This document shows, piece by piece, positions 1 to 64,000 of a DNA stretch of 64,000 nt (position 1 is its first letter; each line of letters begins with the position of its first letter). The stretch comes from Cymbomonas tetramitiformis. Taxonomy: Eukaryota; Chlorophyta; Pyramimonadophyceae; Pyramimonadales; Pyramimonadaceae. Position numbers and translations under genes: made by a program. The notes beneath the pieces were generated by a model. That model was not told the origin of the DNA and ran no database searches. It was given only the letters and a program-made list of their open reading frames with translations. Location: NCBI GenBank assembly GCA_001247695.2, contig LGRX02034885.1:1-64000 (forward strand). Reading direction: 5' to 3'.

Positions 1-960
1 TGAGGAGTTGGAGGTATGCGGAAATATCTGGAAGGTAGACGTACCTCTTTGGAGACTTCTCCAGTAGTTGGATCCAAGACCATGGCACCTTCTGCAATCC
101 GCCTTTCACGCCACGCCCGCTTGATATCTTTGGGTTTGACATTGGAGTTATTCCGATACTGAAAGCGCAAGAACTCTCGTAAGACGTCACTGATCTCCTG
201 ACGGTGGAATCCCAGACGCTTACCATTGATGACCTTCGTGTTGTGCCCAGGGATCTTGCAGTAAGGAAGACATGAGGCTACGCAGTGGTTCTGATGCTCC
301 ATCTGGAGGTAAGTGATTGGAATAACTGGATCAGCGTCGTCCCGATGGGTTGAAAGTGGAACGCCAACTTTGAAGGACGCCTGGCAACCGCAGTATACAG
401 TACTTTGGTTGTTCTTGCGTTTGGTATTCGGACGTCGAATGACACCTCGAGTGGGGGGGGCAAGTAGGTGCTGAGGTGTAGGAACGCTGCCGATGCGTAG
501 TTTGGAAGCCACAACGACAATGGAACGTGCGTTTGTAAGGGTACTCGTCATGCGTAGGACGCGGTTTTTGGACCCGGGTGGTTTTCTTTTTTTTCGCCTC
601 GCGTTCCTGTTTCGCAGTTGTCTGGACGTGTACGCGGCTGCAGGCGAATTGTGCTGGGTTAGGATCCGCCGGCGGAGATGCAAAGATACCTTCAGCTTGC
701 AAGAAGTCTTGGAAACGGGATAGTGGGAGGTATGTTGTATGAAGCAACTTGGGATAGCGCGACCTTGCGGTTTTTTGCCAACACCATGTAAGCTCGAAAC
801 GCGAGATCGGTCCCAGAGGAATGCGATGCATACCTTGAGATATATCACGTCTATGGTGGAAAAGGATCGACATACGATTGAGCAAAAAATGTGGAAGAGA
901 CACCCCGGTTTTGAAGCTTTAAAAAGCGTAGCCGTTCAAAATTTGGTTGGGGCATGCTAT
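1..960 (-). pseudogene. Probable Mutator-like (MULE/FAR1-type) transposase N-terminal part, cut by window edge
   Basis: The minus strand carries about 280 codons in two frames. The upstream part (about 903-500) ends in a CRCG motif (FHCRCG). After a one-base frame change near 500 the reading continues with a CGCQASFKVG segment and then an HQNHC motif about 30 residues later. A C-x-C followed by H-x2-H-C resembles the WRKY-GCM1/FAR1 zinc cluster found at the N-terminus of Mutator-like transposases. A good donor (GTACGT) follows the exon near position 50, and the rest lies outside the window. The flank at 1.1-1.9 kb is a repeat array of the kind found at transposon ends, which supports a transposon origin. 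The catalytic DDE domain is not visible, so the family call is an inference. It could instead be an unrelated zinc-binding protein. Confidence 0.38.
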
Positions 961-1107
961 AAATGCATTAGCTAGGAGTATATATGATGGATTCTCGTCA
1001 AACCACGCACCACGCACACTACTTAATATAGGTCCCATGTAGAAAGTATTCCTTGGTGTTGACTTGTAGAAAGCTCGTGGGGCGCCCAAATAAATTATTG
1101 AAAAAGT

Positions 1108-1155
1108 GATCCTTGTGGGAGGATCTAGAGCGTTCTAGGTTCTCCCACAAGGATC
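1108..1155. repeat. Near-perfect inverted repeat built on CCTTGTGGGAGG
   Basis: The sequence reads GATCCTTGTGGGAGGATC on one side and its near complement on the other, with a four-base loop (GCGT). The same TCCTCCCACAAGGA core recurs twice at 38.45-38.67 kb at the left side of the CACTA-like element. It is probably a terminal or subterminal hairpin of the element inserted at 1-1.9 kb. Confidence 0.7.
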
Positions 1156-1159
1156 TCGG

Positions 1160-1915
1160 GATAGTAGCCATATGGACCCACAAAATAATCACATGGACCC
1201 GCAGAATAATCGCATAGACCCACATACTAATCACATGGACCCGCTTAATGCCCACGTGGACCCGCCGGATAATCATACGGACCCGCTTAATACTCACACG
1301 GACCCGCTAGATTATCGCTTGGACCCGCCTAAATACCACATGGACCTGCCGAGTAATCATATGAACCCATCGAGCGAGCGCCCAAACGGGGGTGGGGGGG
1401 GGTCCATGCTGGGTCCATGTGATGCATTCCCTACGGGTCCATGCGAGGTCCATGCGTCGCATGGACCCGTAGGAATGTCTGACCATCGGACCCATGTGGT
1501 CCTCACCGGTCCATGTGGGCTCCATGTGATGATAACCGAGTGGTCCCCGTGAAGTCCATGCGATTATACCTATTGGTCCATGCGGGGTCCATGTGGGGTC
1601 CATGCGTCGCATGGACCCGTAGGATTGTCTGACCATCGGACCCATGTATGTGGTCCTCACCGGTCCATGTGGGGTCCACATGCTACGTACACACTAAGGG
1701 GTATCACATGGACCCCACATGGACCCGTAGGGAGGGTCCATGTGAGGTCCATGTGACTGAAAACCGTATGGACCCCACATGGACCTTCAGTGGACCCCAT
1801 ATGGACCCCTAGGGAGAAATGTCTGACCATTTGGGGCATGCGAGGTCCATTCCAAGTCCACGGGGGTCCACGTGAGGTCCATGCGGGGTCCATGTGATTT
1901 GTGAATCACATGGAC
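1160..1915. repeat. Dense TGGACC / GGTCCATG array (subterminal repeats)
   Basis: More than 40 copies of ATGGACC or its complement GGTCCAT occur in about 750 bp, in both orientations. They are first spaced about 15-20 bp apart (1,170-1,370) and then lie in longer blocks such as GGTCCATGTGGGGTCCATG. A block around GCGTCGCATGGACCCGTAGGA is repeated near 1,457 and 1,610. The array ends sharply at about 1,915, where the gypsy A protease reading frame begins, so it marks the edge of an insertion. Long open frames across it, such as MDPQNN repeats, follow from the repeat and are not genes. Confidence 0.85.
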
Positions 1916-3351
1916 CCGTCCCTTGCTGTGGTAGGGACAACGTCGTACGCAGTCTTCAGACACGAAGTTGTCCGAGGCACCGGAGTCCACGAGTACCTTG
2001 ACAAGCTTGCCACGCAGATACGCGTAGAAGACTAACAGCAGCGCTCCTTCCTCATCATGAGCCGCAGCGAGCTGAGATGCCCACAGCACACCCCCGTCAC
2101 GCAGGATGCGCTTGCAACGGCCGACACCCATGCTCGTGTCGTTGTCACCCCCACACTCTTCATCACCATCATCGTCGTCATCATCATCCTCCGTCAGTGG
2201 GTGACCGCGCATGCTTTCTTCCTCAGTGTCTCCCTGCAGGGGATGGGTATTCAGTGCGTGAATCTCCTCTGGGGCCCCAGCTTTGGCCAGCTGTTGGGTC
2301 ATGCTGTCCTCGACCCCACCAGCGTCCGGCGCTGGCGGGTCTGCACTCCGCTGCTGGCCCCTGTCTGCAGCCATTTGCTGGGTCAAATTGTCCTCCAGGT
2401 GCTCCGGAGACTCGCTCATTGGTCCACCCTCCAGTACTTCGTCAGGAGTCACGGCATCGGGCGGTGTAACCTCAATTGGCTGCTGCTCCGGCTGCTCGCC
2501 AAAGAGATCCGCCCTCACCTCTGCAGGAGTCACCGCCGACTGCCTCTCACGGTACTGGTGCACCCTGTACAAGCTGCACCATGCATCCGGCATCCCGGGG
2601 ATGTCCCCCCCTGTGCCAGGGATGGTCCCCGTGGCCGAAACAGAAGCCGCGGGCACTCCCACGGAGTTTCCACCAACATCCCCCGTAGCCCAAGGGTAGG
2701 GGGGCGAGTCCATGACGGCCAGCGATTCCTCCGCCGGCATCCCACGCTGTCGGCCGCGCCAGCGCAGAAGGCCCTCCGCCTCCCACGCGCGGTGCCCTAT
2801 CGGGGCATCCTGCTCCAGGGCGTCAGCCTGCTGCTCCGCCGAGTCATCTCGTCCCACGCAAGGGATAGATCGTGGGCCCGTGTCTCCGCCAGGTCCAGTG
2901 CCCGAACCTGCTGGGAGTCGTTGCACATCCCACGTGACCTCGAAGGGCCCTGCAACAGTGCCGACACGTGCTCGACCATGCGCTGCTGCCGCGTCGGCAG
3001 TGGCAGCGTGCCCAACGGAGTGTGGTGGGCCGGGGCTTGCTTCTGCAGGCACATCAGGTCCACCTCATTCCTGACGTTGTCCAGCTCGCACCGTCTCTTG
3101 TACCTCCGAGCTGGCGCGGCAGACGACCTCATGCCACGACCTTGTTGCATCCGTTCCAGTGCAGTACGGATCCCCGTCGTCAACTTGCGCTTCAGGCTTT
3201 TGCGCGGTCGCATCATCAACACTTCCATGGAAAGCACCCCCGCTGGCCGCCTGAAGTGCCAAGCATTCAAACGGTCAAACACTGCGGCCAAGCAGGGCCT
3301 GTAGATACCCTCGTAGGCCCAGGGTTCTAGTACGGAGTAGTGCTCAGGCAT
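1916..3351 (-). pseudogene. Gypsy A: aspartic protease region, truncated by insertion
   Basis: The end of the open frame has the retropepsin signature VLVDSGASDNF, preceded by a hydrophobic strand (LLLVFYAYLRGKLVKV). This closely parallels gypsy B at about 60.75 kb (VLVDSGASTNI). Upstream is an acidic, low-complexity linker with a run of Asp (TEDDDDDDDGDEE). The protease is cut about 17 residues after the catalytic motif by the TGGACC array, and no reverse transcriptase follows in the window. A second frame at 3351-2797 carries the preceding Arg/Lys-rich part, so at least one frameshift separates it from the protease. This is a dead fragment of a Ty3/gypsy element. Confidence 0.75.
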
Positions 3352-3465
3352 GGGGTCGATGATGGGGGTTACCCCCGCCGCTGCGGGAGCCGGTTGAGGG
3401 GCTTCGGCAAGAGAGCGACGTCCAGTGTCACTTTCTGGCCCCTCAGCCGAAAGGGTCCTCAGACC

Positions 3466-6400
3466 CTATTGCCGATCCGAGTCGGCCGGCAACTCGCCGG
3501 CGGCCGGGGACGCCCGCTGCGCCTCAATGATGCCCTCCACCAGATCCGTACAATCAGTGAGAGCCGCCAACTCTAGAACAGCGTTGACGTCTGCGGCTGC
3601 AAGGGCCTCCACTTCTCCCCGCAGCTCCGCCGGTGCCCACGAGATGTCCTCGTCGTGTGCCATGGCGAAGAACATAGCGGCCACCTGCCGCCTGTCTCGA
3701 GACAACCTCTTAGGAGCGTTCGCCTTCCACGCAGCCAGCTTGGCCGCGTCCTTGCAATCCCGCACCAGATGTCCACGCCTTCCACACGCGTAGCACTCCC
3801 GTGTCTCTGGAGCCGGGAGGCCAGGTGGAGCACCAGGAAGGGGCAGTCCAGGCAGGTGGAGGAGGAGGAGGTGTTGATGCCGCGGCCAGCTCGAGCTCAG
3901 ACTCCGTCAGTGCATTTAGGGCACATCCTCGACGTTGCTGCCAGAAAGGTGCAGAAGGTGCTGGGGTTCTTCTGCTGGCTGCGTCTGCCGCCTTGGATGC
4001 CATGCTCGCCTCGATGTCACTGGCGAACTCGAGCACCTTGAGAACAGCCGAGGTAACGCCTCGGCTGTGCCCTTCAGCACGTGCCCGATCCTCCCACTCC
4101 CCTGGATCATTGAGGTCCAGGTTCACCCTCCTCATTTCCAGCCCCACCTTGCTGTGGTGCACCAACCCCCGCCAGAAGTGGTGACCGAAATCCTCGTCGG
4201 AGACGGGCACACAACCATGCGCTACCTTGGCCAGGAAGTTCACGGTGCGCTGTCGCGCAGACAGTCGCGAGTGGTAAGCGTTGGCCGTCTCCTTGCTCGA
4301 CTGTGTTCGGGTGAGTCCATCACGCAGCTTCTGCAGCTTCTCGATGGCCAGCAGGCTGAGGGCCAGGTCCCCGAAGAATATGTCAGCGTCAGCGTACCGC
4401 TGTATCCACCCCGCTGACGTGCCGACACCTCCCGCGGCCTTCTCCACAAACTCCCGCTGCTCACCTCGCAAGCACTCCTCCGCCACAATCCACATGATGT
4501 CGGGGACGGAGGTAATGTATCCATCCCTCACCGGTGCAGCTAGCTTGACGGCACGCCCTCATCACCAGCTTGTTGTCCAGTAAGTTCTGGACCTTTCGAG
4601 AGAAGGCCTCCAGCTGGTTGACCTTGTCGTCTTCGGACAAATCCCCTTCTGAAGGGAACTTCGGCAGCTTGTTCACGAGCTTCAGCAGCGCGTCCTCCAC
4701 CTTCTGCTCGCCGATGAGGTCACGGCTGCTGGGCTCTCCCGCGGTGGACGATGAAGTAGCTGCAGGGGTAAAGGTCGCTGCGTTAGGTGAAAGGTGAGGT
4801 CGAGGGTGACGCGAACCAAGGCCAGTCGGAGCCGTCGCAGGCGCGGGGGTCGTCGGATGGTGCACAGAGGTGGGGGCTGCCGTCGGAGCTAGGAAATGGG
4901 CTCGACCATCAGATGGAGGCGGGGTTGGAGTCGGAATCGGCGTTGACTGTGACTGCAGCTGCCGATACCACTCCGACTGCTCCACCTCGGCCCATGCTGT
5001 AAGACAGTCGGGATCCAGGAGGTGCATCTCGGACTCAGGGGTACTGGAGACGTGCTTCTATTCCGGGCGGGGGTGTCCTGAGCCCGCAGGCCTACTGCGG
5101 TATGCCAGAAGGGCCGCGTCCACCACGCCCCGGTCCACCATCCACGCATGCGTCTCCATCTCCGGGGTCATCAGCATGACTGGTGGCTGTGCCACAGTGC
5201 CCCCCATGTCAAGGTACTCCCTCAGTGATACCCCCAGCATGAGGATAGCCTTGTAGAAGAGGTCAAGGCCCCCATCTGCAGCCGATCTGACCGTGACCGT
5301 CGGCATTCCGAGGGGGTATCCAGTGTCCCCCCAAGGCTGCGGTACCCACAGAGTGTGGCCATCTCGTGTGGCCAGTAGAGCCCGCCCTCGATGCCCATCT
5401 CGAACAGAAGGAGGGGGAGGGGGAGGTCTCTCTGGTGACCCGTCACGACCTCCACCATCATGCTCTGGCGCTGGCAACGCAAGCGTGCTACCAGGAGGAG
5501 GTGGTGGTGGCGGTGGCCCACTGGGCATTGGGGGTGGCGCCGCGGGTGGCAAGGGAGCAGCTGTCGGAGGTCCAGGTGGTGCACATCCCCCATCGCCACC
5601 TCCAAGTGCTGGTACAGCAGGGTCATGTGCAGGCTGCAGGGGGAGGCAGCTCCGCTGAGGGCCCGCCAGGCGTCACTCCACCGACCAGGACCATCAGGGG
5701 TCCCGTTCGCCTCACGGAAGTTCACATGTCGAACGTCAACTGTCGAGTCAGTGCCTGGGGTGTGGTCAGCAGGGGGTCCTTCACCAGACCCGAGAACCAC
5801 CACCGTCTCCAGGGACTGCCTTCGTAGCCGGGCCAGTTGGCGGGAGCCAACGGTCTCGCGCTCTCGTGTGGCGCTGCCCTTGCCCGCCGTCTGCTGCAGG
5901 GTCACGTCCCCGTTGCTGACTCCAGCTCCTCCTCTGCCGCCGGGCTGCCCAGTTTGCACCCCCACATCGGGGGCCACCACCGCGGTCAGGGGGGCAACAC
6001 CAGCTCGCTGCGGGTGAATCTCCCCCCCGCCCTCCGCCAGCTGCGGATCAACCGAAGCGATCCCCGCTGGGGGGTCTGCGCCGGGGTGCTCTGCGTGCAC
6101 CCCTCCAGCGTCTGAAATGACCCCCGTTGGAGGATCCGCGCCGGAGTGCTCCGCGGGCACCCCTCCAGCGACTGAATTAACCCCGGCCTGGGGGTCTGCA
6201 CTGGCGGTCTCAGCTGTGGGGTCTGCAGGAGCGGACCGTGTGCCCCCCCTTGGCTGTGGAACTCCTTCAGGCACTCCCTGAAGGTGGCCGCTAGGGCTGC
6301 AGGGGTAAGGGTCCGCCCTTCGTCACGCTCTGACTCGACGCCGCAGCCTCTGCTTCCTCTCCTTGGCGTCGCGATGTCTGCGGGCACGGTCACTAAGTCC

Positions 6401-7858
6401 GTCACTCCGCCCGCTCCTGCCCGACTTAGACGACCTCGAGGATTTCGATGACCTCGACGAGGACGTCTGCGAGGCAGACGAAGAGCCCCCGCCAGAATTG
6501 GAGTCGGACTCCTCGCGGAAAGGCAGGTTGCGCTCGTCCCAGCTCCCCGGTCCCGAGGAACGACGAGACCGCCGACGCCCTGCGCTGTTCGAGACGAACA
6601 CTTCAGGCGGTTGTGGCGGTGCTGCGGACGTCTCGTCCACGCCAACAGTGACAACGCGCTGCGCTGAGGCTGACGCAGTGATGGAGACGACCAGCTCCTC
6701 CTGCTCCTCCTCGTCGTCATCTACCTCGTCCCAGCGCTGCCCTTCCCCGTACGGATCGTTGGGGTCCACGTCACTGTGGCCCCCCGCCCGCAGATACTCG
6801 TCGTAGTCGTTGGGGTCCGCCTCGTACTCATACGCAGACTCCTCGCCAGCACTACGGCCAAATGGGTCGTCGGGGTCTACGTCACTGTGGCCCCCTGCTC
6901 TCAGGTACTCATCGTGAGGGGCGGCAGGGATTGTATGCGACGGGCACCTCCTCCGGCTCACCCTCCTGTACCCCTCCAGCGCCAGCCGCGTGGGCCCCTG
7001 CAGGGAAGCCCTCACCGGGGTGCTCTGCGTGCACCCCTCCAGTGGTCTGAAAGGCCCCTGCTGAGTAGGTCGTGCCGGGGCGCTCTGCGAGCACCCCTCC
7101 AGCACCATAGGTGGCCTGATGAGCTCTCACCTGCAAGCCTGACGCAGCCAGCACTGCTGCCTCCTCTTGCCGACGATACGCCAGCCAGCGTGCCGCCTCC
7201 TCCGCACTCCTAGCAGTCCCTGGCAACGTCCGAGCTGGGGAGTGAAGTGCAGGGGCGTAAGGGGAGGGAACTCCCCCGAAGCAGAGAAGAAGGCTTTCTT
7301 TTGTCGAAGCGGCCCGCATTTGGAAATTTTACTGGCCCACTTTCGGCCAGCCCGGCGAATCTTCAAATAAATACCAAAATTTTAATTTGAAGTATGGCAA
7401 GATCATAAAAATCGCACAATTTTCACGAAAATGTTCATAATCGGGACCCCTGAGAGACGGCCCGCATCCAACAATCGAGCGGCCCGCAACCGGCCCGGGC
7501 TGACTTTAAACGGCCCCGGGCCGGCCTCTCACGGTAAGCCTTCTTCCCTGCCCCGAAGGGGAAACCTCCAGACCAGGTCCATGGTACAGTGGGGACCGGT
7601 CCAGGAACTGCTGTTGGGGTGTGGTACACTGGGACAGTTCCTGAGGGATGTGGTTGTGGGTAAGGGCTGAGTGGAGTAAGGCGGGGATCTGCGAGGGGGA
7701 CCTGAGGTGGTTGATATGGCAGGGGACTGGGCTGTCCTGAGGCCATGAGTGAGTGCTGCAAGTCCTGTGGTGGAGGGTGGAAAGGAGCCAGCAGCAAGTG
7801 AGGGTGGAGAGGTGAATGGAGACGGGGGTACGGCGTATGGGTCGTAGGGCGGCTGCAT
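3466..7858 (-). pseudogene. Gypsy A: gag polyprotein with CCHC zinc knuckle, frameshifted
   Basis: The gag-like coding sequence runs from a Pro/Ser/Thr-rich start (ATG at 7858), is interrupted by a MITE at 7282-7550, and resumes. It then passes through a region of GGVHAEHPG-type repeats (about 7.1-6.9 and 6.2-6.0 kb), an Arg/Ser-rich block (about 6.5-6.3 kb), a proline run near 5.5 kb and an alpha-helical capsid-like part (about 5.1-3.9 kb). It ends with a retroviral-type zinc knuckle, CYACGRRGHLVRDC, at about 3800-3755. The reading frame changes several times (near 6.3, 5.5, 4.56 and 3.8 kb), so the copy is degenerate or the assembly has indels. The knuckle and the following protease identify it as gag of a Ty3/gypsy-like element. 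Its LTRs were not found. Confidence 0.65.
7282..7550. mobile_element. 269-bp nonautonomous hAT MITE inserted in gypsy A gag
   Basis: The ends are CAGAGAAGAAGGCTT and, on the other strand, CAGGGAAGAAGGCTT, a 15-bp terminal inverted repeat with one mismatch and the CAG start typical of hAT elements. It is flanked by a perfect 8-bp target duplication, CCCCGAAG, at 7274-7281 and 7551-7558, as expected for hAT. The interior is AT-rich, with GCGGCCCGC-type motifs near both ends as subterminal repeats. It encodes nothing. Confidence 0.9.
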
Positions 7859-10711
7859 ATCTAGCCACAGGTGAGCAAAGGTAGTGAGTGCTCGCCTTTT
7901 TAATTAGCCAGACTCGTCCTCGTCGATGTCAGAAGAAGGGGGGCTAACTTCTGGAGATGGTGGGGCTCCAGCTAGAGGTTCACCAGGAAGCAGTGGGGCG
8001 CCTGGATGTAGGAGTGGGTCAGCGAGGGTAGTTGAAAACGAAGCCTCGGACCCCCTGATAATACCACTCGCGAAAATGGCGGTCAGGTGGTACCGCCGAA
8101 GGTGCCCGCGCGTCCAGGGTGTATGCTGCGTCCAGGCGTCTAGTTGCCCTCCAGCTCGTCGTCGCTGGTTGTGGGTGACTCAGAAGGTGAGGGAGGGAAA
8201 CCGTCTCCCTGGTGGGGGTCCTCGGGGATGGAGCCTGGTGGAGCTAGTGGGCCCGGTGGAACTAGGGGGACTGGGGGACCTTGCTTCTACCACTCACGGC
8301 GATATCTCTCTGGAGCTGAAGTCACAGCCAGACTGCTGGCTAAAGCGCGGTTTGGAGCGGTTTCCCAGCTACTGGTGACCGTATTGGCGGTGTCGGGAGG
8401 TTCTTGGTGGTTCTATGGGGTCTGGGGAGAAGGTTTTTGGTAGTATTGTTGGAGGTGAAGACAGGGTTGAAGCAGTACTTTTTATGTCGTCAAAGTAGTC
8501 CTTGCTGCACTTCTGTCCATTTCTAGAAAATTCGCCAGGGCTCCGAGACACAGTTTTCAAGTGCTACGTGTGGATGGAGAGTGCATGCTGCAGCCAAAAG
8601 TATCCAAATAGCTCCCAGAAGGTCCCATTACTCCATATACTGATAAACACTTTTCAGTAAGGCCCATATTTGAAAGATAAACCGTGTATACTGTCCAGAA
8701 TAAGTATTTGGCAGTCTGAAAAGTCCATTTTTCAGTAAAAAGGGCTATTTTGGGGCTGAAATAGGTGCATGCATCAGCCAAAAAGGGCACCAAAGGGCTG
8801 TAGACCTTTAAGAACTGTTGAGAACGGCAAATAATATCCATACTGAGTAGAATAAAATAATAATATCGTTCAAAAGTTCCATATTGAAGTTTAGAAGCTT
8901 GATCCACTCTTAAAACTCAGGGTTGATGGACCAAAAAGGAGTGAATGCAGCTCCCAAAAAGGCTCAAAAAGGTCTCAGAGCTCCAAGAATTGATGAGGAC
9001 TGGTAAAGCTTGGTAAAAGATATCCACAATAAGTAAAATATTTTTTCACAACCATCCAGAAGCCCAGTTATCGAAGTTGAGGAGGTGCATCAACTCTTTT
9101 CAAGCTCTAAAAAGGGAGTGAATCAGCACATATTTTGAAGAAATAAGCTGTTTGAGGCCATACTATGAGTTGATGAAGACTAAAACAATTGTAAATAACT
9201 CATAAAAGTCGCACAAAAGTTGCTGTAAGCCATCATACCTCCCCCCCAATATGTGCCGTAGAGTTCACTTCTCAGGATGCACACGGAAGTGAGCCAAAAT
9301 AGGCCAAAAACGAGCGAAACCGGTATAACCAACGAAAAAAACGGTCCCGCCTCTAGGACGCTAACCCGCCAAGCCGCCAGAACAACCGGAATGCACAACA
9401 AAAACATATCAGAACGTCGCAACGGAAGTTGAAAGCAGTTCGCCACAGGTCCAAAGTGCGCATGCAAGCACGCAAAGCGAGCGAGAGCGAGCTAAAAATA
9501 CGCTCACACGCCTAAGATACCAAATTGTCCCAGGGGTATTCCCAGGAGTTATCTATTATCCTCTATTATCTTGAGGAATCATATCATGTATTCAGATATA
9601 CTATTTAACATAAACCCAGACAGCAAGAGTTTATTATTTTATGCTGTCCAAGTCTGAGAGACCAACTCTGTTGCCTCTCTTTATTCTCTCCTCTGAGCTC
9701 ACAGATTATTTCCCCCAACTGTTCGCTCAGGCAATGTCACATCCACTCACTAATTTCCCTAATAGTTCGCTACTCTTATTCTCATCGAAATCAGACCCCC
9801 CTACTATGGGTGTCTCAGCAGGTACGTCGTGCCTCCTGGCACACCATAGGTATCTTACCTTCACATCATTTTGGCAATTTGTAGATGAGTCATGCCATTT
9901 TCTCTAAAAAAGTTGATTACTTAACAACCTGCCATTAAGTATTTTTCATCGACATGCAATTAGTACCTCAATATAGATATATTGGGGATTAGCATCTCAC
10001 AAACCTTAAGGATATTGTATTATTGGTGTCTACCCAAGTAATAATGATCTGTTAGTGCGGTCTTTTAGCGCACATATAGTGCAAGAGCGGGTATCTGCTG
10101 TTGGAGTTTATGCATGCAGCAAAGGTGCTCACATTTTAGTTCCTAGCAATATCATTCATTGCCACAAATGCAGTATGAATGCCACTTCCATATTGCGTCA
10201 CTACCACTGAGCGAGGTCATCAGCAACCGATTCTTTTCAAGTATGACATAAGGATGCGTGAACTGGCTCAAACTATTTTGCAACACTACTACCTCGCAAA
10301 ATCCAATTTGTTTGCATCCAATGACTCAGAACACATAATTGAACCATCAGCTCGGAAGTAATTTAAAAAACATGATCTCATGCAGTTTCTGAGTCATCAT
10401 CGTCTGCGAAATGCCCCCTTTGCGTAGGTCATCAAATTGCAGTATGCCGCGTTCAAAATATAACTGAAAAGTGACTCATCATAACTGAGCATGCTTCACA
10501 TGGAGAGACTTTCACTTTCCAACAAAATTCAAATGTAACCCGTTTGCGCCCGCCTTGCCCACCTTCATAAAATGGCCAAGGGCAAGGAGTGTTCACCAGA
10601 GCGTTTCAGCTTGCCCTTCCAGGCGGCGGTATCAACCTTGCCTCCGGTTCTCTGCCAGGGTGCAGGCTCATCTTGCGGCTGAAATTCAACGACCCAGCGC
10701 GCTCTCAACTC
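7859..10711. other. No supported gene; possible upstream part of gypsy A
   Basis: At 7.9-8.45 kb there is G-rich sequence that reads as Pro/Ser/Thr-rich peptide on the minus strand and may be leader or gag start of gypsy A. From 8.5 to 9.2 kb the DNA has loosely repeated phrases (CTCCCAGAAGG, AAAAAGGGC, TTGATGAGGACT) with only chance open frames. From 9.5 to 10.6 kb it is AT-rich with no codon structure that I can recognise. No LTR pair or RNA gene was found. Confidence 0.5.
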
Positions 10712-13700
10712 CTAGAGCTTGTCTTCATCCGGAGGCTCATACCCACGTCCTGGCGTCATCTGCATCTGCTTCAGCTCAGTGTTTGCACTCGATGCTCGTG
10801 GCATAAAGGTAGGGACACGCGTGAGGAAGCCCTGCCTCGAGCCCTGATCGGCCCGCGCCTCTGCGCCAGGCAAAAGCCGTGTCGTCGTGCTGTCACTTGC
10901 ACCCATCAGAGGTGCCGTCTCCTCCGGCTCAGAGTCTGAGCTGCCCGCCACCGGCTCAGAGTCCTTACGGATGGCCTCCTCTTCATCGAGGTCCACCACA
11001 GGGGCCTGGCCACATCACCGGCAAACGTCATTATCCCATGATACGTCACCCCATGTCACTCTTTCAAAATGCAGGACTCACAAGTCATAGTCACCGCGAT
11101 GGCAGCAACTCCGCATCGGATTGAAGCAAGGCGTGCAGCGCAGGGCAGCCATTCACACAAGTGGAAGCTGAGGCATCACCGCTAGCAGGCCGCAGTCCAC
11201 TAGCGCCAGGGTGGCGAAGTCGAGCTCCTTGAGCTCTTTCTTGACACGAGCCTCCGGGATCACGCTGATGTCCACGTTCTCAAACTCGTGGTAGCTCGGA
11301 TTGCACAGCATCTCGTCCCAGAATGGATCCCCGCGTTCCACCTCCAGCGACTGGTACAGCCACGGCTCTGCAAACTCCATCTGCGGGTATGGTTTGATGG
11401 ACCCGTACCCGGACACCTGCCGCCCGTGGTCACCCGATATCAGTTCGTTCCTCTCGAGCCTCATCCAGCAAGTGTCCATTAGAGCATTGGCAGCATAGCG
11501 CATCCAACAGCATCCTCTGAGAAAATGTCTGCAACCCCGAAGGAGCGCAGACCATCAAAACACAGAGAGCCCCGCATTCACCTTAAAGCAGCCCCTTCCA
11601 AGAGAACACTCAACTCCACACGGCCTGGCAGGAGCCCTAACCGAGGCAACTGCTCTTTGTGACGTGCCTCTGGCCTCTTGCCTATGTCATGCGCCAAGAG
11701 CCCCGTCCGATGACTGAGCCCTGGCCTGTGTCATGCGCCAAGAGCCCCGTCCGATGACTGAGCCCTGGCCTATGTCATGCGCCAAGAGCCCCGTCCGATG
11801 ACTGAGCCCTGGCCTATGTCATGCGCCAGAGCCCCGTCGATGACTTATCACTGCCTGTGTCATGCGCCAGGAGCCCGTCCGATGACTGAGCCCTGGCCTA
11901 TGTCATGCGCCAAGCCCATCCGATGACCGAGCCCTGGCCTATGTCCGTAAGCCAGAGCCCGTCCGATGACTGAGCCTGGCCTATGTCATGCGCCAAGAGC
12001 CCGTCCGATGACCGAGCCCTGGCCTATATGCATGCGCCAAGAGCCCCGTCCGATGACTGAGCCACAGCCTATGTCATGCGCCAAGAGCCCCGTCCGATGA
12101 CTGAGCCCTGGCCTGTGTCATGCGCCAAGAGCCCCGTCCGATGACTGAGCCCTGGCCTATGTCATGCGCCAAGAGCCCCGTCCGATGACTGAGCCCTGGC
12201 CTATTCTCTGCACCGATGCTCCACGCTGCTCCGCACCTCGAAGCCCGGCATCGGCGGATAGACCGTCATCAGTGGGTCTGGCCACACGTTGATGGGGTTG
12301 AAGTTCTTTCGGAGATCGTTGAGGTACTTCTCTGGGTACATCTGCATGAGGTCCATGCGGCGCGGGTTGAGGCGTGGAGGGTCGAGGTACAGCGGGGACT
12401 TCGCACGTCGCTCACCCTCCCATTGATCCTGTATCGGAAGTGGCACCGTCAGCAGGAAGATGACATCGTAGCTGGTGACGATATTGAACACGATCCACGT
12501 CCACTCGAGGACGTGGTGGTACACGAGCACGAGGTCCCAGCGGTCCACGATAGCCACCAGCCCCCAGAGCATCGCCCCGAACAGAATGATGAGGTACCAC
12601 ACGTGGAAGTAGTTTGCAGGGTCGTGGAAGGACCCTGCCCACAACCTGTGTCTCCCTCCTTCCCCGCCACGCGTCATCAGGTCATCCCTCAAGCCAGCCA
12701 TGCAACATGCGGGGCCAAGAACCAATGGCGCAGCTGCAAAAACACAGTGCACAGAAAGTGCACAGAAAGTACCGCGGCTGAGCAACCAATGGCGCGGCTG
12801 CAAAAACACAGTGCACAGAAAGTACCGCGGCTGAGCAACCTCCGCACACTGAGAGCCGCGAGGTGCGCCCGGAGGCCCAACCACCGCACACTGAGAGCCG
12901 CGCGGTGCGCCCGGAGGCCCGACCAGCGCATCGCACATATCACAACACGAGCTTTCTCGATGTTCAATCACTCTCATGCAATGCAACATGCACACGACGG
13001 CGATTCAAGCTCCAATCATTTAGTAGGTAAGGGGTTTGCCCACACCCTTGACCTCGGGTCCACCCGATGAGACGTGAACCTCCCGGCTTTCATTCCCGAT
13101 GACACCGTGGATGGCTTCAGTGCGCGGGCAGCGCGGTCGCAGAGGCGCTCAGGTGGCCCAGTGAGGCTCAGGGGGTCCAGTTCTTAACTAGCGAGCTCTG
13201 GAAAATCCAAAAAAGTGTCCCGAAGTGTATGCTGAATCCTTTGACTCCTGTGTTGGTACATAGTGCAGCCGACATTCTGTGGCTATGTGGTGCCAGAAGG
13301 ATCGGTCCTCGGACTAGGCCACACCGCGAGATGCAAGAGGTCCTCGGACTAGGCCATACCGCGAGATGCAAGGGGTCCTGGGACTAGGCCACACCGCCAG
13401 ATGCAAGGGGCGCCCAGAAGCTCAACCACCACTGAGCGCGCACCACAGGAAGAGCTCCCTGCCCCATCACTCGTGCCACACAACATGCACGCGGGCGCGC
13501 TTCACAGTTCAAATATGCCAGCAGGTTGGGACCCTTTCCAAGCCTCAATCTCCCGGCCCCGAACATACAGCGGAGGGGGCTGAGTCTGGTGGGGGCAGAC
13601 ATGATGTCTCCGCCTCCTTTGTCAGTAGTCTTGAAGGGGGTCTTCTCTCCACGCCACGTACACCACAGCGCGAACACACAGCACGGCACATACGTGATGA

Positions 13701-16700
13701 AGGACGTCCCCGAGCGCCAGCGAAGGAAGAGCGGGATCGTTCCTGCGGGTTCAGCAAACGTGGCGAGGATCAGCTCTCCAGGCTGCTATGCCACGTGGCG
13801 AGGATCAGCTCTCCCGCCATGGCACGCGCATTGCAAGCCTTGAAAGGGTGGCGTAGAGGCTCTAGCACGGAGGGCCTGCGGCAGAGGGCGCGGCCTCGTG
13901 GCGACTTGCCTGGGGAGAAGAGACAGGAGAGCTGCTGCATGGCGAAGGTCATGGCCCCGGTGCTCATGCCGGCGTAGTGGATGTGAAGAGACGCGGGCAG
14001 CGTCCAGGCATCATCAGGCAGCGCGATAAGTGGGCCGCCGGCGATCGTGTGGTTGCTAAAGAAGATGCAAGCCACCAGAATGAGGGTGGCGAGGATGCCG
14101 CACAACATCAGGTAGGGCGACCCGCCCAACATCCAGAAGCACACCTTGATTCTGCAGCCGCCACGATCCCCCTTCCCCCTCCTTCTTACCATCACCCGCC
14201 ACGATCTCCCCTCTGCCACTCCAAGCCCTTGCTCACCACCCTCGAGGCCCATTTGCATTCTGGCCCTGGCGGAATGTTTGCAGCCATGGATCAGGGCTAT
14301 GGTGCAGCTCAAGTAAGCTGTCACAATATGACGGCCGGGGCATGGGACATGTGAATCTCAGACCGCGTAGAACCTCCGACACGGAGCCTCGCCGCAGCAG
14401 CGAGCAGGGCGCCACTGAGTGTGCCAAGCAGGGCGCTGGCAGTGAGGCGAGCGGGTGAAACACGTGTGGGTGCAGCACAGAGGGGGCTGGGCACGCACTT
14501 GACGGGCATGGTGGGGTGCGTGAGCAGGTTATACCACTCCATGTCCACCATCTGCAGCGCGCCTGTGGTCCACCGAGAGCGCTGGTCGATGGTGTCGCCG
14601 AAGTTCAAGGGCGCCACTCCAAATCCGAGCTTCTCGCGAACATACCTGTCCACCCCAGCGCATCCCTAGTCTGGGCCCGTCATATCCACCAACACGAGGG
14701 CGTGAGGATCCCATGGGCGGAGACCCGGATGAGAGAAGAGGGCGCGCAGCGGACTGGGGAGCACAAAGGCCCGGGAGGGGGCAGTTTCCATCGGAGAGGG
14801 CAGCTCCAGGTGCTCCCCTTTACCGGCCGAAGAGTGGCAAGAGAGGCAGGGGGGCCTGGGGTGTCAGCCTTGCGCTTCAAGGGAGAAGTGTTTGCAATGA
14901 GAGAAACAGGCCCAGGAGGGGGAGGGGGCAGAGCACTGCGCCGGGCCTGCATAATACGCGGGTAGGGCAAGGGGGAGAATGAGGAAGGCGCCCACCCTGC
15001 ACTGCGCGAGTGTCGGGGCAGAGCAAGGGGCGGCACCTGGAGCGCCAGCCCTGCACCATGAACTGCAGGGAGGTGTGCAGATCCTCCGTGATGGAGCCGT
15101 ACGGGATGCCGTTGTTGGGGAGGCCCAGGATGGTCTCGATGCGCAGACAGGCGTTGGAGCCACAGAAGGGAATGGCCTCGTGGTAGTCCCAGCCGCACAG
15201 ATTGCCGTGATACCAAGCTCCCTGCGGCACCCCGCCAGGTCAACGTGAGAGGGGCGGCCCAGGAGGGAGGGGTGAGACAGGGCGCGCGGCAGCACCAGAA
15301 GCCGCAGCCAAGCGCTACCGGCAGCAGCAGGGGAGCGGAGAACAGCGCTCGGGGCGGCAGGGGAGCCTCACGGCCTGCGTCCCCAGTCGCCGCCTTGGAG
15401 GAAGCACACAGGCAGGGCAGCGCGTGTGCGGCCACACTCGCGCGCGCACCGGAGAGAGCGCGCATCACGAGGGCCGTCTCACACGCGGCACGTCTAACAG
15501 TTGGGCTCCCATTTGGCCACACTCACATGGCCAAGCATGCCTTTTCTATGTCAATTATCCGAGGTCACCACACACCTGGTGATGATCAAGCCAGTCACTC
15601 TCGACAACGTTCGTGAAGCATTGCGGGGTTTGCACGAGGGCGATATGGTTGGCGTGGAACATGCACTTTTCGGGGTTGTAGCTGTTTCCGGCCACAAGCT
15701 CCCTGTCCCCCAACTTAGAGGAACATGCAAATGTCACGATTGTAGCGCTCTCTAGCAACAAGCAGTCCCCGAATTAGTACCACTTTCTTCGTGCATACGT
15801 GGGGGGCAGGGAGATGGAGAGAGAGAAAGAGAGAGGGAGGTTGATGGAAATGAGAACAGAGAGAGATAGAGAGAGGGTGGGAGGCTGATGGAGATTAGAA
15901 CAGAGAGAAAGGCGCCTTCGAGGACACACGAGGAAATCGTCTGCTTCGTACGCAGGCACGATGGTGTACCAGGCGAGATAGTTTCTGCATAATATCTATC
16001 TGAGAACGAGTAAACGAAGACGTACTAGTAAAACAACGGCACAACTCTGTGGAGGAACTGCGGATGCGGTTTCATGTCTGCATCGAACACCGCGATGAAC
16101 TGGCCAATGATACGGTCAGGATGCCCCGGCTCTTTCTGGAAGATGTTGTTCAGATTACCGGCCTGTGGAGCGATCCTTGTGCCGTCACTCCCTGCACTCC
16201 GGAGCAGCGTAATCGGGCGCCTGGGGACCGGGCTGCCAGCAACGTCCGAACAGTGCCGGAAGCCAATCCGACGCGCACTAAAGCAAACACACCAAACGTC
16301 GCAAGTGGAAGGGCCACGTCACGCAACAGCAAGGTGGCGAGTGCAGTGCCTCGGTACGAGACACGCTCTGCGCAGGTACCACTTTTGGCACTCGATCGCA
16401 CCGAGCTAGGCAAAGGACTCATCCCGAACAAGCAGATATACCACCGCTTCCGACAATCAAGCCTTGCTACCTCCCGTGAACTATGTCCGTAGTAAAGGCG
16501 CTCACGTGTTTTCCAATGTTGGGTCTGTGAACATGACAAACGAAAGCGCGGGGCAGATGTATCCAACGGCAGTGGACAAACGAACGCGCGGGGCAGATGT
16601 ATCCAACGGCAGTGGCACCTTTGCATGGTGCGGAACCCCTGGAAGTTTCCTGCGCCCGATGTACTTAAGCATGCCTTGCATGCCGAACTTCTCGTCGATC

Positions 16701-18756
16701 ATAACCGTCAGAGCTCGGATCTCTTTGCGTCCGCCGTCATCGCATACCCATAGCCAGAGCTTCTCTCTCGGCCAGTCCATCTGGCACGCGCCCTCGATCA
16801 CAGGCTGCAAAATGCCTGGCTGCGCCCACGATCGCACCTCGAACGACTTCAGTGGCGACCAGGCGAGCCAATAGCTCCTGTAGACGCGGGGGGAGTGGCC
16901 GACTGTAGACGCGGGGGGAGTGGTAGACGCGAGTGGCCGACTGTAGATGCGGGGGGAGTGGCCGAATGGCGCACGAGAAACACGGAGCAAATCAGGGGCG
17001 GGGAATACCGTCTCGTCGTAAGTGGGGATGGTCATGGATATCACGGGCCAGTCCTCCTCCTTGAAGATCTGGCTGACTTGCGAGAGGGAAGGCGTCCAGC
17101 CACAATTATCGCTATTTGTCCACTTGCACCAAGAAGAGATGAAATTCCTGAAAGGAGTCAAGGCAGATCTTTTTTCTCAGTCGCGGAGAATTGCAAGGAG
17201 GCCGTTCTCACGGTTGAGGCAGGATGAAGCACGAGAACTTCCATATACCATTTCGAGTGTGGCACAGCATCCGGGAAGCACGATAAAGTGAGGTCGGTAG
17301 TACATCGAGGGCTAGCCCGATAAGATGCTTTACGCGTGATTGAACAGAGTCGTCTAGGATGTAAGGGGACTCTGCGGCTACGGGCTAGCTGAGGAGGCGT
17401 GAAGGGCGAGAGGGGAGGGCACGCGAGAGGTTGCAAGCTAGCTGGGAGGAACGAGCTGGTGGTTGCGAGCTTGAAGGGAGGAGAGCTGGGAGGTGTAAGC
17501 TAGAAGGGGGGGTGAAGTTGGGGGTCGAAGGCGAGGAGTGAGGAGAGAGATAGGGGTCAAGAAGCTGAGGGTGACCAGAAAACGGGCGTACAGGGGCGCT
17601 TGCCCTGCGCGGTACTCACCACATGTAGAAAGGGAACTCGAGCCAAAAAAACACGAAGGTGGTCCAGTTGTTCAAGAACGTCGAAACTCGGTAAAGCTGC
17701 AAGCGTGCGCATCCAAGGACTAAATGTGCCACATCACCCAAGGTGTAAGTGTGCAACGCAGGGCTGGTCAGTGAGGCCCCTGCACATGACATCGCTGCGC
17801 CGACCGAGCTTTGAGGCTCGGCAGAAAACGGGTCGGAGGAGGCTCTGGTTGCATGACCGTGCAGTGGGGCCCAGGAGGAGGCTGTGGCCGCTGTGCCAAG
17901 CGGCGGGGCCTTAGAAGTATGTTCATCCCCATTCAACTAGAACGGAAAGTGCTTGTCATCAACCAAGGCTGACGAATAATGACCTGCACCAGCTAGACCT
18001 AAGCCGGCAACGCACTACCGACTCTGGAACAGGGTGGTAATCAAAGATCGCAGGAGAGGGTGATAGAGGACTCACGCAATATACAACGGCGACAAACATT
18101 TGGGCACAGAAGAAGAATCTGAACGCGGTTTGGCCAGGGAGAGGGGGACGCTCCACTCCCTGGGTGAGCCTCATGGCCAGGATATGCTGTGTGCGGTCGA
18201 CCTTCCCGGGATCTGATGGGGGGGTGTCTGTAGCACAGTCAATCTTGTAAGCACCAGGACCGACGTCGACGATATCGCCCTCACCATCTTCGCCGTACTT
18301 AAGAGGGACGTTAGGTTGATATTCACATTTCCGAGGCGGTCCGAAAGCAGCCATGCGAATGAGCTTCTCTTCCTCCTCGTAAGCTTGCTGCGTGAGCTCT
18401 TTCTTATGCTCGTCAATACGCTTTTTCTTATTATTCTTTTTTTCCTTGGCCTCCTTCTTGCGTAACCGCTCCTCCTTGATCTTTCTCTTCCGTTCCCTTT
18501 CGGCCTTGGCGAGGTCCCTTTCGGCCTTCCTCTTTCTTGCCTCCTCAATTTCTTCACGCGTATGTTTCCTGCTACCCCTTCGTCGTCGCTCCTGCACATC
18601 CTGTTCAGTCGAACTGTTTATGCTCTTGCTCTCGCCTGGTGCAAGCTCATCCGTCGCGAGAGGCTGTTCTTTGCCCTCAGTGGTTACCGAAGTTTTTACT
18701 GGATCAGCCGCTTCGGAGCGGGCTGGCTCCTCCTTTTCAGACTGCTGATCTGACAT
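10712..18756 (-). CDS. Cellulose-synthase-like glycosyltransferase family 2, 13 exons
   Basis: This is a membrane processive GT2 enzyme, probably a beta-glucan (cellulose-type) synthase using UDP-sugar. Exons (minus): 18756-18076, 17696-17620, 17147-17009, 16804-16619, 16162-16026, 15681-15576, 15221-15037, 14645-14499, 14151-13920, 13742-13569, 12634-12237, about 11.5 kb-11180 (acceptor uncertain), 11005-10712. Splice phases agree at every junction that I resolved. The start is the ATG at 18756, which opens a very basic Lys/Arg/Glu coiled-coil N-terminus followed by two membrane segments. The catalytic core is visible in order: PTYDET, VCDDGGRKE (first Asp pair), HAK-AGNLN, FDADMKP (second Asp), ALVQTPQ, FCGSNA, ITEDLHT (TED) and DQRSRW (QxxRW). 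Several C-terminal membrane helices and an acidic tail follow. There is no RING finger and no plant-specific insert, so it is closer to bacterial-type CesA than to land-plant CesA. The intron after exon 9 uses a GC donor (GCAAGT). Confidence 0.88.
11680..12203. repeat. 44-bp minisatellite, about 12 copies, in a GT2 intron
   Basis: The unit contains GCCAAGAGCCCCGTCCGATG followed by ACTGAGCCCTGGCC and TATGTCAT. Copies differ by small deletions and a few substitutions. The array lies wholly in the intron between the last membrane exon (12634-12237) and the C-terminal exon near 11.5 kb. Confidence 0.92.
12735..12935. repeat. Two short tandem duplications in a GT2 intron
   Basis: A block of about 55 bp (AATGGCGCGGCTGCAAAAAC and following) is present twice. 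A second block of about 40 bp (CGCACACTGAGAGCCGCG and following) is present twice directly after it. Both lie in the intron between exons 13742-13569 and 12634-12237. Confidence 0.8.
13295..13410. repeat. Three tandem copies of a 37-bp unit in a GT2 intron
   Basis: The phrase GGACTAGGCCACACCGCGAG followed by ATGCAAG is repeated three times with minor changes, within the same intron as the duplications at 12.7-12.9 kb. Confidence 0.8.
15810..15915. repeat. Purine-rich (GA)n-like tract
   Basis: This is a GAGAGA/GGGAGG-rich stretch with two related halves, each containing AGGTTGATGGA or AGGCTGATGGA followed by GAACAGAGAGA. It lies in the intron upstream of the GT2 exon at 15681. Confidence 0.7.
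16530..16965. repeat. Short tandem duplications in two GT2 introns
   Basis: At 16,535-16,615 a 41-bp block (GCGGGGCAGATGTATCCAAC and flanks) is duplicated. At 16,870-16,965 a short unit, TGTAGACGCGGGGGGAGTGG, occurs three to four times. Each lies inside an intron and leaves the neighbouring exons intact. Confidence 0.75.
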
Positions 18757-20491
18757 GATGTCGTCAATACTCTTACCCTTATCGTATTGCAAGAATCTGA
18801 AAGCTCTAAGTGTATGGCCTGATGTAAACTACCGCAGTTTCTTCCAGTGGAGTTCTCTCCAGCTTAAAAACTTTGTCGAAAGGATGGAAGTTTAGCCTTT
18901 GGAAAATCTTGCTGCCTCATTTTCTTCGGGACCTAGGGGAAACTTAACACCATCAAATACCGCGATTTCCTCAAGATTTACCCCTGGTGATGGAAAGGAT
19001 GCGCTAAACGCTCGCGAGGACTTGAGAGTACTTCCAGGATATTGATGCTCTCTATCAGCAAGAACCAGACGTTGAACAACACAATATATGCATCAATAAG
19101 AGAGTTATTTTCCTATGGTATCGTTACTGGCAAGATTTACTCTATATGCATCTTGCAGCACACTCTCACTTGCTGCAAATTCCTGCCAATGCATTTCGGA
19201 ACCTGACGCCCCAATCCATTCATCCGCATTCCTGTTACGAATAATATGTACCGTAAATTATGGCGTGTCCCACTCGCGACTACTGCGACCGCACGTGACG
19301 AGAGCTGTCGCGATGCTGCATAGCATTGCTCTCAAACTCTCATACTGATACTCGATACAGTACACTACTGTAGAGCCACAACCCTGTAGGGCTCTAGAGT
19401 CTAGTCGATTGTCGATACTGACTCAAGATACAGTCGTGCTGAAATTATTTCTGCAATTATTTAGTTATTTTCGCGTCGCGTGGCGATCTCGATGGCGCTG
19501 GCGCTGCGCTGGCGTGGCCGATGCGATGGCGGATGTTCGACACGAGCTGTGACACGACATCGACATCGACATCCGACAGCCACAGCGCAGCGACAGCAAG
19601 CGAAGGGGTTCCACTTATATGGCGTCAGCTGACGCCATATATAAGTTACTAGGCACGGTCGATCTCAAAAAAAGAGATCTCCACTAGGCCATCTGACCGT
19701 AAGATCATGTGTGTGACAGTGCTTTTCTTTTCGCGTCCCAACCAGGGTTGTGGGGTGATGTTATATCGATTTGGGTGATATAAGGGTTATGGTTATATAA
19801 CCCCCCCTGGGGCTTGATATAACGTTTAGGGGGGGGTTATATAGACCCCCGATATAACCCCCTGGGGTCATACTTATAGGTTATACTTATATAACCCCTA
19901 GAGGTTATATAACCCCAAATATAAGGGTTATATAAGGGTTCGTATTTCGACGAAATAATTCTGATATAAACATTATATCCACAAAAAATGCGTTATTTCC
20001 TAGTTTTAATATCACACCACCTTAGTACGCTGTTTGCAACTATGAACGATACTGTATAATAAAAAACTGTACAATAAAAAAAATATTGGAATACAAGTGA
20101 CATTGACCTCTCGTCTGCTCCTCTTATGATTTGGAACCAGACCAAATACCTCTGCTCCTTATGATTTGGAACCTGGCCAAATTACCTTACTACCTCTGAC
20201 TTTTATAATCTTCACCCAAACCAAATTACCTTACTTACCTTACCTTGCCTTACCTTACTTAATCAGCAGCAGCGGCAGCAAAGCTCGAATCCCAACGAAC
20301 GACGCAGTCGAATTATCGATCTGACGATCGACACCGAAACGCTAGCGATGACACTGCCACTGCATTTGCATACATTTACCGCGACGCCACCCTCGTGTTT
20401 TTGCATCGCATTTTATGTCGCAGTCTGTTATGTTAGTCGTATGCTCCGATCTGAATTTTGTACCTCGTGATGTCGTTTGTGTAAAAACTCA
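18757..20491. other. Region 5' of the GT2 gene, with palindromic AT-rich repeats
   Basis: No gene is supported. A near-perfect palindrome of ACTTATATGGCGTCA with its complement lies at 19,613-19,646. From 19,735 to 19,945 there are many copies of GGTTATAT/ATATAACC around runs of G or C, which can fold on each other and look like a small MITE. CTTACCTTAC-type short repeats lie near 20,180-20,260. The GT2 promoter presumably lies within the first few hundred bases, but I see no motif that I can name with confidence. Confidence 0.5.
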
Positions 20492-20496
20492 TCATA

Positions 20497-21422
20497 TGTT
20501 AGGGCTAGATAAGCGAGCCCTCAGTATATTGATATAAAGCGTTGTGTTATGGGACGGTAACACACGCGTAAGTAATGAGCGGGGATGAGTGCAGGCTTCT
20601 GTGAGAAGATACTGCTGAAGCACAACGCTTCCTCACTTTTATACCTACGTCACCCATCATCTTAGATGGTACCGCCATTGGGTTGTGAACCCGAGACGTA
20701 GGTTGAACGACCAGCATGGTAATAACGACTAGTTCGTTCATGCTGCACATGCGAGTTCCGCGCATGCTGAAAGCTAAAGATGGTTCTTGGTTTGTTTCCA
20801 AGATGTATCTTTGCTTTGCCATCTTCGAGTTCAATCATACGAACTCTCGATGACAGGGATGCCTGATGATATGACATAATCATCTGGCGACATGTACAGT
20901 CATTGATGGAAACACCGAAATGCTTCCAGTATAATTATATTGATGATCAGACAATATAATTATATCGGGCAACAACCTCCCGACGAGATCCAGACGGGAC
21001 TCGAACCTGCATGCTCAAGGTGCAAAGTCCACCACATAGCGCCCTACGCCTTAGCGCTATGTCATCAGATCATGCTCAAGGTGCAAAGTCCACCACATAG
21101 CGCCCTACGCCTTAGCGCTATGTCATCAGGTTCGAGTCCCGTCTGGATCTCGTCGGGAGGTTGTTGCCCGATATAATTATATTGTTTGATCATCAATATA
21201 ATTATACTGGAAGCATTTCGGTGTTTCCATCAGTCATCGTCGACCGTACTAACGACTGTCATAAATGTATGACGCGACTCGACCTGTACAGTCATGATCG
21301 ACCATACTGTCGACTGTCATAATAATATATGACATGACATGACATGACATGGTATGACATGTATGACAGGTATGACACGTATGACATGTATGACACATAT
21401 GTCATCGGTCATAACCCTGACA
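20497..21422 (-). repeat. 3' LTR of gypsy C, carrying a 329-bp insertion
   Basis: It is the same LTR as at 33120-33729, expanded by the foldback element at 20904-21232. Removing the insertion and one copy of its GTCAT duplication restores an LTR of about 592 bp. Confidence 0.95.
20904..21232. mobile_element. Foldback element with arms of about 106 bp and tRNA-like parts
   Basis: The outer ends are TGATGGAAACACCG and its exact complement. The inverted repeat continues almost perfectly for about 106 bp through TATAATTATATT motifs to a GGTTCGAGTCCCG sequence. A 5-bp target duplication GTCAT flanks it (20899-20903 and 21233-21237). The centre is a direct duplication of 61 bp starting at 21010 and 21071, with an internal TAGCGC/GCGCTA fold. 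GGTTCGAGTCC matches the tRNA T-arm/box B, so the core seems to come from a tRNA gene or SINE, but no complete cloverleaf can be drawn. Confidence 0.85.
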
Positions 21423-21435
21423 GATCTCCCCTCTT
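21423..21435 (-). promoter_or_regulatory. Polypurine tract of gypsy C
   Basis: The minus strand reads AAGAGGGGAGATC directly before the 3' LTR start TGTCAGGG. This is the expected position and composition for the plus-strand primer. Confidence 0.8.
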
Positions 21436-22471
21436 AAGAGAGTTGTGACCTCACAACGGGCATACCTTTGTATATGTCTTTGATGTCTTTGTTGTTGTCG
21501 CTTCTTGCTGGTACCAGTCTTCTTACACCGATTTGAGGCGTCCCTCATGGTGTTTTTAGGTTATTGGGGGGAACTGAGTCCACTTTAGTCCCTCACCTTA
21601 GGCATTTAGCCATACAGTCCTTAGGATGCAGCCCACCTTTCCGGAAATCGTATCGTTGAGTGACGTTCCAAGATTCAATGAAGAGCGTTTTTGCGATACA
21701 ATCCTACGCTGGATTACTGATTGATCCACACGTTATCATGTATGTGCTAGACGATTCAAAGCATCCGAAGTCTACGTTACGGATTATTTGCGCTAGCCGT
21801 CGTCGCCTTTGCGCGATCGATGATCCCACGATTATAACGAATTATATTCGAACGATTCTCGGCCTGATATAGTGCACCCAACTCTTCCTCCCCTCCTTAA
21901 GCTACTTTGGAGGATCCTAGGCGGTGATGGGGAGCCCGATTTCGATAATAAACGAACAAAGGGGCTTGTTTTAATGCAAACGGAGCGGCCCTGCTTAACG
22001 GAATTGGACTTATAATCCTTAACCGGTCTGCTCAACTCCTCAATATTTTTGTCCAGTACGCACGCTTTGACGAACATCTATCGCGATGAGTGAGAATGAA
22101 TTCGCCACGTACTAATGTGAAATTTATTTAGTCATGTTTGTCAAGCACAACTTAGGATCACAATTCCTTCTACCTCAGTCATTATCTCCGGTAGCTTCGG
22201 ATGACTGGCCAAGAATCCGATGACAAACCACGGTTTTGGCAAAGGTAGCATTTAGCAGTTTTTTATTTATCCACGGATATGATATCTCGCATGTGTGCGT
22301 ATCTGTGCAAGGGTATGATTTTGAACAAGGCTCACTACACCTTTAGCAAGGAAGGATCAATTCCTGCTTCAATGCAACATAATGATAAACATTAAGAGCA
22401 AGGTTGTATAGATGATCGACATGAATTAGTATATATTACAAGAAGTAAGGGCATAAGGCTTAATATAATGT
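21436..22471. other. Gypsy C 3' untranslated region
   Basis: About 1 kb lies between the pol stop (22472) and the PPT. Open frames here are short and lack recognisable domains. No separate gene is seen. Confidence 0.6.
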
Positions 22472-25400
22472 TTAGCCTTCATAGGCAGCTATAATGTCTG
22501 CTGCATTGGTCGGCTCTGTGGCTTTGACCCAGGTGTCATGCTCAGGACCGTAGCCTGCATATCGTACTAAATAGTATTTGACACCTCTAGTGAACTTATC
22601 CGAGAGTATATGTGATATCTCAAATAGTGGTTGCCCTTCTTCGGTGATCATCTGTGGCAGAGGCAAAGGTGTTTGAATCGAGTCGTTGTACAGCTCTAAT
22701 CTGGAAACAGGCTGTACCGGATGAATACGGATATCAAGATTTCCGAAATCTAACTCGTATGCACGTCCATGGCTAAGCACTTTGGAAATAGTGAACGGCC
22801 CAATATATGGCTGCTTAAAGTGTCTGCCTGCCTCTGTCAAACCAGTCCATTGAATAAACTCGGTCCGTAAAAGAACTTTCTGCCCGACTGCGAACTGCTT
22901 AGGCATGTGAGTCTTATTGAATCTGGCTTGGCTAATTTCTGCTGCTCGGAAAATGTTGTCTACCGCGTTGGCATGAACAGCCGAGTACTGGTCAAAATGA
23001 TCTCGAATAGCTTCTTGTATTGGAACAGGAGCTTCTGGCGGAATAGTAATAACCAGATCATGAGGCGAGAGTGGTTGCGCCATCGAGTCGAGATAAAATG
23101 GTGAATAACCAGTTGATGCAGAAACGGTATTGTTAATTGCAAACTCCACCAGAGGCAACTTGTCCTCCCACGAATTGGCTGAAGTATCATTGCAACAACA
23201 CCTGAAAATGAAAATGCTACTAATCAGTTTGTAAACCAGAGGATGGTGAAATCAAATCATGAATCAACAATCTGAAATTTACCTGAGGATATCCTCAATG
23301 AAGGCATGGCTTCTCTCATTGGCAGCATTCGACTGTGGATGGTGTGACGATGTCATGGACAATCTCGTACCAGTAGATTTCCACAGTGTTTGCCAGAATG
23401 TAGAGGTGAATCTGGTGTCTCGATCTGAGATGATGTTCCTCGGAAGACCATGGAGCTTGAAGATATGCTGCATATATATAGAAGCAGTATGCTGAGCTGT
23501 CCAGGTCATGCTGAAGGGAATGAGATGACAACGATGAGAGAATTGGCACATTACCACAAATATACTGTCGTGCCCATTAGTGGTGATAGGCAGATCAGTG
23601 ATCCAATCAAGAGATACATCAAGCCATTTTGTCTTAGGCACGGAATATCGTATGTGTGCCTGACCATAAGGCTTGTGTCGCCTCGTTTTCTGGCGCTGAC
23701 AAACGGGGCACTCCCGAATGTACTTGATAGCTGCCGTTGTCATTCCTGGCCAATAATACCGGCTACGCAGAAGATGAAGCATGCGATTTTTGCCTACATG
23801 ACCAGAAATAGTGGCTGAGTGGCACTCATGAAGAAGAATGTGGCGAAGTTGTGTGATCTCACCGTCATCTGTGGGGACTTTAGCTGTTGGTGGAATGTAC
23901 AGCTGTCTGCCATATATGGTCTTACGATAGATCAACCCCTGAATGAGCTCGAAGCTGTAGCTGCTGACTGACTGTGATGAAGTCGATGATGTCAGCTTAG
24001 CCAAAATAGTCTGTGCAAATGTGTCACGATCATATTCGGATATAATGATGTCGTGTAGCTGATGAGCTGATGAAGAAGATATAAGAGCAATGAATGTAGG
24101 ATCTGCGGATGGAATGACTTCACTGATGTCCATGTGTTGAAGACAATCAGTAAGTTCAAAAAGTGTAGAGATACGCGTGAGTGCGTCTGCAACCTTATTC
24201 TTCTCGCCAGCAATGTGCTCTATACGGAAGTTGTACTCAGAGAGCTCATCCAACCACCGTGCCTGTTTGGGGCTCAGTGTGGATTTGGTCTGGAAATAAA
24301 CCAGTGGCTGATGATTCGATCTGAGCGTACAATAGTCTCAGGAGCTCCCAACAAGATGTGGCGAAAGAATCGGAAGCCTTCCACAATGGCAAATAGCTCG
24401 ATCTCAGGAATAGGCCAACGTCTCTGTGTATCGGATAGAGTGACGCTGTGATAGCCTAGGTTCCATAAAACCCCGGTTATTTTAAAATAACCCGGGGTTA
24501 TAACCCATAAACCCGCGGGCAACTTATAACCTGTTATAACCTCCCGGTTATTTTTTTCAAACAACCCGGTTATTATAACTAAAATAACCTGACTACGTTA
24601 AGTGTGTATGCCATAATTGGGTATTCGACTATTCGTTGGGCTATTGGCTATACTGAACGAACAAGTGAACATTGATATTCAACATGTCAATAGAAGATAA
24701 TAACTTGATGATAAGCTAGGACACACGCTCGGGATAGCATGCAGATATTACAACATACAAATTTATCATCAGGAACCAGTCACGCAGGCAGAATCACGCA
24801 CAAGACCCAAGAGTGCACGGGAGAGGAGCAGAGGACTTATGCATTTTCAACGAATGTATACTTTAAACTTTATGGGTTCAGCTCTTCATATCTTGATATC
24901 CATATTAATCATAGAAGGTGTTCAAGCTAGCAGGTCTGCGGATAGTTCTGCCAAACCGGGTTGTGGCCGCAGGCGCCGCGCGAGCTTCAAATGCCTCACC
25001 CTGTTCACCTCCATCGTCCTCATCCGCAGAATGCACATCCTCGTCTTCCGGCCCAACGGTAGGGGCAAGCCTAGCCGCAACCACTGCGGAAACTCTCTCT
25101 GCGCGGTTCACTGCACGAGTCTGGCGGCTCTGTGCGTTGGCAGTGAATTCCTGTTCATTAGCCTCCCGGTTGGCATCTTGCCACGCATCTACCCATCCCT
25201 CAGAACTCTCCTGGCCCTCAGTCCATGCAATGACCTTGGGCCCATTGAACTCTACCTCCTCCACCTTGTCTAGCTGGTTCAGGTTCCAGTGAATGTACAC
25301 CAGGTTGTTCATTTTCTGGTTACCAAGACGATTCCTGCCCTCAGATTGAACAAAGTTCATTACCTTGTGACCGCGTTCGGATGCACAAGCACCTGAAACT

Positions 25401-28400
25401 TGTCCAGTGGCACGCACAAAAACTGGCTTAAGGTCAGGCACGGCACGTCCGTACGTTTGCCAAAACTCAACGGCCGACATGCGACGTGCATTCAGCTGGG
25501 TTGAGGCTCTGGCAAAGATTCCCTGCTTATTTTTATATTGAAGGAGCTGCACCGCGCAATTGGCACGCTTCGTTTCCTGAAGTTCCACCTGACGATCGTA
25601 TTCAGCGAGCAACGTAGGATCACCGAGCGCTTCTCCTGTTAAGATATCAGGCAAGCCGTGCGTTTTGTCAACAAGTGTGTCAAAAGCACTCATCGTCTCG
25701 TCGTCATTCATCGTGTCCATGTCCCAAAACTCAGGGTCAGCCAGGTAGCCCACACCCTGTATGCTGGTGTATGCATAGTCCCACCTGCAACGAGACACCG
25801 GAAACCAAATTCCGCTCATAAAGTGAATGCGTGCGTGATACATTCATACATATCGATATGCAAGCTTACTACCGACCCGTGTGTTAACACTCCTACTCCT
25901 AGCTCACCTGTGACGATGGATCGCAACCAACTCCTGCTTCAAGTCGTCATCCACGCAATCGAGACCTTTCAGCTTCTCCTGCACCTCAAACATGTGATAT
26001 TGTACCTTGCTTGCGGTGGGCAAGTCGGAATCTGTCAACCGCAGCAAGGCCACTATAGGCTCCATCACACGCGCACATGTGTTCAGGTTCTTCCAGAAGT
26101 CGTCATCACACACGATGTCCTTAGACTCGTAGAACAGAGTCTCTAGTGTGGGACTATCAGGAGAGGCTCGTTGGTGCTTGGCTCGCTGCACAGCGTCCAC
26201 AACGGAACTTTTCCCGAAAGTTGCCACTGTGGCATCACGGTTGCGAAGCAGACTTCGCATACCGATGTATACGGTGCAGTCGAGTACGGTGCATCCTTGT
26301 AGAAGCACAAACCGTGCAGTCGAGTGGAGACCGTGCTTTCCTGCTGTGTACGATTGTACAAACGGAGTGTAGCAGTGTACTGTAAGCCGTAAGATGAAAG
26401 TTCGACTAGGACTAGTCCCATATTTTACAATTTTAGAAATAACCGGGGTTTTTTTTCACGAAAATAACCTGGTTTTCCAAGAAATAAAACGGTTTTTCCA
26501 ACTAATAAAAACCCGGTTTTTCGACAAGAAAAAAACCTGGTTTTTCGTCGCTGCAGGTTATTTTTTTATAACCCAGGTTATAACCCCGAAACCCCGCGTC
26601 GCCGTATAACCGGTTAGAGGTTTTATGGAACCTAGGTGATAGCCACATGGCTTCATACCTTTTCCTTGATCCTGGAGTAATACTTGGCCAACGTGTGTGC
26701 CTGATCCATCGACCTCCAAAATAGATGGCAGTTTCTGATCTGGAAGCTGTAATACTGGAGCGTTACAGATGGCACTTTTGAGGTTATCAAATGCCTGCTG
26801 CTGCTCAGTTTCCCAGACAAACTCTGCATTATCTTTAAGGAGACGATTGAGAGGTTCGGCAACTTTGGAGAACTTTGGTATAAATCTCCTAAATTGACCA
26901 ACCATGCCCAAGAATGACCGAAGGGATGACTTGCCATCTTTAGCCATACGGCGTAGAGGCTGCTTTCCAACGGTAGGACCATAAGACACTGGAGGCTGAA
27001 TTGCCATGACTGCTCTGATCCTGTCTTCGATGATGGATAGGCCTGCTTCAGATATGTGATGTCCGATAAAATCTATAGATTTGACGAACAACTCCACCTT
27101 GGAAGGCCTGATGAAGAACTGGTGATCTCTGCAACGCTGGAGGAACTGTCGAACATGCTTCACATGACTGTCAAAATCTGGACTGTATACAATAGTGTCG
27201 TCCATGAATATGACAAGGAACTGGTCGATGAAGTCGAAAAATGCCCGATTTCCTACACGAAGTGCTGTTGCAGGAGCATTGGTCAATCCGAAAGGCATAA
27301 CTGTCCATTCATAAGAACCGTATCTGGTGCGAATAGCAGTTTTATGTATATCATCCGGATGAATGGGGATTTGGTGAAAGAACTGGTTGAAATCAAATCT
27401 ACTGAACCATCTTGATCCCTTCAGCTGCTCTAGTAGGGTGTCATGTGGTGGTAGTGGATACGTGTCCTTGATGGTGATGTTATTCAGGGCACGATAATCA
27501 CAACACATCCTCCACTTTCCCCCTGGCTTAGGAGCGAAAATGATTGGGCATCCATATGGCGATGATGATGGACGAAGGATGCCCAACTCGACATATTTGA
27601 TGATTTGCCGTTTGAGTTCCTCCATCATGGGTGCTGGAATGGTGCGTACTGGCTGTGAAGGAGGCTTATGTCCAGGTTCGATGTCGATTCTATGATATCC
27701 ACCTTCAAACCGCTCTGGCCTATGACCAATTGGAAGATCCTCTTGGAAAACGTCTGAAAAGTCTTCTCTCACTTGATCACGTGCTGCTGTGACCTCGGGG
27801 TCTTCCATTGTGGTGTCTGAGTCTGATGCTGCAAAGACCAATTCACCATCGACCTCGGAGAGGAAAAAGAGATATGCTACGGCTTCTTCAGCCGAACCAC
27901 TGGATCGAATGCGACGGAGATGTTTCCTCATAGTGGTGGCACTGACCAATTCCATTTCAGGAAGGCCATCTGAGTCTGGAGTCTGCTCAACTCTGGACAA
28001 TACTGTGCGAATACTGGAGCCTGATGAATGCTTCCTAGTGATCGTCAGATTTTTGGTCCGAAAGTCAATATGTGGATTCCTCCTCTCCAACCAATCTTGA
28101 CCCAGAATGACAGTGAATGGTTTCATGTCAATGATGTAGAGATCTACTGAATCCTTATACTTGCCCAGCGTGAATGTAGCATTGGGAAGATAGGATGTAC
28201 AGGGTAATTGGCTTCCTCCAGCCAACCCCACCGAGAATGATGATGAATCTGATGGTGATATACCCAGCTGAGAAGCAAATTGTCTGTCGATAAAAGATGA
28301 TGTGGCTCCTGGATCAACCAAAATGTGAGTATTCTGTCCATGGACTTTCCCCTTATACAGCAACAGCTTTTTCTGCGATTTCAGCTGTGCTGTCTGAGAT

Positions 28401-28530
28401 TGCATCTGTGCGATGTTTTCTGTGGGATTATCCATCTGCTGAAACTGTAGTGTCAGTCTGGATAGGACTTCCTCTGAAATACTCTCAATCTGGCCACTTG
28501 CTTCAGTGGCATTTTCTGGCTGATCTACCC
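22472..28530 (-). CDS. pol: Gypsy C pol: protease, RT, RNase H, integrase, chromodomain (interrupted)
   Basis: The frame opens in a -1 relation to gag near 28,530, where the two frames overlap. The protease has LVDPGATSSFID, with DPG instead of the commoner DSG. RT shows the FDFNQFFHQ and IFMDD blocks. The RNase H first part is EVDGSG. The hAT insertion at 24456-26635 cuts RNase H. Downstream, a small indel near 24,310 shifts frame before the tether sequence. Integrase has an HHCC finger (CPVCQRQKTRR), the DWITDLP and IISDRD blocks, and the third acidic residue in ANERSHAFIED. An 81-bp intron lies at 23282-23202. The C-terminus is a chromodomain (YYLVRYAGYGPEHDTW) that probably targets integration to particular chromatin. 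It is not functional as it stands. Confidence 0.92.
23202..23282 (-). other. 81-bp GT-AG intron inside gypsy C pol (integrase)
   Basis: The minus strand reads CTCAG|GTAAAT and ends ATTTTCAG|GTGTTG. Removing exactly 81 bases joins DILR to CCNDTSANSWEDKLPLVEF in one frame, at the place where gypsy integrases have a continuous ED.LR...W...LP..EFA.N segment. Read without splicing, the frame stops at once (TAA). Splicing is therefore needed for full-length pol. Confidence 0.85.
24456..26635. mobile_element. 2,180-bp hAT element nested in gypsy C pol
   Basis: Perfect 17-bp terminal inverted repeats, CTAGGTTCCATAAAACC, lie at 24456-24472 and 26619-26635. A perfect 8-bp target duplication GTGATAGC lies at 24448-24455 and 26636-26643. 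Both ends carry about 150 bp of AATAACCCGGTTATT-type palindromic subterminal repeats. It contains the C-terminal half of a hAT transposase on the minus strand. The element interrupts the RNase H domain of gypsy C, so it inserted later. Confidence 0.95.
24905..26308 (-). pseudogene. hAT transposase, C-terminal half only
   Basis: There are two exons: about 26308-25908 and 25784-24905, split by a 123-bp GT-AG intron (donor GTGAGC, acceptor TTGCAG). The join gives R-WDYAYTSIQGVGYLADPEFWD, the conserved hAT segment before the dimerisation domain. The dimerisation region appears as CASERGHKVMNFVQSEGRNR followed by VYIHWNLNQL. An acidic tail follows. The BED zinc finger and the first catalytic acidic residues are absent, because the element starts just upstream with no room for them. 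This copy is thus a nonautonomous deletion derivative that could only move if another copy supplied transposase. Confidence 0.82.
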
Positions 28531-29916
28531 TCGGGGTGCTCTCATCACCGGTACTTGTGCAGTACCCGGAGAGTTTCCCTGAGCTGGAGCTGCTGGAACT
28601 GGAGCTGCTGGATCTGAAGTTGCAACTGCTGCATTGATACTATGCTGATTTTTTAGTTCCTTGACCAGGGTGTTGATTGTGTTAATGAGTTTGTTAGACC
28701 CATCTTTTGCACCCTGATTCTTCTGTGGCTGTCTCTGATTCTGAAAGGGATTCTGTGCTGGTGGCTTGCCTTTGATCTGCTTTCCATCATTGGTAGTGGT
28801 GGCCCAACAATCCTTCTCGATGTGACCTGGTCGATCACAACGATGGCAAGTCTTATTCTGATTCTGTTTCTGTGATTGTCCTTTTCCTCTTCCTTTTCCC
28901 TTGCCTTTGCCACTTTTTCCTTTATTCCTATTCTGATTGGACTTCTGACTGTCATTCTGTTTCCAATTCTGATTTTTAGATCTGTCGTATGGCTTATTGC
29001 CACGTCCTCTGTCCTTATCCTTTTTGGCTGGCCCTCCAGATGACTGTTCCTTCTGCCCTCTATAATGAAGAGTCTCTGATTGCTTCGAATGAACGACATA
29101 GTTCAAGTCGAGCAATATCTGTGTGGTTAGTGACCACGACATATTATTCCTTTCTGTCTCTGTCAGGAATCGTAAATGAAACTGTCTGCGAAGTTCCGGA
29201 TCTACGCTGTTGACGAATCTGTCCTTTATCAACACATCTTCCAGTTCAACTGCTGCCAGTGCAGCCAGTGAAGTGAATGTGCGTAGATAATCTGAAAAAG
29301 TCTGGTTTTCCTGTTTCAGTGACATTAGGTGTTTTTTAGCCACTGATCTTTTATGGGGGTTACCAAACTGTCTGAGGAAAATCTCTCTGATTCCTGCAAA
29401 TGTGGCATCTGGTTGATTTGCCACAACCTGGAAATAGTGTCGATCATTATTCTGTATGAGGGTCAGGAAAACTGTGATCAGGTCTTTATCTGGAACTCCT
29501 GGATACGTGAATTGGAAGTATCTATCCACGGTTTCCAACCAAACCTCTGCGTCCATTCCTGATTTGTACTGGTTTGGTGGTGCCATTTTCACTTTGGGAA
29601 CCAAACTGGATGGAGCTGGTGCTGGTGCTGTATCTGGATCTGTGAAAATCATTGGAGGATTGTCTGCAGTATATTCTTCATCTGGTTCCTGAGGCTCGTT
29701 TTCAGGATCTCGATATCTGCTCATATCAGGCTTCATTCGGCTGATATTGTCGAAGAACCCTATCTTGTCGAATCTGGTCTGGGTATTATCATAACCAGCG
29801 TGCCATTTCGGGATCTTGAAACGACTGTATGCATCATATGAGCCTAAGATGTCAAAGAACCATGTAGACGGATCTGCATTGATGGGTGGAATATCTGGAT
29901 CTTCTGCTTCTGCCAT
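28525..29916 (-). CDS. gag: Gypsy C gag with CCHC zinc knuckle
   Basis: A 463-residue uninterrupted frame starts at ATG 29916. The N-terminal third is acidic. A retrotransposon gag capsid domain follows (WLETVDRYFQFTYPG, then FLRQFGNP and LKQENQTFSDYLRTF). Then comes a Lys/Gln/Asn-rich basic stretch, a single zinc knuckle CHRCDRPGHIEKDC, and a Pro/Ala-rich tail ending in PRG. The stop TAG at 28525 lies within the start of the pol frame (-1), so pol is probably made by -1 frameshifting near CACCCCGAGGG. The ORF is intact and shows no decay. Confidence 0.93.
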   Translation of the reverse strand: MAEAEDPDIPPINADPSTWFFDILGSYDAYSRFKIPKWHAGYDNTQTRFDKIGFFDNISRMKPDMSRYRDPENEPQEPDEEYTADNPPMIFTDPDTAPAPAPSSLVPKVKMAPPNQYKSGMDAEVWLETVDRYFQFTYPGVPDKDLITVFLTLIQNNDRHYFQVVANQPDATFAGIREIFLRQFGNPHKRSVAKKHLMSLKQENQTFSDYLRTFTSLAALAAVELEDVLIKDRFVNSVDPELRRQFHLRFLTETERNNMSWSLTTQILLDLNYVVHSKQSETLHYRGQKEQSSGGPAKKDKDRGRGNKPYDRSKNQNWKQNDSQKSNQNRNKGKSGKGKGKGRGKGQSQKQNQNKTCHRCDRPGHIEKDCWATTTNDGKQIKGKPPAQNPFQNQRQPQKNQGAKDGSNKLINTINTLVKELKNQHSINAAVATSDPAAPVPAAPAQGNSPGTAQVPVMRAPRG

Positions 29917-32900
29917 CTAATAAAGACAAAACACAACACCAAAATCTCTTCAGCTAACTGAGTGTGTGAAGATATATATATACCTATGTTATATATGGTA
30001 TATCTGTATATTATGATGAGGTTATGCATGTACATATATCCACCTTCTTCCCCCCTCAAGGAAGTGTGTGATACAGTGGCAGTTGTCAATTGCCAATACC
30101 TCATTCAGCATGCATTCCTTATAGGAATCAGCTGTTACAGTTTTAGGGTTGCAGCCCTACAGTCCTTGGGTTGTAGCCCTGCAGTTTTTGGGTTGTTGCC
30201 CTACAGTTTTAGGGTTGTTGCCCATAGTATTATCATGTCTATGATGATTTAGCATGATATAATAATGCCAAAAAACGAAGTTTTTCGAAATAAAACTGGC
30301 ATTTTTGTGCATATATATTTACAGTGGCCCTGTTACTCAATACAGTGTTTAGGGTGTTACTTGATATCAGTAACCCTAATACAGGTAAAAAATAAGCAGT
30401 ATAACGTTTTTGCAAAGATTTTTAAGCAAAACTGCATTTAATACCTACATAAACGTAAAGTGTTTTTTAGGAGGTGCGTTACACCCCTGTTACACACATT
30501 TAATTTTAGGGTTGTTACAGGGCGTTACACATGCTGCATAAATCAGGGATTGATATTTGATATATAAACATTCATTTTATCAAAAAAAATCAATCCGAAA
30601 TTTTCAAAATGTGTTTTACGTACAGCATTTTGAGCGATTTATTGCCATAGCAATAGCGTTACCCATATATATTCAACACCTAATATTTTAGGGTGTCACA
30701 CTGATATGACATGTGTCATTATGATTTTCTGATACTTTAATAGGTATAAAATCATAATCTTACATAAAATGGGCACACATTTTTCATTTTGAAATTAAAC
30801 GTGGAGCTTTTTCACCCATTTTATAGTTTTTTTCAGTTGTCTGAAATATTGTTGTGGTGACATATTTCAGTGTAAATGTGAAATGTAAGTACAGAATCAT
30901 TACAAGGAACTTCACTTTTGCATATGACATTTTTTCATAGCAATTAAGTGAGTTGTGCTGTATATCAACATTTATAGTTGACAGCATTCTGGGTTTTACT
31001 GATTTAAACCCATGCACAGCAAATGTACTATGTATATATTAATTAACTTAAGTGGAAACACCCACTTTAGTGATATTTCTCAACCTATGATTTGTTTGAG
31101 CATAGGTCTGTGCTCTTAAGATTTATCAAAGTGATATATCTCATTTGGAACAAATCTGGACTTTGCTGGATACAATCACAGCAACTTCACACAACACATT
31201 TATGTGTGTGTGAATGTCCTTTACACTATTGTCAGAAGTCATGTGAAAACTGATCTGTGATTACATGCAAATTGAGCTGATCAATTCTGAATCAACTATC
31301 ATAATGCAATGTACTTGTTGTAGTTGCTCCAGCTGATATGTGAGACGAATGGACAATGCTCAGCAGTGACCAGCTGCTTATTTGAGCATTGTATAATGCC
31401 TTCGGGTCTGGAGATATTCTCCATCCAGCCCTTCAGCATGTAGTTTTATCCTGTTTACCTTAGCTATCGCCATCACTGACATCCAACACGCACATGTGTT
31501 TGTCGGATGGTATCTATATTATCATGCACATAGTTGACATTATAGTTGATCATTTCACTTACTGAGTCAGTGAATGTCATTATACATAGTAATGTCAGTG
31601 GTGTGTGCATTGTGTAGGTACTTGCTGATTTAGTACTTATAAGTGTGTGTGTGAATTATTTACTATACACACTTGTATGTAGGTGACTTCTGGTATTACA
31701 ATACACCAAGATGATTTATCATGCAGGATGATCTGTATACCATGTACTGAATAAATCTAGCATGATATATATATCAGCTTAGGGGTTATTGTAATCCTGT
31801 ATACTCTCATTTACAATAATGAGTTGCTTGATTTATTTCACATGTAGTTCCGGTGAGCATTCCATTCAGTGATCCACCATAGAACGAACATGCTCATCCC
31901 AAATCCTTCGTCAGAGCATGTCGAGCTAATTATGGTGTTAAGATCACCTTCAGGCACCTTACACTTACATGGGTTCCAATATAGCTTACATGCACTGCAG
32001 TATGCTTTGTGCATTGTATAATGTATTGTGATGTGATGCCATGTGTCCCAGTTGTTAACGTGATCAAACTGGTATGTACATTACAGTTGGTATCGTGATC
32101 AAGTTGTATGAATAATGCATGCACAATCACAGTGATGCTCAGTATAATAATGTACAGGTGGTGAAATGCACATCTGCTGCATGCACTCAGTATATACTCA
32201 TGATAGTGTATACTGCAAGTATGTGTGTGTGTGTGTGTGTTGCTGCAGGTATTATTATCTCCACACACTCGACTTTTTGCACACACTATGATGTTGCTGC
32301 AGAGTATTCAATGATCTGTCATGTTGAGCGTATGTGTGTGTGTAAGCTATTCACACAGCATTTATGCAGTTCACACTCATGATTGTAGGTTGATATAATC
32401 TGACAGTGAATAGAGTATAGTATCTCAGCAAACATTAGAGTATTATATGGCATGCTGCAGTATATTGTCATCATGCTGCATTTATGTATACCATCATCGC
32501 GCGTCATCTGTTATGATGCGTCTAGCAGGTGTATACATATACTGTCAAGCAAAATAATCATGCGCACGTCGACAAGTGATTTTTGCGACCATTTGAAATG
32601 ATGATTTTTCGATGACGAGATCAGTATACGCATCAAAAACTGCAAACTGCGATTTATCGCGACTTTGATGAATCGCTGATGTGCGCGCTGTGAATAGCGA
32701 TGATATCTCGTCGCAGAGATGTACGGCATGTGATACGAATGCCATTTTGTATACGAAACATACACTGATGACGATTTGTGCATATGCGCGTCAGTTTGTC
32801 GAATCTCGAACAATTTTGCGAATGATGTCAGCGCATATGTGCGATCGGCATGCTGTATGCACACCTTCTCGCGCTGTTATCTCTGACGGCGTGTATGTGA

Positions 32901-33099
32901 ACAAATGCGATTGCGACGATGTCTCCTCGCGCACTGATTTCGCTGTTTATTCCGCAGCGGTCGATATTATGCGAGATATGTTGATATATGTGCGACTGCA
33001 ACGCCTGTTTGAAATATGCGATCCGCAACCTGCGCACACAAAATTCGATATCTCTACTACAGCACTCACACTTTATGCGTTCTCAGTTCGTCGCCTTGA
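29917..33099. other. 3.2-kb untranslated leader of gypsy C
   Basis: This is unusually long for a Ty3/gypsy leader. It holds AT-rich sequence with phrases such as GTTTTAGGGTTG repeated near 30,130-30,230, a (TG)n tract at 32,220-32,240, and a stretch at 32,500-33,060 rich in CGATG/GCGAT words. I find no frame with conserved domains. It may include an inserted or captured sequence that I do not recognise. Confidence 0.6.
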
Positions 33100-33116
33100 C
33101 GAGTCGGAGAATACCA
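33100..33116 (-). promoter_or_regulatory. Putative tRNA primer binding site of gypsy C
   Basis: Three bases after the 5' LTR the minus strand reads TGGTATTCTCCGACTCG. This would pair with a tRNA 3' end ending in ATACCA. The TGGTAT start is that of many initiator-Met primer sites, but I cannot prove which tRNA is used. Confidence 0.65.
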
Positions 33117-33119
33117 TTC

Positions 33120-33729
33120 TGTTAGGGCTAGATAAGCGAGCCCTCGGTATATTGATATAAAGCGCTGTGTTATGGGACGGTAACACACGCGTAAGTAATG
33201 AGCGGGGATGAGTGCAGGCTTCTGTGAGAAGATACTGCTGAAGCACAACGCTTCCTCACTTTTATACCTACGTCACCCATCATCTTAGATGGTACCGCCA
33301 TTGGGTTGTGAACCCGAGACGTAGGTTGAACGACCAGCATGGTAATAACGACTAGTTCGTTCATGCTGCACATGCGAGTTCCGCGCATGCTGAAAGCTAA
33401 AGATGGTTCTTGGTTTGTTTCCAAGATGTATCTTTGCTTTGCCATCTTCGAGTTCAATCATACGAACTCTCGATGACAGGGATGCCTGATGATATGACAT
33501 AATCATCTGGCGACATGTACAGTCATCGTCGACCGTACTGACGACTGTCATAAATGTATGACGCGACTCGACCTGTACAGTCATGATCGACCATACTGTC
33601 GACTGTCATAATAATATATGACACGACCGACTGTCATAATAATATATGACATGACATGACATGACATGTATGACAGGTATGACACGTATGACATGTATGA
33701 CACATATGTCATCGGTCATAACCCTGACA
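33120..33729 (-). repeat. 5' LTR of gypsy C (610 bp)
   Basis: On the minus strand it starts TGTCAGGG and ends CCCTAACA. It matches the copy at 20497-21422 except for about ten point differences, one short duplication and the foldback insertion in the other copy. Its R/U3 side contains a cluster of ATGACATGT-type short repeats (33,600-33,715). Confidence 0.95.
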
Positions 33730-33734
33730 TCATA

Positions 33735-34011
33735 TCGGATTAATGTCTATTCCACTTGTGGACTCTGAGGATGTGGAAGTGCGAGCATTACCTGGTCGAT
33801 GGTGGCAATGATATTGGCGATGCGTAGATTTTCGTATCACACTTTCAGCGAGTACACGGAATGATCGTCAACAGGGTGGCCATGCGCATGATAATGAAAC
33901 TTGGGATCTGCGCGTTGCTCATGCTCATGCAAATAGGCGTACGAACAACTATTATTTCTATATCAACGTCGATTTTTGTATGCGAGTTGCAGTTTGGCGT
34001 GCGCAGCAATT
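33735..34011. other. Flank of gypsy C, no supported gene
   Basis: A plus-strand frame from about 33,865 to 34,015 reads as a His/Asn/Arg-rich peptide without stops (HAHDNETWDL, HAHANRRTNNYYFYINVD) and could be part of an exon. No splice sites or homology support it. Confidence 0.25.
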
Positions 34012-34271
34012 TCATGGGAACACTGACTTTCACCCCCCATAAGGGGGGAGGTCTGTGGTGCCCTGTGTCACCCCTCGCCTGCTCGGATGTCACTTGCAGT
34101 GCCTGCTGTTTGCTCCGCTCGAGCGCTCGTATGTCACGGTCCGTCCGCCAGCTTAAACTCAATTATCTTTCAGTTTAATCCGACTTTAGCCGAACCGAGA
34201 AACCCTACCTCACTGCCTTCACATTTTACAGTGCAAGCATATATATCACCATATTATCTGCTTTCACATCA
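34012..34271. repeat. Left copy of a 250-260-bp direct repeat
   Basis: It starts TCATGGGAACACTGACTTTC and ends CTTTCACATCA. The second copy at 35533-35784 is nearly identical except for an 8-bp difference (GAGCGCTC) and a few bases. Reading from TGGGAACA to ACATCA gives TG...CA ends as in an LTR, but flanking target duplications do not match. Confidence 0.9.
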
Positions 34272-34309
34272 GGTCTGGACCCACCTACGTTCAGAGGTGT
34301 TGTTTCTTA

Positions 34310-34710
34310 CGTTCCGTCCGCTTCGCGCCCTGCGATTCTATCCGACACTTCAACTTAGTACCGACATTCCAACTAGTACCGACACTTCTTAGTACCGACA
34401 CTTAAATTCCGACAATCGACCTCCTTGCCTTCGCAAAGGTCACCCCTAGTACCGACATTTTCTTAGTACCGACATTTCTATTAGTACCGACATTTCAGCG
34501 CACTTTTTTGTGCGTTACCACTCAACTAGTCCCGACATTTCTTAGTACCGACATTTCTTATTAGTGCCGACATCTTCCGACAATTTACTGCCGACATTGA
34601 CCGCCTTGCCTTCGCACCGGTCACCCCCGACATCCCGACATCTTTAGTACCGACATCTACCGACATCTAGCGCACTTTTGCGTGCGTAACCGACAATTAC
34701 CGACACTCTG
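34310..34710. repeat. TAGTACCGACATTTC array
   Basis: More than 15 copies of ACCGACA occur, often as CTTAGTACCGACATT. They are mixed with a duplicated longer block (CCTTGCCTTCGCA..GGTCACCCC near 34,425 and 34,605). It lies between the two 250-bp direct repeats. It resembles transposon subterminal repeats. Confidence 0.85.
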
Positions 34711-34764
34711 GCCAGCAGCGCCTCTGCTGCCGGAAAATTGGCTTATCGTACGACGGTTTTGACG

Positions 34765-35397
34765 TTACCACCGTGTTCCTCGTCGAAATCTACCCCAATT
34801 TGACTTTTCCATTGTTGGAAATTGTTGAATTTGCGAAAAGTTACGTTTTCCCTTGGAACCCAAACTCCTTGTCTTGCAGATTTTACAGCCGCGGCTGCAT
34901 GGCGCTTCTTTGCGGCAGCGTGCGCGCATGGGCGCGCTGAGATCGGCGCTTGGACTCCTTCGAAGGCAACATTTTACCGCTGGTTGCAGTTTGGTGGTGC
35001 TTGGTGGTGCTTGTGCACCAAGCACCAACATCGACACCAACGTTTGCAACAACATCGACAGCGAGAGCTCTGACTGTGACGACTCCGACTCTCCGCGTTT
35101 TTCACCGTTTACACCTACATCTTGTGCGCCCCCTGGTTGCCATCTGGTGGTGGCTGGTGGTGCCGCCGCACCCCCCCCACCTTGCCCTAACGTTGGTTTT
35201 ACCTTGGGGTTGGAGGATTGCGCGCTGTCTCGCCGCATTTTTCGCACTCGCCCCCCTTGCAACGGCACACTTGCTCTGGTGGTGCCCGGCCGTTTTTGGC
35301 TTTGGCATCGCACGGGCATTGGTTGAACATTGACTACTTGGCGCTCGACACCTTTCACCATCGGGAATGACGCCGCCACCGCTTGAAACCTACCCAA
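34765..35397 (-). CDS. Uncertain 210-aa open frame between direct repeats
   Basis: This is a basic, Ser/Gln-rich frame with a CKICKTR motif and no recognised domain. The opposite strand is also open for about 157 codons, so the frame may be accidental. It is listed because it is the longest frame in the 1.3-kb segment between the direct repeats. Confidence 0.15.
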   Translation of the reverse strand: MGRFQAVAASFPMVKGVERQVVNVQPMPVRCQSQKRPGTTRASVPLQGGRVRKMRRDSAQSSNPKVKPTLGQGGGGAAAPPATTRWQPGGAQDVGVNGEKRGESESSQSELSLSMLLQTLVSMLVLGAQAPPSTTKLQPAVKCCLRRSPSADLSAPMRARCRKEAPCSRGCKICKTRSLGSKGKRNFSQIQQFPTMEKSNWGRFRRGTRW

Positions 35398-35532
35398 ACC
35401 CTAGATTGAGACCCTCAATTGGCACATCACGAGTTAGCTAGTAACTAGGAAACATTACATTTCTCCTAGCCGCCTGCCCGGGAGTACCGGCTGGCCCTGC
35501 AGTGCACCTCCCACCTTCGGGGTGAGGTGGTG

Positions 35533-35784
35533 TCATGGGAACACTGACTTTCACCCCCCATAAGGGGGGAGGTCTGTGGTGCCCTGTGTCACCCCTCGCC
35601 TGCTCGGATGTCACTTGCAGTGCCTGCTGTTTGCTCCGCTCGTGTGTCACGGTCCGTCCGCCAGCTTAAACTCAATTATCTTTCAGTTTTATCCGACTTT
35701 AGCCGAACCGAGAAACCCTACCTCACTGCCTTCACATTTTACAGTGCAAGCATATATATCACCATATTATCTGCTTTCACATCA
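35533..35784. repeat. Right copy of the 250-bp direct repeat
   Basis: It matches 34012-34271. It ends only 11 bases before the ATG of the mini-exon gene at 35795 and contains TATATATC and TTATCTG sequences, so it may act as that gene's promoter region. The last point is inference. Confidence 0.85.
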
Positions 35785-35794
35785 CAATTACAGA

Positions 35795-37303
35795 ATGCTC
35801 GTGCATGCGGTGCGAGGAGGACCACGTGCTAATTCCGGAGGCGCACGCAAGAACTCTGGAGGCGCACGCAAGAACTCTGGAGGAATAAGGCCAAAGTCTG
35901 GAGGCGCAAGGCCAAATGCTGGAGGCGTAAGACCGAATGCTGGAGCTCCTATGGGGAGTGCGAACGCACTTGGAAATGCAGGTGAATATATCATGCCCAC
36001 AATGAAGTCTTTCCGCTGACAGCACACAAATGTTGTGCATGTCCGAGATTGGTGCAAACAAAACGGATCGCTACAAAAAATGATTTACGTTGTAATGCAG
36101 GTCATGCTGGTCAACAAAACGCACTTGGAAGTACTAATGCAGGTGAATGTAACATCTCATGATGAAGTCTTTACACCGACAACACATCATTGTTGTGCAT
36201 GTCCGAGATTCGTGCAAACAAAGCGGATTGCTGAAAATGATCGTCACATTGTGTTGCAAGTGTTGCGTAAGTAGGTGAATATATCATGCCCACAATGAAG
36301 TCTTTCCGCTGACAGCACACAAATGTTGTGCATGTCCGAGATTGGTGCAAACAAAACGGATCGCTCAAAATGATATACGTTGTAATGCAGGTCATGCTGG
36401 TCAACAAAACGCACTTGGAAGTACTAATGAAGGTGAATGTAACATCTCATGACGAAGTCTTTACACCGACAACACATCATTGTTGTGCATGTCCGAGATT
36501 CGTGCAAACAAAGCGGATTGCTGAAAATGATCGTCACATTGTGTTGCAAGTGTTGCGTAAGTAGGTGAATATATCATGCCCACAATGAAGTCTTTCCGCT
36601 GACAGCACACAAATGTTGTGCATGTCCGAGATTGGTGCAAACAAAACGGATCGCTCAAAATGATATACGTTGTAATGCAGGTCATGCTGGTCAACAAAAC
36701 GCACTTGGAAGTACTAATGAAGGTGAATGTAACATCGCATGATGAAGTCTTTACACCGACAACACATCATTGTTGTGCATGTCCGAGATTCGTGCATACA
36801 AAGCGGATTGCTGAAAATGATCGGTTGCAGGTCCTGTTGGTCAACAAAATGCACTTGGAAGCACCAATTCAGGACCCAATGGTTATCAGAATGCTTTCAA
36901 CAATGCAGGTGAATATAACATACCTGCGCACAGATAGAGCCACTCCGCCGACGACGCACATATGCTGTGTATGTTCAAGATTCGTGCAAACAAAACGAAA
37001 TGCTTAAAATGATTTACATTGTAATGCAGGTCCTACTGGTCAACACAACGCACTTGGAAGCACCAATTCAGGACCAGTTGGTCATCAGAATGCTTCAGTG
37101 GATGCAAGTGAAACAATTATAAACAGCATACACGTTGCATGTAAAACTTTATTTGTTGAGAACATGATTATAATGATTGTGTAAGTAGTGGGTATCCTTA
37201 TTATTCAATGTGTAGAGTGTATACATAAATGAAAATTAGACAGCTAAATATTGTTCTTGCTTTTGGTGTGTGTGTTGTCACGTGAAACATGTATATTTTA
37301 TAA

Positions 37304-37348
<45 letters not shown>

Positions 37349-38400
37349 TGCATCGTATGTCGCAGCATATCACAAACAGCCATGCTTGTGCAACCACTGC
37401 GGCACCTCAAGGTGTATACCTGGATTCATTTTGAAAATAGTAAATACAGAAATGGAAATTAAACAACTAAGCAATGTTTTTGTTTTTGGTGTGACAGTCA
37501 ACCGCAATAAGACGCTGTCATTTTTAGAACGACGGCAACTCGCACGAAAATGGATGAATATGCCTCCGATAACTACGATGGAAGAGAGTAATCCTATTCA
37601 TTATTTTCATTTTGACAACCTGCAACACCAACAACCATGTGGTATAGGCAATTGCCCACTGGCAGAGTTAGCTTTGTCATTCAATAATCGTGAACCAGCA
37701 CAGATTTGTTGCGACAGCAATCGCTGTCGCGAACAGCCTGCATGCGCTACATGCACAATGTTATGCGAAGCAGATGATCAGCGCACAGATATTGATAGAG
37801 TGCCCAACGACATGTCATCTGCTGGCTGTTTACTGGTAATTATATATTTGACTCAAAACTTGTATCATAAATACATATGCAGCATACACATCATACACTA
37901 ACACATGCACACATAGTGTGAGATTGGTGTGCCAACATAAAAGCAATTATCATTTAGAATATTCCAGATTGTTAAATAAAGCTCACTGACATATTGTTTT
38001 CTGGTTCATTTGTTTGCTTTTCATAGTATTTAATAACTAAACATGTTGTGACGCAGACTGCTTGGGCATATTCGACAGTGGGGAAAACATTTATTAAGGA
38101 AGTGCGCAAGCACACGCCATATAAATATGATCGCTACAATCAACCACTGGTGTTTTATACAGATGATTTTGGTCATGAGCACGAATGGGCAATGCCCAAT
38201 GCCTTTACTCCAGCGCATATGCAATATATCCCAGGTTTCACAGAGAGTGTTGCATCCTTGTTACAATCCACGATGGTGTTGGATGATGGTTAACGGGGCA
38301 AAGTGCTCACACGCAAAGGCTTGTCACCAATGTTCTTGGTGCGAATGGAAAATGGCCAGTTACGCGAAGTACATCGACAACACATTGTTCAAAATCAAGT
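35795..38400 (+). CDS. Gly/Asn/Gln-repeat protein with mini-exon array; function unknown
   Basis: Exon 1 (35795-35981) encodes seven-residue repeats of the form GG-A/I/V-R-K/P-x-S/A. Then come tiny exons of phase 1-1, for example 36101-36142, each adding a GHAGQQNALGSTNA-like 14-mer. Copies lie at 36391 and 36681, and longer relatives from 36829 and about 37030 add SGPNGYQNAFNNA. Introns of about 110-120 bp begin GTGAAT and end TGCAG. Downstream frames at about 37456-37836 (Cys-rich, with CCDSNRC..QPACATC) and 38056-38400 could be later exons. The last carries an in-frame TAA at about 38,292, after which the frame stays open (KVLTRKGLSPMFLVRMENG) to a GTAAG donor. So either the 3' part is a pseudogene or several units are mixed. 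No family is recognised. Confidence 0.45.
36101..36970. repeat. 290-bp tandem exon-intron units
   Basis: GTCATGCTGGTCAACAAAAC begins at 36101, 36391 and 36681, exactly 290 bp apart, with almost identical intervening sequence. Each unit holds one 42-bp exon and two related half-units with GTGAATGTAAC and GTGAATATATC introns. The 5' (35,982) and 3' (about 36,829 onward) flanks contain more diverged copies. Confidence 0.92.
37308..37347. repeat. (GT)n microsatellite
   Basis: About 20 uninterrupted GT dinucleotides. The poly-Cys/Val frame across it is not coding. Confidence 0.95.
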
Positions 38401-38450
38401 AAGATTATTTTTGTATACATATATATATATGGCTACTGCCCGAAGGTCCG

Positions 38451-38670
38451 GTCCTCCCACAAGGACCGAAGTGAATTTGGGCCATAGGCCGCGTTTTTTC
38501 GATATAGTCGGTAAATGCGTGCTTTGGGGTCATATTTAGGTGTCCAATAATTATCTAAAAACTTGTGTTGGGTGGTATACTCGGTGTAGCTATGTGATTT
38601 ACGTTATTGAAAAGTGGGGGTGAAACCGCTCGAAATTAAATAAAAAGGCCGGTCCTCCCACAAGGACCGG
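38451..38670. repeat. Pair of CGGTCCTCCCACAAGGACCG repeats
   Basis: The 20-bp phrase occurs at about 38,451 and 38,649 in the same orientation. It is an imperfect palindrome. The related inverted form is at 1108-1155. Confidence 0.8.
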
Positions 38671-38997
38671 ATTATTCCAAGCTACCTACGCTTACTAAGT
38701 GGCCTTCCTGGTGCCCACTGCACATTAAATATACTTTAACATGACCTATCCGTGCCCTCTACAATGTACAACATCTTCGGAATCCATAATACTGCGGTAT
38801 ATATCCCTCGCAATACCATGCACCCACAAAAAAACTGACTTGGGTGAAATTTGCCATCAAGATTTTGTATATAGATGGAACCTCCCCTACAAAATAAGCA
38901 AGGATTATTCCAAGGGCTTGGACCGTCGGCTTGGAACCCCATAGGACCCGGTAGGACAGGTATGTGTTTGAGAGGCGTTGGCGTTAACACTGGGAAT

Positions 38998-39093
38998 TCC
39001 AAGGGCTTGGACAGCAAATGTCCAGGTCCAAGCCCCGTCCAAGCCGCGGTCCAAGGGCTTGGACCTGGACATTTGCTATCCAAGCCCTTGGAA
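38998..39093. repeat. Long hairpin of CCAAGGGCTTGGAC arms
   Basis: The left arm, CCAAGGGCTTGGACAGCAAA then TGTCCAGGTCCAAGCCC, pairs with a right arm of the same sequence in reverse complement. There is one mismatch around AGCAAATG and a loop of about 20 bp. Confidence 0.85.
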
Positions 39094-39171
39094 CCCCCTT
39101 GGAATTTACATAAAATTCCAATCGGTTTCCAAGCCGTTGGACCGTCGGTTTGGAATACCGTAGGACCCGTC

Positions 39172-39940
39172 TGGACCGTCGGCTTGGAACCCCGTAGGAC
39201 CTGTTATGATTGATGATTCCAATGGGGTTCCGGCGGCCTGGACGCGGCTTGGACCAAATAATAACGACATTCCAAACGGGTTCCAGCGGCTCGGCAACAG
39301 CTTGGAACGCATTAGGACCCGTCTGGACCGTCGGCTTGGAACCCCGTAGGACCTGTTATGATTGATGATTCCAATGGGGTTCCGGCGGCCTGGACGCGGC
39401 TTGGACCAAATAATAACGACATTCCAAACGGGTTCCAGCGGCTCGGCAACAGCTTGGAACGCATTAGGACCCGTTTGGACCGTCGGCTTGGAACCCCGTA
39501 GGACCTGTTATGATTGATGATTCCAATGGGGTTCCGGCGGCCTGGACGCGGCTTGGACCAAATAATAACGACATTCCAAACGGGTTCCAGCGGCTCGGCA
39601 ACAGCTTGGAACGCATTAGGACCCGTTTGGACCGTCGGCTTGGAACCCCGTAGGACCTGTTATGATTGATGATTCCAATGGGGTTCCGGCGGCCTGGACG
39701 CGGCTTGGACCATATAATAACGACAATCCAAACGGGTTCCAGCGGCTTGGCCATAACTTGGAACGCGTTAGGACCCGTTTGGACCATCGGCTTGGAACCC
39801 GGTAGGACATATTATGATTAATGATTCCAAAGGGGTTCCGGCGGCCTGGACGCGGCTTGGACCATATAATGACGACATTCCAAACGGGTTCCAACCGTTT
39901 GGACTGCATTAGGAACCGTTTGGACGTCGGCTTGGAACTC
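39172..39940. repeat. 152-bp tandem repeat, about five copies, left subterminal region
   Basis: TGGACCGTCGGCTTGGAACC recurs at 39,172, 39,324, 39,476 and about 39,628, exactly 152 bp apart, then in a diverged copy. Each unit holds several TTCCAA..TTGGAA half-palindromes. Confidence 0.92.
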
Positions 39941-40248
39941 AATGGGACCTTTTATAGTGGTTATTTACAAAAATGTTCCAGCCACCCGGAACTACGGTTC
40001 CAACCGTAAGGACCGGTATAGGTCCATCCGCTTGGAACTATGGTTCCAATCTGTTTTTGTTCTATATACATACAAACAGGTATCAAGGGCTTGGAACCAT
40101 TGGTCCACGAGCTTGCTATTATGCATATGCAGTACAAAGGTGCTATTGATATGTATTGCTGTTTGAAATATTTACACAAAGAATCGTAAAGGTTCTCTAT
40201 TGCTTGGTCTAGGCTCTAACAAGCTCTATAATCTGACAAAAATAGCAG

Positions 40249-42287
40249 TCATGCTGCCTCATCCTCCTCATCATCCTCATCCTCCTCATCATTTTCCCCA
40301 TCCTCCTCATCATCTTTACCCTCCTTTTCGTCGACGACCTCCTCACCCTTTTTCTCTTCCTCCTCTTTCTTTTGCTGCTTGCTGCTTCCTTCAGGAGCAG
40401 CAGCTTTCCTTTTCTTGCCGAAGTTGACGTTCTTATCGGTTTGCACCGTGCTGTTTCTTACATATTTTGTGGGGATCCTGCGGAGTACAGACGGCGGGAA
40501 CGGTTAGTCCAAGGGCTTGGAACGGCCCGTCCAAACCTGGGACGGTGTGTTTTGCGTAAAACAACACATACGCGTAAGTAAAAAGAAAATAGTAAAACAA
40601 TGGGTAGGGACTAACCAGACAGTGGGCTTGTTTTTTACGGCGGGGACAATGGAGGACTCGTCGTGGGCGAGGTCCTCGCCCTTGATCTTTGCCTCCTTGC
40701 CCATTTTCTTTTTTAAAAGTTTGATGCCCTCCACATGGTGGGAGAGCATGCGGAAGATGTAGTCTTCTTCGTCCTTTATTGCGTAGAGGGTTACCTCCAC
40801 GCAGTCCTTGGGCACGACAAGTCCCTTAAGACTTGCCACGCCCGTTGGGCCCTCCCCCACCACGTCTAACAAACCGCGCGCGATGCAAAACTTTGAGATG
40901 TTCGTGAAGGAATCCGTGTCCGCTGGCGGCCGCGACTTGTGCCCCTTCTGGGCACCGTGGAATATTTCGACGAAGCGACCGCTGGTGAGCTTACCATCTT
41001 CTTCGCTCTCGGTCAACGGTTCCTGTATATTCGAAACGAAAGACACAACAATATGTCAGTCACGGGTGGAACGGTGGTTCCAAAGGCTTGGACGATATTT
41101 TAAAAACGGTTCCAAAGGAGTTCCAAAGGGGTTCCAAAATAGTTCCAAACGCTGGGAATAGGCCCGTGCTCGTGCGTGAAATAAAGTTACTTAAAGAAAC
41201 CCGTGGACTCACAGTTCCAGTTGTTTGGAACCACGGTTCCAGCGGCAGTCCACACCTTTTGCTTTTGCGGAGGGGGCTCCTCCACCTTGACTTTCTTCTC
41301 TTCTTCTTCGCCTTGTCCATCGTCTGGGATGGACTCCTTTGTCCATCCATTGATAGATTTTACGGCATCATAGAGCGGCCCCGACTTCGGACGCCCAGCC
41401 TCCTGGTAGTTGAGGATCGCCTCGGTCTCAGCAGCGGTGATCAAGGACTCGGCTCTTCCAAATAATCGGAAGCCCCTTGCGGGGCCTTCGTAGCGCGCGA
41501 AGTACCCGTCCGGAAATTGTTTGGTGAACTTCTGTTTCCTGCGTCCTTCTGTGGCCTTGGTATTTTTCAAATACGCTAAGCGGCTGGTCAGGTACATGCT
41601 CACTTGGCGTTTCGGGACAGACGGCGTGACCGCGTGAATCTCCTCGACAACATCGCGGACTAAGGAGCTTTTTAATCGCGAGGAGGTGGCTCCCACCGGT
41701 ATGTCGCCTTTCTCCATTCTCTTCTCGATAATGTCCCGGCCATGCGAACGCATGTCGTTGATGTCGTCTTGCGTGGGGCCAGCAACCCCGCCAGCTGTCT
41801 GCATTACTACTGCGGCGGGGGGATTTGAAGACTGCGGATGAGAGGAGAGACGTTGCTCCATCTCCGCGATTCTTGCCATTAGAGCGCGGGTGGTGGAGTC
41901 TTTCGTATCGGTCAAAGCAGATTGCCGCGGCGACCTGTCCAGCAGCTTTTTCTTTACAGTTTGTTTTGGCGGTGGGGTCTTCCTATCGCTTCTCCTTAGT
42001 AGTCGTGTCATTTTTCTACGATGTGGGTTTTCTACGGTACGGCTTGAATACGGTGGTGTGCTGCAAATAGTTTGACTCTCTTTTAACGCACAACGGCCGC
42101 AACGGCCGCAAATCTGTTCCAAGGCAGGTCCAGCGGCTTGGTGCATTGGTCCGAGCGACTGGATCGCGTTATCGTGAGGGGCTCGAGATCTTTTTCGAAA
42201 TTTTGAATTTCGAGCGGACCTGCGACTGCTGTCACCTCTGTCCTCCGTCGACGGGTATGACATTGCAATCGCTGCCGTGTATTCCAT
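40249..42287 (-). CDS. Accessory gene of the CACTA-like element; unknown protein
   Basis: There are three exons on the minus strand: 42287 to about 41206, 41023-40617 and about 40467-40249. Donors are GTGAGT and GTTAGT, and acceptors are TATACAG and GAAACAG. The N-terminal part is basic (arginine- and lysine-rich) and has a predicted coiled coil (TRALMARIAEMEQRL). A region with MYLTSRLAYLKNTK follows, and the C-terminus is lysine-rich then acidic (runs of Asp/Glu). No known domain is recognised. The two introns contain the same TTCCAA/TTGGAA motifs as the transposase introns. The gene is divergent from the transposase across a 1.16-kb gap. In CACTA elements a second gene often encodes a subterminal-repeat-binding protein, and that role is a guess here. 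Confidence 0.55.
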
Positions 42288-42289
42288 CT

Positions 42290-42420
42290 TGACTTATCGA
42301 TAATCTAGATGGTAAGCCGTCGCTCTTCTGAGCTCGCGGTCATGGGTTCGAATCCCATTAAAGGTTTACAGTGGACAGCTGGGATGTGCGCACATCCCTC
42401 CTGTTCACTGTACCACCTTT
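42290..42420 (+). other. tRNA-like T-arm followed by a strong hairpin
   Basis: ATGGGTTCGAATCCCAT at about 42,342-42,358 forms a perfect 5-bp T-stem with a canonical TTCGAAT loop, and it contains a full box B (GGTTCGAATCC). Upstream, TCTAGATGGTAAG resembles a D-arm/box A. The anticodon arm and acceptor stem do not pair well, so it is a decayed tRNA or tRNA-derived SINE head. Directly 3', ACAGTG/CACTGT and GGGATGTGCGCACATCCC form a stable nested hairpin (about 42,368-42,412), bounded by AAAGGT and ACCTTT. Confidence 0.5.
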
Positions 42421-43448
42421 AGCCATTTTGAGTTTCGATTTCTGGAAAAATCGAACGGTCTTCGTTAATTTACCAGCCGATTACTTGTGCATGTGCACTA
42501 TAGGAACCCTTAGATGTTTCATTTTGACTACCAGAAAAATCTGACGGTCTTCGTTAATTCCACACCCTGGGATCGGGTCGATAGCAAAAAACGCTGACGT
42601 TCACGGGACTGTTCCTTTTTTGGAGCAAATCCTTCTACAGAATTCGTCGCAGCTCTATTTTTAGAAATTTCCCGTAAGATGTGCATAATTGACGGTAGAA
42701 AACAATTTTTCTGCATTTTTCACGTCGCTGCATATCAAAAACATCGGGGCCAAACATATGTCCACTTTTCAAAAAAACAGAAAATTTTCCGAAATTTTGT
42801 TTTTTGGGCTTTTTACACAAAAAACAGCCAAGTATTAAGCTTTGAAATAAGAGGCTTCACTTTGGAATTCCAGGGGCATGGAATTTCTCAAGTGGGAGCA
42901 AATGTCCAGTTCCAATGGACTTCCAAGCCCTTGGATAAACCCCCAGAAGTGGACCTAGTCGATTTTTACCAAAAAAGTTCCATGCCATTGGTTTGAGTGG
43001 GCCAACCCGTTGGAATATTGGTCCTTAGGTGATTTTTGCAATCCTCAAAACGTTCTAAATAACTTTGTGCGATTCCAGTGCTTCACTTTGGAATTCCAGG
43101 GGCATGGAATTTCTCAAGTGGGAGCAAATGTCCAGTTCCAATGGATTTCCAAGCCCTTGGATTAATCCCCAGAAGTGGACCTAGTCGATTTTTAAGATGG
43201 CTTTTCCAAACCGATGGACACCGTAATCCCTGGCCTGTCCGGGCGCCCGGATTGTGCCTAAAAACGTAGAAACCCTGATGTAAAGGTGACAAACCGGACT
43301 TTTGCCGAATGTTGAAGGTATTTAATTCCGACCGCCCGGAACCACGTTCCCACGCGCCGGACCATGGGTCCGGGCGCCCGGAATGCATCTGAAAACCTTA
43401 CAAGTCCGGTCAGACAACTCACACTTCTTACATGGATTCGCAGGAATA

Positions 43449-46400
43449 ATGGCTAGGCAAAGGCGTGGACTAGCTCGAAACGAGAACGCGGAAGGCACTC
43501 CATGCCCATGCGATCAATGCAGACTCCGATTTTGCTACTCCAAAAAACAGATTAAGCGGCATTTGATCCTACATCCGCCCGTCGCACGCCTCTCCAATGA
43601 CCGAGATCATGAAGAAAACGACTCTCTTGACGGTGCCGAAAGTGTGAATGATGACGGTGAGACGGATCCACCATCAGAGACGGACGAAGAGGAAGAACAC
43701 GAGGATGACACATATCTTCATGACCATGCCGAACGGATGCTCCGGAAGATCCGTGAAAACTTCTTCAGCCCGATTGAGTATGCATCGTCCGACTCGGTGA
43801 GTTCTAAATCCCGTCCAAGCCGTTGGAACCATTGTTTAACAATATCCAAGCCCCGTCCAAGCCTTTGGAACAACCTTGGATTCCCCCACGAAGAAGAGTC
43901 CAAGCATCGTCCAAGCCTTTGGAACACCTTTAGAGCCATCACTGTAAGCCAGATTCTTACATCGCATCTTATTAGTTCAGGATTGCTGGGTTGATGGGAG
44001 TGGATGCCCGCCGTATTCTAGGAGGAGGAAAGTGATGCGCGCGAGCAACGTGAAAACGACCGAACAAGGGACCCGGAATTCATCATGGTAAGTTCAATAC
44101 GCACAGATTGAATGCCTTCCGAAAACTGCACTATATCACTATTCCAAGTCATTGGAACGGTGCGTCCTTACGTGTGGAACCCCTCTGGACCAAAATCAAT
44201 CAGATGCTGTGTGACTAAATTGCAGGAGGGAGAAAATGTGCATGACAAATCGGCTACCCTTGCAAACCGCTTCATACTGGATCTACTTGAGGCCCACTCC
44301 AACCATAACTCGACCCAGGCGTACTTTGACACAATCCTGGAAATTCTGCGACGTCGAGTATGCGGCTTGGAGGTCGACGATGAATCAATCTCGACCGATG
44401 ACGAGGTAGCACTACCTCATACCTACCAAGCGTGCCTGCGGTTTTTCAAGGATTTCCTCATGAAGTACAACGAGATGGATGTGTGCCAGAAGTGCAATTT
44501 TCTTTTCAAAGATCTGCTTCCCGAAGAGGCACCGACGTGTCCGAAATGCAACCACGGCCGGTTCAAGGAGCCATCAATGGTCGATGGCAAGTGGGAACCC
44601 GGAAGGGCCAAGTGCGTTTTCCGCTGGTGGCCGTGGACAAGGATACTGGAGGCCCTTTTCATGGATCCGGTGCAGGCACAGATGGCACGTTCATGGGAGA
44701 AAGTTGACTTGGATGAGCCGATCGTCAGAAGCACTGGAATATTAGGTGAGTAAACACTGTCAATTAGACTGCATGGATTGCCTATTCCGGGCGCCCGGAT
44801 TCATGCCTCCACCCGGATGGAACATGCGTCCGGCCGTTTGGATATGTCACAACACCCATTTTGGTTGTCTTGGTATAGTCCAAACGTGTGGACCGGGCGT
44901 TCCGGCCGTTTGGAATTTTGCGGATGTAGATTAACAAAGATAATTGCGAGTAAATCTGCATGGATGGCACGTTCCGGGCGCCCGGAATGGCGTTCCATCC
45001 GTGTGGAATATGAGTCTGGTCGTAATGGATATGTTACAACAACCTGTTTTGTTGTCTTAGCATAGTCCGAGCGTGTGGGATACCTAATCCGACCGGTTGG
45101 ACTAAGACATGTTAGTGCGGGTGTAGATTCACGAAGCTGGCAGAGGACCATGCTCGAGGACCCGGAGTTCTTCAAGGACAAGCGCAACCTCTCTGTGGTG
45201 TTATGCGCGGACGGCATCGAGAAATTCAAAGATAAACTGGGATCTGTGACACCTATAACCTGCCAAGTGGTGAATTACCCTGCACATCTTCGAGGCAAAA
45301 GCGAGTTCATTGTGCTTTGGGGCATTATTGATGGCAAACCCAAAGATGCCCAACTCTTCTACCACAAGTTCGTGGACGAGATTATTGACATCGAAAAGAA
45401 CGGTTGCCGGGTGTGGGACGTTATCGAAAACAAGCCTTTCACCGTTCGAGTCAAGTTGTACAAGGTGCTCGAGGATTATGTCGGATTGACCGAAGCGGGG
45501 AACGTGGAACAAACGCGAGGATGGGATGTTCCAAATGTTGGATTGTCGGGACAACAAAGGCAGAGTCTTGCATGCAGAAGACGATTTACGCGCAGATGCT
45601 ACAACAAAATCCAAGTAAGTCTGATCCTGCTGCATTCTTCCTAGTATGTATTCGGACGGTTGGACAGATTTCAAAATATTTCTGACTGTACTTCCAGGCG
45701 TCGGGAGCCCCGGTTCCGGCCGGTTGGACCATTATAGGGAAAATATGGAGAGATCAAAGCTAGTAATTCCACACGCCCGGAACCCATGCACCCCACGGCC
45801 GGACCTGTGTACTCGTGGTTTTACACAATATTCTTTCAACTGTATCGTGTTTTTTATGATGTTTGCAGGTGAAGAGCCAGCGATGAGAACGGACAAAGAA
45901 GTGAGGGAGTTGCAGCACCTGCACGACGGGATGATCGAAGCGGGTATGCATCCGGAAGTCATTAAGGACAAAATGGCACGGAGTGGGATCAAAGGATCGA
46001 GTGCTTTTACCAAGATTGTGAAGTTTAATTTGCCACGCGACTTGCTTTTCGACGTCATGCACATCTTGTCCAACAACTCCTGCCGGATTATGTCAGCGAT
46101 TCTCGGTGATGACTGGAATTTAAAGTGCCGAAACTTTGCGAGGGCCTATCAGATGCACAGGCCGTGGCTTATTCCTATACCAAGGAGGAATGAAAATGAC
46201 AACCGGAGCCCAGCAGAACGGCTGAGATGTGAGTACACCACCTGTCCAATATAATGATGGTCCAAACCCCTGATAGACGGTGGTGTAAGGGTTCCAAACG
46301 CCCGGAATGCTATTTCCTGAATGAATGTAGATGGTCCACACCCCTGTCACACGTTGGATAACGGGTTCCAAACGCCCGGAATGCTATTTTCTGAACGAAT

Positions 46401-48878
46401 GTAGATAATCCACACCCCTGTCACACGTTGGAGGGTGGGTTCCGAACGCCCGGAACGTTTCTTCATGAATGAATTAAGATTGTATAGGTTTCGTATTGAA
46501 CCAGGATAGGTTGTGTGCGTGTGTGTGGGATCGATCTCTTGTAGTGAAACCCTCTCCGTGGTCCCCTTCTAAGGAGGCCTTGAAGGAGATTATCCCATGG
46601 GTAAGAGGGCTCAAGTTTACCCGAGATTCGGGGCCGATTGGGAGGAAGTTTCTGCAAATCAAGGCGGGAACGCAAACTACGCCACGCAAGTTGAAAGCAC
46701 ATCATGGCGTAGTTGCTATCACAAGTGGACTCATGTCGATTGTCAGCGCGTGGATGAACAGTGATGGCCATGTGCTACAACCGGAATTCGCTTCCTACGT
46801 TGGGAAATATACGACGGTGGTCCGCGAGATTGTGAGCAGAACCATTGATATCGATGTGAGTATAAACACTGCTTACCCCACGTTCCGGGCGCTTGGAACC
46901 GTTTGGAGGCCATAGTCCGGACGTTCGGACCTGCTTCATGTTTGTTGCTCATGTTCATATGCTTCGGATTGGAATCACGATTCCGGGCGGCCGGACCAAC
47001 ATTGGATCAATGTTCCGGTAGCACGGAACCTATCCATTCAGGCTATACTGATTTATTCCGTTTTGGGCGTGCGGTTCAGCATCATAAAACTGGCATGGAC
47101 GCCTTGAAGACAAGGGTATTGGAAGTCCGTGACATCATGGAAGCTGAGCTCTCGCCTGAGCTTTTCGTCATTGCAACGCACCAGCTCGTTCATATTCCGG
47201 ATCAGATGCGTGACGAAGGACCAGTTCCCGATCTTTGGATGTTCGCTCCAGAGAGCTTCTTCGGCGAGCTGAGACGGATCATCAGGACTCGCTCGCACCC
47301 TGTCGCCAGCATGATGAAAGGGGTGGAGTTGAAACGCATGGTAAGTCTGGTACGCGGCTTATACCAGTTGCTACAGGCGAATGGTTCGCCACCAACCATT
47401 AGCCAACCACGTAGCGAGAACACCGTGTCCCTGATGTTGGCGACCGGCAACGAGAGGAAGGGCAAACTTGTCTACTCGACACCAGGTACTGTCCAGACTT
47501 AAGTGCATATCGTCCAATCTCGGTCCAGGGGTTTTGAAACGTATCATTGAGCAGGGTCCAACCGGTTGGAACTTGCTTGGACCTTTCATTAGACAAAGCC
47601 CAAGCCAATAGGGCTCGTTCCATCCACACCCTTCCGGGCGCCCGGGACCCAGGTTCCGGTTTGGTTCCGGGCGTTTGGAATTGGATCGTCAAAAGCACGC
47701 ATTGTTTAACAAATTTCCGTTTTGCGGTGCGTAGATGATAAGAAGGAGATACAAGCTTGGCTGGCTACAAACGTGGAGTGGTACGGGAACATTGTCAGAG
47801 AATTTAATCGTGCTGAAGACCATTACACGAGGTATGCATGTTTGCTTGACCGAAGCTTTTTTTTGACTAATCATTCACGTACGCAGTTTAGTGGTGTTCC
47901 CCTCGCCCGGAACTAACGTCCAAGCGCCCGGAACGTTGCTTCCGCGCATTTGGACCATGCAGGAACATTAGACAAAACCGACGTCGCTTGGCGGCTCGTC
48001 GCGGCAGGGGCAGTGGCCCAGGTCAAAACTTGACGAGGCCGATACTTCATCAACCTGAAACCTGGCGCAAGAGCCCCGTCACAGGGGAAGTCATTCCGTT
48101 TACGGAGATGGAAATGAGTTACGCCTTGGCACCACCGAGAATGTGGACAGAGTATGCTTACGTCAAAGTTCGCAATTTTAATTACAGATCGCTGGAAAGG
48201 GACATGAACAAGGCTACTTGTCATCGATATTTCAAGTCTGTCTTTAAAGTCTGGAATGTACAGAAGCTGCAAGAAGACGACCAGGACAGGTGAGACATGC
48301 CAACTATATATGTTCCAGACGTCTGTATAAGAGTGGAGTGTAGGTTCCGGCCGTTTGGACCATGGTCAAGCTACGTTTCATTAAATCTGTTTAAATATTC
48401 AAAAGTTCGATACGTTCCGGGCGTCCGGAACCATGCTGCCACACGGTTCCGGACGCCCGGACCAAAGCGTCCTTGTAGATCTCGATTTGCAGGTGTTCAT
48501 GATTCTTTCACTTCTGATGGCAGGTATGGCGAAATTCTGAAGGTCGTCAAGCTTGTCGTGCACACTGACACATATATTCTTGTGAAGTGTAGATGGTTTC
48601 CCCTCGAAGCTGCTCTTTCCGATGCGGTCACGCAAAACATCTACCTGCGCACCGATATGCCATGGGAAACCAAAGATGCATTCATCGAAGCGAAGGACAT
48701 CAACAATCAAGTGGTCGTGGCGCCCATTCCATGGAAGCCTTTGCGGCTTGCACGGTATACCGGTAACAAGGTTCCATTAAATATTGGACATCGGACAGAC
48801 GTGCTTGCCGTCGTGCTTGACCGCCACGTCGATTTTGTCGGCGATATCGGCGATAGTAGTTCTGATGACGAAGATTAG
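43449..48878 (+). CDS. Tnp2-type (CACTA/EnSpm) transposase, 10 exons
   Basis: Predicted exons: 43449-43796, 44020-44088, 44225-44741, about 45117-45612, 45869-46229, about 46470-46855, 47078-47502, 47733-47832, 47972-48292, 48523-48878. The N-terminus has the CPCDQC...H..H finger typical of Tnp2 proteins, followed by an acidic stretch. Exon 3 has CQKCNFLF...CPKCN and CVFRWWPWTRILEALFMDP, a hallmark Tnp2 block. Exon 4 begins the catalytic domain with a DGIEKF motif (Asp). A frame change near 45,500 is needed to reach MGCSKC. Exon 5 has LLFDVMHIL, matching the DxMH block. The last exon (FIEAKDINNQVVV, DVLAVVLD) matches the C-terminal DUF4216-like domain. The product should cut and paste the element. 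The frame change and uncertain exon edges leave open whether it is functional. Confidence 0.82.
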
Positions 48879-49319
48879 TTAACTTATTGCCTCGCTCGAG
48901 GCGGTAGTGTATCGGTCTCGTTGAGCTCCACGTGCTGCCAAGTCAGAACCTACCAGTTGTAAATATACTGTAATATATAACATGCATTGCACAGATAATA
49001 CTAACTTACCTGGAGTTCCAAAGGGGTTCCGAAGGCTTGGATGCGCCTTGGAATCCGTCAAACGCAAGTTCCGAAGCGGTTCCAAACCATTGGACTAAGC
49101 CTGGACCCCATAAGATATCACTTCCATAATCGTTCCAAAGGCTTGGACGGTCTTGAACTGCATGTAGCAAGAATGATCGGTCCAGAGAATTATCAGTCTA
49201 TATGTCAAGCACTTGCTCATAGCGTTCCGCTCTCAGATCGGGAAGTTCCAAGGGCTTGGAATTTCGGAACACGCTCCCGTGTTGCCCAGAGACTGGGCCT
49301 ATGGGGTTCCAAGGGCTTG

Positions 49320-49700
49320 GAATCTTTTGAAACCCACGCTCGTGCTGCGCAGAGACCGGTCCTATGGGGTTCCAAGCCGTGGAGCCTCCGGGCTCGAGCT
49401 TCATTCCTCGTACTAACAAGGTCCAAGGGCTTGGAATCTTTTGAAACCCACGCCCGTGCTGCGCAGAGACCGATCCTATGGGGTTCCAAGCCGTTGAGCC
49501 TCCGGGTTTGAGCTTCATTCCTCGTACTAACAAGGTCCAAGGGCTTGGAATCTTTTGAAACCCTCGCACGTGCTGCGCTGAGACCGGTCCAATGGGGTTC
49601 CAAGCCGTTGAGCCTCCGGGTTCGAGCTTCATTACTCGTACTAGCAAGTTCCAAAGGCTTGGAATCTTTTGAAACCACGCCCGTGCTGCGCGGAGACCGG
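49320..49700. repeat. 114-bp tandem repeat, four copies, right subterminal region
   Basis: AATCTTTTGAAACCC recurs at 49,321, 49,435, 49,549 and 49,663, exactly 114 bp apart. Units contain GTCCAAGGGCTTGGAA and GGGGTTCCAAGCCGTTGAGC. It is the counterpart of the left 152-bp array but unrelated in unit sequence. Confidence 0.92.
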
Positions 49701-50092
49701 TCCAATGGGGTTCCAAGCCGTTGAACCTCCGATTTCAGACTGCCGACCTCAGACTGGAAAGTTCCAAAGGCTTGGAATTGTCCAAAATGAATTCCAAACC
49801 GTTGGAACCGCCTTGGACCGACGACTTCGGTCATACGTAATCCGAGGACATAGGTCCAACGGCTTGGAATCGACCAGGACCCATTGGACTAACAAATTTC
49901 GGTCCAGCCCCTTGGAACCCCGTAGGACCGTCGGCTTGGAACCCCATAGGACTCCTAGGGAAAAACCCAAAGCTTCACCTTGCAATTCCCGGCGGTTTCC
50001 AAAGGCTTGGAATTTTACCAAATATTTTCAGGACGGTTCCGGGCGCCCGGAATGGTGCCGTCCAAGCCTTTGGAATAATCCCTATTTTGTAG

Positions 50093-50808
50093 GGCGAGTG
50101 CTATTCCGAGCGGCCTTTGTGATCGGTTCGACAGGCGCCCTTATAACGGACAGCTTCGCTCTTGACGACGATTGCTTTTTCGAGGATGCAAACCAGATTG
50201 CGGAGCAGGTGGAGAACGCGCATCCCCCGGAGGCGGCGACTGAACAGTTTGCAGGCGTCTCGATGGACGAGGACGACGAGGACGACGAGGACGACGAGAA
50301 CGACGAGAACGACCCGGACGACGACATACCGTTGGCCTACCGTAACCTTCATACGGACTATACCATCGACATCCTGGCGAAGCGTGCGGGCAAAAGCTTC
50401 GCAGTTACCGTGGCCGCGGGCAACGACGGCTGCAGCTTTACTATCCGCATGCCTGGGAACAACGCCGTGTCCATGCCTATGCATTTCGTGGAGGTCTTGG
50501 AGGTGGATCTGAAAACGAACAGAGTGAAGTGGGGGTTTTGGCTTCCATGTGCGCCTCTGCTTATGCAGACAACGAGGAGAACAAGCAAAACCTTCTCTGA
50601 CTTGAACAGCTTGTTCGCGGAGAACGCCTTCCGGAGAGCCGCTCCGAAAGTGACAGGTTGGGACGACTTCGATGCGAGTGAGATCCTGACTTGCTGGGAC
50701 GAACCTCCTGGCAAACCTGCTGTCGGCGGAGTTCCAGGAGGACCTGAAAAGGCAGAACTTCTGAAGATGGCCAGGGAAAACTTGGCCTCCGGCGCGTTGG
50801 ACAGGTGA
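50093..50808 (+). CDS. Unknown protein with acidic repeat, 3' exon
   Basis: A frame opens after a TTTTGTAG acceptor at 50,092 and ends with TGA at 50,808. It encodes a run of Asp/Glu/Asn repeats (DEDDEDDEDDEN type) and then a globular-looking part with IDILAKRAGKSFAVTVAAG and VLEVDLKTNRVKWGFWLP, ending in a charged helix. There is no convincing upstream exon, and the frame upstream is the palindrome-rich repeat. It may be a third gene of the CACTA-like element or a captured host fragment. Confidence 0.45.
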
Positions 50809-50945
50809 CGGTAAGCAACACAGCCTCATTCATTCCTCGTGGCACGCACACTAGATTACAATGGCCACACGACGTGAAACTTATTGTTTTACATACATGT
50901 AAATATACGGTTTATTTGTGTACAGTCACGTGACATAAGTGTTAG

Positions 50946-51449
50946 CTACCAAGCATACGTCTCCTCATTGCACGCGTTAGCATCAATTATGCGCGCCAGG
51001 GTGCAGATTCTGAACATACGCCCGCAAACTGCGCATCTCCTTTCATCTTCCTGCAGCAGATCGCTTTCCAGCTCTGCGAGGGCGCCGTGCGTTGTTTCGC
51101 TGTAGCGGTTTCTATTTCGCCAGGCCCGCCACTCCAAATCTGAGTATCGGTGGTAGATCCACCCGCCCTCATACCAGTACACGAGATGCCTCACACCGAA
51201 CCTTTCGCTGGATCTACGGCCGTGGACGTACATCGGCCAAAAACTCCACCAGTGATAGGTCCTGAGATTAACTGCATGTTGCCCGAAGTCCTCCCAGTCT
51301 TCTTCTGCTTGTTCCCGCGCTTGCAGCCACAAGCGGAGATGAATTAAAGGGTCTTCAGGAACCCATTGGGCTTGTTGTAACTGGCAGTCGCGAAACGTCA
51401 AAGTATCGAAAGGCCATATCCAATACTGCAATATTCCAATATTGGCCAT
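50946..51449 (-). CDS. 167-aa Trp-rich protein with CxxC motif, function unknown
   Basis: This intronless frame starts at ATG 51449. It is rich in Trp, Tyr and Arg (WWSFWPMYVHGRRSSERFG, LVYWYEGGWIYHRYSDLEW) and has a C-terminal CAVCGRMFRIC motif that could bind a metal or be half a zinc finger. Codon pattern and composition look protein-like, and no shadow frame of similar length competes. It is convergent with the gene ending at 50,808 (137 bp between stops). It could be a transposon accessory protein. Confidence 0.5.
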   Translation of the reverse strand: MANIGILQYWIWPFDTLTFRDCQLQQAQWVPEDPLIHLRLWLQAREQAEEDWEDFGQHAVNLRTYHWWSFWPMYVHGRRSSERFGVRHLVYWYEGGWIYHRYSDLEWRAWRNRNRYSETTHGALAELESDLLQEDERRCAVCGRMFRICTLARIIDANACNEETYAW

Positions 51450-53284
51450 ACTGGTGTAGGTAGTCTAAGGTGCGGTTGTGGTTCTATGTCACGAACGCAG
51501 GTGTGTACAAACGACCTCCGGTTACGACTCCTCCAACATATACCCTAAAACCCCGAACCTTGGACGCCCCGATATATCCATGTGCAGCACACCTGTAGGA
51601 ACACCTGCCGCGGTATATTTTTCCTCTGACGTATTTTTATGTTTCCCGCGAAATAATACAGTTAACCGGTCTTCTTAGCTGCCGAGAATCGTCCTGGAAT
51701 AGCCTGTATGTTCAGGGCAAATTGACCCGCTGAATGCCCATGTTGGGTCACATGAAGCCTGGGGGAGCATCACCCCTGGTTGTTTTCAGTCCTGAACAAC
51801 TTTTGCAGCATAATAGCTTTTGGAAACATGTCCTTTGCTGCTCACTTTCGCCCGATGAGAAGTATTTTACTACGTGACCCTCCAAACACCCTAAAATGGG
51901 CCATAAATCTGCTGGATCTCTCCCATGTAAGCAAATAGTTGCATTTTTGGAAATGTCAAAATATTACATATTCTAATAGTGCAAAAATCTAACATTTCGT
52001 TCACAAACATAAGGCAAAATCATAACTTTCCACACCTAACACGATACTTCCACCTTTCCCGTTTTCTTGCCGCACGCGTGACTCGCGTGGCTACTTTGAA
52101 GAGTCAAAAACCAGATTTTTCGAAATTCCTTCAAGAACTATTCAAATTAACCCTCATATTTGTCATTCAGAACCCCAAAAACCAATTTGGCAGACAATTT
52201 AATGCTTTCTCATTTTTTTTTCTCATTTGCGCCCGCGTGTCTCATTTTTGCGATATGGTCGTTCCTTGCCTCCTCTACCATTGGCGGTATCTCATGCCCG
52301 CTATTTTCTTGCTGTGGTGCTTGCTTGCATGTTCTGCGCCAGTATCAGTGCTGCTTCCTCCTCTTGCTCCATCTGCCGGAATTCAATCTCATCTTCCTGC
52401 ATTTGTTGCGCTTACATTTCCTGTAGGAGTCTCCACTCTTGCTCTTCTCTTCTTTACGGTTTCGGACTTATTCTATTCTACACTTATTAAACGACCGCAC
52501 GAGGTATGATTACGTTTGGTCAACTGCAAGACTTCGGTTTCGTAAATCTTTATAGTTATGCTTTTGCTTTCAAGTGTATGCTTTCAATACACAATATACA
52601 GCAGTTACGGCTCTTACTTTTTATGTTACAATTCTCAGTTCAGTTCTCATCTCCGAAACTGGTTACACTTAGAGTTCTTATGCAAGGCTCATGAACTCTT
52701 TCCATAACTCTACTGTACTGAGTACTCCGTACAACAGGCTAGGCACCTCACATCAACATCATTCTGATCGGTCCTACTGTACTCCGTACTGAGTACTCTT
52801 GCGTTTTATACTTAGCCGTTTTTCTTGCTCTTGTGCTTGCCTCCTAGCACAACTCCCCCCCCCCCTTAGGGAAGGTCACGTCCACGCTGACCACGTCGGA
52901 CCAGTAAAGTTTTTATACAGATCTTCTACTGTTGCTCAGAATGATTATACAGGTCTCAGCCGCCTGTTGTCTGGGATGACATTACACTTCCCAAGACACA
53001 CCGCAATAAGGAGATCAACCTCTTAAGCACAAGGGTCGGCCTCTCACCGGTCTGCCATCTGCACTAGTACCAGGCTCCCCCAAGGCTCGAGGTCTCACAT
53101 CCATTACCACGCTCAAGGTTTTAAACCTTCCAACACGGTACAGTTACAGGGGATGACAATAGGTTTGCCAATTACCTGACAGTTCTCGGGATGCCGGCCC
53201 GGAGGAAAGGTTTTAAACCTTCACCGCCTCCTCGGAGTGCGTAGAGCTTTTACCCAGATCTCCAACTGCTGCCCGGTCGTGCCA
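51450..53284. other. Mostly noncoding region between elements
   Basis: Apart from the coiled-coil fragment at 52.30-52.46 kb, I see no gene. Duplicated words such as ACTGTACTCCGTACTGAGTACTC (near 52,710-52,800) are present. From about 52,800 the sequence is probably the 3' untranslated or LTR part of gypsy B. Confidence 0.45.
52301..52460 (-). pseudogene. Glu/Gln-rich coiled-coil fragment with premature stop
   Basis: The minus strand reads EEQEWRLLQEM, then a TAA at 52414-52412, then AQQMQEDEIEFRQMEQEEEA and AALILAQNMQ, ending at TAG 52303-52301. The heptad-like pattern continues across the stop, so this looks like a broken helical exon of a larger gene (possibly a transposase tail). A plus-strand hydrophobic frame over the same bases is its shadow. 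Confidence 0.35.
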
Positions 53285-53578
53285 GGTCCGGAGCCAATGC
53301 TCTCGTGAAATGGATTATACAGATTTCCACCTGTTGCCTGGTCGCACCGAGGCTAGAGCCACTGCTCGGTTGGATAGATTATACAGGTTCTCACCTGCCG
53401 CCTGGTCATACCGAGGCTTAGAGCCACTGCTCAAATGGATTATACAGATTTCCACCTGTTGCCTGGCTGTGCCGAGGCTAGAGCCACTGCTCTCTCGGAT
53501 GGATTACCCAGGTTCTCACCTGCCGCCTGGTCTCGCCAAGGCTGGAGCCACCGCTCTTCCCGACGCTCCCCAACGCTC
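53285..53578. repeat. About 60-bp tandem repeat 3' of gypsy B pol
   Basis: Four to five units alternate GATTATACAGATTTCCACCT and GATTATACAGGTTCTCACCT, followed by GCCTGGTC..CCGAGGCT.GAGCCACTGCTC. Less similar copies go back to about 52,900. The array abuts the pol stop codon at 53,579. Confidence 0.85.
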
Positions 53579-56493
53579 TCAATCGCTAAGACCACTCGCG
53601 TCAGATTCCCATCCGCCCTCAGGTATGATCGTCACTTCAGCTCGTACTCCCGCTAACGCTATCGGTTCCGGCTCAAACTCGGGCGGGTCACTCTCAACAA
53701 CAGCTGACTGGACTAAAACGCTCATCTCGCTCAGATCCTCCCTGACAAGCAGTTCAGACAGGAACGCATGCACCTCTTCATGTAGGGTCAGGTTGTGGAA
53801 AAGCTGTTTTAACAGTGCCGACGGAATCCCATACAAATTCTCTCGCGCTCCCATGCCCTTCGCAAACACACCTCCGGCTCTCATCGCGCGCCATCCTTGC
53901 GCTACCTTCTCGTGCCTACCGTTCTGCCGGAAGAACTCGCAAGGCGTGTCGGAATCGCACACTCGCAAGGGTGTGCGCAACGGAACGTTGGTCCAGATGT
54001 GCGTGGGCTTCCTGTATGCGGTCCCGTATTTACAGTACGCGACGAGGTGCGGAGCTGGTAGATTGCTCATGCATCGACGCGTGTGCAAACCGTGGGGCTC
54101 TCTTCCCTTCGGGTTCTCAATGAAGTATGCTTCGGGCCTCAAGTACCGGATGATCTCCAATGTCCTACGAACTCGCCTGTCCGCAGCGCGCAAATCTCGG
54201 ATGCCTACCGTCTTCGCCTGGCTGTACTCTGTACAAGGTGGGCTAGCCCAGACTACGTCGAAGTGTCCTGGTCTGAACTGTCGGTAGTCCCATCGCATGA
54301 TATCCTCGCAATGTGTGGGGGCCCACTTGGGCTGAATGTCTACGGCACCTACTTCGCTGTTGGGAAATTGCTTAGTGAACTGCCTCTCGACTGACCCGGT
54401 CCCACAAAACAATACGAGAATCTTAGACTGGCCGACTGGCTCCTTCTCAAGTGCTGCGGCTCCGTTGACTGGCGGCAGGGTGCTCTGAGCAGATACTCTC
54501 GCGAAAGTTCCTACTTCCTCATCAAACCTCTCCTCTGGCACCCATGGCATTGCTCCGTCTACCTTGAGCTCCTCCGAGAGCGTGGTCCATACCGCTCCTG
54601 CGGACTCGTCGCGCCTCTTACGGACCCTAAGCTTCTCTCGCTCCACTCTCTTAGCCTCGATCCTCTCAAACTCCAACAACGCCCGGTTGGGAACGCCGGG
54701 CCTGCCGGCTCCGTCCCACTCCAGATCCTCTCGGGTCTTCCACTCGTTCTCACTGCGGGGCATTCCTGTCCACTTGACCAGGTACTCCGTCCACCTCCTA
54801 CCCTGACGCTGGCGCGTGCGCGAACGCTCCACCCTCTCGACGTGGGTTTCCTTGCGCCCGCTGACGTCCAACGGAGGAGGGGGAATCTCCTTAGCTCTCT
54901 CAACAAAGCGGCTGCTCGACTCTACCGGCGAAAGCCGGTCCACGGTAAACACATCGTGCACCTTCCACTGCTTAGGCGTCTGCAACCTATAGGCCGACGG
55001 TGCGCCTCTATCGCTCGCGGGAAGGGCCATCTGCCTGTCGCTGTGAAAGACTTCCAGCACCCGAAGGGGCCCGAGGCGCTTCTTAAGCAATTTCTTGTGC
55101 AACCCGCGGTCGCCCGGCTGGGTGAGGTACGTGGCGTCCACCCAAACCTCATCGCCTACTGCGTAACTCCTGGACTTGTGACGCGCGTCGTACTGGGCGA
55201 TCTGCTGCTGCTGAGCTAAGAGCAGCTTCTCCCTAGCGAGCTGCAACTGGCGAACAAATTGGCGGGCTGTCTCGTGGGCTGTACCCTTTTTTACTGCTGC
55301 GCCCCTCCCCCCCTTAGCTCGGCCTCTCCGTGATGCAAGTGCTGCCTCCACGAAGAAGTCCAGCTGAGAGGCCGGAGCGTGACCGTACGTCAGTTCAAAA
55401 GGGGTGAAGCCCGTGACGGCGGAACGAGAGTCATTAACGTACTCGACCGGGGTACACCACAAATCCCAATCGTGCTGGTTGGCGTCGACATACGCGCGCA
55501 ACATGCGTTCGACCGTGTGGTTTGTGTGCTCTGCCTGCCCATCACCTTGTGGGTGGTACGGCGTGGTAGAGGCAACCTGGACTCCCATCAACCGATGTAG
55601 CTCGAGATGCATCTCATCCCTGAAGCGGGAGTCCCGATCACAGACGATTTTCATGGGAGCGCCGTGCAAACGCCACACTTGGTCGAAATACATGCGCGCG
55701 ATCTGTGCAGCCGAGCTGTCAGCGTAAAGCATGGGGACTACGTGCACCATCTTGGACAGCTTGTCCGTGAAGGTAGCAAACGCGTCGTACCCTCGCTCTG
55801 TGCGAGGCAGCCCAGTGACGAAGTCGATACTAACCACTTGCCACAGTCTTACTGGGACTTGCAGGGGGTTAAGCTGACCGTCTGGATACCCGTTGCGTGG
55901 CCGGGTCTGTTGGCACACGACGCAGGATTTGCACCAGTCGGTGACATCCTTGCTCATGCGTGGCCACCAAAAACGACGGGATACCCTGTCCAGTGTCTTA
56001 TCCCTTCCTGTGTGCCCTGCTGCTGGGGACTCGTGTGCTTCGCGCATCACCAGCTCTCTGAGGGGGAATCCTGAGCTAGCACTAGCTGATACCGCCCTTC
56101 TGCCACTCGCCATATCATGTCGTCTACCATGCGAAATGTGTCTGTCCTCTGATGTGGGGCTGCGATCAGTTCTTCCTTCAACGAGCTGAGGTACGGGCTG
56201 CGTTCGTATTCCGCTTGCAAGGCGCGGACGAACTCATCAGCCTTCAGTGGTCCTGACGCTGCCCTGGCCTTTGCTGCAACCCCTGTAGTGACTAAAGGCT
56301 CGTCGGGTTCTGCTTCACTGTCCTTTCGCGCAGGTGGCGCTCGGGGCTTTGCCCTGCTGGCTGCTGGGGCCCACACCAGAAGGACCGGCCAGCGCAGCGG
56401 GGGCCGACCTCCATCAGGAGACTCGAAGAGGTGGTTGGGACGACCTTTTTCGTCCTTCGTGTCAAAGACCTTGATTGACCGGATGAAGCCCAT
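53579..56493 (-). CDS. Gypsy B pol 3' part: integrase, chromodomain, C5-cytosine methyltransferase
   Basis: Two overlapping frames (56493-56047 and 56113-53579) join by a one-base shift near 56,065. Integrase: zinc finger H-x-H...CKSCVVCQ, then the catalytic blocks IDFVTGLPRTERGYDAF, VCDRDSRF and GQAEHTNHTVERML. A chromodomain-like segment (TEYLVKWTGMPRSENEW) is near 54.75 kb. From about 54,421 to 53,755 the same frame carries a cytosine-C5 methyltransferase: motif I LFCGTGSVERQF, motif IV ASPPCTEYS with the catalytic Cys, motif VI FIENPKG, and YRKPTHIWTN as in phage and viral relatives. A further 60 acidic residues end the protein. All catalytic residues are present. The expected role is DNA binding and methylation of target or element DNA, which is inferred. 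Confidence 0.88.
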
Positions 56494-57820
56494 ACTTGGG
56501 GTGAATCAACCGCCTCCAGGGAGCGTCATAGTCTGGCAGAAGGAACATCGCCGAGGTGTTTTCTGGATCGGCGCGCCACTCAGCAAGGAAATGCCGAAGA
56601 ATTCTTTCTATCAAGTCCGAATCCTTCGTGTAAGGGGGGTTACACCAAACGTGTTTCCCGCGCCACTTTTCCTTCAAGCAGTCGGTCCAATAGGTGTCAA
56701 CCTGCCGGTTAACGCCCATGGAGTCGCAACACGCGTCAACGTCAAACATCCCGTACTGGGCCGCTATCTCCTCAAAGCGCTCCCTGATCAGCTTCCAGTC
56801 CTGGCGATCTACGACCTGGTCGTAGTGGGAGCTACCTTCTGGGGGCTGAACGGGCTCAGGTACCTTTCCGGCTACCTTCGGATGACTCTGGGTCTCAGGA
56901 TGGGGGAACTCGTCGGTCCCCGGTGCTCCTCTCTCCGGGTGACTCTGGGCTTCTGCTGTGGCCTGTTCCCTAGCTCGGTCTGCTCTGGTCATGACTGCTA
57001 GCGATTCGGCATCCCTCAAGGACTTCTCGCCTACTGCTAGGGTGGCAGCTGCGTCCAGCCAGAGGGCCGGCGTCTCTACCCACGTGAGCCCATTCAGATG
57101 GGTGAGCTCACCAATGACCGGTGCCGGACTGGTGGGAGGGAAGGAATCGTCCTCGGAATCACTATACTCGAAGGTGGCGCCTAAGACAGATGTGGGATCC
57201 TCGTCCTCTTCACATCTCTTGCTTTTCGGCTCAGAGTACTCGGGTCCATCTGTGGCGCGGTCCACTGCCCTGAGGACAGAGGTAGGATCCTCGTCCTCTT
57301 CGGACCCCTTGACTTTCGGTGCGGAGTCTCTGGGCCCATCCGTGGCGCGATCCACAATCCCTTTTTCCTTCAAACCTTCTCTGGCTGACATTTCCCGATA
57401 GTCTGGTCGCCGGGACTGCGCATCCGGTACTACCAAACAGCGCCCTGGCACGTGCTCCATCTGATGGACTCCTACCTCTACCAAGTCCTCGTACCAGCGA
57501 GCCTGACGTCGGCTGAGCTCCCTAGCTGAGGCGAAGAGCCACTGGAGGGGTTTGTGGTCTCCCATGAGCTTAAATGATGTAAAAATCAGATAATGTCTCC
57601 AGGTGACCGTGGTACAATGATGGATGGCACAAAGCTCCCGTTCCCCAGCGTGATAGTTCTGCTCTGCGCTGGAGAACTGCCGGCTTTCAAAGGCCAAGGG
57701 CTGCAAGCCTCGTCCCTGATCCTGCATGAGTACACCCCCTAGTGCTACTCCACTGGCATCTGTCTGTACGAAGAAGGGTCTGGAACCGTCTGCTGCGCCC
57801 TTTTTGTTGGGTTTTGCTGG
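56462..57820 (-). CDS. Gypsy B pol middle part: RNase H and Dam-like N6-adenine methyltransferase
   Basis: RNase H begins after the insertion with FFVQTDASGVALGGVLMQDQ, continues with YHAGERELCAIHHC and GDHKPLQWLF, and has a tether-like segment ending VPDAQSRRPDY. An acidic Glu/Asp/Ser linker with a duplicated block follows (SEEDEDPTSVLRAVDRATDG and a near copy, about 57.3-57.17 kb). From about 56,800 a Dam-type domain appears: FDVDACCDSMGVN, then WRGKHVWCNPPYTKDSDLIE with the catalytic NPPY, then AMFLLPDYDAPWRRLI. The frame stops at 56,462, but the domain continues in the next frame (RSIKVFDTK, VLLVWAP), so a one-base indel lies near 56,490. This fold is found in phage adenine methyltransferases and in DIRS retrotransposons. 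Confidence 0.87.
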   Translation of the reverse strand, partial: PAKPNKKGAADGSRPFFVQTDASGVALGGVLMQDQGRGLQPLAFESRQFSSAEQNYHAGERELCAIHHCTTVTWRHYLIFTSFKLMGDHKPLQWLFASARELSRRQARWYEDLVEVGVHQMEHVPGRCLVVPDAQSRRPDYREMSAREGLKEKGIVDRATDGPRDSAPKVKGSEEDEDPTSVLRAVDRATDGPEYSEPKSKRCEEDEDPTSVLGATFEYSDSEDDSFPPTSPAPVIGELTHLNGLTWVETPALWLDAAATLAVGEKSLRDAESLAVMTRADRAREQATAEAQSHPERGAPGTDEFPHPETQSHPKVAGKVPEPVQPPEGSSHYDQVVDRQDWKLIRERFEEIAAQYGMFDVDACCDSMGVNRQVDTYWTDCLKEKWRGKHVWCNPPYTKDSDLIERILRHFLAEWRADPENTSAMFLLPDYDAPWRRLIHPKYGLHPVNQGL

Positions 57821-58397
57821 AGCCAACATAAGCCTTGCTGACAATGCCGGGAGCTGTCGGTACCGGATTGTACATTTTATTAGCTCAAAATGACGGCGGG
57901 GATGTTCTCTTTCACACATGCGCTAACAACATTGGGACGCTCGAAGTCATCTGCGAGAATTTGGGTTACTATTCAAGAGAATGTGAAAATCTGCGGAATT
58001 TCCAAGGAATTTTGGGTGTTTACATACCCATGTTACTTCGATCGATATTTTGAGGGTCAAGATGAACTCGGATGAAAGTTTTGACAAGACACTGCAGAAA
58101 GAGCAGCTCGAGATCTTGACAACATAGGTGTTCGATTTTTCAATGCCCTTCTCATGCCGCTCACATTGCACAAATTTCTTATGTTGGCTGCAGCCAACAT
58201 AAGGAGCATTTTGTATTTTCGCGATCATACCCCAAATCTAGGGCACAATTATGCAAGCCCCCATGGGTGTAAGAAGGTATACCACGTATTGACAAATTTT
58301 AAAAGGTCTAGTAGCCCTTCAAACAACGTTGCTTTGGAGCAATATGTATCATTAACCATGAGTAATATGCTTCGGAACTTTGGGTTTTATGTTGGCT
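57821..58397. mobile_element. MITE-like double insertion with GGCTGCAGCC junctions
   Basis: Three AGCCAACATAAG-type sequences, in both orientations, divide the segment into two units, 57821-58199 and 58202-58397. Each starts AGCCAACATAAG and ends CTTATGTTGGCT or TTTATGTTGGCT, and units are separated by GC, so each junction is a palindrome with core TTGGCTGCAGCCAA. The segment has no gene and interrupts gypsy B pol between RT and RNase H. No clear target duplication is visible. Confidence 0.65.
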
Positions 58398-60459
58398 GCA
58401 GCCAACATAAAGATGGGTAAGAGACATTTTGATCGAGTAGGGCCAAGGCTGGGGAGGAGATCAAAGCAGTTTTTAGCTGTTTAAATGCTGCCTTTTCATT
58501 CTCGCCCCAGGTCCAGTCCACGCCGGATTTGGTGAGGCGGGTCAACGGGTACGCGATATCTGCGAAGTTCTGGATGTACCTTCGGTAGAAGCCACACATG
58601 CCCAGGAACTGTCGCACGTGTGTGACAGTTTCTAGGTATGGCCAATCGCGTACCGACGCAACCTTATCCTGCTGTGGGCGGCATCCATCCCGATCCACCA
58701 CATGCCCTAGGAACCGGACTGATCGTTTGCACAGTTTGACTTTCGACTTTTTAAGGTAGACGGAATTCTTTCGACACGCCTCCAAGACCTGGCGGAGGTG
58801 GTCGAGGTGTACCTCATGGGCGCTCTTACCCGGAACCTCAGCCGAGAAAATCATGATGTCATCTACAAATACTCTGCAAAAGGGTAGGTGCCCGAGGTAC
58901 TGTTGCATCATCCTTTGCCAGGTACTTGGGGAGTTTGACAATCCCATGGGCATGACCAACCACTCGTACGCTCCAAAGTGCGTAGTCATTGCGGTTTTCT
59001 CCACGTCCTCTGCTTTCATAGGAACCTGCCAAAATCCCCAAAGGGCATCCATCGTAGAGAAGACGGTAGCCCCTTGTAGGTCATCTAAGAGACTCTGTAC
59101 ATCTGGGAGGGGGTACTTATCCTTGACTGTGATCTCATTGATCTGTCTGTAGTCAATGACTAGACGCAACTCTTTGGGATTACTCGGCTTGGGGACCATC
59201 AGCACGGGGCAGCCCCACGGAGAGGCCGAGGGTCGTATGTACCCTTTGGCTAAGAGTTCATCTAGCTGTTGCCGGAGTTGCCGCAACTCCTCCTGCGACA
59301 ACTTGTACCCTCGCCGGTGCAAGGCGTTCCCACTCCAATCTGGCCTGAGCCGGATGCCGGACTTGAATTCCCTTGACTGGACTGATTCTGGCAGCTCTGT
59401 GCAAATGACATCTGCGAACTCCTTTTCCAGGTCCCTAAGCTGCTGCCAGATTTCCGGCGACACCGTCTCGTCTATCTCGTCCTCCGGCGGTTCCGGGGAG
59501 GCCTGAGCGGTCTGTGGGGCTGGCGGCGGGGTAGTGCCTGGCGGGACGGCCGGTACCGGCGGGTCTGTGGTCTGCGGAGCTGGCGGCGGGGTAGTGTCTG
59601 GCGGCACGACTGGTGCCGAGGCTCGCGACTTCTGCCTCTGAGGGCTCGGGACGGTGGGGACTTTTGGTCCCGGCGGCTGCCCGGCGGAGGGGCCACTTTC
59701 AGCACCAGGCTGACCGACTGCTGCGACCTGGTCACGCCAACGCACTCGCTTACGCCGTGCTCGGGGTCGTCGCTCCGCGACCAGACCCCGGCCCTGCTGG
59801 AGCGCCGCGGCTGCCTGAGCGTGCCAGGTGGGTGGCTTCCCGGCCGCGTGATCCTCTATCGCCTGTCTACGCACCGCTGGCGGAAGCAACGCAAATGCTC
59901 CGTTCGCCTCCTGCTTGCTAGCGAAAACGCTGAGAGGGTCAGGATGATCCCCGGCCTCGTCGACCGTACTCGCAAATCCCTGTGGCCTAATATCCTCGAC
60001 CACCGCCCCTACTCTCCGCAAATGACACGCCCCTTCCACGTCACTGTAGCCGGACTCGGAGCTGTCCGAGACCAACCCTCCCGGCCCCTCAGACTCCTCT
60101 GCTCCGTCCGGCACCGTTGCGCTGGGACGCACGCTGACTTCACTATCCTCGGACCCGGAGGAGGGTTCTGACGCTAGGCCTGCTACAACATCGTTGGGGG
60201 AATCTTCATCGGAGTCTCCCCCCCCTTGTTGCAGGCCAACGCGCCAAAAGTCCCATCGGGTCCGAGGTAGACAACGAAAGCTTGCTCCTCTCTGTTCCGG
60301 AGGGTCCGCAGGTCCCGACGAGCTCGACGTTGGCTCAAAATGACTCCCTGCACCAGTGCCATTGCCGTGTCCTTGGACCGACTGGGGTCCGGGGACCCCG
60401 GCGAACAGCCGGTGATGACGACCTCTTCTCTGCCCTTGGTGAACCGGACCGAACCCCAA
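58398..60459 (-). CDS. Gypsy B reverse transcriptase region
   Basis: A long N-terminal low-complexity linker (Glu/Ser/Gly-rich, then Pro-rich with two PPGTTPPPAPQT repeats) is followed by a standard Ty3/gypsy RT. Visible blocks are IRPSASPWGCPVLMVPKP, LRLVIDYRQIN, YPLPDVQSLL, FSTMDALWGFWQVPM, MPMGLSNSPSTWQRMM and CRVFVDDIMIFS (FVDD active site), then LKKSKVKLCKRSVRFLGHVV and the thumb/connection. It starts in a different frame from the protease ORF, and the two overlap at a G8 run at 60,218-60,225. It ends at the insertion near 58.4 kb. Confidence 0.93.
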
Positions 60460-61470
60460 TTCTTATAATCCAGTGTAACCGGGGAAAGGTTTGCCAGCCA
60501 AGGACCTCCTAGGATGACATCCACCTTGAGGTCGAGGGGCATTACCCGAAGCTCAACCTGCTGGCCGTATGACCCCTTTGACGTCTCAGCAAGGAGCTTG
60601 GGCCTGATGCAGGGATTAGCATCATACGTGGTGCCGTCAGCCACTCGAACCCGCATGGCTTGCTCGTGGCGCACCGGCTTGATGCCGGTGAGCTTCTGCA
60701 GTGTACTCTTTGCGATAATATTGGTGGACGCTCCCGAATCCACCAACACCTTGACTCTGACGCCCGCAATCCAGGCCCAAAACAGCAACAACGTCGGTGT
60801 GCGACTGTGCCTGTCGAAACTCCTCGGGCGCGCTCCCATCGAGGACACCGCTGCCAGGGACTCACACCAGCTCGGACTGATATCGCCGTCCTGCATTATG
60901 CAGTCCAGGCGGGTGACTGACGTTTCCGCGTCGGAGTCACAGTCCGGGAGGCAGTAAGTACATGCGTCAGCTAGCAGGCCGATGGCGACTGCTTTCTGGA
61001 CTGCACTGCGCTCCGGGAAGTCTGGGGGGGAAACCGCGACCTGAACTGATGCTGCAGCCAGTTTAGCCGCTATGTGCTTTCTGATTTGCTCGTCCCGGTG
61101 CATCAGCTCATTGTCTTGCTGAAGTTCCCTATTCTCCCTTTCCAACTCCTCCTGCACGAAAGCATGGAAGTCCGCATGGCGTTCTGTCGAGGTAGAAGCC
61201 GGGTCCCTATCCTCCAACTCGTATTTGCGTTGCAATCGAGAGGTTCGAAGCGCCTTGTCTTCAGGAGTCAGCCATGGTCTGCGTTTCGGACCCAAAGCCT
61301 GGCGAGCCCTGCTTCTGGTCAACCACGGCCGACTGGGCTTTGAAGTTCTCTCTGGTGGTGAGAGCTCTTCTCCCTCGGCAGGCTTGGGCTTGGCTACGCG
61401 AACGAACCGTCCGAACTCCTGATCCAAGATGGCTCGGCGTCGGCGATTGAATTCACGTACCCCAGTGGTG
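60183..61470 (-). CDS. Gypsy B retropepsin-type protease region
   Basis: The frame is open from beyond 61,427 (upstream codons continue to about 61,490) to 60,183. The first part is basic and helical with a coiled coil (FVQEELERENRELQQDNELM). The protease has VKVLVDSGASTNIIAKSTL, later VDVILGGPWLANLSPV (flap and hydrophobic-Gly blocks), and ends in the overlap with RT. The upstream gag is missing because hAT sequence begins at about 61.5 kb. The DSGA context parallels gypsy A near 1.97 kb. Confidence 0.85.
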
Positions 61471-61499
61471 ACAACGGGTCCGGCTCCGTACGTTCGGAT

Positions 61500-61800
61500 C
61501 CAGAACTTGTTTGTCTCGATCCGAGCCGAAGCCCAAATCTTTTAGGCTTCGATCGAGACGGGTCAAGACGGAGGCAGAAATTGTATGGCTCCGACCGAGA
61601 CAGAGTCAGGATTCTATAGGCTTCGATCGAGACGGGTAGCATCGGAGGCAGGATTTTTACGAATCCGACCGAGACAGAGCCAAGATTCTTTAGGCTTCGA
61701 TCGAGACGGGTCAAGACGGAGGCAGGGTATTTTAGACTCGGACCGAGACGGAGCCAGAGATTTCTAGGCTCCGAGAATATGACAAGTTTACGGAGCCGGA
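61500..61800. repeat. TCGATCGAGACGG / CCGACCGAGACRGAG array
   Basis: Units of about 74 bp repeat three times: GGCTTCGATCGAGACGGGTC, then AAGACGGAGGCAG, then GGCTCCGACCGAGACAGAG. Single copies of CTCCGTA/TACGGAGCC lie at both margins (about 61,485 and 61,790). It is probably the subterminal region of the adjoining hAT element. Confidence 0.8.
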
Positions 61801-61954
61801 ACAACGAAGAATTTCAGAAAGTAATGTTACCACATAGCAAATAATCTAGCTAGGATGATATCACTTAATAACACAGTCTATTTCTTTCACACAGTTCAAG
61901 CCCGCCAAATGCAACAGCTATACAACATATGCTACTTCTAACGTTCTAAGTATA
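61801..61954. other. 3' untranslated spacer of the second hAT gene
   Basis: AT-rich, short and without features. It lies between the repeat array and the transposase stop codon. Confidence 0.5.
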
Positions 61955-64000
61955 CTACACTTCACATTCCACAATTTCTTCACCCTCATCATCTGAAAGT
62001 ACATCTTCTATGGGAGTAGACCCGTGTTGCTTTTTGTACTCTGAAATTATCTCATCTGTAGAGGGGCGCAAAAACTCATACACCCAGTTGGCGCGAACAA
62101 ACATGTAGAATTGCATCATCTGAGGGAACAATGACCCTGCGTGATAGTCTGCAAGTAATGTTCCTGCCCCACTGAAAACATGCTCAACCGTTGCAGAGGC
62201 CCCCTTCTTAGAGCAGCAATCGGCACAATGCACTGCCAGGTGAATAGGAATTTGCCTCTCATTGTCACTGAAAAAACCGAGCTGATTGAACTCTTGTGTT
62301 TGCGTGTCAAGGAAAAGACCACTTGCCAGAGCCGCCTTACTCAACGTTTCGAAGGCAAACCTTTTCAGCATTGACGATGGCCGTTACGCGCGAGGATGGA
62401 TCATCACAAGCTGTGACCATGGGAACCTCACCTTCACTAAAGTTCTTAGAAAGATGGCTTAAAGGCCTCCTCCTCTTCACTACAGGTTGTGCAACATCCA
62501 CCGTAGCGGTCGCATCCTTACTGTTCACAGCAGGTTCTTCAGCACCGGTCGCCACACCGGGGGCCCACACCAAGTTCTTGCTCAACAGGTGGGCAGCACG
62601 AAAACGCAGTTGGCGATTGTACTCCGCTTCCATCAGCTCGAAAGTAGCACTCTTACCCTTCAAGATGACACCATCAGCAGACGTGTCGATGCCGGGGTTC
62701 ATTTTCAATGCCAACAGGGTGTCGCCACCCAGTTCCAGAAGCCGATTGCTGATCTCTTGCGCGGCCACCTGTCGAAACTGCTGAATCTCCGGCGCCAATG
62801 AACGCGCATGCACGTCCTCCCACGTTTCAGTCGCGTCCACCCCACTTACCACGTCTACCACGTCAGACGTCAAGTCTGCATGCACTGAGGACGCGAGGAT
62901 AAACTCTTTATCCAACCCACATCCAGTGTGTCCTTGCATGGCTTTAGACACTTCATAGGGGGTGGTGAGCACACTCTCCAAGACGTTATTCTTCTTCCAC
63001 TCTGCAGCATCCAAGCAACGATGCTGCAAAGGGAATTCTTTCCCATCCTTTTCGTTCAATTCCACCTACGCGCACAACACCGACAATGCCAAAAGTTTCA
63101 AATACATTCATATCGTTATCAAAGGTTCGTTAGTGCCAGTCAAGAAAAGCAAGGTAAAAAGGGACACTCGTTCGCGCGTACCTGCTCATCATCGGAGTCC
63201 TCAGGGGTTTTTATAGAGCCCTCCTCGTCTGAGCTATCACCGGACGCCGCCTCTGTAGACGTAGTTGCCGCAGAAGATTTCGATGTAGTTGCCGCAGGAT
63301 CAACGGAACGATAGGCCGCCACCTCGCGGCAAATCCCAGAACGGTCGCCAGTCAGGGCCACGTTGATATCGCCTTCCAATCGACGGCTTTTGCGAAGCAT
63401 CCTGTACAAGCCACCCCATCGAATCTGATGTTGGCGATAGACTTGCCGAGTTTTGCGGGCGTGAACCCCACGTGCGGCTTGGGCTTGTTGAAGACGAAGC
63501 GAATGCTTCACAGACATGTGAAAGCATCCAGATAGCTTGGAGTTGCGCTTGATGTGCTTAACGATGCCCACATTCTTCACCTTCCCAGCGCGACCCAGGC
63601 CATGCTCAACAGACCGTTGCAGCTGGTGAGGCCCACAAACCTACGTACACACGAAAAGAAGGTAAATAGTGAGCGAGAATTGAAAAATGGGATTTTCCGG
63701 GGTGCGCACGCACTTTGGCCAAGGGCAAGCGGTATATGTACCAACTTCGTTAGGTGGATGCGCTGAGTCCACCCATGTGGTTGGTTTGTGTGTACCCGAT
63801 TTGAAAAGAGTGTGAGCAACAGGCCGCTTCGTTGTCAAGGAAGCACATGCTAGATTGGGCGAGAAAAGTCATATGGAGTTTCACCTTCATTTTCTTTTTC
63901 AGGTGCTTAAAAGCCTTCTTGTTGTTGCTCGCGCCGTCCAGAGTAGGCAGAGTGACGCTGTCCGCCATGGTCAACTTGTACTTCAGCAGCGCAGCACTGA
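61955..64000 (-). pseudogene. hAT transposase (second copy), 5' end outside window
   Basis: Exons on the minus strand: edge to 63,887 (LPTLDGASNNKKAFKHLKKK; the D-G-A-x-N block), about 63,637-63,184 (GPHQLQRSVEHGLG..KVKNV, CFHMSVKHS, RWGGLYRML, the hAT blocks around the second acidic residue) and about 63,066-61,955. The donors GTGAAA and GTACGC and TAG acceptors are plausible. The C-terminal dimerisation domain is present as IPIHLAVHCADCC..ASATVEHVFSGAG. A one-base shift near 62,365 separates VTAIVNAEK from the frame of FETLSKAALASGL, so the copy is probably damaged. It adjoins gypsy B and seems to have inserted into it. Confidence 0.75.

Follow-up and report, generated by a model that had tools for sequence, protein, structure and literature searches.

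The minus strand of the window, a stretch of 64,000 nucleotides from the marine green alga Cymbomonas tetramitiformis, carries between 52.4 and 61.5 kb a damaged, 5'-truncated Ty3/gypsy chromovirus; the window shares 97-98% identity with Cymbomonas proteins. The pol of this copy encodes, in this order, a protease, a reverse transcriptase (RT), an RNase H, a Dam-like adenine-N6 methyltransferase (MTase), an integrase, a chromodomain and a C5-cytosine MTase. All features lie on the minus strand, except for one insert to which no strand is assigned. The 5' truncation point at position 61462 corresponds to position 6215 of the 14589 positions of the element in the intact copy C3347 (blastn). It is followed by the aspartic protease (60501..60773; PF13650, 1.3e-7), the RT (58699..59196; PF00078, 5.7e-31) and the main part of the RNase H (57479..57784; PF17917, 9.7e-29), which is split by a 622-bp insert containing two perfect 26-base palindromes (57805..58426; sequence comparison). 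The Dam-like MTase with the motifs DACCD and CNPPY (56362..56818) is frame-broken near 56.47 kb. The integrase consists of an H2C2 zinc-binding domain (55895..56062; PF17921, 1e-23), a catalytic core (55550..55840; PF00665, 9.9e-5, 23.0 bits, under the cut-off of 32.6) and a C-terminal SH3-like domain (54923..55156; PF24626, 3.4e-5, 24.3 bits, under the cut-off of 30). Downstream of it are the chromodomain (54719..54844; PF00385, 1.6e-7) and the C5 MTase domain (53789..54451), which contains FCGTGS, WASPPC, FIENP and KPTHIW. Beyond the pol stop and ahead of the 3' LTR (52422..52851; 93.5% over 444 columns in a blastn comparison with the LTR of C3347), a repeat search revealed a tandemly duplicated unit of ~125 bp (53255..53557); repeat matches are also seen between C3347 and the remaining family-A copies.

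The earlier note on this DNA had placed a Ty3/gypsy element with both MTases at 53579..57820; the element is found there but is longer, extending from 52422 to 61462. The motifs it named are all located on the minus strand, NPPY in the ORF 56462-57922 and FCGTGS, ASPPC, FIENP and YRKPTHIWTN in the ORF 53579-56233. Its statement that they reside within one pol holds for other copies, which have open frames through both domains, but not for the window copy: one frame change near 56.47 kb cuts the Dam domain and a second one is located near 56.06 kb, and together with the insert these rule out a single frame through all domains. No LTR pair was found by a search within the window alone because the copy is 5'-truncated, and the window gave no match with Rfam at the gathering threshold or in a tRNA scan. 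The same window harbors a second chromovirus without MTase matches in its scanned ORFs; gypsy elements of this genome can thus do without MTases.

Further copies with the same domain order, for which the note had proposed to look, are present in the genome, with open frames of 2,500-2,870 aa. The dual-MTase pol forms single open frames in C3347 (family A, 2,753 aa; a single ORF with the order PR-RT-RNase H-integrase), C25394 (2,724 aa), C22237 (2,859 aa) and C18166 (2,615 aa), and it is also found in the database protein models P0002, P0031, P0034 and P0036, with the C-terminal C5 domain being cut short in P0002 and P0031. LTR pairs of ~428 bp were identified in five of nine fetched copies, these five being of family A; they are 96.5-100% alike, and similarity of up to 100% points to recent activity. 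All five LTR-paired copies, which lie at different loci, are flanked by 5-bp target-site duplications (TSDs; judged by eye) and contain both MTase motifs in one frame. Direct LTRs, a short TSD and a chromodomain after the integrase are features of Ty3/gypsy chromoviruses; for the 5'-truncated window copy there is neither a TSD nor an LTR pair. Membership of the DIRS group, which is marked by a tyrosine recombinase and split A-B-A-B repeats, was ruled out by the plain direct LTRs, the H2C2 and rve integrase matches and the absence of a tyrosine recombinase match in the ORFs scanned. Exact codon patterns revealed 3,649 Dam, 4,424 integrase and 5,571 C5 motifs in the genome. Among the first 100 integrase sites listed, both MTase motifs occur at the expected spacing in 53 cases (three with an altered Dam), the C5 without the Dam motif in 23, the Dam without the C5 motif in 16 and neither in six, the motif variants SPPCR and CSPPH being included in this count. 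Taken together, these sequences establish an autonomous-looking Ty3/gypsy chromovirus group of Cymbomonas with thousands of motif-bearing copies.

The identity of the two domains was assessed by profile searches and motif alignments. In the window copy, the Dam-type adenine-N6 MTase reaches 36.8 bits with PF05869 (4e-9), above the cut-off of 28.1, and DACCD plus CNPP are present in 11 of 11 aligned Dam rows. The note had expected PF00145 to match the C5 domain as well; this profile stays one bit under its cut-off of 22 in the window copy (21.0 bits, 2.6e-4) and reaches 19.3 bits in C3347, yet it passes in the relatives P0005, P0009, P0010, P0011 and P0012. The other relatives have matches below the cut-off or no PF00145 line, the latter including L147 at E 0.01. 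The motifs typical of C5 MTases, motif I, the PC motif and the EN motif, are present; in the alignment, the catalytic Cys of the PC motif and ENP occur in 13/13 rows each and SPPC in 12/13. PHROG DNA-methyltransferase families match both domains (phrog_757 for C5, 1.2e-15; phrog_111 for Dam, 1.5e-12). A profile search against solved structures gave 17 matches for the C5 domain at E 1e-3, all of which are DNMT2 and DNMT1 chains; the six weak matches obtained for the Dam domain include no methyltransferase. In rows aligned from subfamilies other than CSPPH, the catalytic motifs are preserved across ~45-55% identity. In Pol, RNase H and integrase enclose a Dam-type adenine-N6 MTase domain, and the chromodomain is followed by a phage-like C5-cytosine MTase domain; both are assigned by profile and motif as putative DNA methyltransferases. 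Neither of the outcomes named in the note as refuting it occurred, although PF00145 stays just under its cut-off in the window copy; the profile searches and the intact copies bear out its central claim, a Ty3/gypsy element with one MTase domain of each chemistry on either side of the integrase.

Selection was assessed by pN/pS within families only, because in most domains synonymous sites have reached saturation when subfamilies are compared; between-subfamily ratios were not used. In family A, pN/pS is 0.105 for Dam, 0.049 for C5 and 0.081 for the integrase, compared to 0.68 for a linker, which demonstrates at the sequence level that both MTase domains are under purifying selection. An altered-Dam subfamily with CSPPH in place of CNPPY occupies 179 genomic sites, and in its copy C40 the reading frame stays open across DACRG, CSPPH and the C5 domain. 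A nucleotide-based run for this subfamily gave a pN/pS of 0.065 for C5 and of 0.43 for Dam, the latter based on four synonymous and five nonsynonymous sites only; Dam appears looser than integrase plus C5 (p 0.23) and changes faster than in two of three relatives. To judge from the 179 CSPPH sites, amplification does not seem to need an intact Dam motif, unless help is provided in trans. Given that a subfamily with an altered Dam motif has been amplified, C5 activity may be more necessary than Dam activity.

The same fusion was found at ~45% identity in L147, a contig binned as bacterial. The nearest non-retrotransposon relatives of the C5 domain that were found are phage proteins, several of which are annotated as DNA methyltransferase or DNA methylase. 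The C5 tree was built with 17 of 66 viral loci, one of which (L010) has no usable ORF, and without any Dnmt3 sequence; the phage match L183 (no usable ORF) and one BM15 dcm row (by choice) were left out. In this Dnmt3-free tree, the nearest non-retrotransposon rows are viral. In the Dam tree, for which 20 of 80 retained viral loci were used, the Dam domain of the DIRS-like protein P0039 sides with the retrotransposon Dams against the 20 viral ones. The Dam domain of L147 is placed apart from the Cymbomonas rows and shows a weak 88/74 grouping with other element types; therefore, it is not established that the dual arrangement arose only once. The RNase H, Dam, integrase and C5 trees share the main split, and both MTases were probably aboard before the sampled families split. 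A tblastn search of a Dam protein in phages gave no hit at 1e-5, and searches of viral contigs with the two window ORFs yielded a single unconfirmed stretch. Phage-like MTases are suggested as a source of retroelement genes, beside captured host Dnmt3.

Which function could maintain both domains? Methylation of the element's own cDNA on A and C is considered the most likely one, at somewhat less than an even chance. Since both MTases belong to Pol, they would enter the particle along with RT and integrase and would methylate the new double-stranded cDNA on both bases before or at integration. The marks could protect the cDNA from nucleases recognizing foreign DNA or, alternatively, make the new insert resemble host DNA. 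De Mendoza et al. (PMC5890265) report, in the text available, that DNMTs of retrotransposons are capable of de novo CG methylation, and methylation of cDNA has been proposed there. The self-marking suggested in the note gains nothing from the one sequence test available, a CpG-deamination footprint, which was negative in nine younger copies; the MTase-free chromovirus in the window, the CSPPH sites, the integrase sites with only one or neither MTase motif and the placement of the L147 Dam also weigh against this reading. The overall best explanation, a dual-MTase chromovirus group with both domains constrained and its cDNA methylated by its own Pol, is given a slightly better than even chance. 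A more far-reaching version is put forward only tentatively: a two-base modification system in Pol would stamp each new cDNA with a passport through host or viral DNA defences, and subfamilies with altered Dam and retained C5 would now be losing one mark, thereby indicating which mark the present host environment demands.

Alternatively, guided by the chromodomain, the MTases might target the chromatin into which the element integrates, or copies already present, and lower the element's expression or keep its insertions silent as a form of self-restraint. The C5 domain indeed follows the chromodomain in the same polypeptide, slower transposition was discussed as a possible benefit by de Mendoza et al. 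(PMC5890265), and transcripts matching over-represented Cymbomonas scaffolds are reported to be expressed at a near-median level (median FPKM 1.32 vs. 1.42; Burns et al., PMC5741210). However, nine younger copies show no excess of CpG transitions (8/8,862 CpG vs. 22/27,672 other C sites; OR 1.14, p 0.83), the more diverged window copy shows a weak one (OR 2.2, p 0.02), and CpG is not strongly depleted (observed/expected 0.87 in the element and 1.08 in the LTR). Lasting CpG methylation of inserted copies, the only kind of mark to which this footprint speaks, is therefore unsupported, and self-restraint is regarded as rather unlikely. A role in defence against DNA viruses, in which the MTases would mark or damage incoming viral DNA or confer resistance to restriction enzymes of giant viruses, is improbable. 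Algal giant viruses carry restriction enzymes, and the C5 domain resembles phage proteins. Such a role has been proposed for retrotransposon MTases in general (PMC6338049), and giant-virus and PLV insertions are present in the Cymbomonas genome, whose 2023 assembly drew on Oxford Nanopore data (PMC10675990). Constraint in a high-copy selfish element is, however, more simply explained if the MTases serve the element's own cycle.

Among solved structures, the C5 domain matches DNMT2 best (2e-5), an entry titled tRNA (cytosine(38)-C(5))-methyltransferase, and RNA methylation was raised for LINE DNMTs by de Mendoza et al. (PMC5890265), so that the substrate of the C5 domain might be RNA, either genomic or the tRNA primer, instead of DNA. 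The alignment with DNMT2, however, spans profile positions 7-117 only, and the phage relatives annotated as DNA methyltransferases argue against an RNA target, which is judged quite improbable. It is very improbable that one or both domains lack catalysis and are retained in Pol for nucleic-acid binding or as structural parts. The open frame of C40 and the higher pN/pS and faster change of the CSPPH Dam would agree with this, but the motif conservation in the other subfamilies speaks against it, and a looser Dam next to a tight C5 domain fits the loss of one activity better. Finally, the window copy is frame-broken and rearranged, as might be expected of an accidental or misassembled junction between host MTase genes and a retrotransposon. 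This artefact is ruled out by the five loci that combine an LTR pair and a TSD with a single open frame containing both motifs; reading frames that stay open across the two domains at many places on different contigs, protein records from other sources and the fusion in L147 leave it a negligible probability.

Retrotransposons with a single MTase are known, which raises the question of why genes of a class normally directed against them are retained. A Pol that combines the two chemistries, its thousands of copies, the measurable constraint on either domain and the naturally occurring altered-Dam subfamily allow direct tests of which mark is set on which DNA at which step; one testable possibility is that the element places chemical marks on the DNA of its own copies. 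Dam has been described in DIRS elements, whereas DNMTs are on record for LINE and DIRS elements and for a single gypsy element (PMC5890265, PMC6338049); in the available parts of this literature on retrotransposon MTases, no description of both in one element was found, in line with the novelty suggested in the note. Burns et al. (2015; PMC5741210) reported three over-represented Cymbomonas scaffolds with >10,000x coverage containing chromodomain, RNase H and cytosine MTase, which very probably represent the dual-MTase element group; they are given there as scaffold contents, and the available text describes no element, Dam or dual arrangement. Chlamyvir-type chromoviruses are named for a Cymbomonas chromodomain pol (PMC10675990), but a term search did not find 'methyltransferase' in the main text of that paper, and the comparison is by description only. 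The DIRS elements share a Dam-like MTase with the Cymbomonas group, but have a tyrosine recombinase instead of a DDE integrase, and no C5 MTase is mentioned for them in the available text (PMC5890265, PMC6338049). SymbioDIRS-Dnmt3 and SymbioLINE-Dnmt of Symbiodinium are likewise multi-copy retrotransposons with a C5 MTase under selection; however, they use a tyrosine recombinase (DIRS) or an endonuclease (LINE), their MTases belong to the Dnmt3 or an orphan lineage, and the available text mentions no Dam (PMC5890265). KnitGypsy-Dnmt3 of Klebsormidium nitens (PMC5890265) also carries a DNMT within the Pol ORF of an LTR Gypsy element, under purifying selection and in an alga of the green lineage. 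By its description, it has a Dnmt3-related MTase alone and DIRS-like repeats, which sets it apart from the Cymbomonas elements, whose two MTases include a phage-like C5 domain downstream of the chromodomain and which have plain direct LTRs and 5-bp TSDs.

The damaged Ty3/gypsy chromovirus of the window extends over positions 52422-61462 of the minus strand and ends in a 3' LTR (52422-52851, minus strand), as revealed by comparison with C3347, an intact copy that belongs to family A. The motifs that an earlier note had named for a Dam-like adenine-N6 and a cytosine-C5 methyltransferase are all present on this strand, in the ORFs 53579-56233 and 56462-57922. The note had also expected profile matches for both domains, which was borne out for Dam (PF05869, 4e-9), while the C5 domain (PF00145) reached 21.0 bits and stayed under the cut-off of 22. 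RNase H, Dam, the integrase H2C2 domain and the chromodomain were matched by Pfam; the integrase core, SH3 and the C5 methylase fell under the cut-offs, and both methyltransferase domains were recognised by PHROGs. A profile of eight C5 domains matched 17 sequences of solved structures at E 1e-3, all of which are DNMT2 or DNMT1 (best E values 2e-5 and 1.8e-4); nothing relevant among the solved-structure sequences matched the Dam profile. The top protein matches, at 98% in the C5 region and 97% in the Dam region, are from Cymbomonas tetramitiformis. The window copy is broken: its 5' end is truncated at element position 6215 of C3347, the frame changes within Dam near 56.47 kb and again near 56.06 kb, and comparison with C3347 places a 622-bp insert inside RNase H (57805-58426). 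Two perfect 26-base palindromes with the core TTATGTTGGCTGCAGCCAACATAA are located in this insert (58178-58203 and 58386-58411).

The Cymbomonas assembly (851.7 Mb, 25,745 contigs, the window lying within contig C24749) was searched for further copies with the same domain order, as the note had proposed, and such copies were found, with Dam and C5 in one open frame in each of five LTR-bounded elements. With the window ORF as query, 51 of 16,935 first-look candidates were scored, eight of which lie in open frames of at least 2,400 aa; the database proteins P0034 and P0002 yielded frames of at least 2,600 aa in 13 of 27 main rows and of at least 2,560 aa in 17 of 40 rows, respectively. Nine family-A copies, chosen partly for their long frames, were fetched, and in six of them the pol frame extends over 2,518-2,757 aa. 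Five carry near-identical LTR pairs (99.5, 100, 98.2, 96.5 and 99.5%) and are 14.4-14.6 kb long; by eye, each is flanked by a 5-bp target-site duplication, their LTRs start with TGTG and end with TACA, and a purine-rich tract precedes the 3' LTR. In C3347 (14,589 bp), an ORF of 1,368 aa, in which a zinc knuckle is weakly matched (18.1 bits, under the cut-off of 20.8), overlaps the 2,753-aa pol, which is arranged in the order PR, RT, RNase H, Dam, H2C2, integrase core, SH3, chromodomain and C5 methylase.

The element is abundant. Exact degenerate-codon patterns, which do not allow for mutation or contig ends, were counted on both strands of the whole genome and gave 3,649 sites for the Dam motif VWCNPP[Y/F] (reversed-pattern control 0), 179 for the altered motif VWCSPPH (0), 4,424 for the integrase motif DGQAE..N (2), and 4,362 and 1,209 for the C5 motif WAxPPC followed by T/K/N (1) or by R or S (2). 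Among the first 100 integrase sites by contig order, 50 have Dam 0.9-1.5 kb upstream and C5 1.0-1.6 kb downstream, and three have the altered Dam motif and C5; Dam without C5 was seen at 16, altered Dam without C5 at two, C5 without Dam at 23 and neither motif at six. On reading, C43, a single-methyltransferase copy by the first motif table, has both domains, with C5 as an SPPCR variant, and in C40, classified likewise, the Dam-like domain bears DACRG and CSPPH; C30 has both domains, C5 being cut after ENP. Burns et al. (PMC5741210) describe three Cymbomonas scaffolds of >10,000x coverage with homology to chromodomain, RNase H and cytosine methyltransferase, which very probably belong to the same element group.

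Both domains are under constraint. SPPC is found in 12 of 13 aligned C5 rows (SVPC in the remaining one), ENP in all 13, and DACCD and CNPP in all 11 Dam rows. In the nine family-A copies, pooling of all pairs, which are not independent, gave pN/pS values of 0.105 (Dam), 0.049 (C5), 0.081 (integrase), 0.121 (RNase H) and 0.219 (RT). The linker that joins RNase H to Dam stands at 0.682; the two other linkers are low (0.186 and 0.077), so that only the RNase H-Dam linker serves as a loose control. Families A and B, between which synonymous sites are mostly saturated, share an amino-acid identity of 87% in both Dam and integrase and of 72% in C5, versus 55% and 56% in the linkers flanking Dam and 62% in that before C5.

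The 179 sites of the CSPPH subfamily, in which the Dam motif is altered, probably descend from one altered ancestor, since a single 21-mer is common to the 100 sites listed. Two of seven copies sampled (C40 and C165) have the Dam-like domain and C5 in one open frame. Compared with C40, the remaining six show 98.9-99.9% identity wherever they match it, a stretch limited to the first 0.94 kb in C1439 (with a +4 indel) and to the first 2.52 kb in C2970. Apart from C40, C165 and C1439, the copies (four, C2970 among them) have private frame-changing indels, each at a different place, and thus no shared inactivating change was seen among the seven. These indels may stem from sequencing error, or amplification of the subfamily may have been helped in trans. 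In six copies, pN/pS amounts to 0.43 in Dam (from 4 synonymous and 5 nonsynonymous sites; difference to the other domains p 0.23), to 0.124 in integrase and to 0.065 in C5. With family A as outgroup, CSPPH Dam evolved faster than its counterparts in D2 (25 to 7, p 0.0015) and D1 (22 to 10, p 0.03), and not clearly faster than that of a third relative, L184 (26 to 16, p 0.12); with family B, the respective p values are 0.001, 0.08 and 0.43. No relative-rate excess was seen in RNase H and integrase, and none at the 5% level in C5. Together, pN/pS and relative rates suggest, without proving it, that Dam is loosening in this subfamily while C5 is kept.

For RNase H, Dam, integrase and C5, one domain tree each was built from eight pol copies (seven from Cymbomonas and L147, a contig assigned to a Verrucomicrobiaceae MAG). 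All four separate families A and B from the D group, which is a clade in three (not RNase H), and weaker inner branches differ; from this agreement we infer that both methyltransferases were aboard before the sampled families split. In L147, one open frame runs from a partial RNase H through Dam, integrase and chromodomain to C5, and this contig is probably eukaryotic DNA misbinned into a public bacterial genome. It is 45% (Dam) and 48% (C5) identical to family A; its Dam match (27.5) is just under the Pfam cut-off of 28.1, and its C5 domain, for which PF00145 gave no match at E 0.01, is backed by motifs and tblastn (40% identity, 9e-50 among candidate stretches). Downstream of its pol, an 852-aa ORF (4118-6673) weakly resembles an otubain (PF10275, E 0.0047, below the cut-off). 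P0005, a protein from a JGI source, is at best 84% identical to 53 scored places in the Cymbomonas genome, which suggests that it derives from another, related organism.

In wider trees, whose rows were gathered by similarity to the window family and are therefore biased towards a retrotransposon grouping, 19 retrotransposon C5 rows are separated from 18 viral and two dcm rows (99/96), and 24 retrotransposon Dam rows, including one copia-like and one DIRS-like row, from 20 viral rows (100/100). L147 Dam groups weakly with other element types (88/74), apart from the Cymbomonas rows. C5 follows the integrase part in 14 of the 19 rows and lies near protease or RT in five. P0009-P0013, retroelement-like proteins in which a related C5 domain either follows a protease-like part or precedes RT, form their own branch of the C5 tree. 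P0038 is a Ty1/copia-type pol with Dam between integrase and RT; in the gypsy pol P0037, Dam is matched under the cut-off and a PHD-like finger weakly. P0008 carries an integrase SH3 domain, a Tudor-like match that stays under the cut-off, and a C5 methyltransferase, after which comes EKNPGPS, a stretch that we take to resemble a 2A peptide motif. In Bacillus phage BM15, three adjacent genes bear the annotation of cytosine-C5 specific DNA methylase, and one of them is of the short type, like the retrotransposon C5 domain.

Beyond the observed anatomy, abundance, LTR identity and constraint, both methyltransferases would be packaged together in the element's particle, where they might methylate its cDNA. 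Lasting CpG methylation of inserts is not supported by the nine copies, which show no excess of private CpG transitions (8/8,862 CpG versus 22/27,672 other C, p 0.83); the more diverged window copy has 15/1,027 versus 21/3,184 (p 0.02). Transient marking, non-CpG contexts or 6mA would leave no CpG-transition trace. A useful control is provided by a second Ty3/gypsy chromovirus (22472-29916, minus strand) with gag, PR-RT, integrase and chromodomain in separate frames, in whose scanned ORFs no methyltransferase was matched. The window also contains a GC-rich block (0.63-0.64; 2001-8000), whose scanned ORFs are without Pfam match, and units of 74 bp and ~114 bp repeated in tandem (46256-46477, 49308-49789 and 61494-61774).

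None of the literature matches listed describes, in the passages covered, an element with both Dam and C5. De Mendoza et al. 2018 (PMC5890265) report DNMTs from LINE and DIRS elements of Symbiodinium and from a gypsy element of Klebsormidium; Dam is mentioned there for DIRS, separately from these. In Morozov et al. 2019 (PMC6338049), DAM and DCM domains are listed for Ty3/gypsy and DIRS retrotransposons, and antiviral roles are proposed for retrotransposon methyltransferases.
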